A stretch of 64,000 nt of DNA from Paenibacillus sp. OV219. GTDB lineage: Bacteria; Bacillota; Bacilli; Paenibacillales; Paenibacillaceae. Position numbers and translations under genes: made by a program. The stretch lies in NCBI RefSeq assembly GCF_900110075.1, contig NZ_FOCJ01000005.1, positions 124,001 through 188,000 of the forward strand. Reading direction: 5' to 3'. The notes below the pieces were generated by a model. It was not told the DNA's origin. It ran no database searches and was given only the letters and a program-made list of their open reading frames with translations. Positions within the stretch are counted from its first letter, which is position 1, and each line of letters starts with the position of its first letter. Of this stretch, positions 1 through 64,000 are shown piece after piece.

Positions 1-41
1 GCCAGATGAAGAGATTATCTATCACTTTATGGATATGAATA

Positions 42-70
42 AGACTGCTGATCACTCATGGCAGCAGTCT
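42..70. terminator. Hairpin terminator downstream of the first APH gene
   Basis: A 9-bp perfect inverted repeat (AGACTGCTG at 42-50 with CAGCAGTCT at 62-70) lies just beyond the stop of the minus-strand gene at 86. On the minus strand it is followed by a weak T-rich stretch and on the plus strand by CTTAATTATT, so it may serve the minus gene, an upstream plus-strand gene outside the window, or both. Confidence 0.55.
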
Positions 71-85
71 CTTAATTATTCGTCT

Positions 86-1090
86 TTAAATCTCATCATT
101 TAGCCATTGTTCTAATTCTGAGATCTGATCTGCATAACTCTTAATGGCATTAATTGTGAGTAAAACTTGCTCCGTTCCCAACTGCTGTTCTTTCTCGTTC
201 GTGCATTCGATCCACAAGGACCGTTTCAAGTTATATTCTAGCCATCCTATTTTGCCGAGGAAGCCATTATCTAAGACCGCTTTCCAGTTAGCATGAAGTG
301 TTCCGCATCTCACTTTATAACTGCGAATAAAAGCTATAAATCTTTCTTTATCAATGTCCCCGGCTTTATCTTCAGACCAGTAAACAGCCGTTTCAACTAC
401 GTTTTGCATCGGATTTATATAGCCGGATGCTTCCCAATCAATAATGATTGGGCGATCTTGATTCCACATCACATTTTTAGAATCCAAATCCCCGTGGCTT
501 ATGACCATATTGGATATAAGCATTTCTGCTGCATGATTTGCTTGAATATGCCATTCGTAAAGCTGATCCATATTGTCACGAAGCAGATCAACCCACACAG
601 AATTATTGTCTTGTCCTTGCTTCAAATATTGACTCCAATCCGTCACATAAGTACTAATTGATACATGTACAGGAATAATTAGCTCTGAAAAATCAGACTG
701 ATGGATTCCTCCAACAATTTCTCCCATTATCTCGCAATGAGTTGTACTAATTTCATCAGGCTTCAGACTTCTGCCTTCTATCCAATCAAATACTAGGAAG
801 TATTGATTCTCTACTTCTTGCACGGAAGCTCCATTAAATTGCTTAGCTGGAAGAGCAGGAACATGATTAGCTGCAATATTCGCAATTTGTTCTGAATGGA
901 CAAAATTAATCATTGCTGTAGGTCTAATCATGATTTGAGGGTTTAATGCTTTAATTGCAAACGTCCCTTGATGAGTTTCAACCCTATACATGCTGTGCAG
1001 AAGCCCACCGGGTATTGCTACAGGAATACCTATTAATTCACCAAGCTGCAATTCATTACATAACTTCTTAATTTGTAAATCGGCTGTCAT
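86..1090 (-). CDS. APH-fold phosphotransferase (aminoglycoside/choline kinase family)
   Basis: A 334-residue protein of the APH (PF01636) kinase-like fold. The catalytic loop reads HGDLDSKN near residues 200-207 and the metal-binding motif IIDWE near 215-219, so the ATP-phosphotransfer machinery looks intact. The family phosphorylates hydroxyls of small molecules (aminoglycosides, choline, homoserine, sugars); nothing here fixes the substrate. The ATG at 1090 has AAGGAG nine bases upstream, which supports the start. It is transcribed alone, ahead of a hairpin at 42-70. It is one of seven APH-fold genes in this window, none of them very similar to it. An antibiotic-resistance role cannot be claimed from the sequence. 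Confidence 0.85.
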   Translation of the reverse strand: MTADLQIKKLCNELQLGELIGIPVAIPGGLLHSMYRVETHQGTFAIKALNPQIMIRPTAMINFVHSEQIANIAANHVPALPAKQFNGASVQEVENQYFLVFDWIEGRSLKPDEISTTHCEIMGEIVGGIHQSDFSELIIPVHVSISTYVTDWSQYLKQGQDNNSVWVDLLRDNMDQLYEWHIQANHAAEMLISNMVISHGDLDSKNVMWNQDRPIIIDWEASGYINPMQNVVETAVYWSEDKAGDIDKERFIAFIRSYKVRCGTLHANWKAVLDNGFLGKIGWLEYNLKRSLWIECTNEKEQQLGTEQVLLTINAIKSYADQISELEQWLNDEI

Positions 1091-1114
1091 ATAGGAGCAA
1101 CTCCTTCAAATCTT

Positions 1115-1148
1115 AATCCCACATGAGTCTTCAACTAGAGGTGGGATT
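1115..1148 (-). promoter_or_regulatory. Inverted repeat in the leader of the APH gene
   Basis: AATCCCAC (1115-1122) and GTGGGATT (1141-1148) form an 8-bp perfect stem about 25 bases before the APH start codon. No run of T follows on the minus strand, so it is more likely an operator or leader structure than a terminator. Weak call. Confidence 0.25.
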
Positions 1149-1235
1149 CTTATCCAAAAATAGAATAGCGAATATATGTTCGGTTGTAAATAATTTTTCT
1201 GAATTCTCACCTGATAAGCTTAAATAATCACAACA

Positions 1236-1269
1236 AAGAGGTCAGCCAGTCTTAACTGGTTGACCTCTT
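1236..1269 (-). terminator. Rho-independent terminator after the alpha-glucosidase
   Basis: A long stem (AAGAGGTCA with TGACCTCTT outside, CCAGT with ACTGG inside) around a CTTA loop is followed on the minus strand by TTTGTTGTGATTATTT. It ends the transcript coming from the alpha-glucosidase. The stop codon of the small frame at 1252-1434 lies in its loop. Confidence 0.8.
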
Positions 1270-1434
1270 ACTCAGTCTTTGGTCGTTCCCGCGCATTGCT
1301 TTTCTGAAAGAATGATCTAGATCGTTCTGTTCTACGTAAATCAATAATGGATTAAGTTGTTCTATACTCTCAGCTAACTCTGCAACATAGCTTCCGCAAA
1401 ACTCTATCCGCCATATCTTAACGCTATTGCTCAA
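1252..1434 (-). CDS. Possible 60-residue small protein after the alpha-glucosidase
   Basis: An open frame starting at a TTG directly abutting the TAA of the alpha-glucosidase and ending in the loop of the terminator. The composition is protein-like, but no Shine-Dalgarno sequence stands at a proper distance and I recognise no domain. It fills the whole gap between stop codon and terminator. It may be a translationally coupled small gene or just untranslated 3' sequence. Confidence 0.25.
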   Translation of the reverse strand: MSNSVKIWRIEFCGSYVAELAESIEQLNPLLIYVEQNDLDHSFRKAMRGNDQRLSKRSTS

Positions 1435-3099
1435 TTACATCACATACACACGCGCCTCGTAAGGCTTCAACGTGCCATCCCGAAGCGCTCCTGTATCTTC
1501 GACCGGATAGTTATGTAGCATCAGAAGAGGCTTGCCAGTTGCTGTTTCCGCCGGAAGCTTCAGCTCCGCGCTTTCAGCTGAGAAGTTGCAAATAACAAGT
1601 GCCTTGCCGCTGTCACCGCTGCGCGTATATGCGAATATCTGCTTATCGTCCTCGAGCAGCAATTCATACGTGCCGTATACGAATTGCGGATATTCCTTGC
1701 GCAAGCGAATCATATCTTTATAGAAATTCAGCACGGAGTTTGGATCTTCCTGCTCTCGTTCCACATTGATCTCGGTGTAGTTAGGGTTAACACCCATCCA
1801 CGGCTTACCTGTCGAGAAGCCCGCATTCGGTGCATCCGACCATTGCATCGGAGTTCTAGAATTATCACGGCCTCGTTTCCAGACAACCTCCATCACATCC
1901 TCATGCGGACGCCCTTTCCCCGTTTCGATGCGGTAATAGTTAATCATGCCGACATCGTTGTAATCGTCGATGGATTCGAATTTCACGTTCGTCATGCCAA
2001 GCTCCTGGCCTTGATAGATATATGGCGTGCCTTGCATGAAAAAGTAGCAGGCTCCGAGCATTTTAGCACTTTGCTCCCAGTACTCGGCGTCATTGCCCCA
2101 TGTGGATACCGAGCGGGGCTGATCGTGATTTTCGAAGAACAAAGCGTTCCAACCACGGTTTTCAAGTCCCTTCTGCCATTTGGACAACGTCTCCTTAAGA
2201 GCAAGCACGTCAACGCCGTTGTTTAGACCGATATCCCATAATCCCAGATGCTCGAACTGAAAGATCATATCGAACTTTCCGTTCTGCTCGCCTACCCAAT
2301 CATCCGCCTGTTCGATGCTCACGCCGTTCGCTTCCCCGACTGTCATAATGTCGTATTTGTCGAACGTCCGCTCTTTCAACTCCAATAGATACGTCTGAAT
2401 TCCTTCGCGATTCATATGGCCTTCGAACGAAGGGACGAAGTCGAGCTCATCTGGATTCGGCATATCCGTTAGCCCTGGAATTTTCTTAATATGGCTGATC
2501 GCATCGACGCGGAAGCCATCAATGCCTTTGTCGAGCCACCAGTTGACTGTATCGTAGAGCGCATCGCGCACTTCATGGTTTTCCCAATTCAAATCCGGCT
2601 GCCTCACTGAGAAAATATGCAAGTAGTACTGCTCCGTCTTCTCGTCAAATTGCCATGCCGATCCGCTGAATATGCTTTCCCAGTTGTTCGGTTCATGGCC
2701 GTTCTTACCGTCCCGCCATATGTACCAGTCTCGCTTCGGACTGTCCTTGGATGCACGGGATTCAATAAACCATGGATGTTCGTCACTCGTATGATTGATG
2801 ACCAGATCGAGGATCAGCTTCATGCCTCGCGCATGCGTCTCCTTCAATAGCCGGTCGAAATCGTCCATCGTACCGAATTCTTCCATAATGTCCTGATAAT
2901 CAGAGATATCATAGCCATTATCGTCATTCGGAGATTTGAAGAACGGGCACACCCACAGCACATCGACGCCAAGATCCTTCAAATAATCAAGTTTCGAGAT
3001 GATGCCTTGCAGGTCGCCAATGCCGTCCCCGTTACTGTCCATAAAGCTGCGCGGATAAATTTGATATGCTACCGCGTCTTTCCACCAAACCTTGTTCAT
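1435..3099 (-). CDS. GH13 alpha-glucosidase (alpha-1,4-type by signature)
   Basis: A 554-residue intracellular glycoside hydrolase of the oligo-1,6-glucosidase/maltase group (GH13_31). The start was moved to the ATG at 3099 (MNKVWWKDAVAYQIYPRSF, the standard N-terminus), preceded by AAAGGCGG. Catalytic residues can be placed: nucleophile Asp199 in GFRVDA, acid/base Glu256 in VGEANG, transition-state Asp326 in ENHDQPR. DNSRTPMQW further on is also typical. In this group the residue after the nucleophile is known to influence linkage: Val in alpha-1,6 enzymes such as the Bacillus cereus oligo-1,6-glucosidase, Ala or Thr in alpha-1,4 maltases. Here it is Ala200, so a maltase-like preference is inferred. 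No signal peptide. No transporter genes lie beside it. Confidence 0.93.
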   Translation of the reverse strand: MNKVWWKDAVAYQIYPRSFMDSNGDGIGDLQGIISKLDYLKDLGVDVLWVCPFFKSPNDDNGYDISDYQDIMEEFGTMDDFDRLLKETHARGMKLILDLVINHTSDEHPWFIESRASKDSPKRDWYIWRDGKNGHEPNNWESIFSGSAWQFDEKTEQYYLHIFSVRQPDLNWENHEVRDALYDTVNWWLDKGIDGFRVDAISHIKKIPGLTDMPNPDELDFVPSFEGHMNREGIQTYLLELKERTFDKYDIMTVGEANGVSIEQADDWVGEQNGKFDMIFQFEHLGLWDIGLNNGVDVLALKETLSKWQKGLENRGWNALFFENHDQPRSVSTWGNDAEYWEQSAKMLGACYFFMQGTPYIYQGQELGMTNVKFESIDDYNDVGMINYYRIETGKGRPHEDVMEVVWKRGRDNSRTPMQWSDAPNAGFSTGKPWMGVNPNYTEINVEREQEDPNSVLNFYKDMIRLRKEYPQFVYGTYELLLEDDKQIFAYTRSGDSGKALVICNFSAESAELKLPAETATGKPLLMLHNYPVEDTGALRDGTLKPYEARVYVM

Positions 3100-3202
3100 T
3101 GCAATATTCCGCCTTTCAAACATTTTCCTACCTCGTTCATGCCCACATTTTCTGCCGCACATACCTTGGAGCTGAAAATGAACACCGATTCTTTCCAAAC
3201 AA

Positions 3203-3226
3203 AAAAGCCGCTTTTTAAGCGACTTT
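3203..3226 (-). terminator. Terminator after fabF
   Basis: On the minus strand AAGTCGCTT and AAGCGGCTT (one G-T pair) form a 9-bp stem closed by a three-base loop and followed by six T. It lies just downstream of the fabF stop. Confidence 0.75.
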
Positions 3227-3261
3227 TATACATGAAGTGATTAGTCTTCTCTTACAAATGT

Positions 3262-4512
3262 TTATCTTATTTTCTCGTCGTCATAGCGTCGAAGCACGAT
3301 GACGGCATTATGTCCGCCGAATCCGAAAGAGTTGGACATTCCGATCCGAAGATCCGCTTCGCGCGCGGTATTCGCCACGTAATCCAAATCGCAGTCCGGA
3401 TCGCTTTCTTCTTGATTGATCGTCGGCGGAATGATGCCTTCTCGAAGCGAATTCGTGAGCGCGATTGCTTCGGCTCCACCTGCCGCGCCTAGCATATGCC
3501 CGGTCATCGATTTGTTTGCTGTAACCGGTACGCGGTAAGCGTGCTCACCGAACAGCCGTTTAATCGCCCGCGTCTCGGAAATATCGCCTACATGGGTGCT
3601 TGTCGCGTGAGCGCTGATGACGTCCACGTCATGCGGCGTCAATCCCGCGTCTCGCAGCGCCGCTTTCATCGCAAGGTAAGCGCCTGTGCCTTCCGGATGT
3701 GTAGCGACGATATGATAAGCGTCCGAGCTGGCTCCGTAACCGATCACTTCTCCATGTATCGCAGCGCCTCTTGCAAGCGCATGGGATAATGATTCCAGAA
3801 TCACAATGCCCGCACCTTCGGCAATGATGAAGCCGTCGCGTCCGCGATCGAATGGACGGCTCGCGTCAGAGGGATTCTCGTTGTTGGTCGATAGCGAAGT
3901 CGCGTTGCCGAAGCTGGCGAGCGACAGCTCCGTTATCGCAGCTTCCGACCCCCCGGCGAATATGACGTCGGCGCCTCCAGATCGAATGAGCCGGAACGCT
4001 TCGCCGATCGCGGTGTTTCCTATCGAACAAGCGGTTACGGGCGACATCGATGGCCCGAGCGCGCCGTAGTGAATGCTGATCATTGCAGAGGCCATATTCG
4101 AGATCAGCATCGGCACGAGCGTCGGACTAACTCTGTCTGGACCTCGCTCTCGCAGAACACCATCTTGTTCGAGCAGCGTATTCAGTCCACCGATCCCCGA
4201 TCCGACATATACGCCCAGTCGTTCATGGTCGATTGATTCGGCATTCAACCCAGCGTCCGTCCAAGCTTGCTCGGCCGCCGCCATCGCGAACTGAACGAAG
4301 CGATCCATTCTTCTCGCTTCCTTACGCCCGAATCTCGCTTCACTGTCGAAATCGCGTACAAGACCGGCAATGCGTGACTTCAACCGGCTCGCATCTATCG
4401 TATCAATCGCGGTGATACCGGAATCGCCTCTCTTCAACCTCTCCCAGAACAAAGCCGTTTCGTTGCCGAGCGGTGAAATAATCCCCATGCCTGTAATGAC
4501 TACCCGTTCCAT
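3262..4512 (-). CDS. fabF: Beta-ketoacyl-ACP synthase II (stand-alone copy)
   Basis: A 416-residue KAS II enzyme, the usual length. It condenses malonyl-ACP with acyl-ACP in fatty acid elongation. The Cys-His-His triad is complete: Cys162 in VTACSIGNTAIG, His302 in SAHATSTHVGD, His339 in NKSMTGHMLGAAGG. The C-terminal NSFGFGGHNA is canonical. Start supported by AGAAGGAGG before the ATG. It is not next to acpP, fabD or fabG, where the housekeeping copy usually sits, so this is probably a second copy. It is divergent from an MmyB-like regulator with a shared control region carrying repeated operators. A role in adjusting chain length or in making a special acyl chain is inference only. Confidence 0.93.
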   Translation of the reverse strand: MERVVITGMGIISPLGNETALFWERLKRGDSGITAIDTIDASRLKSRIAGLVRDFDSEARFGRKEARRMDRFVQFAMAAAEQAWTDAGLNAESIDHERLGVYVGSGIGGLNTLLEQDGVLRERGPDRVSPTLVPMLISNMASAMISIHYGALGPSMSPVTACSIGNTAIGEAFRLIRSGGADVIFAGGSEAAITELSLASFGNATSLSTNNENPSDASRPFDRGRDGFIIAEGAGIVILESLSHALARGAAIHGEVIGYGASSDAYHIVATHPEGTGAYLAMKAALRDAGLTPHDVDVISAHATSTHVGDISETRAIKRLFGEHAYRVPVTANKSMTGHMLGAAGGAEAIALTNSLREGIIPPTINQEESDPDCDLDYVANTAREADLRIGMSNSFGFGGHNAVIVLRRYDDEKIR

Positions 4513-4565
4513 ATTAATTCCTCCTTCTAACCATTCACTATTCGCGCCGTTCTTGCTTACAGTCC

Positions 4566-4595
4566 TATATTGCGCTAGAATTTATCCTATTACAA
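4566..4595 (-). promoter_or_regulatory. Weak candidate fabF promoter
   Basis: On the minus strand TTGTAA (4590-4595) is followed after 17-18 bases by CAATAT/AATATA. Its -35 box coincides with that of the divergent regulator promoter, so both would be covered by a protein bound at the two repeats. Confidence 0.35.
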
Positions 4596-4611
4596 GTTAG
4601 CATTTATCCTA
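4576..4611. promoter_or_regulatory. Two 14-bp direct repeats, putative operators between fabF and its regulator
   Basis: TAGAATTTATCCTA (4576-4589) and TAGCATTTATCCTA (4598-4611) differ at one base and are spaced exactly 22 bp start to start, two helical turns. The first lies immediately upstream of the regulator's -35 box, the second fills most of its spacer. This is the arrangement expected of an autoregulated, divergently transcribed regulator. Confidence 0.6.
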
Positions 4612-4618
4612 GTATAAA
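4590..4618 (+). promoter_or_regulatory. Sigma-A promoter of the MmyB-like regulator
   Basis: TTACAA (4590-4595), 17-bp spacer, TATAAA (4613-4618), 45 bp before the start codon. The repeat TAGCATTTATCCTA sits inside the spacer. Confidence 0.65.
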
Positions 4619-4663
4619 GACTACCAGACTATCCCACGCCTTAAATGAGGAGCGATCCGAATC

Positions 4664-5512
4664 ATGAATCGCCAAGCCAGACTGCAAGCTCTTTCCGAAT
4701 TTCTTAAAAAGCGCCGCGAGCAGCTGATGCCTCAGACGGTCGGCCTTCCCACCGGCACTCGTCGGCGGACGCCGGGGCTACGTCGTGAGGAAGTCGCGCA
4801 GCTCGCAGGCGTGAGCACTACATGGTACACGTGGCTTGAACAAGGCCGCGATATTCAAGTTTCTGCTTCTGTGCTGGACTGTGTAGCTTCAGCTCTCCGT
4901 TTAACATCAGACGAACGGAAGTACCTATTCTCGCTAGCGATGGAGTCCACGAGTGCGCCGGCTCCGGGAATCGAGCGGACGCTTGAGATTAATCCATCCC
5001 TGCAGCGCATCTTGCAAGAACTCCGTTACTGCCCGACGATCGTTACGGATCGGAGATTTCGAATTGTCGGCTGGAACGAGGCCGCATCGCGCGTATTTAT
5101 TGATTTCAATACGTTACTTGCGGAAGACCGCAACCTGATCCGACTATTATTCGAGCGTAAAGATTTCCGTAGGCTAGCGGTTAATTGGGAGCATTTCGCC
5201 TTGGATTTCCTAGCGATCTTCCGAGCCTACTACGGAAGATACGTGGAGGATGAGTGGTATAGCAGCTTCCTCTCAGAAATGAGGGAGTCCTATCCCAACT
5301 TCGATTCCCTCTGGGAGCAGAGCCGCGTCAGTCTCTCACCAGATATGCTGATCGAGTTCCGCCATGCGGCTGCTGGCAAAATGCTGTTTCAGCTGACCTC
5401 ACTTCAAGTCCAAGGTGAAGACGACCTCCGCTGCAGCGTGTACACCCCAGCCGCAGACACGAAGACCGAAGCAAAGCTACGAAAACTGGTGGATACGCCT
5501 TCACGAACATAA
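4664..5512 (+). CDS. XRE-family regulator with MmyB-like ligand-binding domain
   Basis: A 282-residue transcription factor. Residues about 10-90 form an XRE-type helix-turn-helix (LRREEVAQLAGVSTTWYTWLE), and the remainder matches the MmyB-like regulator ligand-binding domain (PF17765 type), with the typical RFRIVGWNEAASRVF and a Leu/Phe-rich core. A solved member of this family, from Chloroflexus, held a fatty acid in its pocket, so a fatty acyl ligand is plausible. It is divergent from fabF, which fits a lipid-sensing role, but that link is inference. Start ATG with AGGAGCG upstream. Direct repeats in the shared control region suggest autoregulation. Confidence 0.85.
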   Translation: MNRQARLQALSEFLKKRREQLMPQTVGLPTGTRRRTPGLRREEVAQLAGVSTTWYTWLEQGRDIQVSASVLDCVASALRLTSDERKYLFSLAMESTSAPAPGIERTLEINPSLQRILQELRYCPTIVTDRRFRIVGWNEAASRVFIDFNTLLAEDRNLIRLLFERKDFRRLAVNWEHFALDFLAIFRAYYGRYVEDEWYSSFLSEMRESYPNFDSLWEQSRVSLSPDMLIEFRHAAAGKMLFQLTSLQVQGEDDLRCSVYTPAADTKTEAKLRKLVDTPSRT

Positions 5513-5528
5513 CCTTACCGCGATGTAA

Positions 5529-5570
5529 AAATAATGAAGCTGCCAATCCGTTGGCAGCTTCTTTATTTTT
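5529..5570. terminator. Bidirectional terminator between convergent genes
   Basis: An 11-bp perfect stem (GAAGCTGCCAA 5536-5546 with TTGGCAGCTTC 5551-5561), loop TCCG, flanked by A-rich sequence before and T-rich sequence after, so it works for the regulator and for the minus-strand operon ending at 5582. Confidence 0.9.
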
Positions 5571-5581
5571 ACGATATTCTT

Positions 5582-6280
5582 TTACTGGTTACTTGTTCTA
5601 TTACGCTCTAGCCTTGGCTCCGAGAGTACACGATTATCGACAATGACATCAGCACGAGAAGGCGCTAAGGTAAGTTGTTCATAGAGCTCGTGCGTCGGTA
5701 CCCAGAATCGGCGGTATCTCTCTTCAACGACCTGAGTCGAGCCAACCCATGCCACATCTCTTTGTACAGCTCGAGTAACCATCGTTTCGTTATCAATATC
5801 AAGCCATATGATGTAATCCCAGTGATTTGCAAGCATCGGGTGGAGAAGAAAAATACCATCTATAATGGCCACATCACTTTCACTCACCTGATGCCATTGC
5901 TCAGGCACTTCCTTGTCATGGAACGAATCCCAAAGATCCGTGCGGCATCTCCGGCTGCCAGCAGGACCAAGCGGCTGTAAGACGAGATCGACAAACGAGC
6001 GATAGTCGTATCCGTGAACATAATATGAACGCGGTGTCCACTCGCCTCGCTGCGAACGATATTTATGCCCTGGATAATGGAAGTCGTCGATGGAAGCCCG
6101 AAGAACCCCGCGATTAAGCTCACGGATTGCTTTAGCCAATTCATCAGATAAGGTTGTCTTACCTGCAGCAGATCGCCCGTCAACTGCAACCCTTGTCGGG
6201 TGGCTCAAACTTAAGGAGACGATTTCATTGGCAAGGGTAGTGATCATCGCTTTTCTCGACTTATCTGATTGGACAGACAT
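5582..6280 (-). CDS. Uridine kinase-like P-loop kinase
   Basis: A 232-residue P-loop kinase of the uridine kinase/phosphoribulokinase superfamily. Walker A is GRSAAGKTT near the N-terminus, followed by the DDFHYPG motif, DGIFLL (Walker B region) and a C-terminal ADVIVDN, all hallmarks of the uridine kinase-like group common in actinobacteria and Paenibacillus. The substrate is not known for this group. A TTG at 6313 would extend the frame but has no ribosome site; the ATG at 6280 has TAGGAG at good distance and was chosen. It is last in a tight operon with a GNAT acetyltransferase and a zinc-ribbon P-loop protein. Confidence 0.8.
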   Translation of the reverse strand: MSVQSDKSRKAMITTLANEIVSLSLSHPTRVAVDGRSAAGKTTLSDELAKAIRELNRGVLRASIDDFHYPGHKYRSQRGEWTPRSYYVHGYDYRSFVDLVLQPLGPAGSRRCRTDLWDSFHDKEVPEQWHQVSESDVAIIDGIFLLHPMLANHWDYIIWLDIDNETMVTRAVQRDVAWVGSTQVVEERYRRFWVPTHELYEQLTLAPSRADVIVDNRVLSEPRLERNRTSNQ

Positions 6281-6309
6281 TGGTTCACTCCTAGTGCCCA
6301 GAGTCAACT

Positions 6310-6945
6310 TCAAAACTGATTAATTGCTGACGAGCGTACCGCTTCCAAGAATTCCTCCGGCGCCTGGCAGATTTGCAGATTCTTATAATCTTCAGCAGGC
6401 ATATGGTCTTGCAAGATAGGGAGAGACTCCTCCAGGTCGTTCTTCCTGCTACCTATTACGGGGTCTGACAATAAAGCGAAACCGAAGTCCGAGTATAGCT
6501 TAATTGCACGATAGCTGGACGGATGCGTATGGAGGTAAACAGGGTAGTCTTCCTCTCCAAGTTCCTTCATGACTTCAGAAATTAACGCCCTACCTAACCC
6601 TTTGCCTTCGGACGACTTCAGCACCTTTAGCCAATGAAGCGTATTGATTTGACCATACGCTTTCCATATGAAGCATGTTCCAACAGGCGCATCTTCGTCA
6701 TTACATATGAACAAGCACTTGTCGAAAAACAATTCCCCTTCCTGCGCATACACATCATGAAAATAATTCGTCATGAACTCACCATAGTTTCTCGCGGTTT
6801 CGGGATCATCAAAATGGATCGTTTTCCAGACATCCAGCTCATCTTTCCTGCAGGTTCTAACGTGAAATCCTTGCGGTACTTCTTGGATTGCAGATGGAAT
6901 TAACGATGAACACATCATAAATAAATCAAAGCTCGGGATACTCAT
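6310..6945 (-). CDS. GNAT-family N-acetyltransferase
   Basis: A 211-residue acetyltransferase. The acetyl-CoA binding loop appears as SSEGKGLGRALISEV around residues 115-130, preceded by a beta strand and followed by the HTHPSSYRAIKLYSDFGF segment typical of the GNAT C-terminal half. Substrate unknown. Its ATG overlaps the stop of the upstream gene in an ATGA, so translation is likely coupled to the zinc-ribbon P-loop protein. The first 30 residues look like an extension before the conserved fold begins. Confidence 0.8.
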   Translation of the reverse strand: MSIPSFDLFMMCSSLIPSAIQEVPQGFHVRTCRKDELDVWKTIHFDDPETARNYGEFMTNYFHDVYAQEGELFFDKCLFICNDEDAPVGTCFIWKAYGQINTLHWLKVLKSSEGKGLGRALISEVMKELGEEDYPVYLHTHPSSYRAIKLYSDFGFALLSDPVIGSRKNDLEESLPILQDHMPAEDYKNLQICQAPEEFLEAVRSSAINQF

Positions 6946-7589
6946 TTGATCACGTCCGATCGAGAGGATAATTCACAGATCAACTCATAAACCTTGCGTG
7001 CAGTATCTTGAGGCGAGTCATGGCTAGTATCGAGAGCAACTATTCGAGGCGAGTTTATTGGACCCTGCTCGATAAACCACTGATTGAAGCCGACCATCCC
7101 TTTTATAAAATCATCACTGCTGCTGCCCCTCCATGCAGGACGACTTCGCAGTCTTTCCTCAAGCAAGCCGCTCTCACAAACCAGTGCGATATAATGGATT
7201 TCGCCAAAATAGCGCCTCTCTACGCAATCCTCTAGCTGCTCCGGTGTCGTTGAGCCGCATAATACAACAGGCTTCCCTGCTTGCGTAATGTTCTTAGCCA
7301 TCCGCAGCCACATTTCCCGGTAATCGCGATAATTCGTATCCGGTTCATTGTAACGGTTGTCCCACAGAATGTCCGTTTCCATCACCACGAAGTCTTTCGT
7401 TATACTCGATAGCTGCAATACTAAAGAGGATTTCCCCGCCCCGCTCGCTCCCGTCACGATAAATAGCGGCAATTGAAGAAAAGGATGCGGATGCTCGCAT
7501 GCAGGACAGATTGCGTAGGTACCTCCATCGGTTTGCTGAATGCTTTTATCTATACGATATTCACCACAAGCTGGACATACGTTGAACAT
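6942..7589 (-). CDS. Zinc-ribbon P-loop nucleotidase/kinase-like protein
   Basis: A 215-residue protein. The N-terminus carries two CxxC pairs (CPAC at 5-8, CPAC near 28-31) forming a probable zinc ribbon, directly followed by a Walker A motif GASGAGKSS. Downstream, LCGSTTPEQLED and a basic RLRSRPAWRG segment resemble gluconate/shikimate-kinase type lids. It probably phosphorylates or hydrolyses a small molecule; substrate unknown. First gene of the three-gene operon running to 5582. Start ATG preceded by GGTGAG. Confidence 0.7.
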   Translation of the reverse strand: MFNVCPACGEYRIDKSIQQTDGGTYAICPACEHPHPFLQLPLFIVTGASGAGKSSLVLQLSSITKDFVVMETDILWDNRYNEPDTNYRDYREMWLRMAKNITQAGKPVVLCGSTTPEQLEDCVERRYFGEIHYIALVCESGLLEERLRSRPAWRGSSSDDFIKGMVGFNQWFIEQGPINSPRIVALDTSHDSPQDTARKVYELICELSSRSDVIK

Positions 7590-7629
7590 TCAACTCACCA
7601 ATCCCATCTGAAAATGTTGATGCATACGG

Positions 7630-8544
7630 TTACTTCAAACGCTTAAGCTCACTCAGAATTCCCTCTGCAAGCTCAAGCTGGCGAGTAGCAAATGGTAAAT
7701 CGCCGTGCCCTTCTAACGCGTAATCCAGATTGCCAAGCGTTGACATCAGTATTCGTGCCGACACTGTAAATGTAAATGACTCCGCATTAATTGAAATAGC
7801 CGTTTGTTCTAACTGTTCTAACATAAACCTGAAAGTAGGTTCCTGAAGACCGCCAAACAATACGAGATTACCAACGTAGGAAGCCATGTCCCAGTGAATT
7901 GGCATCAGAGAAACATCTTCAAAATCCATCCATTTCCAGCCGCTCGGGCTTGGTAATAGATTTCCCTTGTGAGCGTCACCGTGACACGGAACAAGAAACA
8001 TTTCTTGGGAACGGATCTGTTCATTCGTTTCTTGAAAGTCATGAAGCAAGCTTCTGATTCTCAGGTCGGATTGTTTCGCTAGTCTCAAGGCGGATTGGCA
8101 GGATCGTTCCCAAACACCAAGTACAGGGAGCTCACCAGGATAATGCCTCATCGCACCTGACAATAAGCTCACCAGTTGAACACTTTCACTGGGTGAGAGC
8201 GCTTGCAATTCTGTCCAAGGCTCATAGTTCCACAAAGTCAACCATGTTCCGTTAACGTTGTAGGGAGTAGTACCTAATCTCTCAGCAGGTGATAACACGG
8301 GAACACCATAGCTTCGGAGGTAGTTCGCTACATGTAATTCACGATTCAGTATCGTATATGCATGATCTCTGACTTGGATCGATCCAAAAGTTGAAATTCG
8401 TGCTACGACTGGATGTGGAGCTAGATGAATAATGAGGTTACCACCATCACTCAGAACAACAGGCATGACTTCAGTTAAGCCGATTGTCTCTACGAATGAT
8501 ACTACTTGAGATAATAGCTCATCTTTTGTGAACAGTTTCAGCAC
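7630..8544 (-). CDS. APH-fold phosphotransferase
   Basis: A 304-residue APH-family kinase with catalytic loop CHGDAHKGNLL near residues 187-197 and metal site MDFEDVS near 207-213. It may belong with the homoserine kinase/choline kinase-like branch; substrate unknown. The frame opens at a GTG at 8544 after an in-frame stop, but AAAGGA is only one base from this GTG, so the true start may be a CTG or a later codon; this should be treated as uncertain. It lies 40 bp upstream of the P-loop operon and could be read through into it. Confidence 0.8.
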   Translation of the reverse strand: MLKLFTKDELLSQVVSFVETIGLTEVMPVVLSDGGNLIIHLAPHPVVARISTFGSIQVRDHAYTILNRELHVANYLRSYGVPVLSPAERLGTTPYNVNGTWLTLWNYEPWTELQALSPSESVQLVSLLSGAMRHYPGELPVLGVWERSCQSALRLAKQSDLRIRSLLHDFQETNEQIRSQEMFLVPCHGDAHKGNLLPSPSGWKWMDFEDVSLMPIHWDMASYVGNLVLFGGLQEPTFRFMLEQLEQTAISINAESFTFTVSARILMSTLGNLDYALEGHGDLPFATRQLELAEGILSELKRLK

Positions 8545-8569
8545 ATCCTTTTATAATACTTGAGAATCC

Positions 8570-8600
8570 AAAATAAAAACCCGCCAAAAGTAGCGGATAT
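8570..8600 (-). terminator. Small hairpin upstream of the second APH gene
   Basis: A 4-bp GC stem (CCGC/GCGG) that on the minus strand is followed by GTTTTTATTTT. It resembles a weak terminator or attenuator placed just before the APH gene; short stem, so low confidence. Confidence 0.35.
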
Positions 8601-8689
8601 TTATTTTCAAATATTGCTGAGTAACCGCTTCCATAATTAGTGATTTCAATATAATTCATTATCCGATAGGTGTCCATCTTAAAATGAAT

Positions 8690-8723
8690 AAAGAAAAGCA
8701 GCTGACCGTATGGGCCAGCTGCC
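8690..8723 (-). terminator. Terminator after the propeller gene
   Basis: On the minus strand GCAGCTG (8716-8722 read in reverse) pairs with CAGCTGC (8698-8704) and is followed by TTTTCTTTATTC, just beyond the stop at 8732. Confidence 0.75.
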
Positions 8724-8731
8724 TTGTCTTC

Positions 8732-9541
8732 TCAGAGAACAACCTTCTTTAGCCCCCAATTTAAAGTAGAGATATACATGCAATCCCCGGTATAGCACAT
8801 ATCGGTTACCGGATAACCAGTTAGCATAGATCGCATGATTACCCTTGATCCCAGCAGCTGAAGTCGGTACAGTCCGCGGCTCGAACAAGCGTACACGCCA
8901 GTTTCGGTTGATTTCAAGGCATACAGGCTTAACCCCTCGAAGCCGCTTACAGTGAATCCACCCTTTTGATTTCCTTGTACCAGCTTTCCATCCATACTTA
9001 CGCCAACCAATCGGCCGTGAACCACCGCTAAACTTGTAACTGCAGTTCCGAGAGGGAATTCAGCCCCGGAATCCGTATAACGGTCATAAAGGGATATTCC
9101 CTGATTCGAACCGAGGAAGTAATACTGAGGAGTAAGTAGCAGATCGTATACAGGCATGTTCGGATAAGCGATATTTTTCCAATGTGTTCCGATTTTGCAC
9201 CATATCCCGTACTCCGTTGCTGCAGCGAAGAACACGCCTTGTTTGACGACTTGGTAGCAAGGAATTGTAATTTCGGTCGGGTACCAACAATTCGCGTCAT
9301 AGAAGAACAAACCTTGATTCGTGCAGAGGTAGACCGACCTATCTATGAACTGTAATCGGTTTACAATGATTCCGTCAGGCAGCCCTTGATCTGCTTCAGA
9401 CCATATATCATCAGGGCTTTTACGGAAAATGCCTTTTCCGAAAGCTGCAGCGAACATAACATCCGCGCTCGCGCTAACAGACAATATATCGGGAGATGGA
9501 CAATCGGTCACATCTGTAACAACTTGAAATGGAGCCACCAT
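8732..9541 (-). CDS. Fur-controlled beta-propeller-like protein of unknown function
   Basis: A 269-residue protein with no signal peptide or membrane segment. It is built of about six repeats in which a short strand pair ends in a turn such as VYLCTNQGLFFYD, GVYACSSRGLYRL or MYISTLNWGLKKV, resembling two-component-regulator/BNR propeller blades. No catalytic motif was recognised. The ATG at 9541 has AAGGA ten bases upstream. Its sigma-A promoter carries a perfect 7-1-7 Fur box inside the spacer, so expression should be repressed by iron-loaded Fur. It is divergent from a lactonase-type propeller gene. A link to siderophore or iron metabolism follows from the Fur box only. Confidence 0.7.
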   Translation of the reverse strand: MVAPFQVVTDVTDCPSPDILSVSASADVMFAAAFGKGIFRKSPDDIWSEADQGLPDGIIVNRLQFIDRSVYLCTNQGLFFYDANCWYPTEITIPCYQVVKQGVFFAAATEYGIWCKIGTHWKNIAYPNMPVYDLLLTPQYYFLGSNQGISLYDRYTDSGAEFPLGTAVTSLAVVHGRLVGVSMDGKLVQGNQKGGFTVSGFEGLSLYALKSTETGVYACSSRGLYRLQLLGSRVIMRSMLTGYPVTDMCYTGDCMYISTLNWGLKKVVL

Positions 9542-9584
9542 AATGCCACATCCTTATTCGTTATAAGTGGTTTTTAGTCCCTCT

Positions 9585-9614
9585 ATAATAAATGATAATG
9601 ATTATCAATGTCAA
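9585..9614 (-). promoter_or_regulatory. Sigma-A promoter of the propeller gene
   Basis: On the minus strand TTGACA (9609-9614) with a perfect -35 match, 18-bp spacer, TATTAT (9585-9590). The Fur box fills the spacer. Confidence 0.8.
9593..9607. promoter_or_regulatory. Fur box (perfect 7-1-7)
   Basis: TGATAATGATTATCA is an exact match to the Bacillus Fur consensus TGATAATNATTATCA. It lies between the -35 and -10 boxes of the minus-strand propeller gene, about 100 bp from the start of the plus-strand lactonase gene. Confidence 0.85.
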
Positions 9615-9695
9615 AAGGAATTTCAACACATCTGTCCAAATGATCCAAGAGTGCCAGATGAAGCGAATAATGGTAAAATGCTAACTTAGAACGAT

Positions 9696-9701
9696 TATAA
9701 T
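9696..9701 (+). promoter_or_regulatory. -10 box of the lactonase gene
   Basis: TATAAT, a perfect -10 hexamer, sits 25 bp before the chosen start codon. No convincing -35 box is seen at 17 bp, so an activator or an extended -10 may be involved. Confidence 0.4.
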
Positions 9702-9726
9702 TAGAATCTTGGAGGTATGCTTGACT

Positions 9727-10797
9727 ATGGCTTCGACATTTGCCTTTATCGGTTCCTATGCGAACGCGAATGAACCCGGTATCTACGCTTGTGCATATGA
9801 CAAACAAACTGGCGCATTAACCTTGATCGGTCAAGCGGATGGCCTTCAGAATCCGACATTCCTAGTTCCTAACGAGACGAACCGGACGCTCTATACGATT
9901 ATGGAGGGTAAAGATTCTGAAGGGAATAAATGCGGTGCAGCCGCTGCTTACCGCTTCGATCCTGCAACAGGAAAACTGTTAAAATTGAATGAAGCGATCA
10001 CGCTTCCGGCAACGACATGTCATATTACACTTGATCCGTCGCACCAGTTTGCCATGACGGCGAGCTATCATGGCGGTATGCTCAGCCTTTCGCCGATTCT
10101 CGAAGATGGCAGCATCGGTCAGACGATCGACGTTCACAAGCATGAAGGATCGAGCGTTCATCCAGCACAAACGCAGGCGAGAGCGCATTCGGTCATTGTC
10201 GACAACGCTGGCAAGTATGCTGTTGTGTCCGACCTCGGACTTGATACTCTCTTCGTCTATGAATTAGATGTACCGAACCAACGTTTGCAACTGCACAATA
10301 AGACAACCATCGCACCTGGATCTGGTCCGCGCCACTTCGTTTTCCATCCGTCGCTGCCATTTGGATATGGCATTAACGAATTGAACAGCACGATAACGGT
10401 CTATGCGTACGATGCTGATCAAGGACAGCTCAGTGTCGTTCAGACGATCTCCACGCTGCCGGAATCGTTCGTGGGAGACAGTGCTACTGCTGACATCCAC
10501 CTGTCACCGGATGGTAAGTTCCTGTATGGCTCTAACCGCGGGCATGATAGCTTGGCTGTATACCGCGTCGACTCGGCTGATGGCCGCATTGAGCCGATTG
10601 AATATGCACCTACGCTCGGCGGACACCCGCGGAATTTCGGGATCTCACCAGACGGCCACTTCGTGCTTGTCGCGAATCGTGATGGCAACAATATCGTGAC
10701 ATTCAGCCGAGATGCTGAGTCGGGCAAGCTTCAGCCGACTGGCAGCGAGCTTCACGTATCGAAGCCGGTATGTATCCGTTTCTCTGAGATGGGTTAA
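9727..10797 (+). CDS. Lactonase family 7-bladed beta-propeller (6-phosphogluconolactonase-like)
   Basis: A 356-residue cytoplasmic protein of the YbhE/YkgB lactonase family (PF10282), the usual length. Typical blade motifs are present: FIGSYANANEPGIY at the N-terminus, GSGPRHFVFHP in the middle, ADIHLSPDGKFLYGSNRGHDS and GGHPRNFGISPDG in the last blades. Members hydrolyse 6-phosphogluconolactone or related sugar lactones. GGAGG at 9711-9715 serves either the TTG at 9721 or the ATG at 9727; the ATG gives the standard N-terminus. Divergent from the Fur-controlled propeller gene, so the Fur box could affect both, although its position favours the other gene. Confidence 0.88.
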   Translation: MASTFAFIGSYANANEPGIYACAYDKQTGALTLIGQADGLQNPTFLVPNETNRTLYTIMEGKDSEGNKCGAAAAYRFDPATGKLLKLNEAITLPATTCHITLDPSHQFAMTASYHGGMLSLSPILEDGSIGQTIDVHKHEGSSVHPAQTQARAHSVIVDNAGKYAVVSDLGLDTLFVYELDVPNQRLQLHNKTTIAPGSGPRHFVFHPSLPFGYGINELNSTITVYAYDADQGQLSVVQTISTLPESFVGDSATADIHLSPDGKFLYGSNRGHDSLAVYRVDSADGRIEPIEYAPTLGGHPRNFGISPDGHFVLVANRDGNNIVTFSRDAESGKLQPTGSELHVSKPVCIRFSEMG

Positions 10798-10813
10798 CGC
10801 TGTAATATGGGTT

Positions 10814-10862
10814 AATAAAGATGAGGGCAACCGCTAAAATAGTGGTTGCCCTCATCTTTATT
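10814..10862. terminator. Bidirectional terminator after the lactonase
   Basis: A 16-bp perfect stem (AAAGATGAGGGCAACC with its complement at 10844-10859) with A- and T-rich flanks between convergent genes. Confidence 0.92.
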
Positions 10863-10870
10863 GGGGATAA

Positions 10871-11320
10871 TTATTTACTTTTCTTTGACGCCAACCAGAA
10901 GACGACAATCACGATTGGAATGAATATGAACCAAGGAATGTTAATTGTACTTTGAGTGATGAAAGCGAGGAAGAACAATCCTACGGCGCCAAGTATAAGC
11001 CAAAGGCAGCCTCTTCCGAACGTTTCCATGGATGTGGACTCTCCTCTGTCGGTGTAAGAAGGAGTATGATCACTATAATAACGAGCGCTTTTTGCCATTT
11101 TGGATACGACGGTCCCGCAATATCTGCACTTTAATGCTCCTTGCTCCAGACGCTCATTACAATGTTGGCATGTGGTTGGGCTGGTGTTTCCTGAATAAAT
11201 CTTAGCTGCGTTTGGAGTACCTTCTATGGGTGCACTTGTAAGCGAACTTCCACAGACAACACATAATAATGAACCCTCGGAGTTAGACTCCCCACACTTC
11301 GTACATATCTTAACTGCCAA
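10871..11320 (-). CDS. Double zinc-ribbon membrane protein
   Basis: A 149-residue protein with two zinc ribbons (CTKCGES with CVVCGSS, then CQHCNER with CRYCGTV, residues 6-73), a polar linker and two hydrophobic segments (about 104-121 and 126-143) ending in KKSK. The ribbons would face the cytoplasm. Function unknown; such proteins are common in Firmicutes. Start is a TTG with only a weak AGGG upstream, so the N-terminus is less certain, but the first cysteine pair requires a start near here. Confidence 0.7.
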   Translation of the reverse strand: MAVKICTKCGESNSEGSLLCVVCGSSLTSAPIEGTPNAAKIYSGNTSPTTCQHCNERLEQGALKCRYCGTVVSKMAKSARYYSDHTPSYTDRGESTSMETFGRGCLWLILGAVGLFFLAFITQSTINIPWFIFIPIVIVVFWLASKKSK

Positions 11321-11492
11321 TCTGCAGCCCTACCATTCTCTGCAATGATGTCCGAAAGAAAGCTCCTCCAAATGGGATCCCTTTACAGTTAAGACGTATG
11401 ATGCTGAATAAAGTTGCGTTTAATTGACCGACCCTCCTCCAACAATCATCGCAGCCCCCTTCCCCACCAACTCGCATGCTTTTCCGATTCAT

Positions 11493-11510
11493 GAATACAT
11501 TTAAGTATTC
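11493..11510 (+). promoter_or_regulatory. Dyad in the leader of the SpoVB-like gene
   Basis: GAATAC (11493-11498) and GTATTC (11505-11510) flank ATTTAA, an 18-bp near-perfect dyad just before the ribosome site. AATACATT within it loosely resembles a sigma-E -10 element, without a convincing -35. The rest of the 210-bp gap before it holds nothing I can name. Confidence 0.25.
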
Positions 11511-11531
11511 GAGGATCAGGAGGACAAGGAG

Positions 11532-13079
11532 ATGGCACAAAAGAAGGAATCGTTCATGAGAGGGACGATGGCCTTATCTGTCGCTGCTTTTATTAACCGT
11601 ATTCTTGGTTTTATAAGCGGCATGTATGTCGCTCGCTTTCTTGGAGCGGAAGGAATTGGCTTGTTAATGATGGCACATCCTCTCGTGCCGCTTGTCATTA
11701 CGATTACGGAGCTTGGTTTACCTATTGCAATTTCAAAGCTGGTTGCAGAAGCCTATGCTCGCGATGAGTTGTTGAAAGTCAGGCGTATACTGCATGTATC
11801 ACTAGCAGTGACCGGCGTCTTGAGTGTAGCGCTGACGACTCTCTCCTTGCTTGGCTCTCATTGGATTGCATCTATCATGCTAAGCGACCAGCGCGCTTAT
11901 TATGCCATGCTTGCGATTACACCGATTGCCCCGATTGTCGCCGTTTCCGCCGTTCTGAAGGGATACTTCCGAGGCATTCAGCGAATGAAAGTGATCGCCG
12001 CTTCCGATGTGCTCGAGTATTCGGTTCAGATTGCTTGTGTTCTCGCATTGGTCCATTTGCTGCTGCCTTATGGCGTTGCTTACGCGGCAGCTGGTGCTAT
12101 GGCTGCCTCTGTTATTAGCGAGGCGATCAGTCTCTCGTTCCTCGTTATTAGTTACAAATTATATGGTGAAGCCAAAGTTGCGGGCGAGACATGGGCTGGA
12201 CATCTGAGGAATGGCAAAAAAACCCTCACCGAGCTGCTGCAGATTGGCCTGCCGACAACGGGTACAGGGTTAGTTCATTCGGTATATAGTGCTTTCCAGC
12301 CTTTGCTCATTGCAACTAGCCTCGCGATGGCCGGCGTAAGTACGGCACTTGCTACGAAGCAGTTCGGGATGTTGGCGGGGTATGCGTTTCCGCTGCTATA
12401 CATGCCTAGCTTTATTACGCAATCTTTATCTACTGCGCTTGTGCCGGCTGCCTCTGAGGCTGCTGCTAATAAAAATGATCGACTTATGCATGAGCGGATG
12501 AATCAAGCGTTGAACTTAGGTTTACTGATCGGCGCACCAGCTACTGTTATCCTATTTCAGTGGGCAACTCCGCTTACAACTCTTGTCTATCATGCGCCTG
12601 AAGCGGGACTGCTGCTGAAGATATTAGCGCCGATATTTTTCCTCCATTATTTCGACGCTCCCATGCATGCCATCCTACTCGGACTTGGACGCGCGAATGC
12701 TACGCTTTGGAACTATGTCGTTTCCACTGCGTTAAAGGCGATCGCCATATTCGTATTTGGCAGCCAATTCGGCATTGTCGGCGTCACCTTCGGCATTGGA
12801 ATCGGAATTATGATGCAAGCTATGCTAAACTTTTTCTCAATATCTAGCTCGATCGGCATCTATATGAGTATTGGGCCCTATCTGAAGGTTGGCGCGTGCA
12901 TGCTGCTGATGGCGATTTGCGGGCGATGGACCCTCGAATATTTAACCGTCGTAGAGCACCTCTCGCTCTTATGGAGCGTCATTGGCTCTATCCTCTGTTC
13001 TTTACTGGTCTACTTCGTTGCACTTCTATCTATGAATGCTTTGCGAAGAGTAAGCCGTTCGATATTGATACCACGTTGA
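11532..13079 (+). CDS. spoVB: SpoVB-family polysaccharide/lipid II flippase
   Basis: A 515-residue polytopic membrane protein (about 14 segments) of the MVF/polysaccharide-biosynthesis branch of the MOP superfamily. The N-terminus GTMALSVAAFINRILGFISG and the charged RGIQRM loop are typical of SpoVB, which is needed for spore cortex synthesis in the mother cell and probably moves lipid-linked peptidoglycan precursor across the membrane. Length is the usual 510-530. Spore formers of this group often carry several paralogues, so this need not be the essential one. GGAGGACAAGGAG precedes the ATG. Confidence 0.85.
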   Translation: MAQKKESFMRGTMALSVAAFINRILGFISGMYVARFLGAEGIGLLMMAHPLVPLVITITELGLPIAISKLVAEAYARDELLKVRRILHVSLAVTGVLSVALTTLSLLGSHWIASIMLSDQRAYYAMLAITPIAPIVAVSAVLKGYFRGIQRMKVIAASDVLEYSVQIACVLALVHLLLPYGVAYAAAGAMAASVISEAISLSFLVISYKLYGEAKVAGETWAGHLRNGKKTLTELLQIGLPTTGTGLVHSVYSAFQPLLIATSLAMAGVSTALATKQFGMLAGYAFPLLYMPSFITQSLSTALVPAASEAAANKNDRLMHERMNQALNLGLLIGAPATVILFQWATPLTTLVYHAPEAGLLLKILAPIFFLHYFDAPMHAILLGLGRANATLWNYVVSTALKAIAIFVFGSQFGIVGVTFGIGIGIMMQAMLNFFSISSSIGIYMSIGPYLKVGACMLLMAICGRWTLEYLTVVEHLSLLWSVIGSILCSLLVYFVALLSMNALRRVSRSILIPR

Positions 13080-13088
13080 ATAGCGAAG

Positions 13089-13125
13089 AAAAACCGACCT
13101 GGCAATGGCCAGAGTCGGTTTTTTA
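13089..13125. terminator. Bidirectional terminator between spoVB and the GH76 gene
   Basis: ACCGAC (13093-13098) pairs with GTCGGT (13114-13119), with an inner CTGGC/GGCCAG pairing, preceded by A5 and followed by T6. Confidence 0.88.
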
Positions 13126-13143
13126 GCAGTTTAAGGTACAAGT

Positions 13144-15393
13144 CTAAGGAACCAACGATAAACCAAACACATGAATATCCGAATTGGCAGGCAACGTAAG
13201 GCTGGTTACGGTTTTTCCTGCAGTCGGAGATAGGCTGTATCCGAATACATAGAACGATCCGGTGCCGGTAGCCCCGCTAATATGCGCGTACGACATCACC
13301 TGCATCTGATATGCAGTCGTATTAGGCAAAGCCCAATCCTGCATGGAGACACTCACGCTGCTTGTACTTCCGTCGGAATAATTCACGATAAAGGTCCCCG
13401 TTTTGTTACCGTGTGAACTAGCGCCCAGAAGCTTGATCGCAGAATATTGGTTCGGTGGCAGCTGCAAAGTCTGACCTGTTCCTTTGATCTGATTGTTCTG
13501 GCCGTCTGTCGCTGCTCCAAGGGTATACTTGATACCGCTGTATGTTGGATTCAGATTCAATACGTTCGCAGAATAACCATACCCCGCATCCCCGCCGAAG
13601 CTGTTATTGCTCGGGTTCGAGTCGCTGCCCCAGCCATCTTCGTTGTAGTAAGCGGACAAGTCTGCTTGCTGGGCGGAGACAAGTGTGATGGCAAAAATAT
13701 TGACATTCGGCGTATTTGGCAGCGTTATACTTGAAAGATTCCAGTTAGGGGTCGTCCGCAAGGAGTAGGCATAAATTCTGCCGCTTCCAGAAGTATCGCC
13801 GGAAGAGGTATGCATGGAAGTGAATGTTTTGGCGACTTTCTGACCGGTATAATCGCTTGCCGCCCAGTCTGACATGACGATGTTCGCCTGATTGGAAACA
13901 CTGCCGCTGCTGCTATAGTTGATCTTGATTTCTTTTGCCAATTGGCTTCCATACGTTCCAACCGCAAGCATCCGGATTTCAGTGTATTTTCCTGAAGGAA
14001 GCGAGATCGTTTGTCCTACGGCTTTGATGGCATTGCATTCCGTATTAATAGTGCCATTGCAGTTCCCATCATAATTAGGTCCCATTAGATACGGTGTATT
14101 ATCGAATGTGATTGTGGAAGGAACCTGCTCAGCAGGATAGGCATATGTACCTCCACTCCAACTGAAGCTGCCAGGAGATGCATCTGTGCTGATCGCATCT
14201 TCATTGTATGCACCAAGCGCTTTCAGATCGACCGTGGTTGTAGTCGCAGGAGCGAGTGGCTTGGTGATCGAACCGCTGGCAGGAACGGTGGTTTGAAGCG
14301 CCGCCACTCCAGTCGAGCTACCGAACGATTTAATTAAGGAACTCGGAGCCTTGATTGACCAATCCTTGTAAGTAAGGTTATCCGATGTTCGCCGATTGCT
14401 CCAAACCGTGTTCGCATTCAAATTCATCCATGCCGAATACTGGCTTTGGCCATCTTGATTAATCAGCAAGTTCATATACCGGACAAAGATACCTTTGAAA
14501 CCAGCTCCAGCCTCTACCCCATCTTCGGAGTCAAAATTCAGAATGTAATTGGTATCCGTGATGTGTTGATACGAATAGTCCGCAGCAGCGATGGCGTCTT
14601 TCAAGTACGAGGTGTTATTCGTCGCTTTATACAGGTAATGAGCCGCACCGATGAATATGCCCTGGTTGTACGAGAATTCCCAGCTGTCAATCGTTGTGTT
14701 GTCGCTGTGCAGGTTGTCCATCACACGCCCGTTAAGGAACAGGCGGCTCTTCTCCCAATTGTACAAATCTTGTGCCTTCGTTAAGTAGGTCGTATCGCCA
14801 AGCGCGCTGGATAACCGGACTGCTGCAACGGCCGCTGGCATGTTGTTGCAAGTATTCTTCGCTGTCTTTGCATAATCCCACCAGATTCCGCCGCCCAGCT
14901 GAGTGTCATAGGCAGCGTTCCACACGCCGTCAAAGGTATTCTTAGCTGCTGTCCTGTAATTGGTGTTGCCAGTAATGGAGTATGCTCTCAGGAAGGCAAT
15001 CGACATCCACATCGGATCATCCGTAAGTGTTGCGACATAGGTCCAGTCATTTCCATACTGCGTTAATATCGAATTAGAAAGACTTACAATGTAATTGTAA
15101 TAGGTTGTGCTTGACGACCGATCGTAGGCGTCCTCGAGTACTTCTAGCATCAGAGCTTGCTTCCAAAATTCATCTTTCGTCGACTTATTCGTATCAATGG
15201 CAAATTGATTGGCGCTTGTCATCCAATACCCGCTAATAAAAGCATTCATCGCCGTATCGGCGTCCGTGCTTGTGAACGCAGTAGCTGGTGCGGCGAATGA
15301 ACCGGCAATAATAGGAAAGGCGATCATGGTGGATAAGATGATCTTGCTGGCAGTCGTTCTAAGTTTCTTCAACGGGTTACGAAACAGAGACAT
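13144..15393 (-). CDS. Secreted GH76 alpha-1,6-mannanase with duplicated C-terminal domain
   Basis: A 749-residue exported enzyme. Residues 1-39 are a signal peptide. Residues about 40-370 are the GH76 (alpha/alpha)6 barrel; the catalytic Asp-Asp pair is Asp125-Asp126 in ATLTDDPMWM, matching the known pair of Bacillus circulans Aman6. GH76 enzymes cut alpha-1,6-mannan of fungal walls. Residues about 395-575 and 578-749 are two diverged copies of one beta-rich domain: each begins AYNEDA or AYYNEDG, contains GQTxxLP followed by Y(T/S)xI(R/K)xL and closes with SSITLPN or TSLTLPA and a final ALVxxxx-like strand. They are probably carbohydrate-binding or wall-binding modules. AGGAGAG precedes the ATG. 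Single gene. Confidence 0.88.
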   Translation of the reverse strand: MSLFRNPLKKLRTTASKIILSTMIAFPIIAGSFAAPATAFTSTDADTAMNAFISGYWMTSANQFAIDTNKSTKDEFWKQALMLEVLEDAYDRSSSTTYYNYIVSLSNSILTQYGNDWTYVATLTDDPMWMSIAFLRAYSITGNTNYRTAAKNTFDGVWNAAYDTQLGGGIWWDYAKTAKNTCNNMPAAVAAVRLSSALGDTTYLTKAQDLYNWEKSRLFLNGRVMDNLHSDNTTIDSWEFSYNQGIFIGAAHYLYKATNNTSYLKDAIAAADYSYQHITDTNYILNFDSEDGVEAGAGFKGIFVRYMNLLINQDGQSQYSAWMNLNANTVWSNRRTSDNLTYKDWSIKAPSSLIKSFGSSTGVAALQTTVPASGSITKPLAPATTTTVDLKALGAYNEDAISTDASPGSFSWSGGTYAYPAEQVPSTITFDNTPYLMGPNYDGNCNGTINTECNAIKAVGQTISLPSGKYTEIRMLAVGTYGSQLAKEIKINYSSSGSVSNQANIVMSDWAASDYTGQKVAKTFTSMHTSSGDTSGSGRIYAYSLRTTPNWNLSSITLPNTPNVNIFAITLVSAQQADLSAYYNEDGWGSDSNPSNNSFGGDAGYGYSANVLNLNPTYSGIKYTLGAATDGQNNQIKGTGQTLQLPPNQYSAIKLLGASSHGNKTGTFIVNYSDGSTSSVSVSMQDWALPNTTAYQMQVMSYAHISGATGTGSFYVFGYSLSPTAGKTVTSLTLPANSDIHVFGLSLVP

Positions 15394-15455
15394 TAGACTA
15401 ACACTCTCCTAAAGGACGAATTGGTTAAAGCACAGCCAATGACAATACGTCTGAC

Positions 15456-15995
15456 TTACTCAAAGATGTGCCTGTTGTCGCGGGCAAGCATTTCATAGGT
15501 TTCGGATATCGTGAGGGAATCGTTGTTAACAATCCACTCCTTCTTGATGTAAGGACTGTCCAGACAGCTTAATTGACTCTCGCCTATAGTGGTTTCATTC
15601 GCTGAATTCTGCTCGCTTATGCGCCCACGGAGTCTTTTTCTATCCAATATCACCTCCACAGAAGGTTTGAGCAGAACAGTTGTAAGGTTCAAAGCCTTAC
15701 CTTGTAGAGCTTCCTGGTATGCGAGCAGAGGTCTTGGCGGATCACAATACAGAATGAATTCAAGCACGACATTCTTTCCCTCTTGAAGCAGTTGTTCTAC
15801 TTTAGTTGCAACTTGGTTCTGAATAATGACCTCCTCTTCAAGGGTTCGTCCCTCATCCACCGGACAATTTGCCTTATATTCACCCCAGAATTTATCCTCA
15901 CTTACAACGGCAAAATGACATGTAGCGCCTAGATATTCCGAAAGCGCTGTTTTGCCACTGCCACTAGGACCAGAAATTAGAATTACATTGCTCAT
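15456..15995 (-). CDS. P-loop small-molecule kinase-like protein
   Basis: A 179-residue AAA/zeta-like P-loop protein with Walker A GPSGSGKTALSE at residues 9-20, an Asp in SEDKFWGE that may bind substrate, VVLEFILY as a Walker B region and an Arg-rich lid DRKRLRGR. It resembles predicted kinases of the AAA_33 type. Substrate unknown. It lies 33 bp downstream of the UxaA-family gene, same strand, and could be in its operon, but a functional link is not evident. Confidence 0.65.
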   Translation of the reverse strand: MSNVILISGPSGSGKTALSEYLGATCHFAVVSEDKFWGEYKANCPVDEGRTLEEEVIIQNQVATKVEQLLQEGKNVVLEFILYCDPPRPLLAYQEALQGKALNLTTVLLKPSVEVILDRKRLRGRISEQNSANETTIGESQLSCLDSPYIKKEWIVNNDSLTISETYEMLARDNRHIFE

Positions 15996-16028
15996 CGAAT
16001 AGAAAACCCCTCTATCTATATTTTTCCT

Positions 16029-18737
16029 TTATAGCGAAAAGCCGAGGAACCCGCGCGTTAATTGGAAGTCGACGTTGCCTTGCTGATAGAGACGCGGCGT
16101 ATAGTCATGCTCCAATGTTTGTTTGATGCGCTCTAGCAGCTGCGTCGTCCACGCCCCCGAATCGCCTGTCAGCCGTAGATCCAAATCGTTCTCATTGATG
16201 GCTGCATTTGCCGATGTTGTTGCGATTTGCAGCATAGGCACGAATGGATGCGTCTGCATCGGACGTTCACCGACGAGCGCGATTATGATTTCGATACCGG
16301 TAGCCGCAAGGCCGGTCACCGTTTCTACCCAATGCTCGGTTGGGGTTTCCATGATGTGGAAGCCTCTTCGGCGCACATGTTCTCCGTACGCAATGGACGG
16401 CTGGACATCGGATTGTGCGAATACCGACGAGCGATAAGCATCAGCAGTCAACAAACCGCTGTTCTGCGGCACAACAACCAAACCGCCTGCTCCGACGACC
16501 AATCGTGTCAACCTCGCGAGCAGCGCCCCGGCCTCGCCTTCGATGGCGCCGTCGCTCAATATGCCGATTCGCAGCCCTTCCAAACCGACGATTGCCTCAT
16601 CGGACGTTGTGCCTGCCGTAAGCCGCTCTGCAAACCATGCTTCCACCTTCTGCGTCACTTTCGCGATGCCTCCGTCTAGCTGTATGCTGGCGAATCCGAG
16701 ACGGCTTGCGTCAACTCCCATTTCTTCCATCTCATGGCGCATGAAGTCGTTGTGGGTTTTCTCGCACCCATGCTCGAGCAGCAAACAATGGCTCACCATC
16801 GGATGGGTGACGTGACCGATCAACGTTCGCGCATGCAGTTGTTCGGCTTGTCCGCCAGAATTCCCGCAGCCCTCCGTATGGGCCAAAGCAACGAAGCGCG
16901 AAACCTCGGGATGATCGGCGTATTGTTTGTTCAACTGCTGCGTAATCATCGTGGCTACCTGCCCAGCGCACAGACTCGTCGGCAATATCAAGCCGATATT
17001 GTCGCTAGCCACGCTGTTGTCCGCATGCTTTGCAAGGGTAAATTGGATTGGGCTGACTTCCGCTTCCGAGTAGGATTGAATGTCGATCGGTTCCCCCGTT
17101 GGTGCCGGGGCATGAAGCAATTCTTCCAACCGGCTCGCGTCGGTTTGCTGCCAATTGCGCCAAATCTGCACCTGGGCATGGCCCGCCTTCTCGCCTACGC
17201 TGCGCTGTCCGGAAGCGATTTGGAGCGTTAGCTCGAAGGTCTCCTGGCCCAGCTGATCCATGGACGCACCTTCCAAATACTGCCCCGCGTTAATATCCAT
17301 GTCATTAGACAACAACTGGAAACGGTTCGTCGTCGTGACAACCTTAACCGTCGGAACGAACGGGAAGTTCGTGATCGAGCCATTGCCTGTCGTGAAGAAG
17401 ATCATATTACAGCCTGCTGCGACCTGACCCGCGATGCTCTCGAGGTCATTGCCGGGGCTGTCCATGAAATAGTAGCCGCCGTCCTTCATCAGCTCCCCGT
17501 ATTCTGTGGCAAAGTCAAGGCGAGTGATCGGATCTTTCTTACGCGCAGCGCCAATAGATTTGAGATAGATATTGTAGAGGCCGCGATATTTATTGCCGCC
17601 GGAAGGGTTACCTTCCGCGCTTGATCCGTGCCAGGATGTACGCTCCTTGAAACGGTCAACCAGCTTCAGAAACTTACGAGCGGTCTCCACGTTCCGTACC
17701 TTCGACAGCACATATGGCTCCGCACCAATCAATTCATCGGTTTCAGCAATACTAGCCGCGCCTCCGTGCCGAACCAATTCTTCCGAAATCCAACCGAGAA
17801 GCGGGTTCGCAGAAATACCGGAGAACGCATCTGAACCACCGCACTGCAAGCCGATCCTCAAGTGGCTGATGGATTCGCTCGTCCGCTGCATAGCGTCTAC
17901 TGTCGGCAGCCACGCGCGCACAATTGCTTCACCCTCCGTTAGATCCGCTTCGAATGCGCCTTGGAGAGTCACGAATTTATGAATGACGTCGTCAATCGGA
18001 TAACCATTGTCGCGCAAATAGGTTTGCACCATGTCGTTCGTAACCGCTTCGATGCCGTAATCGACAATTAAGACAGCTCCGACGTTAGGGTTCACCGTAA
18101 AGCCGGCTAGCGTCCGCAGCAGCAAGTCGAGATTATTCGGGTTATCGGTGCCGCCTTCCGTATGCGCCGCGGGAACGATCCCGTCGATGTTCGGGTATAG
18201 CTTCAAGTCGTCCTGCAGGCGACGGGCAAGCTGCTTCACGTAGCTGCCGGTACGTGACGAACTGCCGAGCAGCACCACGTGATTACGTGTACCAACGCCC
18301 CGGCTTTCGCAGCGGCGATAGCCCATAAACGTGCGCGTATCCGGATAGGCTGGCGGTGCCGGTGCAGGCTGGAAGCTTACTTCATCCAGCACATAGTCCG
18401 GAACGCGATCCTCAAAATTCGCCTCGGCCGGAAGTGCGAAGTTCAGCTGTCGTACACCAAGCTCGCCCAAGACGGCTCCGTTGATCACATAATGTCCAGG
18501 CGGAATCGACTGCACAGCCACGCCAAACGGCATTTCCCAGGAAAGCAAACTATCACCCGGCTCTATCGTTTTAACTGCAAAGCGATGGCCTTCCAGCACT
18601 GTATAATCCAAGGTCAGCATTTGCTCTTCATATTGGATGATAGATCCGGCTTCTAATCGACGAATCGCTATGGCACAGTTATCTCCCGGCAAGGGAAGTC
18701 TGGCTACTTCATGGAATGGTAATATTGCGTTCATCAT
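16029..18737 (-). CDS. Double-length UxaA-family sugar-acid dehydratase
   Basis: A 902-residue protein where the family (altronate/galactarate dehydratases) usually has about 500. Residues 1-110 hold a SAF-like N-terminal domain. Residues about 140-520 and 545-900 are two copies of the catalytic fold. The first copy keeps RGVGTRNHV and CGGSDAFSGISANP but has lost the cysteines of the first two motifs (HTEGGTDN, VDYGIEA). The second keeps HTEGCGNSGG and EHGCEKT but lacks the CGGSD motif. The two halves look complementary. The enzyme probably removes water from an aldonate or aldarate to give a 2-keto-3-deoxy acid. The ATG at 18737 sits 6 bases after AAAGGTGA. Co-transcribed with the isomerase upstream. 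Confidence 0.8.
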   Translation of the reverse strand: MMNAILPFHEVARLPLPGDNCAIAIRRLEAGSIIQYEEQMLTLDYTVLEGHRFAVKTIEPGDSLLSWEMPFGVAVQSIPPGHYVINGAVLGELGVRQLNFALPAEANFEDRVPDYVLDEVSFQPAPAPPAYPDTRTFMGYRRCESRGVGTRNHVVLLGSSSRTGSYVKQLARRLQDDLKLYPNIDGIVPAAHTEGGTDNPNNLDLLLRTLAGFTVNPNVGAVLIVDYGIEAVTNDMVQTYLRDNGYPIDDVIHKFVTLQGAFEADLTEGEAIVRAWLPTVDAMQRTSESISHLRIGLQCGGSDAFSGISANPLLGWISEELVRHGGAASIAETDELIGAEPYVLSKVRNVETARKFLKLVDRFKERTSWHGSSAEGNPSGGNKYRGLYNIYLKSIGAARKKDPITRLDFATEYGELMKDGGYYFMDSPGNDLESIAGQVAAGCNMIFFTTGNGSITNFPFVPTVKVVTTTNRFQLLSNDMDINAGQYLEGASMDQLGQETFELTLQIASGQRSVGEKAGHAQVQIWRNWQQTDASRLEELLHAPAPTGEPIDIQSYSEAEVSPIQFTLAKHADNSVASDNIGLILPTSLCAGQVATMITQQLNKQYADHPEVSRFVALAHTEGCGNSGGQAEQLHARTLIGHVTHPMVSHCLLLEHGCEKTHNDFMRHEMEEMGVDASRLGFASIQLDGGIAKVTQKVEAWFAERLTAGTTSDEAIVGLEGLRIGILSDGAIEGEAGALLARLTRLVVGAGGLVVVPQNSGLLTADAYRSSVFAQSDVQPSIAYGEHVRRRGFHIMETPTEHWVETVTGLAATGIEIIIALVGERPMQTHPFVPMLQIATTSANAAINENDLDLRLTGDSGAWTTQLLERIKQTLEHDYTPRLYQQGNVDFQLTRGFLGFSL

Positions 18738-18811
18738 GTTCACTCACCTTTGACTTGAAAGATTATGTAGTGTCTGTTGAACTCACTTAAGAAAGCTTTG
18801 ATCGTTCACTT

Positions 18812-19645
18812 CTATGAAACTGACCGCTGGATCAGCTGAATCGTCTTGCGAGCGCCTTCGATTTCATTACCGTCTGCCGGCACGCTCTCGACACCCCAAG
18901 TGCCCTGAAAGCCGTTCTCTAGCAGCACTTTGCAGAAGGCAGGAACATTTTGGGTTAGTTCTTGACCATCCTCCGTGAAACGGAATGTTTTGATATGGGT
19001 GGCAGTTGCGTATTTCGCGCATTTCAGCCAACCATCCGCCTGCTTCCCATGCGCCCAATTCCAAGAATCCAGCAGCAACCCGAGCCCTGGAACCGCTTTC
19101 AGAAGTTTGACTGTATTATCCGGATCTACAGTTGGACCCCAGTGATTTTCTACGACCACCTTGACTCCAGCCTTCTCTGCACGTGCAATGATATCCTTAT
19201 ACCCTTCAACAACAATGTCGAACACTTCTTCGGTCCACTGCGACGGCCCGCCTGAGTCGATACGGATGGAGGACGCGCCAAGCTTCTCGGCAATGTCGAT
19301 CCAGCGGTATGCGCGCTGCCGATTGCTATTTCGAGCTTCTTCCGAATCTTCATAGATATGTGCACCGTCCACGGCGATACAGCCGAACGGAAGGCCTGCT
19401 TCGTCAGCTGCAAGCTTCACACGTTCTAGAAACTCATCGTCTACCGCCTTCAAATGCTGGGACTGATCCGGATTGGCACCGGCGTGCAGCGCATCGGCTC
19501 CATGATTCAATTGAGCGAGGTGTGCATTCCAAGGATCGAGCTGTGTACACCCAAGTTGTTTACAATCCTTGATATATTGGAAAATGTCTTGCTCCCCTGC
19601 CGCCAACATTCTGTGAAAACTGAAAGAACAAATGCTGATTTTCAT
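18812..19645 (-). CDS. Sugar phosphate isomerase/epimerase family (xylose isomerase-like TIM barrel)
   Basis: A 277-residue AP endonuclease-2/xylose isomerase-like TIM barrel (PF01261). The metal ligands expected of the fold are visible: Glu in VVVENHWGP, Asp in LLLDSWNW, His in THIKTF and Glu in WGVESVP. Members isomerise or epimerise keto sugars or act on inosose and related compounds; the exact substrate is open. GGGAGG precedes the ATG. It is first in an operon with the double-length dehydratase 68 bp downstream, which points to sugar-acid catabolism. A dyad (TGGAA-CATA-TTCCA, 19710-19723) 65 bp upstream may be its operator. Confidence 0.82.
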   Translation of the reverse strand: MKISICSFSFHRMLAAGEQDIFQYIKDCKQLGCTQLDPWNAHLAQLNHGADALHAGANPDQSQHLKAVDDEFLERVKLAADEAGLPFGCIAVDGAHIYEDSEEARNSNRQRAYRWIDIAEKLGASSIRIDSGGPSQWTEEVFDIVVEGYKDIIARAEKAGVKVVVENHWGPTVDPDNTVKLLKAVPGLGLLLDSWNWAHGKQADGWLKCAKYATATHIKTFRFTEDGQELTQNVPAFCKVLLENGFQGTWGVESVPADGNEIEGARKTIQLIQRSVS

Positions 19646-19709
19646 ACCGTATCCCTCCCATGTTTACGTCGGTAATGAGTAATTCGAATCTATTTATGTC
19701 GATTCCTAC

Positions 19710-19723
19710 TGGAACATATTCCA
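19710..19723 (-). promoter_or_regulatory. Dyad upstream of the isomerase-dehydratase operon
   Basis: TGGAA and TTCCA flank a 4-base centre, a possible binding site for a sugar-responsive regulator not encoded nearby. Short, so low confidence. Confidence 0.3.
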
Positions 19724-19785
19724 TTTACATAATGTGTTTTCCTCCCTTTGATGCGGGATAGAGCTAATAAAATCTAGCGAATAAA

Positions 19786-19813
19786 AACAAAGACCCGCTC
19801 TATTAGCGGATCT
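19786..19813 (-). terminator. Terminator downstream of the ABC exporter and NUDIX fragment
   Basis: On the minus strand AGATCCGC pairs with GCGGGTCT and is followed by TTGTTTTTATT. It ends the transcript running from the ABC exporter through the NUDIX fragment. Confidence 0.75.
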
Positions 19814-19841
19814 AGTTATTCGACAAGGGCAAGGGCTGGTT

Positions 19842-20039
19842 TTATACACTTCTTTGAAGCTTGAGACTACATGCAGAAGTTGTCTCCGTGGCGTATTCGA
19901 TGTAGTTCACAGCGCCGATAAAGTTCAAGTATGCTTCAAAGCGCATGCGAATGGCCGGTAGAGTAATGAAGTCCAGAACATGTTCCTTAGGAACCCACCT
20001 GCACTCACTTGTCTCATCTGAAGTCGTTAATTCGCCACC
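19842..20039 (-). pseudogene. C-terminal fragment of a NUDIX hydrolase
   Basis: A frame that is open from inside the 3' end of the ABC gene to a TAA at 19842 encodes about 65 residues: [20 protein letters not shown], then VLDFITLPAIRMRFEAYLNF and a short tail. The DETSExRWVPxE segment followed by LPAIRxRF is typical of the C-terminal part of a common NUDIX subfamily in Bacillales. The NUDIX box itself and the start are missing and no ribosome site fits, so this is a remnant. It overlaps the last five codons of the ABC gene in another frame, implying that the exporter's 3' end was joined to it by a deletion. Confidence 0.6.
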
Positions 20040-21820
20040 GACTGCTGCTCCACATCTTCCTCAGCGGTTCGTTCCTCTCCTTGCCATAGTAGCTGCATCT
20101 CACTGCTGAAGGTCAACAGCTCTTGCAATGATCCTTCCGCTTCGATACGTCCATCCTTCATCACGATAATATGATCCGCACGTGCCAGCGCCTCTCTGCG
20201 ATGAGATACGGCGATACAGGTAACTTCCTGTTCGTTAAACAGACGCTCCCATAACACATTCTCCGTTTCTACATCCAGCGCGCTAGATAAATCGTCAAAG
20301 ATGAACAGGTCTGATTTCGTTAGCATCATCCTAGCGGTGGCTGCGCGTTGAATTTGTCCGCCGGACAACATGACACCCCGCGGACCAACCATCGTCTCGA
20401 GGCCGTTTTCGAGATCTTGAACATCTTGCTCCATCACGGCCATGTGGATCGCATTGTCGAGTGAATCCGAGGAAACTCCGCTACCTTGGGTAATGTTCTC
20501 GCGAAGGGGATCGCTGAACAGGCGCGGTACTTGCGGTGTGTATGCCGCTCTCGGTGGAACCAGGAACGAAGCCGGATGGTCAATCGTCTTCCCGTTCCAA
20601 GTGATCGTCCCGCCCTCTTTGGGAAGAAGTCCTAGAAGCGTCCGTACTAACGTTGATTTGCCAGAACCAACTCTCCCGGTAATGACGAGAAATGTACCGC
20701 GCTCCAAGCGGAAGCTAACGTCTTGAATCCCATTATCGGAATTCGGATATGCATACGAGAGCTCTTTTACCTCTAGGCTGTTCAGATGCTCCTCCTTGTT
20801 TTTGTCAAATACAGGTACATCCGGCGGCGTATCGTACAGGTGAATGTCATTATGATCCACAATGCTGTCTTGCGTCCCTGGACGAAACAGCATCCGCATC
20901 CGGTCAACCGCCACTTTCAAACGCATGTGCTGAAAGACCATGTAACCGAATAGCGAGATACTAGATGCAAAGGAGCCCACGTACATCGTAAAAAGAGCAA
21001 AGTCGCCGACGGTAAAACGGCCGGCCTGCATCTGGGAAGCACACATCAATAAAATGATGCCGGTACTGATGTTTAACACGTGCTGAGAAAGTGACCGCAT
21101 CCATTGCATGAACAAGTTATCCTTTAGTGCCGCCTGTCTACGAGCTTCGTTGAGTTTTAAAAAGCGATTTAAGACATTCTCTTCCGCCCGTCCAAGCTTC
21201 ACGGCTTGAACGCTGCCGAACGTTTCAGCAATAAAACCGGTGATTCGGCCGGTCGCTTCGCGGTTTAGCTGACTGTACTTTCTCGCCCGTCCCCTAGATA
21301 AGTTGTTCAGCAGTGTAACGATTAACAAAGGAACAATTGCAACGACGGTGATAGTCCAGTTAATTCGAGCCATAATTACGATGGCAATAATCGCGTACGC
21401 TAACTTCCCCCAGAAATCTACCCAGGATTCCACGTATTCTACAGCTTCGTCAATATCATCCCGGAACCGGGTCATGGCCTCCCCTGGAGAAGCAGGAAGA
21501 TTTCGCCCAGGCCACTGCATGATGCCAGTCAGCATGTTCGTACGCAATATGGCTTGCAAGTGATACGAATAGGTGATCCATTTATAAAAGGCGATGAAAA
21601 ACATGCCGACTCTGGTAAATCGGATAACTGCAACAATCAACAGCGGCGTCGCTATCGAAACAAAGTTATGAGACTTGCCTGTGACAAGGTCGAAGAACCA
21701 CTGCATTCCAATACCAAATAGCAATGGTATGGAGTGAAACAAACACCATAGCAGCACATTTATGACATACAACGATAATCGAAATCGAAGGAGCTGCCTT
21801 ACAAAATGACCTACCTTCAT
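20027..21820 (-). CDS. Heterodimeric ABC exporter subunit with degenerate Walker B
   Basis: A 597-residue half-transporter: six membrane segments (residues about 15-320) followed by a nucleotide-binding domain. Walker A is [11 protein letters not shown]-loop TPQVPRLF, signature LSGGQIQRA, Walker [13 protein letters not shown] with Asp in place of the catalytic Glu, switch His in VSHRREA. This is the pattern of the degenerate partner in BmrCD/LmrCD-type heterodimers: its canonical signature completes the active site of the partner, while its own site is weak. It probably exports drugs or lipids. The ATG overlaps the partner's stop (ATGA). Its last few codons overlap a NUDIX fragment. Confidence 0.88.
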
Positions 21821-23562
21821 GCCAATTCCTCCTGACGATCCGTTCGTAATAGCTTCGCGAAGCGTGAGGACGAATCTTGCGCTAGCGCTTCCCGCGGACC
21901 AAACTCGAGAATACGTCCGTTGCCAAGCACCATGATCTTATCCACTTTCTTCAACGTTGATAAACGATGTGCAATAACGATACCTGTGCAATGCTCCATA
22001 ATTTGATCGACAGCGGTTTGCAAAGCGGCTTCCGTCGCTGCGTCAAGCTTGGAAGAAGGTTCATCCAGAATGACAAGGCTAGGTTTCGTTAAGAATACCC
22101 GAGTCAGCGCGAACAACTGGGCTTCACCCGCAGATAACGAAGCTCCGCCAGCCGCCAGATGAGTATCCAATCCGTGTGGCAGCTTATCAATCCACTTTCG
22201 TAAGCCGAGTCTTTCGGTGGTCTCCATAATTTCTTGATCCGACACTTTGCTGTTGAATAGCGTCAAGTTGTCCCTGAGCGTCCCGTCAAACAACTGCACA
22301 TCCTGCGTGACCATGCCGACCCGATTGTACAGCGCTTCCATCCTTAAAGTTTGAATATCCGTACCGCCTACTCGAATTACGCCGCTATCCGTGTTATACA
22401 AGCGAAGCAGTAGACGGCTAATGCTGGACTTCCCGCTACCGGTACGTCCTACAATGCCAAGCCGTTCCCCCGGTCGCAAGGAGAAGCTGATGTCTTGAAG
22501 AACGCGGTTGTCACTGTTATAGCTGAAGCTAACCTGGTCAAAATCAACACCGAGAGCTCCGTCAGGAAGCGTCTCTTCCGTTCCTTCACGAATCTCGCTT
22601 TGCAAAGAAAGGATTTCACTGGAGCGGCGCATTCCCGATTTGGCTCTCTGAAATTCCTGCACTTGGTTACCGAGCTGTTCGATCGGATCGTTCAGCATTT
22701 GCGTGTATTGATAGACAAGATATAACGTACCTAAGGTGATCTGACCTTTGAGGTACATATTAACGCCAATCAACAGTACCACCGTGACAGCTACCGCGAA
22801 TAAGACGACTGTGGCGTTCCAAGGGACTACGCGAAGCATCCATGCCTTGCGCCCGGTCAGGAATACGCTGCGCATGGCTCGATGAAAGCGATTCATCACA
22901 TACGGTACACCACCGTTCGCCTGCACGTCTTCGATTCCGGAGATACGTTCTTCGATAAGACCGAGCAGCGATGCTCTGGCTTGACGTTCCGCTTGCGTTG
23001 CGGTAACTCCGAGGTCGCGAATATATACCATGACCCCTATGGAGATACATGTAAAAATGGTCATCGTGGTTGCAATCGGCCAACTCGTAGTAAACATATA
23101 ACCCAGAATGCCCGCAAGGAGAACAAAGCTGCCAATAATCTGGACAATAAATAAGGCGAAAAAGTTCGACATATTAGTCACGTCACCGTCAACGCGTTCA
23201 ATCATTTCACCGGGTGTTTTAAGATTGTGAAAGCGCATATCGAGCCGCAGACATTGCTTGAGCAGATCGGCCCGCAGCCGATTAGTAGCTCGCCAGGCGA
23301 CGTCGTTTCCCATGTAGCTAACGGCTACAGTGAGAAGCTGGTTGATAACAGCTATGACAAGGAAGATGCCAGCGAGTCTGAGCAGACCCACGATCGCTCC
23401 TTTGGTGGAAGCCGTGTCGATAAACTGTTGGACAATTTGCGGATTGATAAGTTGAAGTGCTGTTGAAGTAAGCAGCATTCCCAAGAGAATGACGATTCGC
23501 CCTTTGACGGGGACGAGATAACGTAACAGCCAAAAGATTGATAAGCTTCGTTCAGGTTTCAA
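21817..23562 (-). CDS. Heterodimeric ABC exporter subunit with intact catalytic Glu
   Basis: A 581-residue half-transporter partner of the next gene. After six membrane segments the nucleotide-binding domain has Walker [12 protein letters not shown]-loop VTQDVQLFD, a non-canonical signature LSAGEAQ, Walker [13 protein letters not shown] with the catalytic Glu, and switch His in IAHRLST. With the partner's LSGGQ this makes one competent and one degenerate ATP site. A longer frame starts at a TTG at 23631, but the TTG at 23562 has GGAAGGAG eight bases upstream and begins at the first conserved residues, so it was chosen. Confidence 0.86.
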
Positions 23563-23638
23563 AATATACACTCCTTCCGAGGTTATTGCCTTGCTCTTCG
23601 TCGAGACATCAAACATACTAGGTTTTCCCAATAAAATA

Positions 23639-23667
23639 TAGACTTATATTTTTCCGTGGGATATACT
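23639..23667 (+). promoter_or_regulatory. Sigma-A promoter of a possible small RNA
   Basis: TAGACT (23639-23644), 17-bp spacer, TATACT (23662-23667). No coding frame follows; a strong terminator comes about 60 bp later. Confidence 0.5.
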
Positions 23668-23673
23668 AATATT

Positions 23674-23750
23674 GTAAGGGATTGGAAATAGATCCCTCGC
23701 TTAAATAGTGCCTAAAATCAAGTGCGCCACCTAAAAGGTGGCGCTTTTTT
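23674..23750 (+). ncRNA. Candidate small RNA, about 75 nt
   Basis: Between a sigma-A-like promoter and a perfect terminator lies a short stretch with no reading frame. It would fold into a first hairpin (AGGGAT 23677-23682 with ATCCCT 23692-23697) and the terminator hairpin (GCGCCACCT 23724-23732 with AGGTGGCGC 23736-23744) ending in T6. The terminator works on the plus strand, where no gene lies upstream, so it needs an explanation other than a protein gene. Not matched to a known RNA family. Confidence 0.4.
23724..23750 (+). terminator. Plus-strand terminator in the ABC/PepSY intergenic region
   Basis: Nine-base perfect GC-rich stem, AAA loop, T6. The remaining 200 bp before the next gene hold nothing I can name. 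Confidence 0.85.
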
Positions 23751-23977
23751 CTTATAGAGCATAAATGTTAAAGTACTAAGAGCTAATCCCCTAAAGGTTA
23801 GTTTAACTGTTTCTACTTAGGAAAAAAAAGGAAGAAACGACTATAAATGAATTTTACACTTCATCTGAGTAAAAGGGATCGACACTGGGCATTGGCAACA
23901 TTTACGCATTAAACTGTGTTCCCGTCTTTGTTAAAGTGGATAAGACTCGCGAGACAAAGACAGGAGCATTAATAGAC

Positions 23978-25294
23978 ATGAACGTTATCTCCAAATGCAT
24001 CATCAGCCTGCTCGGCATAACGACGATCGCATGTGCGGTTTATGGTTATAAGGAACATCAGCACAATCGAGAATGGGAGCGGCAACATTACCGAAACGTC
24101 ATATATGGGGTTCAACTGCAATCCATGTACTTGAGCGGCTTTGACTTCTCCCTCGCAGAGGCGCTTGCGGCCAACTCCCCTATCAATCGGCAAGAGGCGA
24201 TCAATAATGCAAGTGAGGAAGCAGGCCTCATTATTCACGAACTTACGAACGCTTCCGCTATGAACTTTAATGGTCTTTACTGGCCCTCTTATGAATCATT
24301 TGCAAACGACAGTAATCGGTACCTGGTCTATCCCTACAGCGAGAAAGGGCCGGCACTCCTCTCGGATCAATTGGAGCAAATTCAGCGGATGCGGAAATTC
24401 GCACGCACGGCCATGCCTTACGTCGATCGCATGAAAGCGCACGGAGTCTCCCTAACGGGTATACAGCGGATATCTGCAGAGATGGAGTTGGCGCTCGCCA
24501 AGCTCGATGGGATTTCAATTTACGGCAATAAAGCCTTCAATGAATTCCGATACAACCTACATCCTTACAATCCGACGAAGCCGGGTACCGTGTTTGCCGG
24601 CGAGCTGACCTTTAAGGCGACGGAGCTTGCGACCAAAGCAAAAACCTTCATGGGAGACGCTTGGAACAAAGGACCGGGCAAACAAATCGTCCGTATGGTT
24701 TCCGGTGGGGTCAGCCCCGAGTTTGGCGAAGTCATGGATTTCACATTATCCGACGCAAATGGGAAAAGAACCAGTCCCTACATCGTCACGCTAAGCAAAA
24801 GTAAACATGTCATTCGGGTGACACAGAGCGGCTCGCAAAGTGAAACCTCCCAGCAACCTATGGACGAGCAACAAGCCATCGTGCTCGCGGACGAATGGAT
24901 GAAGCGGTGGTCCGATGACCACTTAGCGCTCATGACGAAAGCTCAAACGGATACCTCGATTCAACTCATTTATATCCCGGTCCGAGAGCAAGTGCCTATT
25001 TCCCAGATGAAAGTCGTATGGCGATTCGACCCGCGCACAGGCGAGCTGATCAGCTTCGACGCATCCGACTACTATAGAAATTACAATAAAAGCTTCCCAC
25101 TTCATCCGAAGCAGACAGCGGAACAAGCTGCCGCGGCTCTCGGCCCGAACTTGCGAGTCGCCGGCTCTCCAAAGCTCGAGATTCACGATGGCAAACTCGT
25201 GTACGAAATACCTGTGACTGGCGTAGAAGGCGTTACGCTCGCGTACGTCAACGCACTTACAGGCAACACTGAAAGCATCGCTTATCATCCATAA
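23978..25294 (+). CDS. Membrane-anchored YpeB/PepSY-like protein
   Basis: A 438-residue protein with one N-terminal membrane anchor (MNVISKCIISLLGITTIACA) followed by GYKEHQ and an extracytoplasmic region. This N-terminus, the helical first half and the PepSY-like repeats in the C-terminal half (for example ADEWMKRW, RFDPRTGELISFDAS, TLAYVNALTGNTESI) recall YpeB, the protein that stabilises the cortex hydrolase SleB in spores. No sleB lies next to it, which is unusual for ypeB, so it may be a paralogue. A GTG at 23936 would lengthen the frame, but the ATG at 23978 has GGAG 11 bases upstream. Confidence 0.6.
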   Translation: MNVISKCIISLLGITTIACAVYGYKEHQHNREWERQHYRNVIYGVQLQSMYLSGFDFSLAEALAANSPINRQEAINNASEEAGLIIHELTNASAMNFNGLYWPSYESFANDSNRYLVYPYSEKGPALLSDQLEQIQRMRKFARTAMPYVDRMKAHGVSLTGIQRISAEMELALAKLDGISIYGNKAFNEFRYNLHPYNPTKPGTVFAGELTFKATELATKAKTFMGDAWNKGPGKQIVRMVSGGVSPEFGEVMDFTLSDANGKRTSPYIVTLSKSKHVIRVTQSGSQSETSQQPMDEQQAIVLADEWMKRWSDDHLALMTKAQTDTSIQLIYIPVREQVPISQMKVVWRFDPRTGELISFDASDYYRNYNKSFPLHPKQTAEQAAAALGPNLRVAGSPKLEIHDGKLVYEIPVTGVEGVTLAYVNALTGNTESIAYHP

Positions 25295-25297
25295 CCT

Positions 25298-25346
25298 AAC
25301 AAATAGGCAGCCCCTGCGAAAATCCATGCAGAGGCTGCCTATTTTG
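25298..25346. terminator. Bidirectional terminator between the YpeB-like and VOC genes
   Basis: AAATAGGCAGCC (25301-25312) pairs with GGCTGCCTATTT (25333-25344), with an inner CTGC/GCAG pairing, between convergent genes. Confidence 0.88.
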
Positions 25347-25361
25347 TCGAATGTCAACTCG

Positions 25362-25709
25362 TTATTTCTCCCAAAGCTCGATTAATCGACCATCAGGGTC
25401 TTCAATCCAAATAAATTTCCCAAATTCACCAGTCTCTTCTTTCTTAGCAAGAGGCACACCCATATGTTCAAGATGCTTAATCGTCTCGTCTATATTATGT
25501 ACTTGGAAATTCAGCATCACTTGTTGATCTGTTGGAAAATAACTGTCATTCTCGGTAAAGAAAGAAAAGATCGTTTCATTTCCTAATTCGGGTTTGATAA
25601 CGGTTCCGTTCCAATCATTTATATCAAGCTTCAATACTTCGCTGTACCATTTTTTCACAACCTCAAGATTTTTAGTTCTCCAAAAAACGCCTCCAAAACC
25701 TTTTATCAT
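25362..25709 (-). CDS. VOC (glyoxalase/bleomycin resistance) family protein
   Basis: A 115-residue single VOC domain made of two beta-alpha-beta-beta-beta modules: GVFWRTKNLEVVKKWYSEVL at the N-terminus and the closing IEDPDGRLIELWEK at the C-terminus with the metal-side Glu. Such proteins bind a divalent metal and act as lyases, isomerases or binding proteins. Substrate unknown. AGGAG ten bases before the ATG. Probably co-transcribed with the APH-fold gene 40 bp upstream. Confidence 0.85.
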   Translation of the reverse strand: MIKGFGGVFWRTKNLEVVKKWYSEVLKLDINDWNGTVIKPELGNETIFSFFTENDSYFPTDQQVMLNFQVHNIDETIKHLEHMGVPLAKKEETGEFGKFIWIEDPDGRLIELWEK

Positions 25710-25749
25710 CGTATCTAGCTCCTGTCTATCTTCAATTTTAGCTGATCCG

Positions 25750-26703
25750 CTATTTCCTTAAGTCTATCGTAACTCGTTCCCAATACATAATTAAACCAAA
25801 ATGCATTCTGTGATCTCCGTTGAGGACTCGAATGAAATGTCTTTTTGCCGCCTCCAACGAACGGATATATTGAAACTTGGGTATTAATTTCAGTTCATTC
25901 TCGGATAAAGGAAGTACGGAGTTGTACCCTTCCAGAAACCATGTTGACATATCCATCTCAAACCCTTCATCTTCCTGCAAAGAGATCAAAAAAGTAGATA
26001 AATCATACAGCCTTGGTGCCCAGCGACAGCACTCAAAATCAATCATGCCTGTTATACGATTACCGTGTGTCAGCAGATTAGCAGGGGCAAAATCTCCATG
26101 ACAAGGGAGTTGAGGCAGTAACGAACATGGCTCTTCGTTCATAAGAACATTTGCATCTTCCATACGTTGCAGTAGACTCTCGATGCTACACCATAAGTTT
26201 GGATACTCTAATAGCGCCTGATCATCTATAAATTTGCTTAGCTCGCCAGCTTGGAGCACCTCATGACCAAAAGCCTCCGATAAGGGCTTCCAAGGCAAGC
26301 TGCCCGTATACCCATCAACAGACAAGTGATAATGTGCTAAAGCCTTACCCGCGTCACGCATCAACTCTTCGTTATTTATATCGAAATTAAGATCAGCTTC
26401 CAGGTATGGGAAAATGCTAACGTTCGTCCCATTAGGCAGCCTAAACAGTCTCAGCATCGGAACGATCAGATTATGTTGCTCCGCCGCCCTGCTCAGAATC
26501 AATTGTTCTGCCAGCAGTTCATCTGTATGCTTGGAATATTTTGAAACCCGGACCCTATACTTACTCTGACTCGTCGTTAGTATGTAATTATCATTACTGA
26601 ATCCGCTAGACATTTGTATGAGTGTCCTCGGAGTTCCTACGTGAGGTGCGATTGACGAAAAATGCTCTAGAGACAATTCCATGGTTTCCAACAGTAAAAT
26701 CAT
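25750..26703 (-). CDS. APH-fold phosphotransferase (homoserine kinase II-like branch)
   Basis: A 317-residue APH-family kinase. SSGFSNDNYIL near residue 32 is the glycine-rich loop region, PCHGDFAPANLLT near 206 the catalytic loop and GMIDFECCRWAP near 221 the metal-binding part. Substrate unknown. The frame opens at ATG 26703, where AAAGG is too close; a TTG four codons later (26691) or the ATG at 26682 may be the true start. Confidence 0.82.
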   Translation of the reverse strand: MILLLETMELSLEHFSSIAPHVGTPRTLIQMSSGFSNDNYILTTSQSKYRVRVSKYSKHTDELLAEQLILSRAAEQHNLIVPMLRLFRLPNGTNVSIFPYLEADLNFDINNEELMRDAGKALAHYHLSVDGYTGSLPWKPLSEAFGHEVLQAGELSKFIDDQALLEYPNLWCSIESLLQRMEDANVLMNEEPCSLLPQLPCHGDFAPANLLTHGNRITGMIDFECCRWAPRLYDLSTFLISLQEDEGFEMDMSTWFLEGYNSVLPLSENELKLIPKFQYIRSLEAAKRHFIRVLNGDHRMHFGLIMYWERVTIDLRK

Positions 26704-26800
26704 CCTTTACTCTATATTTCGCAAATCTGGCCACCTATCTCATTGTGACAAAATGCATTCCCTAACCATATTACCAAAGGTCTGTATGTCTCTTATATAA

Positions 26801-26950
26801 TCATAACCTATGGGGGCATTCATTGATAATAACGTCATTTTGGATTATTAATACTGATGCTGCTGATGCGGAAATACGTTTCTTAATATCACATAGGTAT
26901 TGGTTAAGACCTTCGAAGCGACTCTCTTGTATATCGACCCCGAAATCCAT
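26801..26950 (-). pseudogene. Possible N-terminal fragment of a serine hydrolase (beta-lactamase family)
   Basis: A 49-residue frame with a fair ribosome site (GGGGGC six bases before the ATG). Its sequence, including SRFEGLNQYLCDIKKRI and SASAASVLIIQNDVIINE, resembles the first segment of class-C-beta-lactamase-like serine hydrolases, in which a helix precedes a strand of the type ASAAxVLIIxNDxIV. The SxxK motif and everything after it are missing. The rest of this 300-bp gap (26704-27006) shows nothing else. Confidence 0.35.
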
Positions 26951-27006
26951 ATAAAGCCCCCATTTTAATCATTTCAAGTATATGAGTTCTAGCAACTTGC
27001 ACCATC

Positions 27007-27666
27007 TTATACCCGTCTGATATAAGAAGCTAACTGAGCTAGATCATCGATAGAAGCGATTGGAATAACACCTTTACTCCTCATCCTGTCGATATCTCCT
27101 TGGTAGGAGATGAACTTTACCCCTGCATCTTGCGACGCTTTACCATCTATCCATGCATCACCAACTGATATCCAATCATCAGCAGAATGATTAGGATATT
27201 TATTAAGAATAGCATACACGCCATCTGGGGCTGGCTTCATGAACTTCATCTGTTCTCTGCCAATAACCGTCTCAAAAAAAGGATTGATTCTATGATTTAA
27301 TAAAGCTGACATCGCTGCCGTATATGAATTATTCGTTAGAATGACCATTTTAAACTTACCATGTAATTCAAGCAGAATTTCTCTCGCTCCTGGCTCTAAA
27401 TCCGCACCAGACATACCCATCAGCTCATGCTTTTTGGCAATATCCCATAAAATCTCCTGCAAATGTATGTCCCAATGTTCTGAACGCTGAACATGTTCAA
27501 TGATCGTTGAGGTTGTGTGATCATTTACAGGGAAATTCTCATGTAGGAGTCTATTATCTAGTAAATACTGAGAAATCTCAGCTTTCATCGCACTGAAATT
27601 TATCTTTGATCGTAGGATGGTATTGTCCATATCAAAAATAATCCCTTTTACCTTGTATGAATTCAA
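27007..27666 (-). CDS. HAD-superfamily phosphatase
   Basis: A 219-residue HAD hydrolase. Motif I is FDMDNTI (nucleophile Asp near residue 11), motif II ILTNNSY, motif III Lys in KFMKPAPDGV, motif IV GDAWIDGKAS. A helical cap follows motif I (subclass IA). The frame could open at 27831, but that would overlap uppS; the TTG at 27666 has AGAGGTGA upstream and starts just before the first strand. It is 22 bp after uppS in the same operon, so the pair may act on prenyl phosphates, but that is inference. Confidence 0.82.
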   Translation of the reverse strand: MNSYKVKGIIFDMDNTILRSKINFSAMKAEISQYLLDNRLLHENFPVNDHTTSTIIEHVQRSEHWDIHLQEILWDIAKKHELMGMSGADLEPGAREILLELHGKFKMVILTNNSYTAAMSALLNHRINPFFETVIGREQMKFMKPAPDGVYAILNKYPNHSADDWISVGDAWIDGKASQDAGVKFISYQGDIDRMRSKGVIPIASIDDLAQLASYIRRV

Positions 27667-27688
27667 CCTCGTCACCTCTTTAGGACCA

Positions 27689-28420
27689 TTACGCCCTGTT
27701 CTTACGCTGCTGGTACTCATAAAAAGCCTGGTAATAAAGATACTCATTAAAGCTTGGCCACATTTCATCGGTAAACCACAATTCAGATTGGGCAGCTTGC
27801 CACAATAAAAAACCGCTGAGTCTTTTCTCACCGCTTGTTCTTATTATTAATTCCGGAGAAGGACAGTCAACTGTATGTAGGTATTTTCCAAACTCTTCTA
27901 TCGTGATATTATCTGTACCCTTTGCAACGATTGCCCTTGTAGCATGGATAATCTCTGCGCGTCCCCCGTAATTCACAGCAAAGTTTACAGTCAGACCTGT
28001 ATTCCCATTAGTGCTGTCTATCACACTTCGCATGAGTTGCTGTGTGTCTTCTGAAAACCTTGAGATGTCCCCTATAAAATTTACTTTAATATTGTTTTCA
28101 TTAAACCTATGAATATTGATCTCCGTCACAAATTGATTAATAAGACCTATAATATACTCTACTTCTACTGCAGGCCTCTTCCAATTTTCTGTTGAAAAAG
28201 CATACAGCGTCAGATAATGAAGTTTTAGTTTATGACTGACGTAGATAATATCTTCCATTACCTTCATTCCAGCAAAATGTCCGGCGGTACGAGGCAGTCC
28301 TCGTCTTGTAGCCCATCTTCCATTTCCGTCCATCATAATCGCAACATGCTTTGGGATTGCATCCCAGTTTATTAAATGCCTTAGTCTTCTTTTTTTTAGT
28401 TCTTTTGTAAATGATAGCAA
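27689..28420 (-). CDS. uppS: Isoprenyl (undecaprenyl) diphosphate synthase, probable second copy
   Basis: A 243-residue cis-prenyltransferase of the usual length. MMDGNGRWA with catalytic Asp31, LTLYAFSTENW, NYGGR and IIRTSGEKRLSGFLLWQ are conserved; the usual Asn in RLSNFLLWQ is Gly here. It condenses isopentenyl diphosphate in cis onto an allylic starter to give a long-chain polyprenyl diphosphate. The housekeeping copy in Firmicutes lies between frr and cdsA; here it stands with a HAD phosphatase instead, which suggests an extra copy with a special product. TTG start with GGAGGGG seven bases before. Confidence 0.88.
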   Translation of the reverse strand: MLSFTKELKKRRLRHLINWDAIPKHVAIMMDGNGRWATRRGLPRTAGHFAGMKVMEDIIYVSHKLKLHYLTLYAFSTENWKRPAVEVEYIIGLINQFVTEINIHRFNENNIKVNFIGDISRFSEDTQQLMRSVIDSTNGNTGLTVNFAVNYGGRAEIIHATRAIVAKGTDNITIEEFGKYLHTVDCPSPELIIRTSGEKRLSGFLLWQAAQSELWFTDEMWPSFNEYLYYQAFYEYQQRKNRA

Positions 28421-28560
28421 CTCATATCCCCTCCCCTGTCCGCTCTAAATCATTATATTACATCTGTATTTATCCAAAAACTGTAACTTTAAGATATCGT
28501 AATTACATATTTTCAATGAGTCAATTCCACGTGAAAACTACTCGTTTGCAAAATGAAAAA

Positions 28561-28590
28561 TGGAGCAGCTGCCGTCGGCAGCCTGCTCCA
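28561..28590 (-). terminator. Terminator after the amidase gene
   Basis: TGGAGCAGCTGCC and its near-complement GGCAGCCTGCTCCA form a long stem, followed on the minus strand by TTTTTCATTTT. Confidence 0.85.
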
Positions 28591-28642
28591 AAAAATTCAT
28601 CCTATATCAGCATTACTGCCATGTAGCAGCACAATTCAAATT

Positions 28643-30127
28643 TCAGACCGGATCACTAGGAGCAAAACGGTATTTACTCGCTTGCTCATAGCCGTAAGCT
28701 AATCGGAATAGTACGGGCTCGCTGTAGGCGGTTCCAACGAAAGTGATTCCCTGCGGTCCCTTGGTCGTATAACCACCTTCTGCGATAACGCCTGTTTCTG
28801 CGTAGCCGCCAGGCACAGTAATGGCAGGATAACCCGCGCGCGCAGATATATCGAGCCCATCCTCGTTACCTAGGAACAACAAAGCGTCCAGCTTATATTC
28901 TCGGATCGCGTGGTCGATGCCTTGGTCCCGGGCTGTCTCACAGTTAAGGCGCAAACTCTCGGAATACTCCGGTTCAGTCAATGTTCCACTCGTTCCATTT
29001 GACCAGATCAATGTGCCTTGCCCGTATTTCAATGCAACGTCGCGATTCGCTTCGTTATAAGAAATGAGTTCATCAAAGGAACGGACAGCCGCGCCAGGGC
29101 CTACTTTGCTCAGATAATTGTTCAAGCCATGTTTGAACTCGTATCGCATCACGTCCCAGTCCCACTTCGCACTCTCGCAAGGCAACGATACCGGGTCGAC
29201 GATAACTGCCCCGCATTCCTTTAACAAGTTGATTGCCCTCTCGATAATCTCCGCACGAGCCTTGTCCAATCCTTGATAATAATACCGAGGAATTCCAATT
29301 CTTGCGCCTTGCAAGCCATCCACGTCCAGGAAAGTTGTATAATTCATATACGCCAATCGCCCAGTGTCTCGCGTTGCCGTATCTTCTGGATCCATCGCTG
29401 TCATGGCGCCGAGCAGGATAGCAGCATCCCTAACCGTACGCGTCATCGGACCAGCTGAATCTTGGGTTTGCGTAATCGGGATGATACCTCCACGGCTTAC
29501 GAGCCCGATAGTTGGCTTTAGGCCGACAAGTCCGTTCTGTGAGGATGGGCTGATGATCGAACCAGATGTTTCAGTCCCAATGGCAGCAGTACACAGATTC
29601 GCGGCAACCGCCGCCCCAGATCCCGAGCTCGAGCCACCCACGAACAACTCGCCGGGGCCGTAAGGATTGAGCGTCTGTCCACCTCTGGAACTATACCCCG
29701 ACCACATCGTGCCCGACATGAAATTTGCCCACTCCGTCATGTTTGCTTTACCGAGGAATACAGCTCCCGCAACTCTTAATTGTAAAGCCACGGCCGAATC
29801 CTTCTGAGCGATATGTTCCGCTAGAGCGACCGAGCCGGCGCTAGTATGCATATTGTCGCCAGTATCAATATTGTCCTTGAGCAATATCGGGATACCATGA
29901 AGTGGTCCGCGTGATCCTCGCTCCCGCCGCTCTGCATCAAGCTCCTTTGCGATAGATATCGCATCCGGGTTGACTTCCAATACCGCTTTCAGCTTCGGGT
30001 TAAGCCGTTCAATCCGCTCCAAGTACCAACGAACGCAAGCCTCCGACGATAACTCGCCTGATTCCATCGCCAGCTGCAACGAAACGATGTCTGCTTCTAT
30101 TAGAAATTCGTTTATTGTTCTGTCCAT
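28643..30127 (-). CDS. Amidase signature family enzyme
   Basis: A 494-residue amidase with the complete Ser-cisSer-Lys triad: Lys84 in ILLKDNIDT, Ser166 in VGGSSSGSGAA, Ser190 in GTETSGSIISPS. The family cleaves amide bonds of many substrates; GatA of the Glu-tRNA amidotransferase is a relative, but no gatB or gatC lies here, so this is a stand-alone amidase. GAGGAG 12 bases before the ATG. Possibly co-transcribed with the carbamoyltransferase upstream (29 bp gap). Confidence 0.9.
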   Translation of the reverse strand: MDRTINEFLIEADIVSLQLAMESGELSSEACVRWYLERIERLNPKLKAVLEVNPDAISIAKELDAERRERGSRGPLHGIPILLKDNIDTGDNMHTSAGSVALAEHIAQKDSAVALQLRVAGAVFLGKANMTEWANFMSGTMWSGYSSRGGQTLNPYGPGELFVGGSSSGSGAAVAANLCTAAIGTETSGSIISPSSQNGLVGLKPTIGLVSRGGIIPITQTQDSAGPMTRTVRDAAILLGAMTAMDPEDTATRDTGRLAYMNYTTFLDVDGLQGARIGIPRYYYQGLDKARAEIIERAINLLKECGAVIVDPVSLPCESAKWDWDVMRYEFKHGLNNYLSKVGPGAAVRSFDELISYNEANRDVALKYGQGTLIWSNGTSGTLTEPEYSESLRLNCETARDQGIDHAIREYKLDALLFLGNEDGLDISARAGYPAITVPGGYAETGVIAEGGYTTKGPQGITFVGTAYSEPVLFRLAYGYEQASKYRFAPSDPV

Positions 30128-30156
30128 TTAATGTGTCGCTCCTCGTAGTAATCTAG

Positions 30157-31008
30157 TTAATTCCATAAACTATATAGCACTATTGCTTGTTGAACATAAA
30201 GGAGATTCTTCTTAAAAGAATGTCCAACAAAATAGTCAGATGAAATCGCGTCTTCACTGATCTCTTCCCCTCTGAAGAAGGGAGGACATGGATTTAGTAT
30301 TGCATTGGGCTTGGCTAATTTCATTCTATCCAGAGTGATCTGATATTTGTTGATATATTCATCGGTAAGTAACTCCTTCGGCAATGAATCGGTCAGGATT
30401 ACATCGCTTCTTGTTAGTACATCTTCAAATTCATTGTGGTAGGAGTAGTTAGTAGACCTCTCTCCCAATTCATGTCCTTCTGCGCAAATATGATTAAAAT
30501 TCAAATTCATCACACCTGCTGCTTCTACCCATGATCTGCAAATATTTCCCGCAGGCCCTACGAACGTATATACTAATTCTGTGAAATTCTCCCTTTGCCT
30601 GCTTATTGAATAGAGGTCGGACAAAATCTCACAAGGATGGTTTACCGATGTCATAGCATTAATAATGGGCAATGATGACTGGTAAGCTAACTCTTGGATT
30701 TTTGAGTAATCAGGATATCTTACAATGATTCCGTCAACCCAGTTCTCTAGGTAATGGGTAACATCACTTAGCTGTTCCCTCTTATCTAGCGTTTCTGGAG
30801 GGAATAATATGCACTCTCCCCCAAGATCCTTAATACCCTTCTCGAAAGTAATTCTTGTTCTAAGACTCGATTCAGGAAAGAATAATACAAATGTTTTTCG
30901 AGTTAAAGACCTCGAGTATTTATCATTTTGCAATCTTAGTTCATCAGCTAACTCAAAAATCTCATCTATTTGCTTATGCGATAATTCTCTTAGATTCAAT
31001 AGGTGCAA
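30157..31008 (-). CDS. Carbamoyltransferase-family protein with altered substrate motifs
   Basis: A 283-residue aspartate/ornithine carbamoyltransferase homologue. The carbamoyl phosphate site is intact: SSLRTRITFE near residues 48-57. NHPCEILSDL is close to the ornithine type HPCQALAD but with Glu for Gln. Near the end NPCPPFFRGEEI looks like the aspartate type HPGPxNRGxEI with Asn for His and Cys for Gly, and DSLPKE stands where the aspartate enzyme has RxQxER. It therefore does not match either amino acid binding site and its acceptor is unknown. The frame opens at an ATG at 31026, but AGGAGG lies after that; the TTG at 31008, seven bases past it, is the likely start. No arginine or pyrimidine genes nearby. 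Confidence 0.78.
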   Translation of the reverse strand: MHLLNLRELSHKQIDEIFELADELRLQNDKYSRSLTRKTFVLFFPESSLRTRITFEKGIKDLGGECILFPPETLDKREQLSDVTHYLENWVDGIIVRYPDYSKIQELAYQSSLPIINAMTSVNHPCEILSDLYSISRQRENFTELVYTFVGPAGNICRSWVEAAGVMNLNFNHICAEGHELGERSTNYSYHNEFEDVLTRSDVILTDSLPKELLTDEYINKYQITLDRMKLAKPNAILNPCPPFFRGEEISEDAISSDYFVGHSFKKNLLYVQQAIVLYSLWN

Positions 31009-31074
31009 GCATTTCCCTCCTATCATGTACTTTTCTCCACTACCAATATTATCCTATTATGCGCAAGAAAAAAG

Positions 31075-31115
31075 AAGAAGGCAACCGATCGTTACGACCG
31101 ACTGCCTTCCTCCCT
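31075..31115 (-). terminator. Terminator after the BNR/ricin glycosidase
   Basis: On the minus strand AAGGCA pairs with TGCCTT around a CGATCG-rich centre and is followed by CTTCTTTTTTC. Confidence 0.7.
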
Positions 31116-31128
31116 TTTGTTGAACGAA

Positions 31129-32703
31129 TTAATAATTCGGAGTAACCTCAACAATCTTCCATTTCTGTGCTGGTGTTCCGTTATCTTCCCAAGTCTCCAC
31201 ATTCGTCCCGTTTGTTGATCCCCAACCAGTTACATCAAGCGCCTGGTGGTTCACTTCACCGCACTGTGGCAACAACTTGAAATACCCGCCGCCGACATTA
31301 ACAATTTTCCACTTCTGTGCAGGGGTACCGTTATCCTGCCAAGTCTCTATGTTCGTCCCGTTCGTCGACCCCCAGCCTGCAACATCAAGCGCTTGGTTGT
31401 TTACTTCACCATTCTTCGGCAGTAGCTTGTAATATCCGCCGCCTACGTCAACAATTTTCCACTTCTGCGCAGGATTATCCAGATCCTCCCACGTCTCCAC
31501 ATTTGTTCCGTTTGTAGATCCCCAACCAGTCACATCAAGCGCCTGATTGTTCACTTCACCTGTCTGCGGCAATAGCTTATATGTGCGACCTGAAATGATA
31601 CTGCTAGCCACCCCGATATCGACAGTTCCAAAAATAATTTTTGAATCTGTAGAGTCAGAAGCCAGTACTCCTACTTTTGAGCCGCCTGTATATACTAAAC
31701 TTCTGCTATAAGCTGTTGGAATAACGCTATCAAGTGCAGACCAATCCCCTACTCCATTGTTGTAGTTAACGAACAAATGATTATCGGACCATGCGGATAA
31801 GATCAGTGACCCATTCGGTCCGCCTAGTGGCGTCCAAATAATATACGGCGTGCTTCCAATCGTATACCCCGGGCTATTAATCGGCGATCCAACATTGTCA
31901 GGAGTCCAGGATTCAGGGTTGGAAGAGATCTTATAATAAACTTGAGAGTTGGCATATCCAACGATCTCATAGGCCAAAATATAGTTTCCATTTCCCATCT
32001 TCGTAACAGCAGCCATGCCAGGTCTATAATTTAAGCCCATCCTCACATCGTCTACGACACTAGACCAATTCACGCCATCTGTTGATGTCTTATGGACAAC
32101 TTTCTGATTATGATTAGCATCCGTCTCATCTGTGTAGAAACAGATCAGCTTATTATTGGCAACAAGAAGCTGCGGCTCCCAAACACCTTGACTCGCTAAA
32201 GTTGCACCTGCATATGGGCCGCCTGTGACGATCTTCGATACAAACTGCCACGTTTGGCCGACATCGTTGCTTTTATAAAGCTCAATCATTAAATTACCAG
32301 AGCTGTCTGCAGCGGTTGGGGTAAATAGAATCGTGCCTTTCGGCATACTCCCGATCGCTTGCGGCAATTCATATAGATTGTTGGCATTAACCAGCTTCTC
32401 GCCGGAATGGACATCGCTTACTGTTGAAACGGTCGACCAGCTCTGCCCTCGATCTGAGCTTATATGAATGGGTAGGCTGGTGTAGGCGTCTATTTGCTCT
32501 GAAGCAAGTAGCTTGCCATTGTCTGATGCACTGCTCTGATTCTCAAGCTTAATGGCCCGAGGATACTTCGCATTGACAGATGAATTGGGTTGCTGCCAAA
32601 TCGTAACAGGTCCAAATGCGTGAACGATCTGAAGAACTGGAATTGTTGCCGCGAGCAAAACAATAACGAGGGCCAATGAAATCTTCTTGTGCATTCTCAT
32701 CAT
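31129..32703 (-). CDS. Secreted sialidase-fold glycosidase (GH93-like) with three ricin-type repeats
   Basis: A 524-residue exported protein. A signal peptide (MMRMHKKISLALVIVLLAATIP) is followed by a six-bladed sialidase-like propeller (residues about 30-375) with Asp boxes SSDRGQSW, SNDVGQTW and STDGVNW. GVWEPQLLVANNKLICFYTDET is characteristic of GH93 exo-arabinanase-type enzymes, so release of arabinose units is possible. The C-terminus has three near-identical 50-residue repeats ending in PAQKWKIV, the QxW element of ricin-type lectin modules. GGAGG six bases before the ATG at 32703; it begins one base after the stop of the GH2 gene, so the two are translationally linked. Confidence 0.82.
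   Translation of the reverse strand: MMRMHKKISLALVIVLLAATIPVLQIVHAFGPVTIWQQPNSSVNAKYPRAIKLENQSSASDNGKLLASEQIDAYTSLPIHISSDRGQSWSTVSTVSDVHSGEKLVNANNLYELPQAIGSMPKGTILFTPTAADSSGNLMIELYKSNDVGQTWQFVSKIVTGGPYAGATLASQGVWEPQLLVANNKLICFYTDETDANHNQKVVHKTSTDGVNWSSVVDDVRMGLNYRPGMAAVTKMGNGNYILAYEIVGYANSQVYYKISSNPESWTPDNVGSPINSPGYTIGSTPYIIWTPLGGPNGSLILSAWSDNHLFVNYNNGVGDWSALDSVIPTAYSRSLVYTGGSKVGVLASDSTDSKIIFGTVDIGVASSIISGRTYKLLPQTGEVNNQALDVTGWGSTNGTNVETWEDLDNPAQKWKIVDVGGGYYKLLPKNGEVNNQALDVAGWGSTNGTNIETWQDNGTPAQKWKIVNVGGGYFKLLPQCGEVNHQALDVTGWGSTNGTNVETWEDNGTPAQKWKIVEVTPNY
31143..31592 (-). repeat. Three tandem 150-bp repeats encoding ricin modules
   Basis: The repeat period is exactly 150 bp, seen from the recurring TTCTGTGC or TTCTGCGC block near 31163, 31313 and 31463. 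The copies are highly similar at DNA level, pointing to recent tandem duplication or conversion and potential for copy number change. Confidence 0.85.
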
Positions 32704-32704
32704 G

Positions 32705-35638
32705 CTAAACCTCCATTTTTTCTGATATAGGAGCTGTTCGGCTTTGTTCATACGCAATCATGTTCATAAGCAGCATGTCCGCAGTGGGGTTAACACCAAG
32801 ATTAGCCATAATTCGGAACGAATTCAGTACGATACGTCCGGCGCCAAGAGCATAGGATCCTAGCAATACGCCGGTTGCCACGCCGGTCTCGCACGGGTAA
32901 CCGACAGCGAAAGAAGCAGCCATAACTTCATCAGGAGTATCTTGCCCGTCAAATATATAATCTGGAATGACTTGACCGTAATAATCGATGTCCATAATTC
33001 CCTTTGATTGCAAGCCTTCGAAATATAGATGCTCCTTCGCCACACAATCCTTGTGATACAGCCAGTCAATAAATTTATAGCACCGACCTTTATTCGTAAA
33101 CGGAAACCAACCCATACTATCTTCTCCACGCTTCCACACATGCGGCGAGAGGAATATGACCGTACTGCCAGCTTCGGCTTTTTTCATTAACAAATCCCAA
33201 GTTGCTGAAGTCAACTCTTCTCCGGAAAAGCCCCCAACTATGATAAGTCCATCATGCTCAATTATGCGGTCGGTGAGTGGCTTAATCTGTATCCCTTTCT
33301 TATTCAGCCAATATTCGGCAGTAGAATCGAGTCCGATTACAGAAATTGGTTCTGAGCGAAGAACCCGATACGATTGATTGTACGCTACATTAAATCTAAG
33401 TCTCCCTCCAGATGGCGCTCCGCCGTATTCCATGAATGCCGATAGCTCGTATTCACCGGCTTTCACATCGTCCAATACGACTTGTTCGAGGATGACGGGA
33501 ATTGCGAGAGGACCGTCTTCTCCGCTTTCGGTTTCTGAAATACTGACTTTGGCGCGTTTTTCCCATACGACTCCGCTCTTACCTGAAATTCGGAAACAAA
33601 CGGGGTATTCGCCAGGCAGAAGCACGTCCTCATTGGCCAGAACAGCTTCTACTTGGAATGGAGTCCCTGCATAAACGTGCATCGGTTCTACGAAGAGACA
33701 CCAGCGCAGCGGAGACCATCCGTCTTGCAAAGCTTCTATTACGCCGGGCTTCCATTCTCGGAAGAAAGTCCAAAGTCCTTCGCCGGAATATCCATGGTCT
33801 AGCATGCCTGTCAAATTGTACCCGCAAAACCTTGGATTAGAGCGGACATGATCGAACACCCTTCTCCTCTGCCTGCTATGTATGCGACTGCTGTCTTCGA
33901 GCATATGTTGCGGGAATGCGTAGACCTCCTGCATGCCTAAACGGTTCCATTCCGATTCGAATCGATCTGCCATCCTGCGAAACAACGCGACATCATGAAG
34001 GTCGCTGCGTGCCCCATATTGTTCGAAGTATCTCGTTGCCCGAATGACATCGAGCAGACTGCCATAGCCCCATTCCGACAAGAAGACGGGCTTCGTTTCC
34101 TGACCAAGCGTACGCACGAGTTCGTTAATTGGACCCGTTCGAGGCTCGACCGGATAGAAATGGGCATCTCCCATGCCTTCGTATAACCCTGTCGGATAGC
34201 CCCATTCCCAAGTGAAAGGCGATCTGTTCGGTATTTCGGCCGCACCGTACTCCTCGGCTCCCCATTCAAACTGCCAATTAACATCTCCTGGATTGCATAT
34301 CGTTCCTATCCCGAGCTGTCGATCCCACCTGCCGCTTCCAAGCAATACGAGTCTAGTATCGTCGACAGCTCTCAACTGTGGCAGAATCGATGCTGCGTGC
34401 CGGAATATCGGATCATCCATCGTTTCGTTCAATAGTCCCCAGATCACGACGCAAGGGTGATTGCGATCGCGCCTAACGAGCCCTAATGTGGAATTGTTGA
34501 ATCGCTCTTTCATCATAGGAGAATCTTCCATCCCCCATGATGCAGCACACTCGTTGTAAACCATAAGTCCGATCTCGTCGCAAAAATCCAATTGTTCTTG
34601 AAGAGGAGCCGTGGCAATAAATCGGATCATATTGAATCCACTCGCTTTGGCATAAATGAGATCCTGCCTAACGAGATAGGGATCGGTTATTGCGACTGCG
34701 GTTCCGACCGGATAATGATTGCCCGTATGAGTAGATCGAACAAAAATACGTTTGCCGTTCAAGCGGAAGAAACCCTTCTCCACTCGGAAATCTCGAAAAC
34801 CACACCTTACGGAAGAATGATGGGTTTGAATTCGATCACTCCATTTACTATCCAAGGTTACGTTAACTCTGTACAAATAAGGAACTTCCAAGCTCCAAAG
34901 TCGAGGCTTGTCGATGGTTAGCACCGTTTCGAAGACCGATTCACCGGTAGCAAAGTCGTAATCTCCATTCGAAGATAACAAAACTTCGCCGGATTCACTT
35001 GAACTAACATCTATATTGATTCTACTATTCACTGGAATAGAAGTACCGTTCGCGACCGTTACTCGGATATTGATTTCACCAGTTACCATATTTGGTCTTA
35101 CAAATAAATTGGATATGCGGACTTGCGGTAATTCGACCAGATGGATATCGGAATAGATGCCGCCAAAATTAAATCCGGTGCCTGGCGATACTTCTCTCGT
35201 GCTTTTATGGCGATTAGGAGTTTGCTTCTGTATGATCCCGTCGATTTCAAGATCAATTGGATTAAGAATCCGAATGGCTAATAGATTCTCTCTGCATCTG
35301 ATCAAGTGATCGGTCACATCAAATTCAAAAGGCATTTCCCCGCCTTCATGACTGCCGATATAAATGCCATTGAGCCAAATCTCAGCGTAGTAATCTACGA
35401 ATTCGAACTTCAGAAATTGCTGATGCTCCGAAGCAAACGGCACTCGCGGAACGAAACGATGCCAATACCATGCAACGCCATGATAGTCTGGGAATACTTG
35501 TTGAATGAGGCCGGGGACCGGCGCAAGTTCCGATTCTTCCACAATATTCGATTCATACCATTTCTCTTCCGTACCTTTGTTCTCGGGATCTTTTGCAAGA
35601 CACCATGCCCCCGATAGTACTTGTTGATTATTCTTCAC
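32705..35638 (-). CDS. Glycoside hydrolase family 2 enzyme
   Basis: A 977-residue cytoplasmic GH2 enzyme (beta-galactosidase/glucuronidase/mannosidase type). Residues 30-180 form the jelly-roll sugar-binding domain, then an immunoglobulin-like domain, then the TIM barrel with acid/base Glu405 in VVIWGLLNE and nucleophile Glu522 in KPVFLSEWG. The last 300 residues hold a beta-sandwich and a domain with IIVGGFSGEEL that resembles a Rossmann-like or glutamine-amidotransferase-like accessory part. The exact sugar cannot be told. Of two starts (ATG 35656, GTG 35638) only the GTG has a ribosome site (AGAGGA). Middle gene of the SDR-GH2-BNR operon. Confidence 0.88.
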   Translation of the reverse strand: MKNNQQVLSGAWCLAKDPENKGTEEKWYESNIVEESELAPVPGLIQQVFPDYHGVAWYWHRFVPRVPFASEHQQFLKFEFVDYYAEIWLNGIYIGSHEGGEMPFEFDVTDHLIRCRENLLAIRILNPIDLEIDGIIQKQTPNRHKSTREVSPGTGFNFGGIYSDIHLVELPQVRISNLFVRPNMVTGEINIRVTVANGTSIPVNSRINIDVSSSESGEVLLSSNGDYDFATGESVFETVLTIDKPRLWSLEVPYLYRVNVTLDSKWSDRIQTHHSSVRCGFRDFRVEKGFFRLNGKRIFVRSTHTGNHYPVGTAVAITDPYLVRQDLIYAKASGFNMIRFIATAPLQEQLDFCDEIGLMVYNECAASWGMEDSPMMKERFNNSTLGLVRRDRNHPCVVIWGLLNETMDDPIFRHAASILPQLRAVDDTRLVLLGSGRWDRQLGIGTICNPGDVNWQFEWGAEEYGAAEIPNRSPFTWEWGYPTGLYEGMGDAHFYPVEPRTGPINELVRTLGQETKPVFLSEWGYGSLLDVIRATRYFEQYGARSDLHDVALFRRMADRFESEWNRLGMQEVYAFPQHMLEDSSRIHSRQRRRVFDHVRSNPRFCGYNLTGMLDHGYSGEGLWTFFREWKPGVIEALQDGWSPLRWCLFVEPMHVYAGTPFQVEAVLANEDVLLPGEYPVCFRISGKSGVVWEKRAKVSISETESGEDGPLAIPVILEQVVLDDVKAGEYELSAFMEYGGAPSGGRLRFNVAYNQSYRVLRSEPISVIGLDSTAEYWLNKKGIQIKPLTDRIIEHDGLIIVGGFSGEELTSATWDLLMKKAEAGSTVIFLSPHVWKRGEDSMGWFPFTNKGRCYKFIDWLYHKDCVAKEHLYFEGLQSKGIMDIDYYGQVIPDYIFDGQDTPDEVMAASFAVGYPCETGVATGVLLGSYALGAGRIVLNSFRIMANLGVNPTADMLLMNMIAYEQSRTAPISEKMEV

Positions 35639-35686
35639 GCTGGTACATCCTCTCATGAATTGTGCCGAAACGTTCGATATGAATGA

Positions 35687-36481
35687 TCAAATCTGATGAT
35701 AGACGGAAGTTTGGATTTCTGGGGCATGATAAGCAGAATAGCCGCCATCCACGTATAGGGTCGTACCTGTAATAAACTTCGCTTTGTCAGATACGAGAAA
35801 CAGAGCCGCCTCGGCAATGTCCTCGGGCGTTCCAAGCCTTCCTTGGGGAGTACGTCTAACCATATCTTCACGGTTTAGTAATCCTGCATTAAACGTATGA
35901 TCCAGACCTTCCGTCAAAATATAGCCAGGAACAACCGCATTCATGCGAACTCCATCCGCAGCCCACTCACATCCGATTGTACTTGTAAAGCTATTAATTG
36001 CTGCCTTTGCAGTAGCGTAAGGACTTCGATTGGGAATCCCTCCCAATCCATGGATGGATGAAATATTAACGATAGCACCACGTTTTTGCTTAAGCATGAT
36101 TTTGCCTGCAGCCTGGGAGCAGAGGAATGTGCTTTTTAAATTAATGTCGATAATTTGGTCCCATTCATCTTCCGTAAAATCGACCATTGCCTTTCGAATC
36201 GTACCTCCGACATTGTTAATGAGAATGTCCACCTTGCCGAATACTCGTAACGTTTCATCGAATATGCGTTCAACATCGGTTTTGCGCACAACATCCGCTT
36301 CGACTACTAGACATGTACCCCCGTTTTGACGGATATGCTCCTCGACTTTAAATGCAGCCTCCATATGAATGTCGGCAATGACGACTCGCGCTCCTTCCTC
36401 AGCAAGCGCTATAGCGATAGCTTTGCCTATTCCGTTTCCGCCTCCTGTGACGACCGCAATTCGGTCTTCAAGCAATCTCAT
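35687..36481 (-). CDS. SDR-family NAD(P)-dependent oxidoreductase
   Basis: A 264-residue classical short-chain dehydrogenase. Cofactor loop TGGGNGIG at 14-21, NNVGG, catalytic Ser in NISSIHG, and YATAK (Tyr-x-x-x-Lys). The C-terminal ITGTTLYVDGGYSA is typical. It probably oxidises a sugar or sugar acid. AAAGGGGG before the ATG at 36481 fixes the start, six codons into the open frame. First gene of the operon with GH2 and the BNR/ricin enzyme, divergent from a GntR regulator. Confidence 0.88.
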   Translation of the reverse strand: MRLLEDRIAVVTGGGNGIGKAIAIALAEEGARVVIADIHMEAAFKVEEHIRQNGGTCLVVEADVVRKTDVERIFDETLRVFGKVDILINNVGGTIRKAMVDFTEDEWDQIIDINLKSTFLCSQAAGKIMLKQKRGAIVNISSIHGLGGIPNRSPYATAKAAINSFTSTIGCEWAADGVRMNAVVPGYILTEGLDHTFNAGLLNREDMVRRTPQGRLGTPEDIAEAALFLVSDKAKFITGTTLYVDGGYSAYHAPEIQTSVYHQI

Positions 36482-36531
36482 TGGCTTCCCCCTTTCCATT
36501 CCGTAACCGCTTTCAATAAGGATCTGGTATC

Positions 36532-36560
36532 ATCTTACGACCGCCACTTGTTATCGTCAA
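36532..36560 (-). promoter_or_regulatory. Promoter of the SDR-GH2-BNR operon
   Basis: On the minus strand TTGACG (36555-36560), 17-bp spacer, TAAGAT (36532-36537), 50 bp before the start codon. Confidence 0.6.
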
Positions 36561-36571
36561 CATATTATTTA

Positions 36572-36585
36572 ATTTGTTAACAAAT
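36572..36585. promoter_or_regulatory. Palindrome, putative GntR operator
   Basis: ATTTGTTAACAAAT is a perfect 14-bp palindrome containing TTGTTAACAA, which fits the FadR/FCD-type pattern TNGTN(0-3)ACNA. It lies 11 bp upstream of the SDR -35 box, between two divergent promoters. Confidence 0.6.
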
Positions 36586-36616
36586 AAACATAAATGGTTT
36601 CACTGTTTCGAATTTG

Positions 36617-36645
36617 TTGGCTAAATCTTTAATGTTCGCTATACT
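36617..36645 (+). promoter_or_regulatory. Promoter of the GntR regulator
   Basis: TTGGCT (36617-36622), 17-bp spacer, TATACT (36640-36645), 53 bp before the start codon. Confidence 0.6.
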
Positions 36646-36698
36646 AATAGACAAAGATATGCAGAGGATTATGAGCAAAAGAGAAATGAGGCCAGACT

Positions 36699-37394
36699 AT
36701 GTTAAAAAAACCGACACCTGAACCCTACGCAAGGACTCCACAAACAAAAGATGTGCTGAATAAAATTCGTACAGATATCCTATTAGGCGTGCTAACCCCT
36801 GATTCACATATCGTGGAAAATCAAATCGCAGCAGAGCTTGGCGTCAGTCGGGGTCCCGTTCGAACCGCTTTGCAAAACCTGGAGCAGGAAGGTCTTGTGC
36901 GTTCGCTGCCCAATGGTCGTACAGTCGTGGTTGGATTCTCACTGAAAGCCGCCGAGGATACGTTCGATTTTCGCTTGATGCTTGAATACAAGGCACTGGA
37001 ACTGATCATCGCGAACGAAATGGTTGATTTCTATCCCCTATTCTCCATCATCGAGCAAATCCGTGAAATTAACGCAACAATCCAAGATGGAAACGAACCT
37101 GCCGATGACTGGGTGCAAGCCATCACTGCAGTAGATATTCAGTTTCACCGCAGCATCATGATCATGAGCGAGAACGTTCCAATGCTGCAAGCCTGGAACC
37201 TATTGGCCAGTACGATGTATACTGCGTTGACGATCTCAAATCGTAGTAACTTCAATAGTTTTCATGAATATTTTAAAGATCACAAAGCCTTCTCGGATTT
37301 AATCATTCAACGTAACCCGATCGTTCTTGAAAGAATCGTGGAGCATATTTCGAAAGCCAAAAGACTTGTGCTTGATCGGCTTAAGAGTCGCTAG
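36699..37394 (+). CDS. GntR-family regulator with FCD domain
   Basis: A 231-residue FadR-subfamily regulator. Residues about 18-80 are the winged helix (QIAAELGVSRGPVRTALQNLEQEGLV); the rest is the helical FCD domain with metal-binding residues in DIQFHRS, DHKAF and EHISKAK. Such regulators sense sugar acids or related carboxylates and often repress a neighbouring catabolic operon. It is divergent from the SDR-GH2-BNR operon and lies 28 bp before a second SDR gene. A perfect palindrome between the promoters is the likely operator. Confidence 0.88.
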   Translation: MLKKPTPEPYARTPQTKDVLNKIRTDILLGVLTPDSHIVENQIAAELGVSRGPVRTALQNLEQEGLVRSLPNGRTVVVGFSLKAAEDTFDFRLMLEYKALELIIANEMVDFYPLFSIIEQIREINATIQDGNEPADDWVQAITAVDIQFHRSIMIMSENVPMLQAWNLLASTMYTALTISNRSNFNSFHEYFKDHKAFSDLIIQRNPIVLERIVEHISKAKRLVLDRLKSR

Positions 37395-37422
37395 TGAACT
37401 CTAGATAAAGGGGGCTTGGAAC

Positions 37423-38184
37423 ATGTATGATTTTACGGGGCAAGTGGCGCTTGTGACAGGCGCTGGCAGAGGTATCGGCAAGAGAATCGCCTTGAAGCTT
37501 GCTGAATGCGGTGCGAATGTTGTCGTGAATTATGCGAACAGCGCACAAGGAGCGAACGAAATCGTTAGTGAAATAGTAAAGCTAGGCCGTCAGAGCTTTG
37601 CCCACAAGGCAGACGTGTCCGACGTCAGTCAGATTCACGAAATGGTTGAGAAAACGATTGAAAGATTCGGCAAAATCGATATTCTCGTCAATAATGCCGC
37701 TATCGATCCTACGATCGACTTTTTCGAAGTGACGGAAAGCTTCTGGGATCGTGTTGTCGATACGAATTTGAAAGGCGCCTTTTTTTGCGCTCAAGCTTGT
37801 GCTGCGGTAATGAGAAAGACCGGTAAAGGAAAGATCATTAATATAAGCTCTGTCCACGGCAACCTGACAATGCCGCAATACGCCGTTTATGCCTCGACCA
37901 AAGGCGGTATGAACGCAATGACCAGGCAGCTCGCGCTCGATTTGGCCCCATATCACATCAACGTTAACGCGGTTGCTCCGGGTGCGACGGAAGTCGAGAA
38001 GTTTACAGAAAATCCGAACCACGACAAATATGCTGTGGGCAAGCAAATTCCGCTTGGACGAATCGGATACCCAGAAGACGTTGCTGAAGCGGTCTCTTTT
38101 CTATCAAGCTCTGGCGCGGACTTTATTACGGGTCAGATTCTTACCGTCGACGGTGGATCGAGCACTCGATTTTTCCTGCAATAA
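37423..38184 (+). CDS. SDR-family oxidoreductase (FabG-like)
   Basis: A 253-residue short-chain dehydrogenase. TGAGRGIG at residues 12-19 is the cofactor loop, NNAAID, catalytic Ser in NISSVHG, YASTK, then ITGQILTVDGG. NADP preference cannot be judged firmly. AAGGGGG stands before the ATG. It forms a two-gene unit with the GntR regulator, so it probably acts on the same sugar-derived compound as the divergent operon rather than in fatty acid synthesis. Confidence 0.87.
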   Translation: MYDFTGQVALVTGAGRGIGKRIALKLAECGANVVVNYANSAQGANEIVSEIVKLGRQSFAHKADVSDVSQIHEMVEKTIERFGKIDILVNNAAIDPTIDFFEVTESFWDRVVDTNLKGAFFCAQACAAVMRKTGKGKIINISSVHGNLTMPQYAVYASTKGGMNAMTRQLALDLAPYHINVNAVAPGATEVEKFTENPNHDKYAVGKQIPLGRIGYPEDVAEAVSFLSSSGADFITGQILTVDGGSSTRFFLQ

Positions 38185-38269
38185 ATAATATTATCCAATA
38201 GAGATGCTATAATTAGAGACAAGCTGAGATGCTCAGCAGACGAAATCACTAGACTGTAGGAGGAGAACA

Positions 38270-38638
38270 ATGACCATATCAGGTGTTATTCCGCAGCTTA
38301 GAACGTTGAATCTTGACAGTACGATTCATTTCTACACGACGAAGATAGGCCTCGAGCTTGCGTTCCGCCACGAGGATTTCTACGCCGGTATTCGGGCAGG
38401 GAACCAGGTATTCCATCTCAAGCTTGCAGATGAACAAGACCCTTCTATCCCCTTTACTCGAGACGGCGATCATTTCCATCTCTACCTGCAAACGGACGAT
38501 GCTGCTAGCTTAGCTGAAGAATTGAAGGCTCGCGGAGTCGCTCTTGCTGCTGAAGTGTGCGAGACAGAATGGAATACGAAGGAATTTATCATTGAGGATG
38601 ATCAGGGTCATACGATATATTTTGGCGAGGCGCTTTAG
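38270..38638 (+). CDS. VOC-family protein
   Basis: A 122-residue VOC-domain protein (glyoxalase/bleomycin resistance-like): VIPQLRTLNLDSTIHFYTTK at the N-terminus, FHLYLQT at the middle strand and HTIYFGEAL at the end. TAGGAGGAG precedes the ATG. Metal ligands and substrate unknown. A single gene ending in a strong terminator. Confidence 0.85.
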   Translation: MTISGVIPQLRTLNLDSTIHFYTTKIGLELAFRHEDFYAGIRAGNQVFHLKLADEQDPSIPFTRDGDHFHLYLQTDDAASLAEELKARGVALAAEVCETEWNTKEFIIEDDQGHTIYFGEAL

Positions 38639-38698
38639 CGGATATAGGTAAAAGATGACGATCACGCACAAGAGTTTGGCGAATTGGCAGGCTCATCA

Positions 38699-38747
38699 TG
38701 CTCGAGAATGAAGTCTTGTTGGGACTTCATCTCGGGCATTATTTTTA
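38699..38747 (+). terminator. Terminator after the VOC gene
   Basis: An ATGAAGTC/GACTTCAT stem with outer TGCTCG/CGGGCA pairing followed by TTATTTTT. Confidence 0.85.
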
Positions 38748-38818
38748 CCTCGTTTTTGGAATGTAACGAATCTGAGAAACGTTATTGTGTTGAAATCAGA
38801 CTCAGCGTCCAGCTAGCG

Positions 38819-39745
38819 TTACCCATTCAATATCTCATCCAATATGTTCCTAATCTCGTAGATATCTCTCATCTCTTGAACCGTCTTCCCCGTGTGCCTC
38901 AAGTAGATCTCCCTCATGTAATCCGCGCCAAAATCATGCAGAAGCAGTCCATCAAACAACATACCAACCGCATCCGGATGATCAACATCTGCGACAAATG
39001 CTTGAATCGCTGCTTGATCGTGGTCGAAGAGATCGAACAATATCGGAGGATATTCATACCAAGCTGGGGCAAATGAGCTTTCTGCAAAATCAATCATGTA
39101 GAGTTGATCATTCTTATCGAGAATGACATTGTTGGCGTTGATATCTCCATGTACACTGACGCAATGAGAGAGGTCGAGCTCTTCGATGAGCGCTACAGCC
39201 TGCCTTCTCACAGACTCCGGGTACGGCTGCCATCTATGATTCATTTTGGCCTGATTACGCATACCAGAAGCATCAATCTCCTGATCTGGTTTGATGTTAT
39301 ACAGAGCCATATTGCTCTTAAGAGCTTGGATAAATGGCATCCTCTGAGTGTGATCGAACTTCTTGAAAGCTTGTCCCGCTACCTCGCCTTCAATGAATTC
39401 CGAGATGATGTACGGAAATAAGTACTTGTCTTGCCAGTAGGAGGCGGCAACAATCTTCGGTGTACGAATGCCTAGTTCATGCGCTCTTCGCGTGGATTGG
39501 ACCTCCAATTCGTAACCTGCTTCTGTACCTACACCAGACTCTTCGGGTGCAAAGATCTTTACTACATAGTTACCTGCCCTAAATACTGCATTCGTTGCAG
39601 GCGTAAGCAGTGCGAGCTGATCGCTACCAACAAGCGTTTCCCTCCCGAATATGGCATGGATTAACGGACTGAACTCCTCTATGGACTGCAGGATCGATGA
39701 CCAGGTCGGCCAATCGTAGATTTCTTTGTGAAAAAGAGTCCCCAT
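38819..39745 (-). CDS. APH-fold phosphotransferase
   Basis: A 308-residue APH-family kinase with VHGDINANNVIL near residue 198 as catalytic loop and MIDFAESSFAPAWYE near 216 as metal site. Substrate unknown. Last of three APH genes in a row on the same strand (41620 to 38819). AGGGGAG upstream of the ATG. Confidence 0.82.
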   Translation of the reverse strand: MGTLFHKEIYDWPTWSSILQSIEEFSPLIHAIFGRETLVGSDQLALLTPATNAVFRAGNYVVKIFAPEESGVGTEAGYELEVQSTRRAHELGIRTPKIVAASYWQDKYLFPYIISEFIEGEVAGQAFKKFDHTQRMPFIQALKSNMALYNIKPDQEIDASGMRNQAKMNHRWQPYPESVRRQAVALIEELDLSHCVSVHGDINANNVILDKNDQLYMIDFAESSFAPAWYEYPPILFDLFDHDQAAIQAFVADVDHPDAVGMLFDGLLLHDFGADYMREIYLRHTGKTVQEMRDIYEIRNILDEILNG

Positions 39746-39779
39746 TCTCTATTTCTCCCCTATGAATATTAATATTCAC

Positions 39780-40637
39780 TCATTGGTGCTCCAAACGTGC
39801 TATCTCTGCGCTCATGCCCTTAATGATGCCATCGAACCACCCTTTACCTTGAGGAACCCATCTCCTAGCGGCCTGTGCGAACCAAGCAAGATGAAGGAAA
39901 TGATGGAGTTGTACGATCCCAATAGGAACATGCTGTGTTGGATCAATTCCCAATGATAGAAGCAGTGTAGCGGTATCCAGCAATACGGGACCACGAATCG
40001 GCCGCTGCCAGTCGAGGACTCTGTAACCATCAGGTGTAACCAAGACATTGTCAGCTTTCAAGTCCCCATGGACGTATCCTACCTGAGTGTGGAGCGCATT
40101 CATGATTGTCGAACCTTTACTCCAATCAGAGAGGCTGCTTACTAGCTCAAGATCTACCTGCTTAAAACTCCCTTCATGAATCAAGAAACGCATATCATCG
40201 AAGACCATTTCGGTATAAGCAGTCCAGTGTTCTTCGGTACTAATATCTAAAAATATCGGTAAATCTCCCTCTATCTCTCCGATCTGTTTCAGCAGTTCAG
40301 CAGCAATTCCTGGGATCTCTGTCTGCTCCAGCTCAATGTCGTTCAACCGCGGAGCGTTGACATCCTCCATGATCATTGCCGACATACTGCCTTCCGCCTC
40401 GATTTCACGCACAGAAACCAGGAGCTTCGATCGCGCCTGATTGTAAAAGCTTGCTTCAATTGTCGGCGGCGCCTGCACCTTGTAGATGTAGCTGTTGCCA
40501 CTTGCAGTTCGTACACGTTGGACACACGATAGAGGCCACTCGTGAATCGTAGCTCTTTCCAATACCGAACTATCAAGCAATTTGGTTAGTTCGTCGTCGT
40601 CATGCAGCAATAAATCGAATGATGGATGTCGATACAT
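39780..40637 (-). CDS. APH-fold phosphotransferase, paralogue of the 42613-43467 gene
   Basis: A 285-residue protein. The core keeps YVHGDLKADNVLV as catalytic loop and RVLDWQRP as metal site. It is clearly paralogous to the gene at 42613-43467: both begin HPxFxLLLHDDxEL, then ERxTxHxWPLSCVQRxR and IYKVQ, and continue in parallel to the C-terminus. The WPLSCVQRxR segment is not part of common APH families and marks a special subgroup. The frame opens earlier (40673), but the ATG at 40637 aligns with the paralogue and has AGAGGTG upstream. Confidence 0.78.
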   Translation of the reverse strand: MYRHPSFDLLLHDDDELTKLLDSSVLERATIHEWPLSCVQRVRTASGNSYIYKVQAPPTIEASFYNQARSKLLVSVREIEAEGSMSAMIMEDVNAPRLNDIELEQTEIPGIAAELLKQIGEIEGDLPIFLDISTEEHWTAYTEMVFDDMRFLIHEGSFKQVDLELVSSLSDWSKGSTIMNALHTQVGYVHGDLKADNVLVTPDGYRVLDWQRPIRGPVLLDTATLLLSLGIDPTQHVPIGIVQLHHFLHLAWFAQAARRWVPQGKGWFDGIIKGMSAEIARLEHQ

Positions 40638-40675
40638 AACTGTATACACCTCTCTCGTATGATCAGCTAACATTG

Positions 40676-41620
40676 CTAAACCTTTTCTTCGATCTCAGCT
40701 TTCAAGCGGAGCCATTTCACTTTGAGATCATGATTTACCGTCTCCCATTCATAACGTTGGAATAAGAAATTGTAATCGAGCAGCCTTCGGTATCGAATGA
40801 ATCTCGGCAATGCTTCAAGCCACCAGCTCTCGATGGTATTTATCTCTTGATAGCCTTTCAGAAACCATTCAAGAAACCAGGCTGCATGCTCGTTCGGATC
40901 CCCCTCAATATTCAGTCGGTTATGTCTAACGCTGACCGAGTAAAGGATGATCGCAATGTCATAAACGAACCAATGATAGCAGGAATCGTCAAAGTCAAAT
41001 GCAGTAATGGTACCATCTTCCATTACAAAAATGTTGTGAGCATGCAGATCACAGTGGACCAGGCCGTAGTTTCGCGAGTCTGTCGGAAGCGTTTCCAACC
41101 AATTCAATAACTCGGTCGCTTGTTGCCTTGCAATGACCTCCTCTTTCGGCAAATGCCGCAGCATATCCATCCATGGTTCTTGCTTCCAATCCCGTCGTTT
41201 GGCATTCTGCAAGGGAACGTAGGATTGGGTAAGCAAGTGTAACTGTCCGAGAGTCCGTCCCCAGTGAACAAACATGTTCGGGTTCCAGTCCTCTTCCGTC
41301 GGAGTTCTGCCAGGGGCTTTAGCGAATAGTGAAGCATAACAGCCCTCTGTAACATTTTCAACCCATCTACCTGTTCTTGATAGGAACGGCTGAGGAATAG
41401 ATAGTCCATTATTAAACATGTAATTCATAAAGTGTAGTTCCGCTACGATTTCTTGTTCGCTACGCCAGCTTTCTTTCGATACACGTAATATCTGATCACC
41501 GTGACCGTTATGTGCAGGAGATTGATATATGGCATTAACATTGCCGCCTGTATAAGTAAGAAGACTAGCATCCAACCCAAAGGCGTCTGCTGCTGCGTCC
41601 AAAACACGATCCTCTACCAT
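40676..41620 (-). CDS. APH-fold phosphotransferase (homoserine kinase type II-like)
   Basis: A 314-residue APH-family kinase. VHCDLHAHNIFV near residue 188 is the catalytic loop and FDFDDSCYHWFVYDIA near 208 the metal site, a pattern shared with spectinomycin/homoserine kinase-like proteins. The ATG at 41620 has AGAAGGGGG upstream and was preferred to the ATG six codons earlier. First of three adjacent APH genes. Confidence 0.83.
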   Translation of the reverse strand: MVEDRVLDAAADAFGLDASLLTYTGGNVNAIYQSPAHNGHGDQILRVSKESWRSEQEIVAELHFMNYMFNNGLSIPQPFLSRTGRWVENVTEGCYASLFAKAPGRTPTEEDWNPNMFVHWGRTLGQLHLLTQSYVPLQNAKRRDWKQEPWMDMLRHLPKEEVIARQQATELLNWLETLPTDSRNYGLVHCDLHAHNIFVMEDGTITAFDFDDSCYHWFVYDIAIILYSVSVRHNRLNIEGDPNEHAAWFLEWFLKGYQEINTIESWWLEALPRFIRYRRLLDYNFLFQRYEWETVNHDLKVKWLRLKAEIEEKV

Positions 41621-41706
41621 TTCAGACCCCCTTCTCATTTCCTTTATTCAATATTTCCGTTTATGTACTTGCTTTTCCTGCCTCTTCTTGTCGAAATACG
41701 CAATCA

Positions 41707-41732
41707 AAAAGCCCGCGGAATACGCGGACTTT
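41707..41732 (-). terminator. Terminator after the metallo-hydrolase gene
   Basis: CCGCG/CGCGG stem with extended pairing, followed on the minus strand by CTTTTTGATTG. It separates the two groups of APH genes. Confidence 0.75.
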
Positions 41733-41748
41733 ACCATTCACAATAATC

Positions 41749-42588
41749 TTACTTCAGCGCCCGGTCAGATACGTACACATACCTTTCGAAGCGTGCCAGA
41801 ACATGACTCTTCTGTGTAGGGTAATTCTTGTACAAATAGTCAATGAAATAGCCCGGATTCTCCGAATTCCCTTCGAACATGTCATAATGCGCTGGAATGA
41901 CGGTGTCGATGCCCGCAGCGACCGCAAACTCGGCAGCCTCGCGGAAGTTCATGTTGCCAACAATATCACGCGCCAAGCGGAAAGGATCGCGTCCATTAAT
42001 CGGCAGAAGCGCGCAGTCGACGTTCTCCGCTTTCACGGTCTCGATCATTCCGGGATAAATCGTCGTATCTCCCGCATGATAGAATGTCACTCCATTCAGC
42101 TGAATCACGTAGCCGACGAAACGATGATCAAGCGCCTCATCGTACTCAAGCTCCTCATGAGCAGCCGGGATCGGCATATATCGCAGCCCTTTTACCTCCT
42201 GCCACTCGCCTGTTTTCGCATGAACGCGTCGCTCCTGTGGCACGCCATATTCAGCGAGGGCGTTCAGGCAATAGCCTGGTGCAACAAATACCGTATCGCT
42301 GCGATTGTTCGCCATCCCAGGAATCGTATCTGGATCCATGTGATCGATATGATCATGCGTAATCAGCACGCAATCGGCATTGACTACCTCTTCAGGCCGA
42401 AGTGGCGGCTTGAAACGCCTGTAAGGAGCATCAGCCAAATAAGGATCTATATATACAATCGTATCGCCACCTTTGATGACGACGCTTACTTGCCCGAGAA
42501 ACCAAATGGCGAGCATGCCATAAGGGACGCGTGTTTCGTTGATCTCCTGAATTAACGCTTCGCCTGTACGAACGTTAGTATTCTCCAT
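41749..42588 (-). CDS. Metallo-beta-lactamase-fold hydrolase (UlaG-like)
   Basis: A 279-residue MBL-fold enzyme. HDHIDHMD near residues 77-84 is the HxHxDH metal motif, HAGDTTIY gives the bridging Asp and PAHYDMF the last His. The arrangement resembles the UlaG (L-ascorbate-6-phosphate lactonase) branch, which is longer in E. coli. A lactone or phosphodiester substrate is possible. AAGGGGG precedes the ATG. Forms a two-gene unit with the APH-fold gene 24 bp upstream, ending in a terminator. Confidence 0.85.
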   Translation of the reverse strand: MENTNVRTGEALIQEINETRVPYGMLAIWFLGQVSVVIKGGDTIVYIDPYLADAPYRRFKPPLRPEEVVNADCVLITHDHIDHMDPDTIPGMANNRSDTVFVAPGYCLNALAEYGVPQERRVHAKTGEWQEVKGLRYMPIPAAHEELEYDEALDHRFVGYVIQLNGVTFYHAGDTTIYPGMIETVKAENVDCALLPINGRDPFRLARDIVGNMNFREAAEFAVAAGIDTVIPAHYDMFEGNSENPGYFIDYLYKNYPTQKSHVLARFERYVYVSDRALK

Positions 42589-42612
42589 TTCTTTCTGTTC
42601 CCCCTTAAAATT

Positions 42613-43467
42613 TCAACATTCGGTTAAACACAATTGGAGTTTAGCAATTTCTCTGTCATAACCTTCCGCACCATCTGGAAACCAGCGTAGTGCACATTGA
42701 ATGAACCAGGATATTTTCAGAATACCTAATAAGTCTATCACACCTGGGTTTACATATGGTCTCGGGTCCATACCTAATTCTTCTAACAGATTTGCTCGAT
42801 TAAGTTCAATTGGCCCATAGAATGCCTTCTGCCAATCAATAACCTTGGTTCCATCTGGATGCATAATGATGTTGCCGCGGTTCAAATCTCCGTGTACTAA
42901 ACCGCTCGTCGATTGTATCACAGTGAGAACCGAGGAATGATTACACACCGATGCGATTCTATCCAGTACATCTCGATTGGTCTCTCGAAAGGTTCCACGC
43001 TCAATTAACGTTTCAAGGTCTCTTAATTGCGTGATCGTGTAACGATTCCAGTTAGAGAGGCCGCCAATGGTAGTTAGAAAAGGGAGAGCGCCTTCAACTT
43101 CAATTTGAGAGATTTGATAGGTAATGTCATCGACGAGACGTAACGCTTCATCCCTATCCAATGTAAGCTCGGATAAGCAAGGAGCATCAATATCCTCTAA
43201 GAGCAAGGCATGTAGAGAATCATTCTGCTCAATCGCTCGCGCACTAACTAATAGAGAGGAACGCGCTGCTCTATAGAACGGAGCCTCAACAGAAAATTCA
43301 CCTTGCACTTTATAAATTATCGTTGACGCATCACTCATACGAATACGCTGAACACAGGAAAGTGGCCATTGGTGAAGCGTTGATCTCTCTGTTATGGAAG
43401 TTCCCAGGATGGATTCAAGCTCCTCGTCATCGTGCAATAGCAAATTGAAATACGGATGTTTAATCAA
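42613..43467 (-). CDS. APH-fold phosphotransferase, paralogue of the 39780-40637 gene
   Basis: A 284-residue protein with LVHGDLNRGNIIM as catalytic loop and KVIDWQKAFYGPIEL as metal site. The N-terminal HPYFNLLLHDDEEL and WPLSCVQRIR identify it as a paralogue of the gene at 39780-40637; the pair probably arose by local duplication with the metallo-hydrolase now between them. TTG start, six bases after AGAGGG. Substrate unknown. Confidence 0.78.
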   Translation of the reverse strand: MIKHPYFNLLLHDDEELESILGTSITERSTLHQWPLSCVQRIRMSDASTIIYKVQGEFSVEAPFYRAARSSLLVSARAIEQNDSLHALLLEDIDAPCLSELTLDRDEALRLVDDITYQISQIEVEGALPFLTTIGGLSNWNRYTITQLRDLETLIERGTFRETNRDVLDRIASVCNHSSVLTVIQSTSGLVHGDLNRGNIIMHPDGTKVIDWQKAFYGPIELNRANLLEELGMDPRPYVNPGVIDLLGILKISWFIQCALRWFPDGAEGYDREIAKLQLCLTEC

Positions 43468-43519
43468 GTGAGTCCCTCTCCCTAACAGCTGTAAGTGGAT
43501 TAGTTACAATGTGCGCTAG

Positions 43520-43556
43520 AAAAAAAAGCTCCTCATTAAGAACCCATGAGAAGCTT
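43520..43556 (-). terminator. Terminator of the sugar-acid operon
   Basis: AAGCT/AGCTT and CTCAT/ATGAG stems with a single mismatch, followed on the minus strand by T8. Confidence 0.88.
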
Positions 43557-43585
43557 AAAGAGATTCCACAATTCCATACTAGAGA

Positions 43586-44359
43586 CTAGATGCCCATTCC
43601 TCCTGCGATAGAGAGCTCTGTTCCCGTTACCTGAGTAGACTCATCCGACAGCAGATAGACGACGCCATAGGCCATGTCATCTGACGTTTGCATGCGTCCA
43701 GTTGGAATGCGGGTTGTCGCCCATTCCTGCAGCTGCTCCTCGTTGTAGCCCAATTTGCCATACAGCTCCAGCTCGCCTTCGGATGCCACCCAACCAACCG
43801 TTACCCAATTCGAACGGATGCCATCCCCGGCATAATGGACTCCGATATTGCGGTTAAGTGTCCGCATCGCGCCTTTCGAGCATGCGTATGCGACAAGATC
43901 CTTGGAGCCTTTATAACCATTCGTAGAACCAATCTGAACGATGGAGCCGCCGCCTGTCTTCTGCATCTCCGCAATCGCATACTTCGAACAGAAGAATGCC
44001 CCTTTGACGTTGACGTCGAAGATGGAGTCGAAGAACTCCTCCGTCGTCTCCAGTATCGTGCTTCGCGGGAAGACACCCGCATTATTCACAAGACCATCTA
44101 TACGCCCGAAATGCGCGACCGTCTCCTCGATCAATTCGCGGCAACCCGCCTCGCTGCTAATATCCTTCTGAATGAATAGCGCTTCCGCTCCGAAATCCTG
44201 AGCAATGAGCGAGACGACTTGGCTCCCGTCCTGCTCGTTCCTGCCGCTAATGACTACCTTCGCGCCTTCTGCCGCGCACATACGAGCGATGCCTTTACCA
44301 ATTCCTTTCGTTGCGCCGGTAACGACGATCACTTTGCCTTCCAGACGATTATTACCCAT
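43586..44359 (-). CDS. SDR-family oxidoreductase, last gene of the sugar-acid operon
   Basis: A 257-residue short-chain dehydrogenase: TGATKGIG at 14-21, NNAGV, catalytic Ser in QIGSTNGY where most members have ISS, YACSKGA (Tyr-x-x-x-Lys) and a C-terminal VTGTELSIAGGMGI. Loss of the second Ser of ISS is tolerated since the QIGS Ser aligns with the catalytic one. Six bp after the dehydratase; the ribosome site is inside the end of that gene. Likely acts on a sugar or keto acid of the pathway. Confidence 0.86.
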   Translation of the reverse strand: MGNNRLEGKVIVVTGATKGIGKGIARMCAAEGAKVVISGRNEQDGSQVVSLIAQDFGAEALFIQKDISSEAGCRELIEETVAHFGRIDGLVNNAGVFPRSTILETTEEFFDSIFDVNVKGAFFCSKYAIAEMQKTGGGSIVQIGSTNGYKGSKDLVAYACSKGAMRTLNRNIGVHYAGDGIRSNWVTVGWVASEGELELYGKLGYNEEQLQEWATTRIPTGRMQTSDDMAYGVVYLLSDESTQVTGTELSIAGGMGI

Positions 44360-44365
44360 GAATAA

Positions 44366-46360
44366 TTAGCCTCCCGTCTTCTGCTTGGATCTCGCTATCG
44401 CTTCCATACCTGCTTGCAGCGTTTCGACGATCCGATCGACATCATAGATGCTTCCCCTCCACGTGCCTCCGCTTGCTGCTTGAAGTGCAGCCCATAGCCG
44501 CGTATCATCAGGCAGACCTGGATCGGGGGCAAGGTCAGGATGCGACGGACGTGCTGCTAATATCGCAGCGCCATCATCGGGGCTGAAGCGCTCTTCGCCC
44601 TGACCTACGAAATCGATGCTGCCTTCCAGCTTATTGATATCAATACGGACATCAATCCAATCACCATTCTGCAGCTTACCGATTGGACCACCAACCAGCG
44701 CTTCAGGACTGATGTGCCCGATACAAGCTCCAGTCGACACGCCCGAGAACCTTGCATCTGTCAGCAGCGTTACATGTTTTCCGAATGGCAGATGTTTTAA
44801 TGCCGAAGTTAACTGGTACGTTTCCTCCATACCTGTTCCGGAAGGACCTCTGCCCATCAATACTAGGATATTGCCTGCCTGTACTTGACCGAGCTTGATG
44901 GCTTTAACCGCCTCTTTCTCGGAGGTGAATACTTTAGCTTGCCCGGTATGACGGTATACACCGTCTTCCCCGACAACGCTTGGATCAATTGCCGTTGACT
45001 TGATAACCGAACCTTCTGGAGCCAGATTGCCAATAGGAAAAGTAACCGTGGACGTCAATCCTCTGGCGTATGCTCGCTGCGGACTCATAATGACTTCATC
45101 AGGATCAATGCCGTCGATATCTTGTAAACGTTTGCGAACGATATGGCGCCGCTCCGAATCTTCCCACCAGTCTAGGACATTGGCTAACGATTCGCCCGCG
45201 ACTGTCTTGACGTTCAGATTGAGCAGACCGAGCTTACGCAGATGAAGCATAACCTCTGGAACGCCCCCAGCCATAAACACACGGATGGTCGGATGATATT
45301 CCGGTCCGTTCGGCAGCACGCTCACAAGCCGCGGAACCGCCTTGTTCACACGGGTCCAATCCGCAACATCGGGTATCCGGCATGCTGCCGCATGAGCAAC
45401 TGCCGGGATATGTAGCAGCAAATTCGTGGAGCCGCCGAATGCAGCATGAACGACCATCCCATTCTCGATGGCAGCATCTGTTAAGATATCTCGCATTGTA
45501 ATGCCGCTCTCATGCATACGCTGAATCGCTCTAGCAGATTGACTAGCAATGTCGCGCCAGATCTGCTGGCCGGACGGTGCGAGTGCCGAATGCGGCAGTG
45601 ACATGCCAAGAGCCTCGGCGACAACTTGCGCGGAGGCGGCGGTGCCAAGAAACTGGCATCCGCCTCCAGGTGTGGCACATACACGGCAACCGAGATCGGC
45701 CGCTTCCTCTAGCGTGATCTGTCCATGTGAATAACGAGCTCCGATGGTCTGGATCTTCGCCGCGTCTTCACCGACAGTCGGCGGCAGAGTAACGCCTCCT
45801 GGCACGACAACTGCAGGAAGATCATGCATCGCAGCAAGGGCAATCATCATGGCGGGAAGCCCTTTGTCACAGGTGCCCACCCCAATGACGCCACTTCTTG
45901 TCGGAAGCGATCGAATCAGGCGTCGGTACACCATCGCGGCATCATTACGGTAGGGCAGTGAATCAAACATACCGGTCGTCCCCTGCGAACGACCATCGCA
46001 AGGATCACTAACATAGGCGGCGAAGGGAACTCCGCCAAGTGCGCTCACTTCAAGCGCAGCCTCTTTGACGAGAATACCTACTTCCCAGTGTCCCGTATGG
46101 TAGCCGAGCGCGATCGGCGTGCCGTCTTCGCTGCGAAGACCGCCTTGTGTGCTAAGGATAAGTACCTGCTTACCGAGAAGTCGCTCGGGCTTCCACCCCA
46201 TGCCGACATTTTGGCTCATGCCGAATAAATCCCCGCTTGGGAGATTCATCAGCATATCGGAAGTAAGCGGAAGCTTGCCCTCTGGACCGGCTGCGTGGGT
46301 GAAGATGTCATATCGATTCGGATCTTCTGCTCCCATGACGAAACGTATTGCTTCGGACAT
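44366..46360 (-). CDS. yjhG: YjhG/YagF-type D-xylonate (aldonate) dehydratase
   Basis: A 664-residue member of the IlvD/Edd superfamily. It matches the E. coli YjhG/YagF branch (about 655 residues) along its whole length, including [62 protein letters not shown], and [15 protein letters not shown]. Cluster-binding cysteines are Cys in SDPCDG, GTCDKG and GGGCQF. YjhG dehydrates D-xylonate to 2-keto-3-deoxy-D-xylonate. Start preceded by GAGGTGAGG. Fourth of five genes in the operon; the neighbours supply dehydrogenases and an isomerase. Xylonate is the most likely substrate, but other aldonates are possible. Confidence 0.9.
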
Positions 46361-46383
46361 CGTGTTACCTCACCTCAGGTTTG

Positions 46384-47166
46384 TTATTTCCAGCATACGA
46401 TCGTTTCGCCAGATAGGGCATCCGAAGCGGAGCCGCACAGGAACATAACGATGCTCGACATATCTTCTGGCTGCGCGATGCGCTGCAGGCGGGACCGTCC
46501 TTCTTCGCTTCCCACAGTCCGCGTCGCAAGGAATCTACCGGTATAAGTTGGAGCAGGTGAAATACAGTTCACGTTCACATCATACTTTCTCAGTTGCTCA
46601 GCAAGACTTCGTGTATAGAACGAGATGCCAGCCTTAGCCGATGCGTAGATGATTCCTGACGTCACCGGTACATGTCCTGCAATCGATCCGACATTCACGA
46701 TCTTGCCGGCTCTTCTCTCTTTCATATGCAAGCCCGCAAACTTGCAAGCATACATGGTCGACAACAGGTTCCGCTCGACAACCGAACGAATATCTTCGAC
46801 GGATATATCAAGCGCATCGTTAGGATCAGGGCGAGGCGTGTTTAGACCAATATCGCCACCTGCGTTATTGACGAGAATATCCAAGGAGCCGAGCTCGGCA
46901 ATGGCGCCGTTAATTAGCGACTCGACTTGAACCGGATCGGCCAGATCAGCTGCAATAAACGCCGATTTGACGCCAAGCTGTCTGATTTCCTCGGCAACCG
47001 CATGGCCGGAAGCCGCTTCATTGAACTCAGCTGCCGAGCTATCTGAAATATCATGAATAATCACGTTAGCGCCTGCGCGAGCTAGATCAAGCGCGTATTG
47101 CTTACCAAGCCCCCGGCTCGAACCGGTAACTAGCGCATTCTTACCTTGCAATCCTGTCGTATTCAC
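46384..47166 (-). CDS. SDR-family oxidoreductase of the sugar-acid operon
   Basis: A 260-residue short-chain dehydrogenase: TGSSRGLG near 14-21, NNAGGDI, catalytic Ser in NVGSIAG, YASAK, C-terminal ALSGETIVCWK, shorter and less typical than in its neighbours. GTG start overlapping the stop of the isomerase (GTGA), with AGGGGGG upstream, so translation is coupled. Confidence 0.86.
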   Translation of the reverse strand: MNTTGLQGKNALVTGSSRGLGKQYALDLARAGANVIIHDISDSSAAEFNEAASGHAVAEEIRQLGVKSAFIAADLADPVQVESLINGAIAELGSLDILVNNAGGDIGLNTPRPDPNDALDISVEDIRSVVERNLLSTMYACKFAGLHMKERRAGKIVNVGSIAGHVPVTSGIIYASAKAGISFYTRSLAEQLRKYDVNVNCISPAPTYTGRFLATRTVGSEEGRSRLQRIAQPEDMSSIVMFLCGSASDALSGETIVCWK

Positions 47167-48173
47167 AATGATCCCCCCTGAGATATTGTAGATTCACTGC
47201 GGCTTCCAAACTTGCGGATTTGATGCGAAAGATACCCCATTGCGATATCCATCTCTTCCAATTCGTACTTCGCAATCTCATCCGGTGTTTGTCCACGCTC
47301 GTAAGGTGTTCTCCAATCGCCACCTGCTCTGGCGTTATCCTCCACGAAGCGTAGAATTCGGGTTAGCTGCGATGCTGTGCGAGGTGGATATTCGGTCCAG
47401 AAATCCTCCTGAAGAACCCGCACATGCCGCGCTTCAAGCGCACCGTGTTCCACAGACATCGTTACATTCGGGTTAACCTCGCTTAATAGCTGGAAGAGAT
47501 CTGGAAAGTCGATGACGCCTTGCCCGACTGCACAGCGAACGAGACGGTATCCATCTTCGGACCGGTAGATTTTGTAATCCTTCAAATGAGCATTCTTGAC
47601 ATACGGTGCAACTTTTCGGAAGAAATCGGCAGGGTGTTCGGCTGTTGCAAGCGGGTTGCCTGTATCAAGTGTAATCCCAAACCGCTCAGAGCCGATTGTT
47701 TCGCAAAGCCACAGTATTTCTTCGGAAGCGATATCCTGGTGATTCTCTACGGTAAGATTAACGCCGAGTGTCTCCGCGACTTCCGTGGCTTCTTGGAATG
47801 AGCTCAAGATTTGTTGGAGAAAAGGCTGCCAGGTTCCCGCCATATGACGGCGATCTCCGCCGAATTTAGCCCCGCCTACGACAGTACGGAGCGTTATTGC
47901 GCCAGCCAGCTTCGCAACATGAAGCGCTTTCACAAGTGCCGCAGGCTCGAAACCGCCCATCGCAACGTTGACGAACATCCCTTTCTGTCTCGCGTAAGCG
48001 GCAACTTCTACTGGGTCACTCTGCGATAGCACATCTAGAGGAATTTCCACACCTTCAAGGCCATACGCTTCCGCCATGTCAATCTGATCCTTCGCCGTAA
48101 TGCGCACTCGATTAGAGGCGCCTGCAAGCCCCATATGATATACCGTTCCGTAAGCAGTAAGTCCGAATCTCAT
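47163..48173 (-). CDS. Sugar phosphate isomerase/epimerase family protein
   Basis: A 336-residue xylose isomerase-like TIM barrel. Metal ligands appear in LTVENHQD (Glu), ITLDTGNP (Asp), NAHLKDYK (His) and MSVEHGAL (Glu). The last 60 residues extend beyond the common barrel and include WRTPYERGQTPDEIA. Not the same subgroup as the 277-residue isomerase at 18812. AAGGAGGAG before the ATG, 14 bp after the upstream SDR. Probably isomerises an intermediate of the same sugar pathway. Confidence 0.83.
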   Translation of the reverse strand: MRFGLTAYGTVYHMGLAGASNRVRITAKDQIDMAEAYGLEGVEIPLDVLSQSDPVEVAAYARQKGMFVNVAMGGFEPAALVKALHVAKLAGAITLRTVVGGAKFGGDRRHMAGTWQPFLQQILSSFQEATEVAETLGVNLTVENHQDIASEEILWLCETIGSERFGITLDTGNPLATAEHPADFFRKVAPYVKNAHLKDYKIYRSEDGYRLVRCAVGQGVIDFPDLFQLLSEVNPNVTMSVEHGALEARHVRVLQEDFWTEYPPRTASQLTRILRFVEDNARAGGDWRTPYERGQTPDEIAKYELEEMDIAMGYLSHQIRKFGSRSESTISQGGSL

Positions 48174-48187
48174 CTACGTACTCCTCC

Positions 48188-48943
48188 TTATTCTGCCGTC
48201 CATCCGCCGTCTATGACGATGGATGATCCAGTCATAAAGCTCGATACGTCGGAAGCGAGGTATACTAATAAACTCGCTAGCTCCTCCGGCTTGCCCCAGC
48301 GTTTGATCGCCAGATGATTCATAAAGAATTGATTGGCCTCAGGATTGTTCATAACGACCTGATTAAGTTCTGTGGCAAAAGGACCCGGGCAGACCGCATT
48401 CGCAGTAATGTTATGCTCCGCCCATTCCAGTGCCATTACTTTCGTCAGTTGAATAAGACCGCCTTTGCTGGAGCAGTATGCTGACCTTTCTGCTAAACCG
48501 ACTGTGCCCAGCATAGATGCGATGTTAATAATACGTCCGAATTTCTGCTTGATCATATGCGGCACAACTGCTTTCGCGCACAAAAAAGGCGCTTTCAAAT
48601 TTGTCCCTTGCACGAGATCCCAGCTCGCCTCATCGTAATCGAGGATCGGCTTGCGTACGTTCACACCAGCATTATTAATCAAGATATCAATACGCCCGAA
48701 CTTCTCGATGACTTCACCTGCTGCTCGTTCGATCTGTGTGTAATCAAGCACATCAAGTGCCAATCCTGCCGCTCTAATGCCCGTTTCTTCGGTCAACAAC
48801 GCTGCTGCTTGCTCAGCTTTACCGAGATCCCGGCTGGTGACGACAACATGCGCTCCGGCATGCCCTAGCGCACGGGCGAATTCAAGACCTAATCCTTGCG
48901 TGCCCCCAGTAATCAGCGCTGTTTTTCCTTCCAATGTAAACAT
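48188..48943 (-). CDS. SDR-family oxidoreductase, first gene of the sugar-acid operon
   Basis: A 251-residue short-chain dehydrogenase close to gluconate 5-dehydrogenase/KduD types: TGGTQGLG, NNAGVNVRKP, NIASMLGTVG with the catalytic Ser, YCSSKGG and a C-terminal MTGSSIVIDGGWTAE. GGAAGGAG upstream. It leads the five-gene operon, about 70 bp after a strong promoter with a cre-like operator. Confidence 0.88.
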   Translation of the reverse strand: MFTLEGKTALITGGTQGLGLEFARALGHAGAHVVVTSRDLGKAEQAAALLTEETGIRAAGLALDVLDYTQIERAAGEVIEKFGRIDILINNAGVNVRKPILDYDEASWDLVQGTNLKAPFLCAKAVVPHMIKQKFGRIINIASMLGTVGLAERSAYCSSKGGLIQLTKVMALEWAEHNITANAVCPGPFATELNQVVMNNPEANQFFMNHLAIKRWGKPEELASLLVYLASDVSSFMTGSSIVIDGGWTAE

Positions 48944-48989
48944 GATACAGCGTACACTCCTTCCACAACCTCATCATAATAAAGTCTCT

Positions 48990-49006
48990 TAGGAAAGCGC
49001 TTCCTT
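48990..49006. promoter_or_regulatory. cre-like operator of the sugar-acid operon
   Basis: AGGAAAGCGCTTCCT is a near-perfect dyad centred on AGCGCT, like the CcpA cre sequence TGWAANCGNTNWCA with three mismatches at the outer positions. It lies just after the predicted transcription start, where binding would block elongation. A LacI-family regulator other than CcpA would also fit. Confidence 0.55.
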
Positions 49007-49019
49007 GTTCATGTCCAAT

Positions 49020-49049
49020 ATTATACTTTATAAGTGCAAAGTCTGTCGA
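49020..49049 (-). promoter_or_regulatory. Sigma-A promoter of the sugar-acid operon
   Basis: On the minus strand TCGACA (49044-49049), 18-bp spacer, perfect TATAAT (49020-49025). Confidence 0.75.
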
Positions 49050-49076
49050 AATAGGTCGAATCGTAAAATTTTTCTA

Positions 49077-49526
49077 CTAGCGCGGCTTATTCCACTCATA
49101 CTTGATATCATCAAGCTGTTCTTCATTAATGGATCCTCTGCCAACAATTCGAAATCCGTTTCTCTCATAAAATTGCTGTGCTTTCTTATTGACGACAAAA
49201 GTGTATAAGAACAAGGTATCATCTGATTGCTGTTTAGCGAGGTTCAGAAGCTCCTTCCCTATTCCTTTCCCCTGATAGTCGATATGAATGTATAACTGAT
49301 TCACCCAGTTCGCATTGCAAGCTAGTATGCCTACGACTTGCTCGCCGGAAGTGTCAATTGCCAAATATACCTTATTATCTTGGACCAGAATGTTATTGAG
49401 AAAATAGAGATGATCCTCTATGGGATGAATATCGCTGTGCCCAATCGCTTGTTCCTTGCTCTCTCTCCACATCTTCACCGTTTGTAAGGCATAGGAAGGT
49501 TCATACTCAATGATTGTAAATTCCAT
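49077..49526 (-). CDS. GNAT-family N-acetyltransferase
   Basis: A 149-residue single GNAT domain. YQGKGIGKELLNLAK near residues 84-98 is the acetyl-CoA loop and FVVNKKAQQFYERNGFR the following helix and strand. AAGGGAG upstream of the ATG. The promoter of the sugar-acid operon begins only 50 bp after its stop codon, so no terminator was found between them. Substrate unknown. Confidence 0.85.
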   Translation of the reverse strand: MEFTIIEYEPSYALQTVKMWRESKEQAIGHSDIHPIEDHLYFLNNILVQDNKVYLAIDTSGEQVVGILACNANWVNQLYIHIDYQGKGIGKELLNLAKQQSDDTLFLYTFVVNKKAQQFYERNGFRIVGRGSINEEQLDDIKYEWNKPR

Positions 49527-49641
49527 TCCAAATTAACTCCCTTACGATGATTTACTAAAAATGCTAATCATTGACCTGAAATCTGTCAATTCCAATTCAG
49601 TGCCATGAGCCGGTGTGGAAGCAAATAAATACAATCGCATA

Positions 49642-49670
49642 AAAAAAATCCGCTAGGGGAGCGGATTTTT
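49642..49670. terminator. Terminator of the YdcZ-Crp operon
   Basis: AAATCCGCT/AGCGGATTT stem around GGGG, with A8 before and T5 after; it touches the stop codon at 49670. Confidence 0.85.
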
Positions 49671-50170
49671 CATGATAAAACCTTTGAAAGGTCATGTTGT
49701 TGATGTCTACTAGATTCACCTATCCGAACCTTCTCCTTACGCTGGCGCTTAAATAACAGTAAACCGGCGATTAGCGCTATTATCCCAATGGCCTTCTGCG
49801 GGCTGAAAGGAACCTGTTCGAGTCCGAACCAGCCTGCTGAATCCCACCATAGCGCGCAAAGCAGCTGAGAAGCCATGACCATCGTTGTCAAAGCACTCGG
49901 ACCGAGAAGTCGAACTCCATTAACGACACAGGTCACTACGCCGATTCCTAATAACCCGCTGAACCAGAACCAAACAGGCATCGCGGGCCATTGAATAAAA
50001 TCAGCGCCTTCCAATAACAATCCCATCCCAAGCGAGGCGATGAATCCCATGCCCAGCACGAGTGCGGTTGTCGTATGGGTGTGCACAGTATAACTCACTT
50101 TATTATTAAACAAAGTCTGTACACTGACGAGCATCCCTGCCATGAGTGATAATACAATACCGATAAGCAA
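49670..50170 (-). CDS. YdcZ-family (DUF606) membrane transporter, first partner
   Basis: A 166-residue protein with five hydrophobic segments of the YdcZ/DUF606 branch of the DMT superfamily: GIVLSLMAGMLVSVQTLFN at the N-terminus, LLGPSALTTMVMASQLLCAL and the IGIIALIAGLLLF end segment. Two such genes usually form a heterodimeric small-molecule transporter. TTG start with a perfect AAAGGAGG. Last gene of the operon with a Crp-type regulator and the second YdcZ protein. Confidence 0.82.
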   Translation of the reverse strand: MLIGIVLSLMAGMLVSVQTLFNNKVSYTVHTHTTTALVLGMGFIASLGMGLLLEGADFIQWPAMPVWFWFSGLLGIGVVTCVVNGVRLLGPSALTTMVMASQLLCALWWDSAGWFGLEQVPFSPQKAIGIIALIAGLLLFKRQRKEKVRIGESSRHQQHDLSKVLS

Positions 50171-50172
50171 TG

Positions 50173-50871
50173 CTACTTCCTCCTTTCTCCGTGTTCGTAT
50201 ATATTTTGACCCGCGGCTGCTTCAAGCCCTGCTCTATCACGGACTATAAGTGTACCCCGAGCTCGATCAAGAAGATGCATATTGCAAAACTTCAGAATGA
50301 CTCGATTCAAATGCCGATAGCTAGTGCCGATAAGGCTCGCGATATCTTTCAAATTAGCGATGCTGATTTTTGCTTCTTCGGGAGATGTCACGGATAACAG
50401 GTAGCTTGCCAGACGTACCTCTACCGGATATAACAGATTGAAGCTGAGTGATATCGACTTGCTGTGAAACTTATGAGAGACCAGATGCAGCAAAAACTGC
50501 AGGAACGTCACTTCCTCCCGGTAAAGATGCAGCCAGCGTTTATGAATACCAATCGCTTCAACTTCCGTTACGGCCGTGACCGTATTCAACGTATCCAGCC
50601 CGCTTATACACTCGATCTCACCTATGACACCGAGCGGTGAGTTAAAATTGACTAGAAGTGTATTCCCTTCAGATGACGTCGTGTAAACCTTCACTTTCCC
50701 GCTCACGAGCACAAAGATCCATTCCTGAGTCTCGCCTTGCCTGCAGAGCGCTTCGTCCGGGCCAAACTTGAACAGCACTAAGTGCTGACGAAGTGAATGG
50801 GGGAAAACATCTTCCAGCTCATATTGATTTAGATATTGCCTAATCCGATCTGCGTTCTCGAATTCCATCAT
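50173..50871 (-). CDS. Crp/Fnr-family transcription regulator
   Basis: A 232-residue regulator: cyclic-nucleotide-binding-like beta roll (residues 20-130, with GEIECISGLDTLNTVTAV) and a C-terminal winged helix with ASLIGTSYRHLNRVILKF as recognition part. No cysteine cluster of Fnr. It probably regulates the flanking YdcZ transporter pair, between whose genes it lies. AAGGAG six bases before the ATG at 50871. Confidence 0.87.
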   Translation of the reverse strand: MMEFENADRIRQYLNQYELEDVFPHSLRQHLVLFKFGPDEALCRQGETQEWIFVLVSGKVKVYTTSSEGNTLLVNFNSPLGVIGEIECISGLDTLNTVTAVTEVEAIGIHKRWLHLYREEVTFLQFLLHLVSHKFHSKSISLSFNLLYPVEVRLASYLLSVTSPEEAKISIANLKDIASLIGTSYRHLNRVILKFCNMHLLDRARGTLIVRDRAGLEAAAGQNIYEHGERRK

Positions 50872-50898
50872 CAAACTCTCCTTAATCGTTTGCGGAGC

Positions 50899-51324
50899 CT
50901 AGAAAGATAAACATAAGATCCCTATAATCATAAGTCCAATTCCAAGCCATTGTGGCAATCGGAGCTTCAGCGTACGCGTCCCGAACCAGCCGGCTTTCTC
51001 CATGCCAAGCGTGGCCAATATTTGAGCGATCAATAATGACGATACCGTTAAAGCTGCTCCATTGTGGTGGAAAGCCGTAATGTTACTGAAAATGATAATC
51101 GCTGCCAGCATGCCGCCCAAACGATATCGAAGCTTCACCTTTGAGAGCTTCCTCCAGGATTGATCCTTCGTCATCCATAATAGCATCAAAGCAGCAACAA
51201 ACCCTGTTCCTTGCGTTAAAGTCGCCGCATGCCATGTTCCGAGCCGAGTACCGATTGCGGCGTTGGCGGTACTTTGCATCGTTAGAAATACGCCGCCAAG
51301 TATGGCATATCCGATTCCTTTCAT
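50899..51324 (-). CDS. YdcZ-family (DUF606) membrane transporter, second partner
   Basis: A 141-residue protein with four to five hydrophobic segments of the same family as the gene at 49670: GYAILGGVFLTMQSTANAAIG at the start, LTVSSLLIAQILATLGMEKAGWFG and WLGIGLMIIGILCLSF at the end. AGGAGG ten bases before the ATG. First gene of the operon, so the order is transporter, regulator, transporter. Confidence 0.82.
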   Translation of the reverse strand: MKGIGYAILGGVFLTMQSTANAAIGTRLGTWHAATLTQGTGFVAALMLLWMTKDQSWRKLSKVKLRYRLGGMLAAIIIFSNITAFHHNGAALTVSSLLIAQILATLGMEKAGWFGTRTLKLRLPQWLGIGLMIIGILCLSF

Positions 51325-51433
51325 TCCCCTACTTCCTCCTCATTGAACCTGCTCTCCTTATTAAACGATGGACAGTTGGTTCCGGAAAGGACATATGTCC
51401 TAACTATTAAAGTTAGCAGATACTAGCTTTCAA

Positions 51434-51470
51434 ACAAACGAAACTGCGCATCTCGGCGCAGTTTCGTTTG
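51434..51470 (-). terminator. Terminator after the DinB gene
   Basis: A 15-bp perfect stem (CAAACGAAACTGCGC with its complement at 51456-51470) immediately beyond the DinB stop. Confidence 0.85.
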
Positions 51471-51476
51471 TTACCC

Positions 51477-51977
51477 TTAATACTTTTCCCCTGATTCGCC
51501 TATCGTATATAATCCTCTTCCAATAAAATTCGCTGACACTGGTTTCTTTCCAATCTCCCGTGCCCACACGGACAATTGACCCATATGATGAATCTCGTGG
51601 GCGATCACGTGTCGCAGCACCTCTCCGTATGTATGGGCTTCCCGTTCCCCATTGTCCGTAGTATCAATCATAATGCGATCTTCCAGATCGTCATTCCAGG
51701 ATTGGACGAATTGCGAGACTTCCACATGACAACGAGCGGAAAACTCCTTTACTTGCGGCAAACTAGCGATGTCCTCAAATGTCGGGATTATGATCGGCTT
51801 TTCTTGGATTCCGCCACATAGCCAGCCAAATTCGACTGCTACTATATGATAGAGTGTTGGTAAAATATAACCGAGCCCACCTGTGCGTCTTCTCATCAAC
51901 TCTTCTTCGGCGACAGACTCGCACCAATTAAACCAGTCATTGCGAACTTGCCAGTTATAGTGAAATAGCTTCAACAT
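51477..51977 (-). CDS. DinB-family four-helix protein
   Basis: A 166-residue DinB/YfiT-like four-helix bundle. Metal-binding histidines are His44 in TLYHIVAVE and the HVIAHEIHHMGQLSVWARE helix, intact. Several members are thiol transferases (bacillithiol or mycothiol) rather than DNA damage proteins. AGGAGG upstream of the ATG, 27 bp after the GNAT gene, so co-transcribed. Confidence 0.87.
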   Translation of the reverse strand: MLKLFHYNWQVRNDWFNWCESVAEEELMRRRTGGLGYILPTLYHIVAVEFGWLCGGIQEKPIIIPTFEDIASLPQVKEFSARCHVEVSQFVQSWNDDLEDRIMIDTTDNGEREAHTYGEVLRHVIAHEIHHMGQLSVWAREIGKKPVSANFIGRGLYTIGESGEKY

Positions 51978-52004
51978 CGTGTAACCTCCTATCTCAATGT
52001 TATC

Positions 52005-52424
52005 TTAAGCTTTTCTCCACACTCCACCGCCACAGGGAACGAACCCGCTTTTTGTATAGAACGATGTGAGTTTCGTATCGAACGTCAATGTTACAATCTC
52101 AAGACCAGCACGATCAGCTTCTAGCAGCAATCTCTTTACTAGCGCTTCGCCAATTCCCTTCCTTTGATGTTCAGAATGGATGATAATGTCCTCCATATAG
52201 CCATGCTGCAATCCCATTCCTGCAACATATCCGAACGCAATCAGCTCATTATGCTCATCCCGGAGTCCCGCCCAGAAATTGCAACGCTCAAATAAAATCG
52301 GATAATCAGAATATCTACCATCCCAGCCAACGGACTCTCTTAGTTTGGGAACCTCGTGCGGTGCTATCGGTAAATTAATGACAACCTTTTGATACAACGG
52401 CTGCCATTTCTCATTGCTGCTCAT
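52005..52424 (-). CDS. GNAT-family N-acetyltransferase
   Basis: A 139-residue GNAT domain with HSEHQRKGIGEALVKRLL as acetyl-CoA loop and LTSFYTKSGFVPCGGGVWRK as C-terminal end. The open frame begins at 52502, but the ATG at 52424 has GGAGG eight bases upstream. In an operon with the DinB gene. Substrate unknown. Confidence 0.84.
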   Translation of the reverse strand: MSSNEKWQPLYQKVVINLPIAPHEVPKLRESVGWDGRYSDYPILFERCNFWAGLRDEHNELIAFGYVAGMGLQHGYMEDIIIHSEHQRKGIGEALVKRLLLEADRAGLEIVTLTFDTKLTSFYTKSGFVPCGGGVWRKA

Positions 52425-52492
52425 TTGGTCCACCTCCAGTGTTGTTACTGCTAAATTCCTCACTGGGATTTCATTTTCCTGCCAAACAAATA

Positions 52493-52525
52493 AGACCCTC
52501 ATTCCATATGGAACGAGGGTCTATT
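52493..52525 (-). terminator. Terminator after rpmG
   Basis: AGACCCTC/GAGGGTCT with inner TTCC/GGAA pairing, followed on the minus strand by TTATTTGTTT. Confidence 0.8.
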
Positions 52526-52586
52526 ATCACTCAGGTGAACGCTACCACTCCGTTTCAATGGATTGTCAACGCGCATTCCCAGCTCA

Positions 52587-52736
52587 CTATCTTGTCTCTC
52601 TGTGGAGCGTCATCTTCTTATGAGACGGGCAATATTTCTTAAGCTCCAGACGCTGCGGATTGTTTCTCTTGTTCTTGATTGTCGTATAGTTGCGTCCACC
52701 GCATTCTGTGCATGCCAACGTAATGATTACGCGCAT
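52587..52736 (-). CDS. rpmG: Ribosomal protein L33 (rpmG)
   Basis: A 49-residue protein, the usual length for L33 of the large ribosomal subunit. [33 protein letters not shown] and a C-terminal HRETR are conserved. The first cysteine pair (CTEC) is present; the second is reduced to CPSH, as in the RpmGB type of Bacillus, so it is a form with a weak zinc site. GAAGGTGA precedes the ATG. A 13-bp palindrome like a Zur site covers codons 2-6. Spore formers of this group usually have several L33 genes; this is one of them. Confidence 0.93.
52719..52731. promoter_or_regulatory. Zur-box-like palindrome at the start of rpmG
   Basis: CGTAATGATTACG is a perfect 13-bp palindrome identical to the core of the Bacillus Zur consensus TCGTAATNATTACGA; only the two outermost bases differ. 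It is inside the gene, codons 2-6, and may also follow from the codons for R-V-I-I-T. Confidence 0.35.
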
Positions 52737-52811
52737 GATGATTATCACCTTCCTTTGTCATATGGTATGACTGAAGGAATCTGGGTGACAATCGAAGAAA
52801 CGTTGAACGGC

Positions 52812-53274
52812 TCAAATATGCGAGAATTTGGAGAATTTCTGCTTGTACATTTTCTCTAGCCCAAGCGATATCATATGGAAGCCGACAATGAACATGATAA
52901 AGGCGAGCAACGGTACGAACAGCACCCACTGGTAAATATACAGATTGCTGCGGGCTTGGCCTATTAATCCGCTCCATTCGTTCGTGCGGCTCACATACAG
53001 GGGAAGCTCGGGCCACGGGTTTTCGTACACAAGCGTGCCACCGACGAAGAAATTGAAGACCGCCAGCTGTCCGAATAGGCTCAGGATCAAGACGATTTCT
53101 TGGACAAAGAGGATCAACAAGCTTTCCTGCAAATGTGGTAACAGATGTGTCCGCATGATCGTCCAGCGACCTGCTCCGATTGACTTAGTAGAGAGCACGA
53201 ACTGCTTCTCGCGGAGCACCATCGTCTTCCGGATACTTCGTCTTCTTCTTAATCGGCGTTTCCCAAGCTGCCGC
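52812..53274 (-). pseudogene. C-terminal fragment of an ABC peptide/nickel-type permease
   Basis: The frame holds the second half of a DppC/OppC-like inner-membrane permease: RSIRKTMVLREKQFVLSTKS, GAGRWTIMRTHLLPHLQESL (the cytoplasmic EAA-type loop), then three hydrophobic segments. The first membrane segments and the start are missing, and the homology stops around 53240. On the other strand the 5'-truncated GerAB-like gene begins at the same place. No partner permease, ATPase or binding protein gene is near. A 136-residue frame from an ATG at 53222 exists but would not make a working permease. Confidence 0.65.
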
Positions 53275-53299
53275 GAACATCTTTAACTTTCAAAGTCTT

Positions 53300-54301
53300 G
53301 TGCTTATCGACGCCGGCCAAGATGCGTGGATATCCATCATTCTCATAGGTCTAAGCATACATGTAATCGTCTGGATGATTTACAAGATGCTTGATCATCC
53401 ATCGAAAGATGTGATTGACTTGCATCGAACACTGTTCGGCAAATTTTTCGGGAACGCCTTGTCTCTGCTGTTAGTCGGATATTATTTCTTAATGACTCTG
53501 TTTTACCTCCGCGCTTATATCGAAATTATTCAAGTGTGGGTTTTTCCAACTGCTCGAACATGGGCTATAACGGCTCTCTTCATCTGCCTGATTTACTATG
53601 TTGTATCCGGCGGGTTTAGAGTGGTCGCCGGGATTAGTTTCTTCTACGCGGCTATGTTCCCGTTGCTTATCTGGCTCTACTTCCCCATTCGCCAGGGCAA
53701 TCTCCATCATTTGCTGCCTGTACTCAATCATTCTTTTCTTGATTTGCTTAAAGGCTCCCGATCAATCGGGTTTATTTTCTTCGGGATCGAAGCGCTGCTC
53801 ATTTACTTTCCTTTCTTGAAATCATCGCAGAAAAACGCCAAATGGGCGCATATTGCCTTGTTGTTCTCAACGATCAAGTATGTTGCAATCATGCTCATAT
53901 CGTTGATGTATTTCAGTCAAGGACTGCTGAAGCATACGATGTGGCCAACGATGGCGATGACCAAGATCATTGAATTATCCTTCCTCGCCAGATTCGAATA
54001 CTTATTTATTTTTATGTGGCTGTTAGTGATCATCCCAACGGTTAGTATCCCTATCTGGTGCTGTACACGAATTATGAAGCGAGTTGCTACAATTAAACCA
54101 CGGCTTTCATTGCCTATTGTATTGGCTACCCTCGGCATCTCCATACTCTTCTTTGATGAGAGAACGCAGATCAATGCATTAGAATCCTTCATTAATGATC
54201 TTGGATTCTATTTCATCTTCGCCTATATCCCGTTGCTATTTGTCATCAGTAGCTTTGCATCCAAAATGAAAAAAGACCTGCCATCCGGCAAGTCTTCCTA
54301 A
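53300..54301 (+). pseudogene. 5'-truncated GerAB-type germination permease
   Basis: A 333-residue frame of the GerAB/GerKB family (APC superfamily, usually about 365 residues, ten membrane segments). It begins at a GTG within the first conserved block, AGQDAWIS. Upstream in the same frame, from about 53229, codons without a start spell GYFVFFLIGVSQAAANIFNF, which looks like the missing first membrane segment. The true start, its ribosome site and promoter are lost at a junction with the permease fragment. There are no gerA or gerC partners. Translation from the GTG would lack segment one. Probably inactive. Confidence 0.6.
54266..54299 (-). terminator. Terminator of the qox operon
   Basis: AGACCTGCC (54274-54282) pairs with GGCAAGTCT (54287-54295); on the minus strand T6 follows. 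It lies inside the 3' end of the GerAB-like gene. Confidence 0.75.
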
Positions 54302-54312
54302 TCTTGATTCTA

Positions 54313-54657
54313 TTATTGAACGACCGAATTAAATGACATAATCCATACGGATCCGGCTACGATTACGAGTACGATGAACAGCCCGAGAATAAGAGCCATG
54401 ACGTTGTACTTGGGGCCATCTCCTTCTCGGATGTGCATGAAGAAGAACAACTGCACGATCAGCTGGATGACAGCCATCGTAATAATGGTGACGATGACAC
54501 CGGTCTTATTCATGCTCGTTTCGAATACGACTAGCAGCGGAATTACCGTTAACACAATGGAGATAATGAAGCCAGTGATATAAGCCTTCAGTGAACCGTG
54601 GTCATCGTGTTCGTCATGATGGTCATGTCCGGCTGTTCCTGCATGATGCTGACTCAT
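54313..54657 (-). CDS. qoxD: aa3-600 quinol oxidase subunit IV
   Basis: A 114-residue membrane protein with three hydrophobic segments, the CyoD/QoxD subunit. The N-terminus MSQHHAGTAGHDHHDEHDDH is very rich in His. FFFMHIREGDGPKYN is conserved. One base after qoxC. Stabilises the oxidase complex. Confidence 0.92.
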   Translation of the reverse strand: MSQHHAGTAGHDHHDEHDDHGSLKAYITGFIISIVLTVIPLLVVFETSMNKTGVIVTIITMAVIQLIVQLFFFMHIREGDGPKYNVMALILGLFIVLVIVAGSVWIMSFNSVVQ

Positions 54658-54658
54658 G

Positions 54659-55285
54659 TTACATCACCCCCATCAAATATACGATCGTGAAGAGGAAGAT
54701 CCAGACCACGTCGAGAAAGTGCCAATACAAGCTAATTACTGTAATCTTACGTCTTGTGACAGGTGTGACACCGCGCATCTTCAGTTGAACCATGAGCGCG
54801 ATCATCCAGATGAGACCAACTGATACGTGCAGTCCGTGTGTACCTACCAAGACGAAGAAGGCTGTTAGGAAGGCACTCGTTGAGATCGTCGCACCTTCGT
54901 GCACCATGTTCACGAACTCGTTGATTTCAAGCCCAACGAACGCTGCGCCGAGCAAGACGGTGACAATCAGCCACCCGATGAGCTGATTGACCTTCTTCCG
55001 ATTCATAGCGAGTACTGCGAGTCCACTCGTAAAGCTGCTTGTAAGAAGGATGAACGTTTCCGCTACGAAGCCAGGAATTTCAAACAACTCTTTCCCTGTA
55101 GGACCTCCGTCTGTATGCGCCTTGAGGACGACATACGTGGCAAACAATGTACCGAACAGCAAGCAGTCGGTGACGAGGAAGATCCAGAAGCCAAGCACCT
55201 TCATCGACTCTTGGTCGTGATGACCATGGTCATGCGAGTGCGAATCCGCCTCGTGTGAATGGCTATGTGTGGTGGCATGCTGCAT
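54659..55285 (-). CDS. qoxC: aa3-600 quinol oxidase subunit III
   Basis: A 208-residue protein with five membrane segments of the CyoC/QoxC type (VLGFWIFLVTDCLLFGTLFA, VGTHGLHVSVGLIWM, WHFLDVVWIFLF). The N-terminus carries a His-rich stretch (HSHSHEADSHSHDHGHH). Start overlaps nothing but follows qoxB by one base. Confidence 0.93.
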   Translation of the reverse strand: MQHATTHSHSHEADSHSHDHGHHDQESMKVLGFWIFLVTDCLLFGTLFATYVVLKAHTDGGPTGKELFEIPGFVAETFILLTSSFTSGLAVLAMNRKKVNQLIGWLIVTVLLGAAFVGLEINEFVNMVHEGATISTSAFLTAFFVLVGTHGLHVSVGLIWMIALMVQLKMRGVTPVTRRKITVISLYWHFLDVVWIFLFTIVYLMGVM

Positions 55286-55286
55286 G

Positions 55287-57260
55287 TTAAATCGCCCTCC
55301 CTGCTGCTACTTCGGTCTCTATGACTTCTTCGACCGGAACATAATAATCGGTATCATATTGGAACGAACGCACTAGCAACGTCACGCCAACGCCAACCAT
55401 CCCCAGAATCGCCATCCACAGCCAGTCGAACACGAATCCGAAGCCCGCAACGAACCAGCATGCGGAGAAGATAAACGGAACACCTGAGTTTTTCGGCATA
55501 TGGATCGCTTCCAGCTGCTCTATTGGAACTGGTGGAGCTGGCTCAAAATTACGTCGCTCCTTCTCTTCCCAGAACGAGTCTCGCTCACCTGCATAAGGAA
55601 CAACTGCGAAGTTGTACATCGGCGGTGGTGAAGGAATTGACCATTCCAACGTGCGACCATTCCACGGATCGCCTGTCGTGTCGCGCTCACCATATTTAAC
55701 GCTATAAAGGATTTGCCATACTTGGAACACGAAGCCAATGCCCATCAAGAATGCACCGATCGTGGATACGAGGTTAAGCGGGCCCCAGCCCAAATCCCAC
55801 CCGTATGTGTAGACGCGGCGCGTCATGCCCATAAATCCAAGTGCATATTGAGGCATGAAGCAGACGTAGAAGCCAATGTTCCATAGCCAGAACGCCCATT
55901 TGCCAAGTCGCTCATTAAGCTTAAAGCCGAACAGCTTCGGCCACCAGTAATAGATGCCCGCGAGATAACCGAACACGACGCCGCCAATCAGCACCTGATG
56001 GAAGTGCGCGATCAAGAAGTAACTGTTGTGATATTGGTAATCCGCAGGCGCTACAGCGAGCATGACGCCTGTTGCCCCACCGACGACAAAGCAAGGTATA
56101 AACGCAAGCGTCCACATCATTGGCTGATCGAGCCTAATCCGGCCTCGGAACATTGTGAACAGCCAGTTGAACACCTTGGCCCCGGTTGGAATACCGATTG
56201 CCATCGTCGCTATGGCGAAGAAGACGTTGACGTCCGCCCCAGCGCCCATCGTGAAGAAGTGATGCACCCATGTGAAGAATGACAGAATGCTAATACTCAT
56301 AAGTGCGAATACCATCGATTTATAACCGAAAATCCGTTTACGCGAGAACGTTGCAACAATTTCGGAGAAGATCCCGAATGCCGGCAATACGACGATATAG
56401 ACCTCCGGGTGTCCCCACATCCAAATCAAGTTGACGTACATCATCGGATTGCCTCCACCATCCATTGTGAACAGATGGCCGCCGAGGAACCGGTCAATGA
56501 ACAATAGTGCCAGCGTAACCGTTAGAATCGGGAAAGCAAAGATAATAATGATGCTGCTGGAGAGCACCGACCACGAGAACATCGGCATCTTCATCAGCTT
56601 CATGCCTGGCGCACGCATTTTTAGAATCGTAACGATAAAGTTGATCCCGGTTGCAAGTGAACCAATACCCGAGATTTGAATGCCCCAGATGTAGAAGTTC
56701 TGCCCGACTCCCGGACTATGCGACATCTCCGACAGCGGCGGATAGCTTAGCCATCCCGCGTCCGGCGAACCGCCGATAACGAAGCTGATGTTGAACAGCA
56801 TTGCGCCGAATAAGAACAGCCAGAAGCTGACGGCGTTCAAATACGGATACGCGACGTCGCGCGCTCCGATCTGCAGAGGGACAACCATGTTAAACAAACT
56901 GAACATCATTGGCATCGCCATGAACAGGATCATGATTGTGCCATGTGTAGTAAATACTTCGTTGTAATGCTCCGCTTGTAGAAAATGTACGTTTGGCATC
57001 GCCAGCTGAGCCCGCATAAGCAGCGCATCAACCCCGCCGCGGAACAGCATAAGCAGCGATGCGATAAGATACATCATTCCGATTTTTTTGTGATCGACGG
57101 TCGTTAGCCATTCCCGCCAAAGCCAGCCCCACTTCTTGAAATAGAAGAGTACGAAGAGAATCGCGATGGTAGTTAGTCCGATGGAAACGTCTGCACCATA
57201 AATTAGAGGATCGCCTGTCACAAAAAAAGAGGAAGCGAATGATTTGATACTTGCATACAT
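55287..57260 (-). CDS. qoxB: aa3-600 quinol oxidase subunit I
   Basis: A 657-residue heme-copper oxidase subunit of 14-15 membrane segments. Heme and copper ligands can be numbered exactly: His106 in TTHGTIM, His284 and cross-linked Tyr288 in GHPEVY, His333-His334 in WVHHFF, and the heme histidines in LIAHFHQ near 419-421. It oxidises menaquinol, reduces oxygen to water and pumps protons. The start FFVTGDPL and the long conserved stretch through GGSPDAGW match Bacillus QoxB closely. 21 bp after qoxA. Confidence 0.96.
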   Translation of the reverse strand: MYASIKSFASSFFVTGDPLIYGADVSIGLTTIAILFVLFYFKKWGWLWREWLTTVDHKKIGMMYLIASLLMLFRGGVDALLMRAQLAMPNVHFLQAEHYNEVFTTHGTIMILFMAMPMMFSLFNMVVPLQIGARDVAYPYLNAVSFWLFLFGAMLFNISFVIGGSPDAGWLSYPPLSEMSHSPGVGQNFYIWGIQISGIGSLATGINFIVTILKMRAPGMKLMKMPMFSWSVLSSSIIIIFAFPILTVTLALLFIDRFLGGHLFTMDGGGNPMMYVNLIWMWGHPEVYIVVLPAFGIFSEIVATFSRKRIFGYKSMVFALMSISILSFFTWVHHFFTMGAGADVNVFFAIATMAIGIPTGAKVFNWLFTMFRGRIRLDQPMMWTLAFIPCFVVGGATGVMLAVAPADYQYHNSYFLIAHFHQVLIGGVVFGYLAGIYYWWPKLFGFKLNERLGKWAFWLWNIGFYVCFMPQYALGFMGMTRRVYTYGWDLGWGPLNLVSTIGAFLMGIGFVFQVWQILYSVKYGERDTTGDPWNGRTLEWSIPSPPPMYNFAVVPYAGERDSFWEEKERRNFEPAPPVPIEQLEAIHMPKNSGVPFIFSACWFVAGFGFVFDWLWMAILGMVGVGVTLLVRSFQYDTDYYVPVEEVIETEVAAGRAI

Positions 57261-57281
57261 AGATTGTGCTCCTCCCTCATC

Positions 57282-58289
57282 CTACTGATGATTGTGATTC
57301 ATTTCACTTGAATTCGAATTATTCATATCCATGCCGCTCATATCGTCCATATCGTGGACTTCATTGGAATCGGACCTCGTTGTGTCGTCCGAGTCGGTAG
57401 GATCTGTACTTTCTTCATCCTTGTTCATATCCATATGATGACCACCATTCTTCATCACGACGGAATCAAACAGGTCTGATGGATACGAGGAGAATGATTG
57501 CTCTTCGGATTGACCTGGCTTAGCGAGTGCCTCATAGCCGGCTTTCGTCAGCTCGTTGTTCGAGCCCTTGACACTCTCAACCCATTTATTGAAGTCTGCT
57601 TGAGACTCCGAGACAACGTTAAATCTCATATGTGCAAAATCTTTACCCGTAAAGTTAGCGCCTGTTCCGTAATACGTGCCTGGACGATCAGCCTGCAGCC
57701 ATAATGACATCGCCATACCTGGCATTGTGTATTCCTGTCCGCCGAGCTGCGGAATCCAGAACGAGTTCATTGGTGCATCGCTTGTCAATTCGAAGTCGAC
57801 TTGTACGCCTGCCGGAATGTGCACGTAATTGACCGTCGCGATGTTCTGGTCTGGATACTGGAACAACCACTTCCAGTCAAGTGATGTAACTTGGATCTTG
57901 ATCGGTTTGACATCTGTTACTGGCGGCTTCTTCGCAAGACCGTAAGTATCGCGAGCCGTGTAGGCGCCGAGGATACCGATTATGACAATCGGAATGCCCC
58001 ACCAAAGCACTTCAAGCACCTTGCTGTCGTCCCAATGCGGCTTGTAGGGAGCCGTATTACCTGGCTTGTCGCGATATCGGATGACGATAAACGCTGTTAT
58101 CGCGAGCACGGGGATCACGACGATCGCGCAAAGGATTGCGGACAGAATGATCAGCCGAAGCTGCGTTTCCGCGACAGGACCTTGCGGATCAAACACAACA
58201 AATTTGCCTTCACATCCGGACAAAAGAATGACGCTTAGTAGTCCGGTAATCAGCAGCATCAAGCCGCGGAGTTTGGATCTTCTCTTCAT
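57282..58289 (-). CDS. qoxA: aa3-600 quinol oxidase subunit II with Met/His-rich tail
   Basis: A 335-residue lipoprotein subunit: lipobox LLSGC with Cys26, two membrane segments, then the cupredoxin domain. The CuA cysteines of cytochrome c oxidases are absent, as in quinol oxidases. WIPQLGGQEYTMPGMAMSLW and GTGANFTGKDF are conserved. The last 60 residues are an acidic tail with MDMN, HDMDD, MSGMDMNN and MNHNHQ, which could bind copper or another metal. First gene of qoxABCD. Confidence 0.93.
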   Translation of the reverse strand: MKRRSKLRGLMLLITGLLSVILLSGCEGKFVVFDPQGPVAETQLRLIILSAILCAIVVIPVLAITAFIVIRYRDKPGNTAPYKPHWDDSKVLEVLWWGIPIVIIGILGAYTARDTYGLAKKPPVTDVKPIKIQVTSLDWKWLFQYPDQNIATVNYVHIPAGVQVDFELTSDAPMNSFWIPQLGGQEYTMPGMAMSLWLQADRPGTYYGTGANFTGKDFAHMRFNVVSESQADFNKWVESVKGSNNELTKAGYEALAKPGQSEEQSFSSYPSDLFDSVVMKNGGHHMDMNKDEESTDPTDSDDTTRSDSNEVHDMDDMSGMDMNNSNSSEMNHNHQ

Positions 58290-58343
58290 TTGCTACTCAT
58301 CTCCTTGCACACTCAAGGCGTGCTTTCATGGCCCTTTGTCGCT

Positions 58344-58372
58344 AGCATATCAGAGTCTTGTGCAATTGTTAC
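58344..58372 (-). promoter_or_regulatory. Candidate qox promoter
   Basis: On the minus strand GTAACA (58367-58372), 17-bp spacer, TATGCT (58344-58349), 55 bp before qoxA. Confidence 0.45.
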
Positions 58373-58480
58373 CGTCGTTAACAAAACCGTCAATCTTCTG
58401 TTTCTTTTCAGACACTTTGTGTTCAACAGTCGTTCAAGATTAGGACATTAAAGGGCTTTCATATTCAAATACAGGAAAAA

Positions 58481-58522
58481 CAAAAAATGCTCTTTCACTT
58501 CCCGGGGGAAGTGAAAGAGCAT
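58481..58522 (-). terminator. Terminator after the small membrane protein
   Basis: A 16-bp perfect stem ATGCTCTTTCACTTCC with its complement, loop CGGG, T6 on the minus strand. Confidence 0.93.
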
Positions 58523-58539
58523 AATGGTCTGGTATTTAC

Positions 58540-58842
58540 TTAAACGCGTTCTGGCTGCTGTTCGCCGTGAAGCTTCTGCCGTTCCTTAGCGAAGCTCGGC
58601 TGCAAGGCATGGAACAACGAGCCGAGGAGCAGCACTTGAATGCCTCCAATAATGAAACCGAAGCCAATCATAAGACCCAAATTCGTATCTTTAAAGTCGT
58701 GAGCGAAGCAAGCGCTCAGGATGATGCCAAGGAGCATCAAGCCGAACCCGATGCGAGGCATCAACGATGTCCAGTAGTTTATTTTCTGTGCTTGTGACGG
58801 AACTTGAATGTCAGCACCTGCTGCCTTAGTGTTCTTGTTCAT
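58540..58842 (-). CDS. Small two-segment membrane protein
   Basis: A 100-residue protein with two hydrophobic segments (about 28-45 and 55-76) between polar ends. I recognise no family. It sits upstream of the qox operon on the same strand but has its own terminator, so it is a separate unit. Start ATG with GGGAG upstream. Confidence 0.65.
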   Translation of the reverse strand: MNKNTKAAGADIQVPSQAQKINYWTSLMPRIGFGLMLLGIILSACFAHDFKDTNLGLMIGFGFIIGGIQVLLLGSLFHALQPSFAKERQKLHGEQQPERV

Positions 58843-59029
58843 TGTGAAACACTCCCGATGACGTATTGTATACGTTTACTATATCACAAATTTGTCACCG
58901 GGTGTTCACTTTTTGTTCATTTTTTTATCTAATATGCGATTAGCCCCTGTCACTTGCAGCGCCGACTGTGCTGTTTGGGTTAAAACCGAAATGTAAATAC
59001 TAGAAGGTAAATCTACCCTGAGGTGTATC

Positions 59030-59869
59030 ATGCCAAACTATATCCCGTATTTATCGCTCATTATAGCTTCATTGCTCATCCTTACCATCATGATGGTTCG
59101 TGAATGGAAGTCTATAATTCTTGTCTTGCACCTCGCCTTTGCCGGAATGAGTTATATATTCGAACTCGTGGTTCTTGTTATATTTAAGGCTTATGATTAC
59201 AGTCCAGGCATATTAAAGAACAACTATTTAGATAGCATGTTCGGAGCTACCGTGTCTAACTTCTGCACGGTACCTGCTGTCGCCATTCTCATCGCTTATT
59301 ATCAGTTACGCTCGAAATGGATTATTTACGCGGCCGTCTTTCTCGGTGGGATGGATTGGCTATTCGTTTATTTGAACATCTATCGGCATCATTGGTGGAC
59401 ATCGCTCTACACCGTGGTAACACTACTGGGATTTTTCTGGATTTGCCGTACATGGATGACTAAAATCCGTAAAGGGAGGCCAGTTTTTCAATACTTTACA
59501 CTACTCTTGTATACCTTCTGCGTCTCGGATTCTATATTCTTTATGTACCTCTTATCCGGATGGCGGCGGTTACATTTCGGGCTGTATCATAACCCGTTGC
59601 GAGATGACGTCATGCTCACGGTCACCTTAAGCTTCTGCATCGCACTGATTCTTGTCAATGCAATGTTTTGGTCAAACAAGTACATCTTCACCTTCATGGG
59701 ATGTATTTGCATCGGAATTGGACAATACTTCCTTTATGAGACAGGGCATCTCGCACTTTACGTTGCACCATGGCTATATGCATCCGCATATGCAGCCACT
59801 TTGTTGCTTGTTGCCGTAATTTGCAGAGTGGGTTTAAAGTCGTTGCTTTATTTCGGAAACAAGCAGTAG
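59030..59869 (+). CDS. Polytopic membrane protein of unknown function
   Basis: A 279-residue protein with about eight hydrophobic segments, similar in look to the CBO0543-type membrane proteins of spore formers. No catalytic motif is visible. GAGGTG precedes the ATG. Its last 36 bp overlap the end of gerKB on the opposite strand, so no terminator separates them. Divergent from the small membrane protein at 58540. Confidence 0.6.
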   Translation: MPNYIPYLSLIIASLLILTIMMVREWKSIILVLHLAFAGMSYIFELVVLVIFKAYDYSPGILKNNYLDSMFGATVSNFCTVPAVAILIAYYQLRSKWIIYAAVFLGGMDWLFVYLNIYRHHWWTSLYTVVTLLGFFWICRTWMTKIRKGRPVFQYFTLLLYTFCVSDSIFFMYLLSGWRRLHFGLYHNPLRDDVMLTVTLSFCIALILVNAMFWSNKYIFTFMGCICIGIGQYFLYETGHLALYVAPWLYASAYAATLLLVAVICRVGLKSLLYFGNKQ

Positions 59870-60922
59870 CGCTAGCGGAATGATTAACCCAAACGTAATT
59901 GCATAGAGCGGCCAAATCTCCGTAGCGAACACTCTGAAGTAAACGATGTTTGGATAGACAACGATGGATAACACGACTAATACAATAGCTAATGGAACGA
60001 TTAGAGGACGAGCGGTACGCAATTGAAACAACTGCGCCATGCCATGCACTGAAGCATGAAAGCAGATCGCCAGCTTGAAGAAGATCGTCAGAAACCAAAT
60101 GATCGCCACAATAACCTCGATCCGCTGAAGAAACTCCCCAACTTGAATCTTCTTAGCAAGGGTATAGCTTGGGAAGGTATGTCTAGCTGTGAAGTCCCAC
60201 CCGAGTATGAACACGCAAAATATCGTTACGATAATGATGACGAGCCCTCCGATAAAGCTGCCTTTGGCGAAAGCCGCCCCATACCCCTTGGATTTGTTGA
60301 GGTGAGGAAAAATCATTAGGAAGACGACAAGCTCCATATAAGGGATACTAAGGACAGATAGGCTGCCATGTATAATTCCTTTCACGCCAGATTCGAACAT
60401 AGGCTGAATGCGGTCGAATTCGATTTGAGGAACGAGGAAGACGACTAGCACGGTGAGCAGCAAGGCAACCCATGGCAGGAATATCTCCGCCGAACGTGCG
60501 ATCACTTCGATACCCAGGCTTACACCCATTACAACTGCGAGCACGAATAGGGCATGCACGACCTGAATCGGTGTCTCTGGCATAACGATGGTCGTAATAA
60601 AGTCGCCTACATTTCTTAGTACCAATGCAGACAATATTAAAAAATAGGTAAGAAAGAGTAAGCCTATCCCCTTACCTAACCACCGTCCCAGAATAGTCTC
60701 TGTAAACTGCATCAGCGATTGACCAGGGTATCGGTAGCCAAGGGCGACGTAGATAAACAAAGATAGCATGCCTTCTGCGACACCAACTATCGCGGCAATC
60801 CATCCGTCCTGTTTAGCGATGGACGTCAATGCGGAAGGTACAATGAGAATCGTGCTGCCCAAACTGAACAGCACCGTCAATATGGACAATTGACGTAGAT
60901 TTATCTTTGCGTTCTCAATCAT
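59834..60922 (-). CDS. gerKB: Spore germination permease subunit B
   Basis: A 362-residue APC-superfamily protein with ten membrane segments, full length, starting MIENAKINLRQLSILTVLF. It forms the central channel-like subunit of the germinant receptor in the spore inner membrane. AAAGGA before the ATG. Last gene of the A-C-D-B operon. Overlaps the convergent membrane protein gene by 36 bp. Confidence 0.9.
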   Translation of the reverse strand: MIENAKINLRQLSILTVLFSLGSTILIVPSALTSIAKQDGWIAAIVGVAEGMLSLFIYVALGYRYPGQSLMQFTETILGRWLGKGIGLLFLTYFLILSALVLRNVGDFITTIVMPETPIQVVHALFVLAVVMGVSLGIEVIARSAEIFLPWVALLLTVLVVFLVPQIEFDRIQPMFESGVKGIIHGSLSVLSIPYMELVVFLMIFPHLNKSKGYGAAFAKGSFIGGLVIIIVTIFCVFILGWDFTARHTFPSYTLAKKIQVGEFLQRIEVIVAIIWFLTIFFKLAICFHASVHGMAQLFQLRTARPLIVPLAIVLVVLSIVVYPNIVYFRVFATEIWPLYAITFGLIIPLALLLVSEIKQRL

Positions 60923-60946
60923 GGATCAAGGTTTCCTTTCGAAATG

Positions 60947-61174
60947 CTAATTGAAGATGGACAGAATGGCTCTGCTCATCGGTTTGTAAAGCGTTGTTAT
61001 CAAGTCTAAAGGATTAGGGATGGGGAAATGCTGATTTTCGGCGATGCTGAGCACGAGCCCAAATGCAAGAGTGACCGCGAACACCCATAGCTCTTTAAAC
61101 TGCTTGGCCCGTCTCAATTTCGGATATTCATAGCTAACAGCACCTGCCGCAACGAGAAACGCGATCCACAGCAA
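60947..61174 (-). CDS. Two-segment germinant receptor D subunit
   Basis: A 75-residue protein with two membrane segments (MLWIAFLVAAGAVSYEYP and LWVFAVTLAFGLVLSIAE). Small two-segment D proteins coded within ger operons are known to modulate germination in Bacillus. The TTG at 61174 has GGAGG, lying in the last codons of gerKC, nine bases upstream and was preferred to the TTG at 61198. Position between gerKC and gerKB supports the role. Confidence 0.7.
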   Translation of the reverse strand: MLWIAFLVAAGAVSYEYPKLRRAKQFKELWVFAVTLAFGLVLSIAENQHFPIPNPLDLITTLYKPMSRAILSIFN

Positions 61175-61178
61175 CTCA

Positions 61179-62393
61179 TTATTCCTCCATTCGCTCAAGG
61201 AACGATTCTACAATCGAACCGGTACGGCGGATTTTCGCATAAACCCTCACATGTACGGTCATCTTCGCGAACTCCTCCTCCCAGTGATCCTTCATACGAT
61301 TCCACGCTTTGTAATTCGCGCGATGGATAGCAGTTCCGAAGCCGAAGACATCCGATTTGTAATACTTCGCTCGCTTCACGGAATCCTCTATCGTCGACTT
61401 AACTTCATCTCCTAATTCTTTCTCCAGTAGAGCTATCGCTTTATTCTCGCCCATTCTCATGTCACACTCTACTTCTCCAACATTCCCTTCCACCCGGACG
61501 TCAACTTGTACCTCAGGTTGCCCATTCACAAACTTCCCTTTCAGTTTATGGGTCGTATGAATCAACTCGATATTCAAGTTCCCTCCACTCGGACAAGGGA
61601 GACGGACAATCGTGCTTTGAATATTCCCAAGGATGTAGTTGTAGCCTTTACTTTGCTTACTGTTCATCCAACCGACGAGCTTGTCTTTATGAAATATAGC
61701 AAGTCCTTCATACTTCAGCATCGTCTGCGGACTAACCGAATTCAAGTTCCGTTGAGACTGCCCCTGCTGGGTGTCGCCGATAATACGGATTCCTGCTAGC
61801 ACAGGGTCTTTACCTTTATCGACCAAATCATAAATTAACTCATGCAAATCGACCTTAGCCGTTACGCCCCAATTACGCTGAGCAGCTTTGAGTGAGGAGA
61901 ACATTTTATCTGTAGGTATTTTCTCCAGTGGGGTCAATATTCGTAGCACTTCGTTCGCGGTAGCATCTTTAGCTACGATGATGTAGAAATCTGTTCGCAA
62001 TTCATGATCCCGAGAGAGGCTATCCAATACTTTAGCGATGCCATCCCGAGCCAGGCTCTCTCCGATAACGAGTATCCGCAGATGAGAAGCATAGATTTTC
62101 CTAGGAGTCACCGTTGTCAGCTCGCGAATGGATTCGAATATGGTATCTCCTCTCGATTGCTGGACTGTGATAATAGGAGTCCGTCCGCTCCCGCCTTTGG
62201 ATGCAGTTATTTCCGCAGGATTAATGATCTGAACCGAGACACGATAATGATCCTTATTCTTATCAAAGCCAAAAGCTGTCGCAATGGAGATTTCGTTAAG
62301 CTCTTTACGATTCCAGCAGCCGGTTAACGTGACGACCACGGCCAGGAGAAGCGCGCAGAGCAACAATTTACGCATGCTCATAGTAGTTGTCAT
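61179..62393 (-). CDS. gerKC: Spore germination lipoprotein subunit C
   Basis: A 404-residue lipoprotein of the Ger(x)C family: lipobox VVTLTGC (Cys26), then RKELNEISIATAFGFD, ILVIGESLARDGI and IIGDTQQGQ. It is anchored on the outer face of the spore inner membrane. AAGGAG upstream; ATG overlaps the stop of gerKA (ATGA). Confidence 0.92.
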   Translation of the reverse strand: MTTTMSMRKLLLCALLLAVVVTLTGCWNRKELNEISIATAFGFDKNKDHYRVSVQIINPAEITASKGGSGRTPIITVQQSRGDTIFESIRELTTVTPRKIYASHLRILVIGESLARDGIAKVLDSLSRDHELRTDFYIIVAKDATANEVLRILTPLEKIPTDKMFSSLKAAQRNWGVTAKVDLHELIYDLVDKGKDPVLAGIRIIGDTQQGQSQRNLNSVSPQTMLKYEGLAIFHKDKLVGWMNSKQSKGYNYILGNIQSTIVRLPCPSGGNLNIELIHTTHKLKGKFVNGQPEVQVDVRVEGNVGEVECDMRMGENKAIALLEKELGDEVKSTIEDSVKRAKYYKSDVFGFGTAIHRANYKAWNRMKDHWEEEFAKMTVHVRVYAKIRRTGSIVESFLERMEE

Positions 62394-63874
62394 CTCCTCT
62401 CCTTCTGCCGCCCAGGATTATTATGGTTCATTAATCGCGGACGCGTATTTAGCAGCCACTGTGGTAATCGCATCATATTGTCCTTCTGATCTTCCTTGAT
62501 GAACGGTGCGAACGGTGCCAAATAGGGAACGCCAAACGATTGTAGGCTGCTTAAATGAAGCACCATAATAATACTCCCAACGAGTATGCCAAATAGTCCA
62601 AAGGATGCAGCGAGCATCATAAACAAAAACCGGATTATACGAATCGAAATCCCCATGTTGTACGAGGGAATAACGAAATTCGAAATCGCCGTAATTGAGA
62701 CGACGATGACCATTGCCGGTCCCACTAATCCCGCGTCCACTGCAGCTTGACCAATAACAAGTGCCCCTACAATCGACACAGCTTGTCCGACGGTGCGGGG
62801 CATCCTCACCCCGGCCTCCCTTAATATTTCGAAGGTCACTTCCATCAGGAGTGCTTCTATAAAAGCAGGGAACGGTATCCCTTCACGTTGTGCCACGATG
62901 TTGATGAGTAGCGGCGTCGGAATCATTTCTTGATGGAAGGTCGTAATTGCAATGTATGCAGCTGGTCCGAACAAGGCGATAAATAGGCAAACGTATCGCA
63001 GCAATCGAAGCAGAGTGCCGATGTCTGCGCGCTGGTAGTAGTCCTCTGCCGTTTGAATGAAATGAGTAAATAAGGCTGGCACGACCAGTACAAAAGGTGT
63101 TCCATCTACGAGAATAGCCACACGTCCCTCAAGAAGACCACTTGCAACCGTATCTGGACGCTCCGTATTATAGATCGTGGGGAACGGCGTGATTGTTTTG
63201 TCTTGAATGAATTCCTCGATGTAGCCACTCTCCAGAATGGCGTCAGTATCAATACGGTCCAGCCTTGAGCGAACCTCCTCCACAACCTTCTCGTCAACAA
63301 TACCCTGTATGTACATAATCGATACATCCGTGTGCGTCACAGCACCCAATTGCCTAGTTTCCAACCATAGACGAGGATCTTTGATTTTACGACGGATCAA
63401 TGCGGTGTTCGTACGCAATGTTTCGGAGAAGCCTTCCCGCGGTCCTCTCACGACAGATTGGGAAGTAGGCTCAGTGACGCCCCTATCCTTCCACTCATTG
63501 GTCGCAGCTGCGATCCCCTCAGAATAGCCATCCACGAGTACAACCGTTTCACCGGACAGAATGGCATGGCAAAGCGAATCGCAATCCTTCACACTTGAAA
63601 GGTCACCGCTTCTTAGCATGAACGATTGAATCCACTGCAAAGGAGAAGTCACTCCCTCGGGCGGGATAACGGGCTGCGACTCGCCGCAGTTGGCAAGGAG
63701 CGATTCCAACATGTCCTTCACGTTGGCGAGCCCATCTATGTATACGATTGCAGCCGAGTGAGCCTGCAGCTGTGTGATGACCGTGAAGCTGCGAATGACA
63801 AGATCCGTGCTGTTGCCCAGTTCAGTTCTTATCATGTCCAGCGTTGCTTCCAGTTCGGTTTCTAAATGTCTCAT
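62390..63874 (-). CDS. gerKA: Spore germination receptor subunit A
   Basis: A 494-residue GerA-family protein: a cytosolic N-terminal domain (1-280), then five to six membrane segments and a short tail. AILSGETVVLVDG, TLRTNTALIRRKIKDP, GRVAILVDGTPFVLVVP and REGIPFPAFIEALLMEVTFE are conserved. Subunits A, B and C together sense germinants such as amino acids or sugars; the gene order A-C-B is that of gerK in Bacillus subtilis. GGAG upstream of the ATG. Promoter not identified in the remaining 126 bp of the window. Confidence 0.93.
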   Translation of the reverse strand: MRHLETELEATLDMIRTELGNSTDLVIRSFTVITQLQAHSAAIVYIDGLANVKDMLESLLANCGESQPVIPPEGVTSPLQWIQSFMLRSGDLSSVKDCDSLCHAILSGETVVLVDGYSEGIAAATNEWKDRGVTEPTSQSVVRGPREGFSETLRTNTALIRRKIKDPRLWLETRQLGAVTHTDVSIMYIQGIVDEKVVEEVRSRLDRIDTDAILESGYIEEFIQDKTITPFPTIYNTERPDTVASGLLEGRVAILVDGTPFVLVVPALFTHFIQTAEDYYQRADIGTLLRLLRYVCLFIALFGPAAYIAITTFHQEMIPTPLLINIVAQREGIPFPAFIEALLMEVTFEILREAGVRMPRTVGQAVSIVGALVIGQAAVDAGLVGPAMVIVVSITAISNFVIPSYNMGISIRIIRFLFMMLAASFGLFGILVGSIIMVLHLSSLQSFGVPYLAPFAPFIKEDQKDNMMRLPQWLLNTRPRLMNHNNPGRQKERR

Positions 63875-64000
63875 GTCATATGCGCTCCGATATGCTGCGG
63901 TTTAAATGATATATGACCATTATTTCCATAAAGCATGATTTCAATTTTCTGGACGATACTAATCCCTGCAACCTATTCGCAATTATTCTCGTTCAGAGGA

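Follow-up and report, generated by a model that had tools for sequence, protein, structure and literature searches.

Two neighboring APH-fold kinases of Paenibacillus sp. OV219, here called A and B, form a rare and distinct subfamily, new as a subfamily yet of known fold, in a cluster of four such kinases and a UlaG-like hydrolase beside a sugar-acid operon. Judged from sequence comparison, A and B are most likely not products of duplication at this site. Tentatively, we favor a reading, which we hold to be somewhat short of probable, in which the operon and its UlaG-like lactonase picked up accessory small-molecule kinases, A and B having sugar-type substrates. In annotation, APH-fold genes commonly appear as aminoglycoside phosphotransferases, and many lack a known substrate. 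The whole 64,000-nucleotide stretch analyzed is referred to as the window; all features described lie on its reverse strand.

Results

Profile searches place four APH-fold genes and the hydrolase within 38819–43467, as originally predicted. D (38819–39745, 308 aa), A (39780–40637) and C (40676–41638) are consecutive, followed by the hydrolase (41749–42588) and lastly B (42613–43467, TTG start); the row of three was correctly described, in slightly loose wording as to the hydrolase and B coming after C. All four kinases pass the PF01636 gathering cut-off of 23.2 bits (D 43.9, A 28.2, C 86.9, B 36.9) and carry the catalytic HxDxxxxN and metal-binding D motifs, which read HGDINANN and IDF in D and are kept as HGDxxxxN and (L/I)DW in both A and B. 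The predicted total of seven APH genes in the window also stands: the other three, at 86–1090, 7630–8544 and 25750–26703, score 60.6, 27.5 and 89.5 bits, respectively, and are distant from all cluster genes by BLAST and alignment. The longest open reading frame of A spans 39780–40673; its start is probably the ATG at 40637, as had been proposed, where an RBS-like sequence is shared with G077, the genome of a relative. Against PADLOC anti-phage models, A and D gave only short matches below 20 bits, and B, C and the hydrolase gave none at 1e-3.

The noted concentration of APH genes exceeds chance. Contig C16 (417 kb), picked for the test since the window is on it, holds 16 of the genome's 37 APH genes (2.5 expected, p = 7e-10); with the window removed, the rest of the contig holds 9 of 30 (1.75 expected, p = 3.7e-5). 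G077 has a dense APH stretch around the same locus. Such a dense region is not general, since genome G168 shows no APH clustering (at most six in 420 kb, reached by 1456 of 2000 shuffles). In three of the four genomes with APH positions examined, mostly unrelated kinases are gathered in one region. GNAT enrichment was considered as a property of C16 and discarded (6 of 65 genes, 4.4 expected); in G077, 14 of 82 GNAT genes lie within 3.54–4.01 Mb, where 5.8 are expected.

By profile matches, the adjacent sugar-acid operon (43586–48943) begins with an SDR-family oxidoreductase (48188–48943) and continues with a xylose-isomerase-like TIM-barrel protein (47163–48173), a second SDR-family oxidoreductase (46384–47166), a YjhG/YagF-type D-xylonate dehydratase (44366–46360) and an SDR-family dehydrogenase (43586–44359). 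The dehydratase scores 1167.3 bits against TIGR03432, above the cut-off of 808, and so resembles that of the E. coli YjhG/YagF operons; the partners differ, being SDRs and a UlaG-like hydrolase here, and no aldolase was found among the ten genes scanned across 38819–48943. The hydrolase matches PF12706 (91.5 bits) and PDB 2wyl (E = 2.3e-15). It shares the metallo-beta-lactamase fold and HxHxDH motif with UlaG, the L-ascorbate-6-phosphate lactonase, but at 78.4 bits falls below the NF008688 equivalog cut-off of 306, and in four relatives it lies next to an SDR dehydrogenase; we regard it as a putative sugar lactonase.

A terminator hairpin with an 11-bp stem and a T run occupies the gap between SDR and B (43526–43556) and is conserved in G077, which argues that B is transcribed apart from the sugar operon. 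A second, terminator-like hairpin, with a 10-bp stem followed by a T run, lies between the hydrolase and C (41708–41732); at the end of the hydrolase gene in G077, the 80 bases tested form no hairpin. Scans of 38000–49700 gave 14 promoter sites against 15.5 expected by shuffling, which is uninformative, and 4 terminators against 9.0 expected; the terminator scan missed both named hairpins, the first because its 9-base loop exceeds the limit of 8.

The neighborhood is conserved with one relative, G077, which keeps the order SDR-TIM-SDR-YjhG-SDR-B-hydrolase-A-D and lacks C. This keeps the original prediction from being refuted outright, since an unconserved neighborhood was part of its stated ground for refutation. 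At four other loci (L130–L133) the hydrolase directly adjoins the ortholog of the SDR at 43586–44359 with no kinase between, whereas in the window B and the terminator separate the two. None of the cluster's kinases was found at any of ten hydrolase loci (L128–L137; the L130 contig ends just past the hydrolase). B and the hydrolase lie on different contigs in G045, and A and the hydrolase are 5 Mb apart in G097. The proposed pairing of kinase and hydrolase is therefore a real adjacency here that does not extend to L130–L133 or to G045.

As had been noticed, A and B have in common an N-terminal HDDxEL and WPLSCVQRxR pattern, and 112 of 283 residues (about 40%) are identical. The pattern was described as atypical of known APH families; A and B form a distinct APH subfamily, B representing a second subgroup. 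Members occur in 8 of 22 genus genomes, and a species scan gave 26 loci; because WPLSC and DWQ served as search patterns for the family set, motif conservation within it is partly by selection. One plasmid relative of A resides on an 897-kb replicon of P. cellulositrophicus. Topic searches of the literature on amicoumacin kinase, APH-fold sugar kinases and YjhG operons, made by subject, listed no paper on the WPLSCVQR family.

The AlphaFold2 model of A (mean pLDDT 94.9, pTM 0.89) adopts the full two-lobed APH/choline-kinase fold, with a best Z of 17.1 over 257 residues and 8–16% identity over the fold to the 50 structure matches listed. In the model, WPLSCVQR lies at the beta1-beta2 turn, W45 ending beta1 and S48 starting beta2, which does not favor the motif as a substrate signature. 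This turn is the site of the nucleotide-positioning loop in known APHs, so the motif probably concerns nucleotide binding. Choline/ethanolamine kinases (Z 17.1–16.8) are about as near to the model as antibiotic kinases, and weak NCBIfam matches link B to methylthioribose kinase (26.4 bits of 275 needed) and link thiamine kinase to A (21.1 bits) as well as to B (23.8 bits), where 299 are needed. These resemblances would suit kinases that act on other metabolites (amino alcohols, nucleosides, or compounds resembling thiamine or methylthioribose) and are unconnected with the operon, a reading we consider unlikely: the NCBIfam matches are far under the cut-offs and span just 42–79 residues around the catalytic loop, and fold ranking does not tell substrate.

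The original prediction suggested local duplication behind the cluster. A and B do flank the same gene at 40% identity, and they are the only pair among the window's seven APHs to match by BLAST at 1e-5; the other pairs share 13–24% identity in a joint alignment, a fold-level resemblance. Forcing A (from the window and G077) and B into one clade was rejected (delta lnL 54.6, p-AU 0.0002; rows for the test were named after a first tree had been seen), and proteins from MAGs (L035–L038 and L040) are 44–48% identical to A, against 39% for B. That tandem duplication in place, followed by specialization, made the kinase cluster is thus very improbable. The first tree omitted L039 (the same gene as L022), L050 (broken in three frames), L051 (cut by a contig end) and L052 (47 residues matched only), and the second tree, used for the clade test, additionally omitted the long rows L048, L049 and L053.

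The suggested survey of WPLSCVQR-type proteins and their neighbors yielded sugar genes adjoining the kinase at 10 of 25 manually read loci and none at 11; the family therefore has no fixed partner gene. Three Paenibacillus loci carry a response regulator, a histidine kinase, a solute-binding protein and two permeases, with Gfo/Idh at two of them; L047 has a solute-binding protein and Gfo/Idh, and L035 has LacI, a solute-binding protein and GH38. The loci with no adjoining sugar gene are L023 (DUF6843, GNAT), L028, L029, L030, L032, L037 (PIN, GNAT), L040, L041, L042, L044 and L049. ABC-permease adjacency was weighed as strong evidence of sugar function and downgraded: in G168, 16% of random positions and 5 of 35 APH genes have a PF00528 gene no more than 5 kb away, a lower bound, the scoring having covered 150 of 249 permease candidates. 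Sugar transporters are thus common in the genus, making such adjacency weak evidence.

At the Chloroflexota locus L038, also among the ten with sugar genes, a 6-phosphogluconolactonase-type propeller gene overlaps the kinase gene, behind a gene for an enolase-superfamily sugar-acid dehydratase. Two putative lactonase folds occur beside family members, the propeller there and the UlaG-like fold by B in the window. It is conceivable, though distinctly improbable, that the WPLSCVQR family represents a new kinase class that acts on sugar lactones or sugar acids and works with lactonases of two unrelated folds; if so, it would give oxidative sugar pathways a phosphorylating side branch.

Relative to G077, dN/dS is 0.16–0.17 for A, B and D (0.17 for both B and D) and 0.03–0.10 for ten neighbor genes, with similar dS; the SDR at 37423–38184, which corresponds to two separate ORFs in G077, is left out of the table. 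These values suggest that A, B and D are old, functional residents under purifying selection, less constrained than their neighbors. D is sparsely distributed, with matches at 1e-30 in 4 of 147 family genomes, a count that includes the genome of the window.

C aligns with the amicoumacin kinase AmiN (AmiN/hAmiN; PDB 6SUI, 6SUM) nearly full length (residues 8–317 of 319, E = 1e-51), with 105 of 305 aligned residues identical (34%). It is no closer to AmiN than to 19 matches in 16 other Paenibacillaceae-type genomes (29–35%, different aligners being used). The predicted detoxification of natural products thereby retains one modest, sequence-based lead in C, tempered by generic relatives that are equally close. 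No biosynthetic cluster was recognized among the window genes read. A mobile-element origin of C was considered and rejected, as no match appeared in 72,556 plasmid records (1e-30) or 50,697 phage records (1e-10).

Discussion

Could all four kinases instead inactivate natural products, with the sugar operon a bystander? We regard this as possible but doubtful. The likeness of C to AmiN, the APH-rich region, the higher dN/dS of A, B and D and the patchy spread of A, B and D are all in keeping with it, as are the two ABC exporters and further APH gene beside the A-type gene of L040. The report on Paenibacillus sp. LC231 describes a tested intrinsic resistome with many drug-modifying enzymes, including a macrolide kinase (PMC5155152); the likeness is that of one Paenibacillus strain rich in such enzymes. 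Weighing against it, A and B show no clear specific tie to a known resistance kinase (the best PDB profile match, spectinomycin kinase, reaches 21.4 bits, E = 0.0011, over 65 positions only), sugar neighbors recur at 10 of the 25 family loci, and C has no plasmid or phage match at the thresholds above.

The actinobacterial GlcNK, of APH/maltokinase fold and annotated as maltokinase or aminoglycoside phosphotransferase, proved to be a sugar kinase, namely a glucosamine kinase, according to the published report (PMC6520443). It resembles A and B in fold, but the signature given there, Q-x2-RE-x2-YA-x3-LP-x-W, occurs in 0 of 29 A/B family sequences.

Returning to accessory kinases gathered by a sugar-acid operon, and building on the observed gene content and order, catalytic motifs, relatives and selection and on the modeled fold of A, we envision that the operon and lactonase acquired them where the chromosome is rich in APH genes. 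B would have been inserted behind the terminator, in the gap from the SDR to the lactonase, and A and D after the lactonase; C, absent from the same locus in G077, probably arrived last. A–D would be ATP-dependent APH-fold phosphotransferases under purifying selection. A and B may act on a sugar, a sugar acid or a lactone that is processed alongside the pathway of the operon, and C may be a resistance-type kinase akin to AmiN. The gene order kept in G077, the SDR and hydrolase adjoining without a kinase at L130–L133, the conserved terminator, the dN/dS values, the fold of A and the ten loci with sugar genes speak for this reading. The 11 loci with none, the commonness of sugar transporters, the separate transcription suggested by the terminator before B, the absence of the cluster's kinases at L128–L137 and the separated genes in G045 and G097 speak against it.

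The locus offers a rare subfamily with clear bounds, a fold modeled with confidence and catalytic residues that are intact; its neighborhood is conserved in one relative, and the list of candidate substrates is short. APH genes can be densely packed without having arisen by duplication, as mostly unrelated kinases can gather, which bears on how environmental bacteria build stores of possible resistance genes.

Organization and history of the kinase locus

The four clustered APH-fold kinase genes, APH_A (40637-39780), APH_B (43467-42613), APH_C (41638-40676) and APH_D (39745-38819), hereafter A to D, lie on the minus strand of the window, which covers 124001-188000 of contig C16 in a 6.1 Mb genome of 38 contigs; the nearest named relatives of A are mostly from Paenibacillus, suggesting that this genome does too. 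In transcription order, the locus reads SDR (48188-48943), TIM-barrel protein, SDR, dehydratase, a third SDR (43586-44359), B, a UlaG-like metallo-hydrolase (41749-42588), C, A and D, where the dehydratase is of the YjhG/YagF type (TIGR03432, 1167 bits; cut-off 808). In a profile search these four kinases and the window's three other APH genes all exceeded the Pfam cut-off, bearing out the cluster of four, and seven in the window, that had been read from sequence. The original prediction's start for A, 40637, agrees with upstream sequence kept in the related genome G077 and is probably correct, since that sequence is common to both. Beyond the cluster, at 32705-36499, G077 also shares with the window an SDR and a gene of glycoside hydrolase family 2; the sugar theme therefore extends past the interval first proposed. 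For another SDR (37423-38184), the counterpart in G077 is interrupted, leaving two ORFs (L021:13284-14044).

The hydrolase has a metallo-beta-lactamase fold and is related to UlaG, but its 78 bits fall far below the UlaG equivalog cut-off of 306. Related proteins are common, with matches at 1e-40 in 40 of 147 family genomes, although some are just ~40% identical. The dehydrogenase and dehydratase in its gene company suggest a sugar lactonase.

Gene order in G077 matches that of the window, without C. At four loci from other genomes (L130-L133), orthologues of the SDR at 43586-44359 and of the hydrolase adjoin with no kinase between them, L133 also having the dehydratase and the second SDR of the operon; at six more (L128, L129, L134-L137), the hydrolase occurs without this SDR orthologue and without any cluster kinase. 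In another genome, G045, B and the hydrolase are on separate contigs. From the SDR-hydrolase pairs and the other locus comparisons, we infer that B probably entered between these two genes. Between the SDR and B, both the window and G077 keep a hairpin followed by a run of Ts. A second terminator-like hairpin, between the hydrolase and C (41708-41732), folds in the window, and no counterpart folds in an 80-base stretch of G077; it may have come along with C. C and this terminator were either added in the window lineage or lost from G077. Addition would be favoured because of the extra terminator and because C has no relative above 35% identity among 147 family genomes. Between the window and G077, dS is 0.47-0.97 throughout the genes compared, and dN/dS is 0.16 for A and 0.17 for both B and D, against 0.03-0.10 for ten other genes; A, B and D are old residents, functional and under weaker constraint than those ten.

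C aligns over residues 8-317 with AmiN (E 1e-51, 34% identity), the kinase (EC 2.7.1.230) reported to account for self-resistance in an amicoumacin producer (PMC7235827). This identity is about that of its other relatives: at 1e-40, C is matched in 17 of 147 family genomes including its own, and, because the 16 others match at 29-35%, it belongs to a broad group and is no proven AmiN. The proposal of detoxification thus gains a modest lead in C only, and we regard a resistance role for the kinases as possible, though rather doubtful.

The clustered kinases are not local duplicates

The concentration of kinases had been ascribed to local duplication, which proved wrong. Among the window's seven, only A and B were linked at 1e-5 (all-against-all BLAST of 37 proteins of the genome); in a joint alignment, these share 40% identity and the remaining pairs 13-24%. 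A is closer to MAG proteins from Chloroflexota, Bacillota and one unassigned source (L035-L038 and L040, 44-48%) than to B (39%). A clade of A (window and G077) with B was rejected in a tree of 26 members (p-AU 0.0002), a test whose rows were named after viewing a first tree of 29 rows, the question itself being that of the original prediction.

Of the genome's 37 matches to PF01636, the window's 417 kb contig carries 16, against 2.5 expected; with the window removed, the remainder of the contig still carries 9 of 30 (1.75 expected, p 3.7e-5). The densest 420 kb holds 13 of 36 APH genes in G077, a single contig, and 16 of 50 in G097, neither reached in 2000 shuffles. In G077, 14 APH genes fall within 3.54-4.01 Mb of 6.63 Mb, a stretch containing the homologous locus and lying roughly half-way round the numbered sequence; in G097, two dense stretches picked by eye (3.25-4.02 and 6.00-6.58 Mb) hold 17 and 18. 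G168 has no dense stretch, its densest 420 kb (6 of 35) being the same as in shuffles. Of the four genomes compared, three therefore concentrate their APH genes in particular regions. In the dense stretch of the window genome, most of these genes are not related to each other. Another contig of this genome (C25, 176 kb) is rich in GNAT acetyltransferase genes, with 13 of 65 against 1.9 expected.

A rare APH subfamily and its gene neighbourhoods

Judged by sequence, A and B make up a subfamily of APH kinases that is rare and is new with respect to the libraries searched. At 1e-8, A is matched in 8 of 295 genomes of the bacterial family, all within the window's genus, and B in 8 of 22 genomes of the genus; sorted by identity, three genomes (window, G077, G045) carry B-type copies and seven carry A-type ones. 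A scan of 84,980 species genomes, its reach restricted by two search patterns, gave 26 family loci, some partial, in Paenibacillus, Lederbergia, several Chloroflexota and MAGs from other phyla. In the phylum to which L040, an Anaerolineae locus, belongs, at least two of 400 sampled genomes match at 1e-30 (up to six candidates scored per genome), one being L040's own. A Lederbergia member (L050:7992-8860) is broken up over three reading frames, as would be expected from gene decay or from errors in the sequence. An A-type gene also occurs on an 897 kb P. cellulositrophicus replicon labelled a plasmid (L140), near a gene annotated as a helveticin J family bacteriocin.

In an alignment of 24 members, K64, H201, D203, D220 and W221 never vary, and N208 hardly does. 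The AlphaFold2 model of A (mean pLDDT 94.9, pTM 0.89) places the WPLSCVQR motif in the beta1-beta2 turn, which we take to be where other APHs position the nucleotide. The model is about equally near the hygromycin kinase APH(4)-Ia, choline/ethanolamine kinases and macrolide kinases (Z 17.1 to 15.7; 8-16% identity among the 50 matches listed), so its structural ranking indicates no substrate.

Neighbours, classified by hand at 25 loci (L036 and L050-L053 left out), included sugar-related genes at 10, counting the window and G077; the case was weaker at 3 and mixed at 1, and at 11 no such gene adjoined. A response regulator, a histidine kinase, a solute-binding protein and two permeases lie beside the family gene at L031, L033 and L034 (Pfam run on L031, the other two assigned by homology to it), with Gfo/Idh besides at L031 and L034. 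L035 has LacI, a solute-binding protein, permeases and GH38; L038 an enolase-superfamily dehydratase and a PF10282 lactonase; and L039/L022, where the family gene itself is a B-type copy, has permeases and two proteins with a melibiase-type C-terminal domain. Gfo/Idh adjoins at L045 and L047, with branched-chain amino-acid type ABC genes upstream at L045 and a solute-binding protein at L047. At L038 (6779-8846), the lactonase gene overlaps the A-type kinase start by 38 bases, the dehydratase lying upstream. The weaker cases are a sulfatase (L048), an alpha-amylase on the opposite strand (L046) and an IlvD-type dehydratase (L043), which possibly serves amino-acid metabolism since its best matches are branched-chain dihydroxy-acid dehydratases; the mixed case, L025, has an aldo/keto reductase and an arsenical-type permease, with ABC permeases 5 kb off. 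No sugar gene adjoins at L023, L028, L029, L030, L032, L037, L040, L041, L042, L044 or L049, though solute-binding, two-component and carbohydrate-permease genes lie 4-10 kb away at L030. At L040 (1848-7359, an Anaerolineae MAG), the A-type gene is arranged head to tail with another APH kinase gene and two exporter-type ABC genes. These counts were set against G168 only, rather than matched controls; there, a permease gene is found no more than 5 kb from 5 of 35 APH genes and from 16% of positions drawn at random, and single adjacencies therefore carry little weight.

We envision a sugar-acid operon with accessory small-molecule kinases alongside, the kinases having arrived separately. As our best, if tentative, reading, which we rank above resistance, A and B may act on sugar-type substrates beside this operon.
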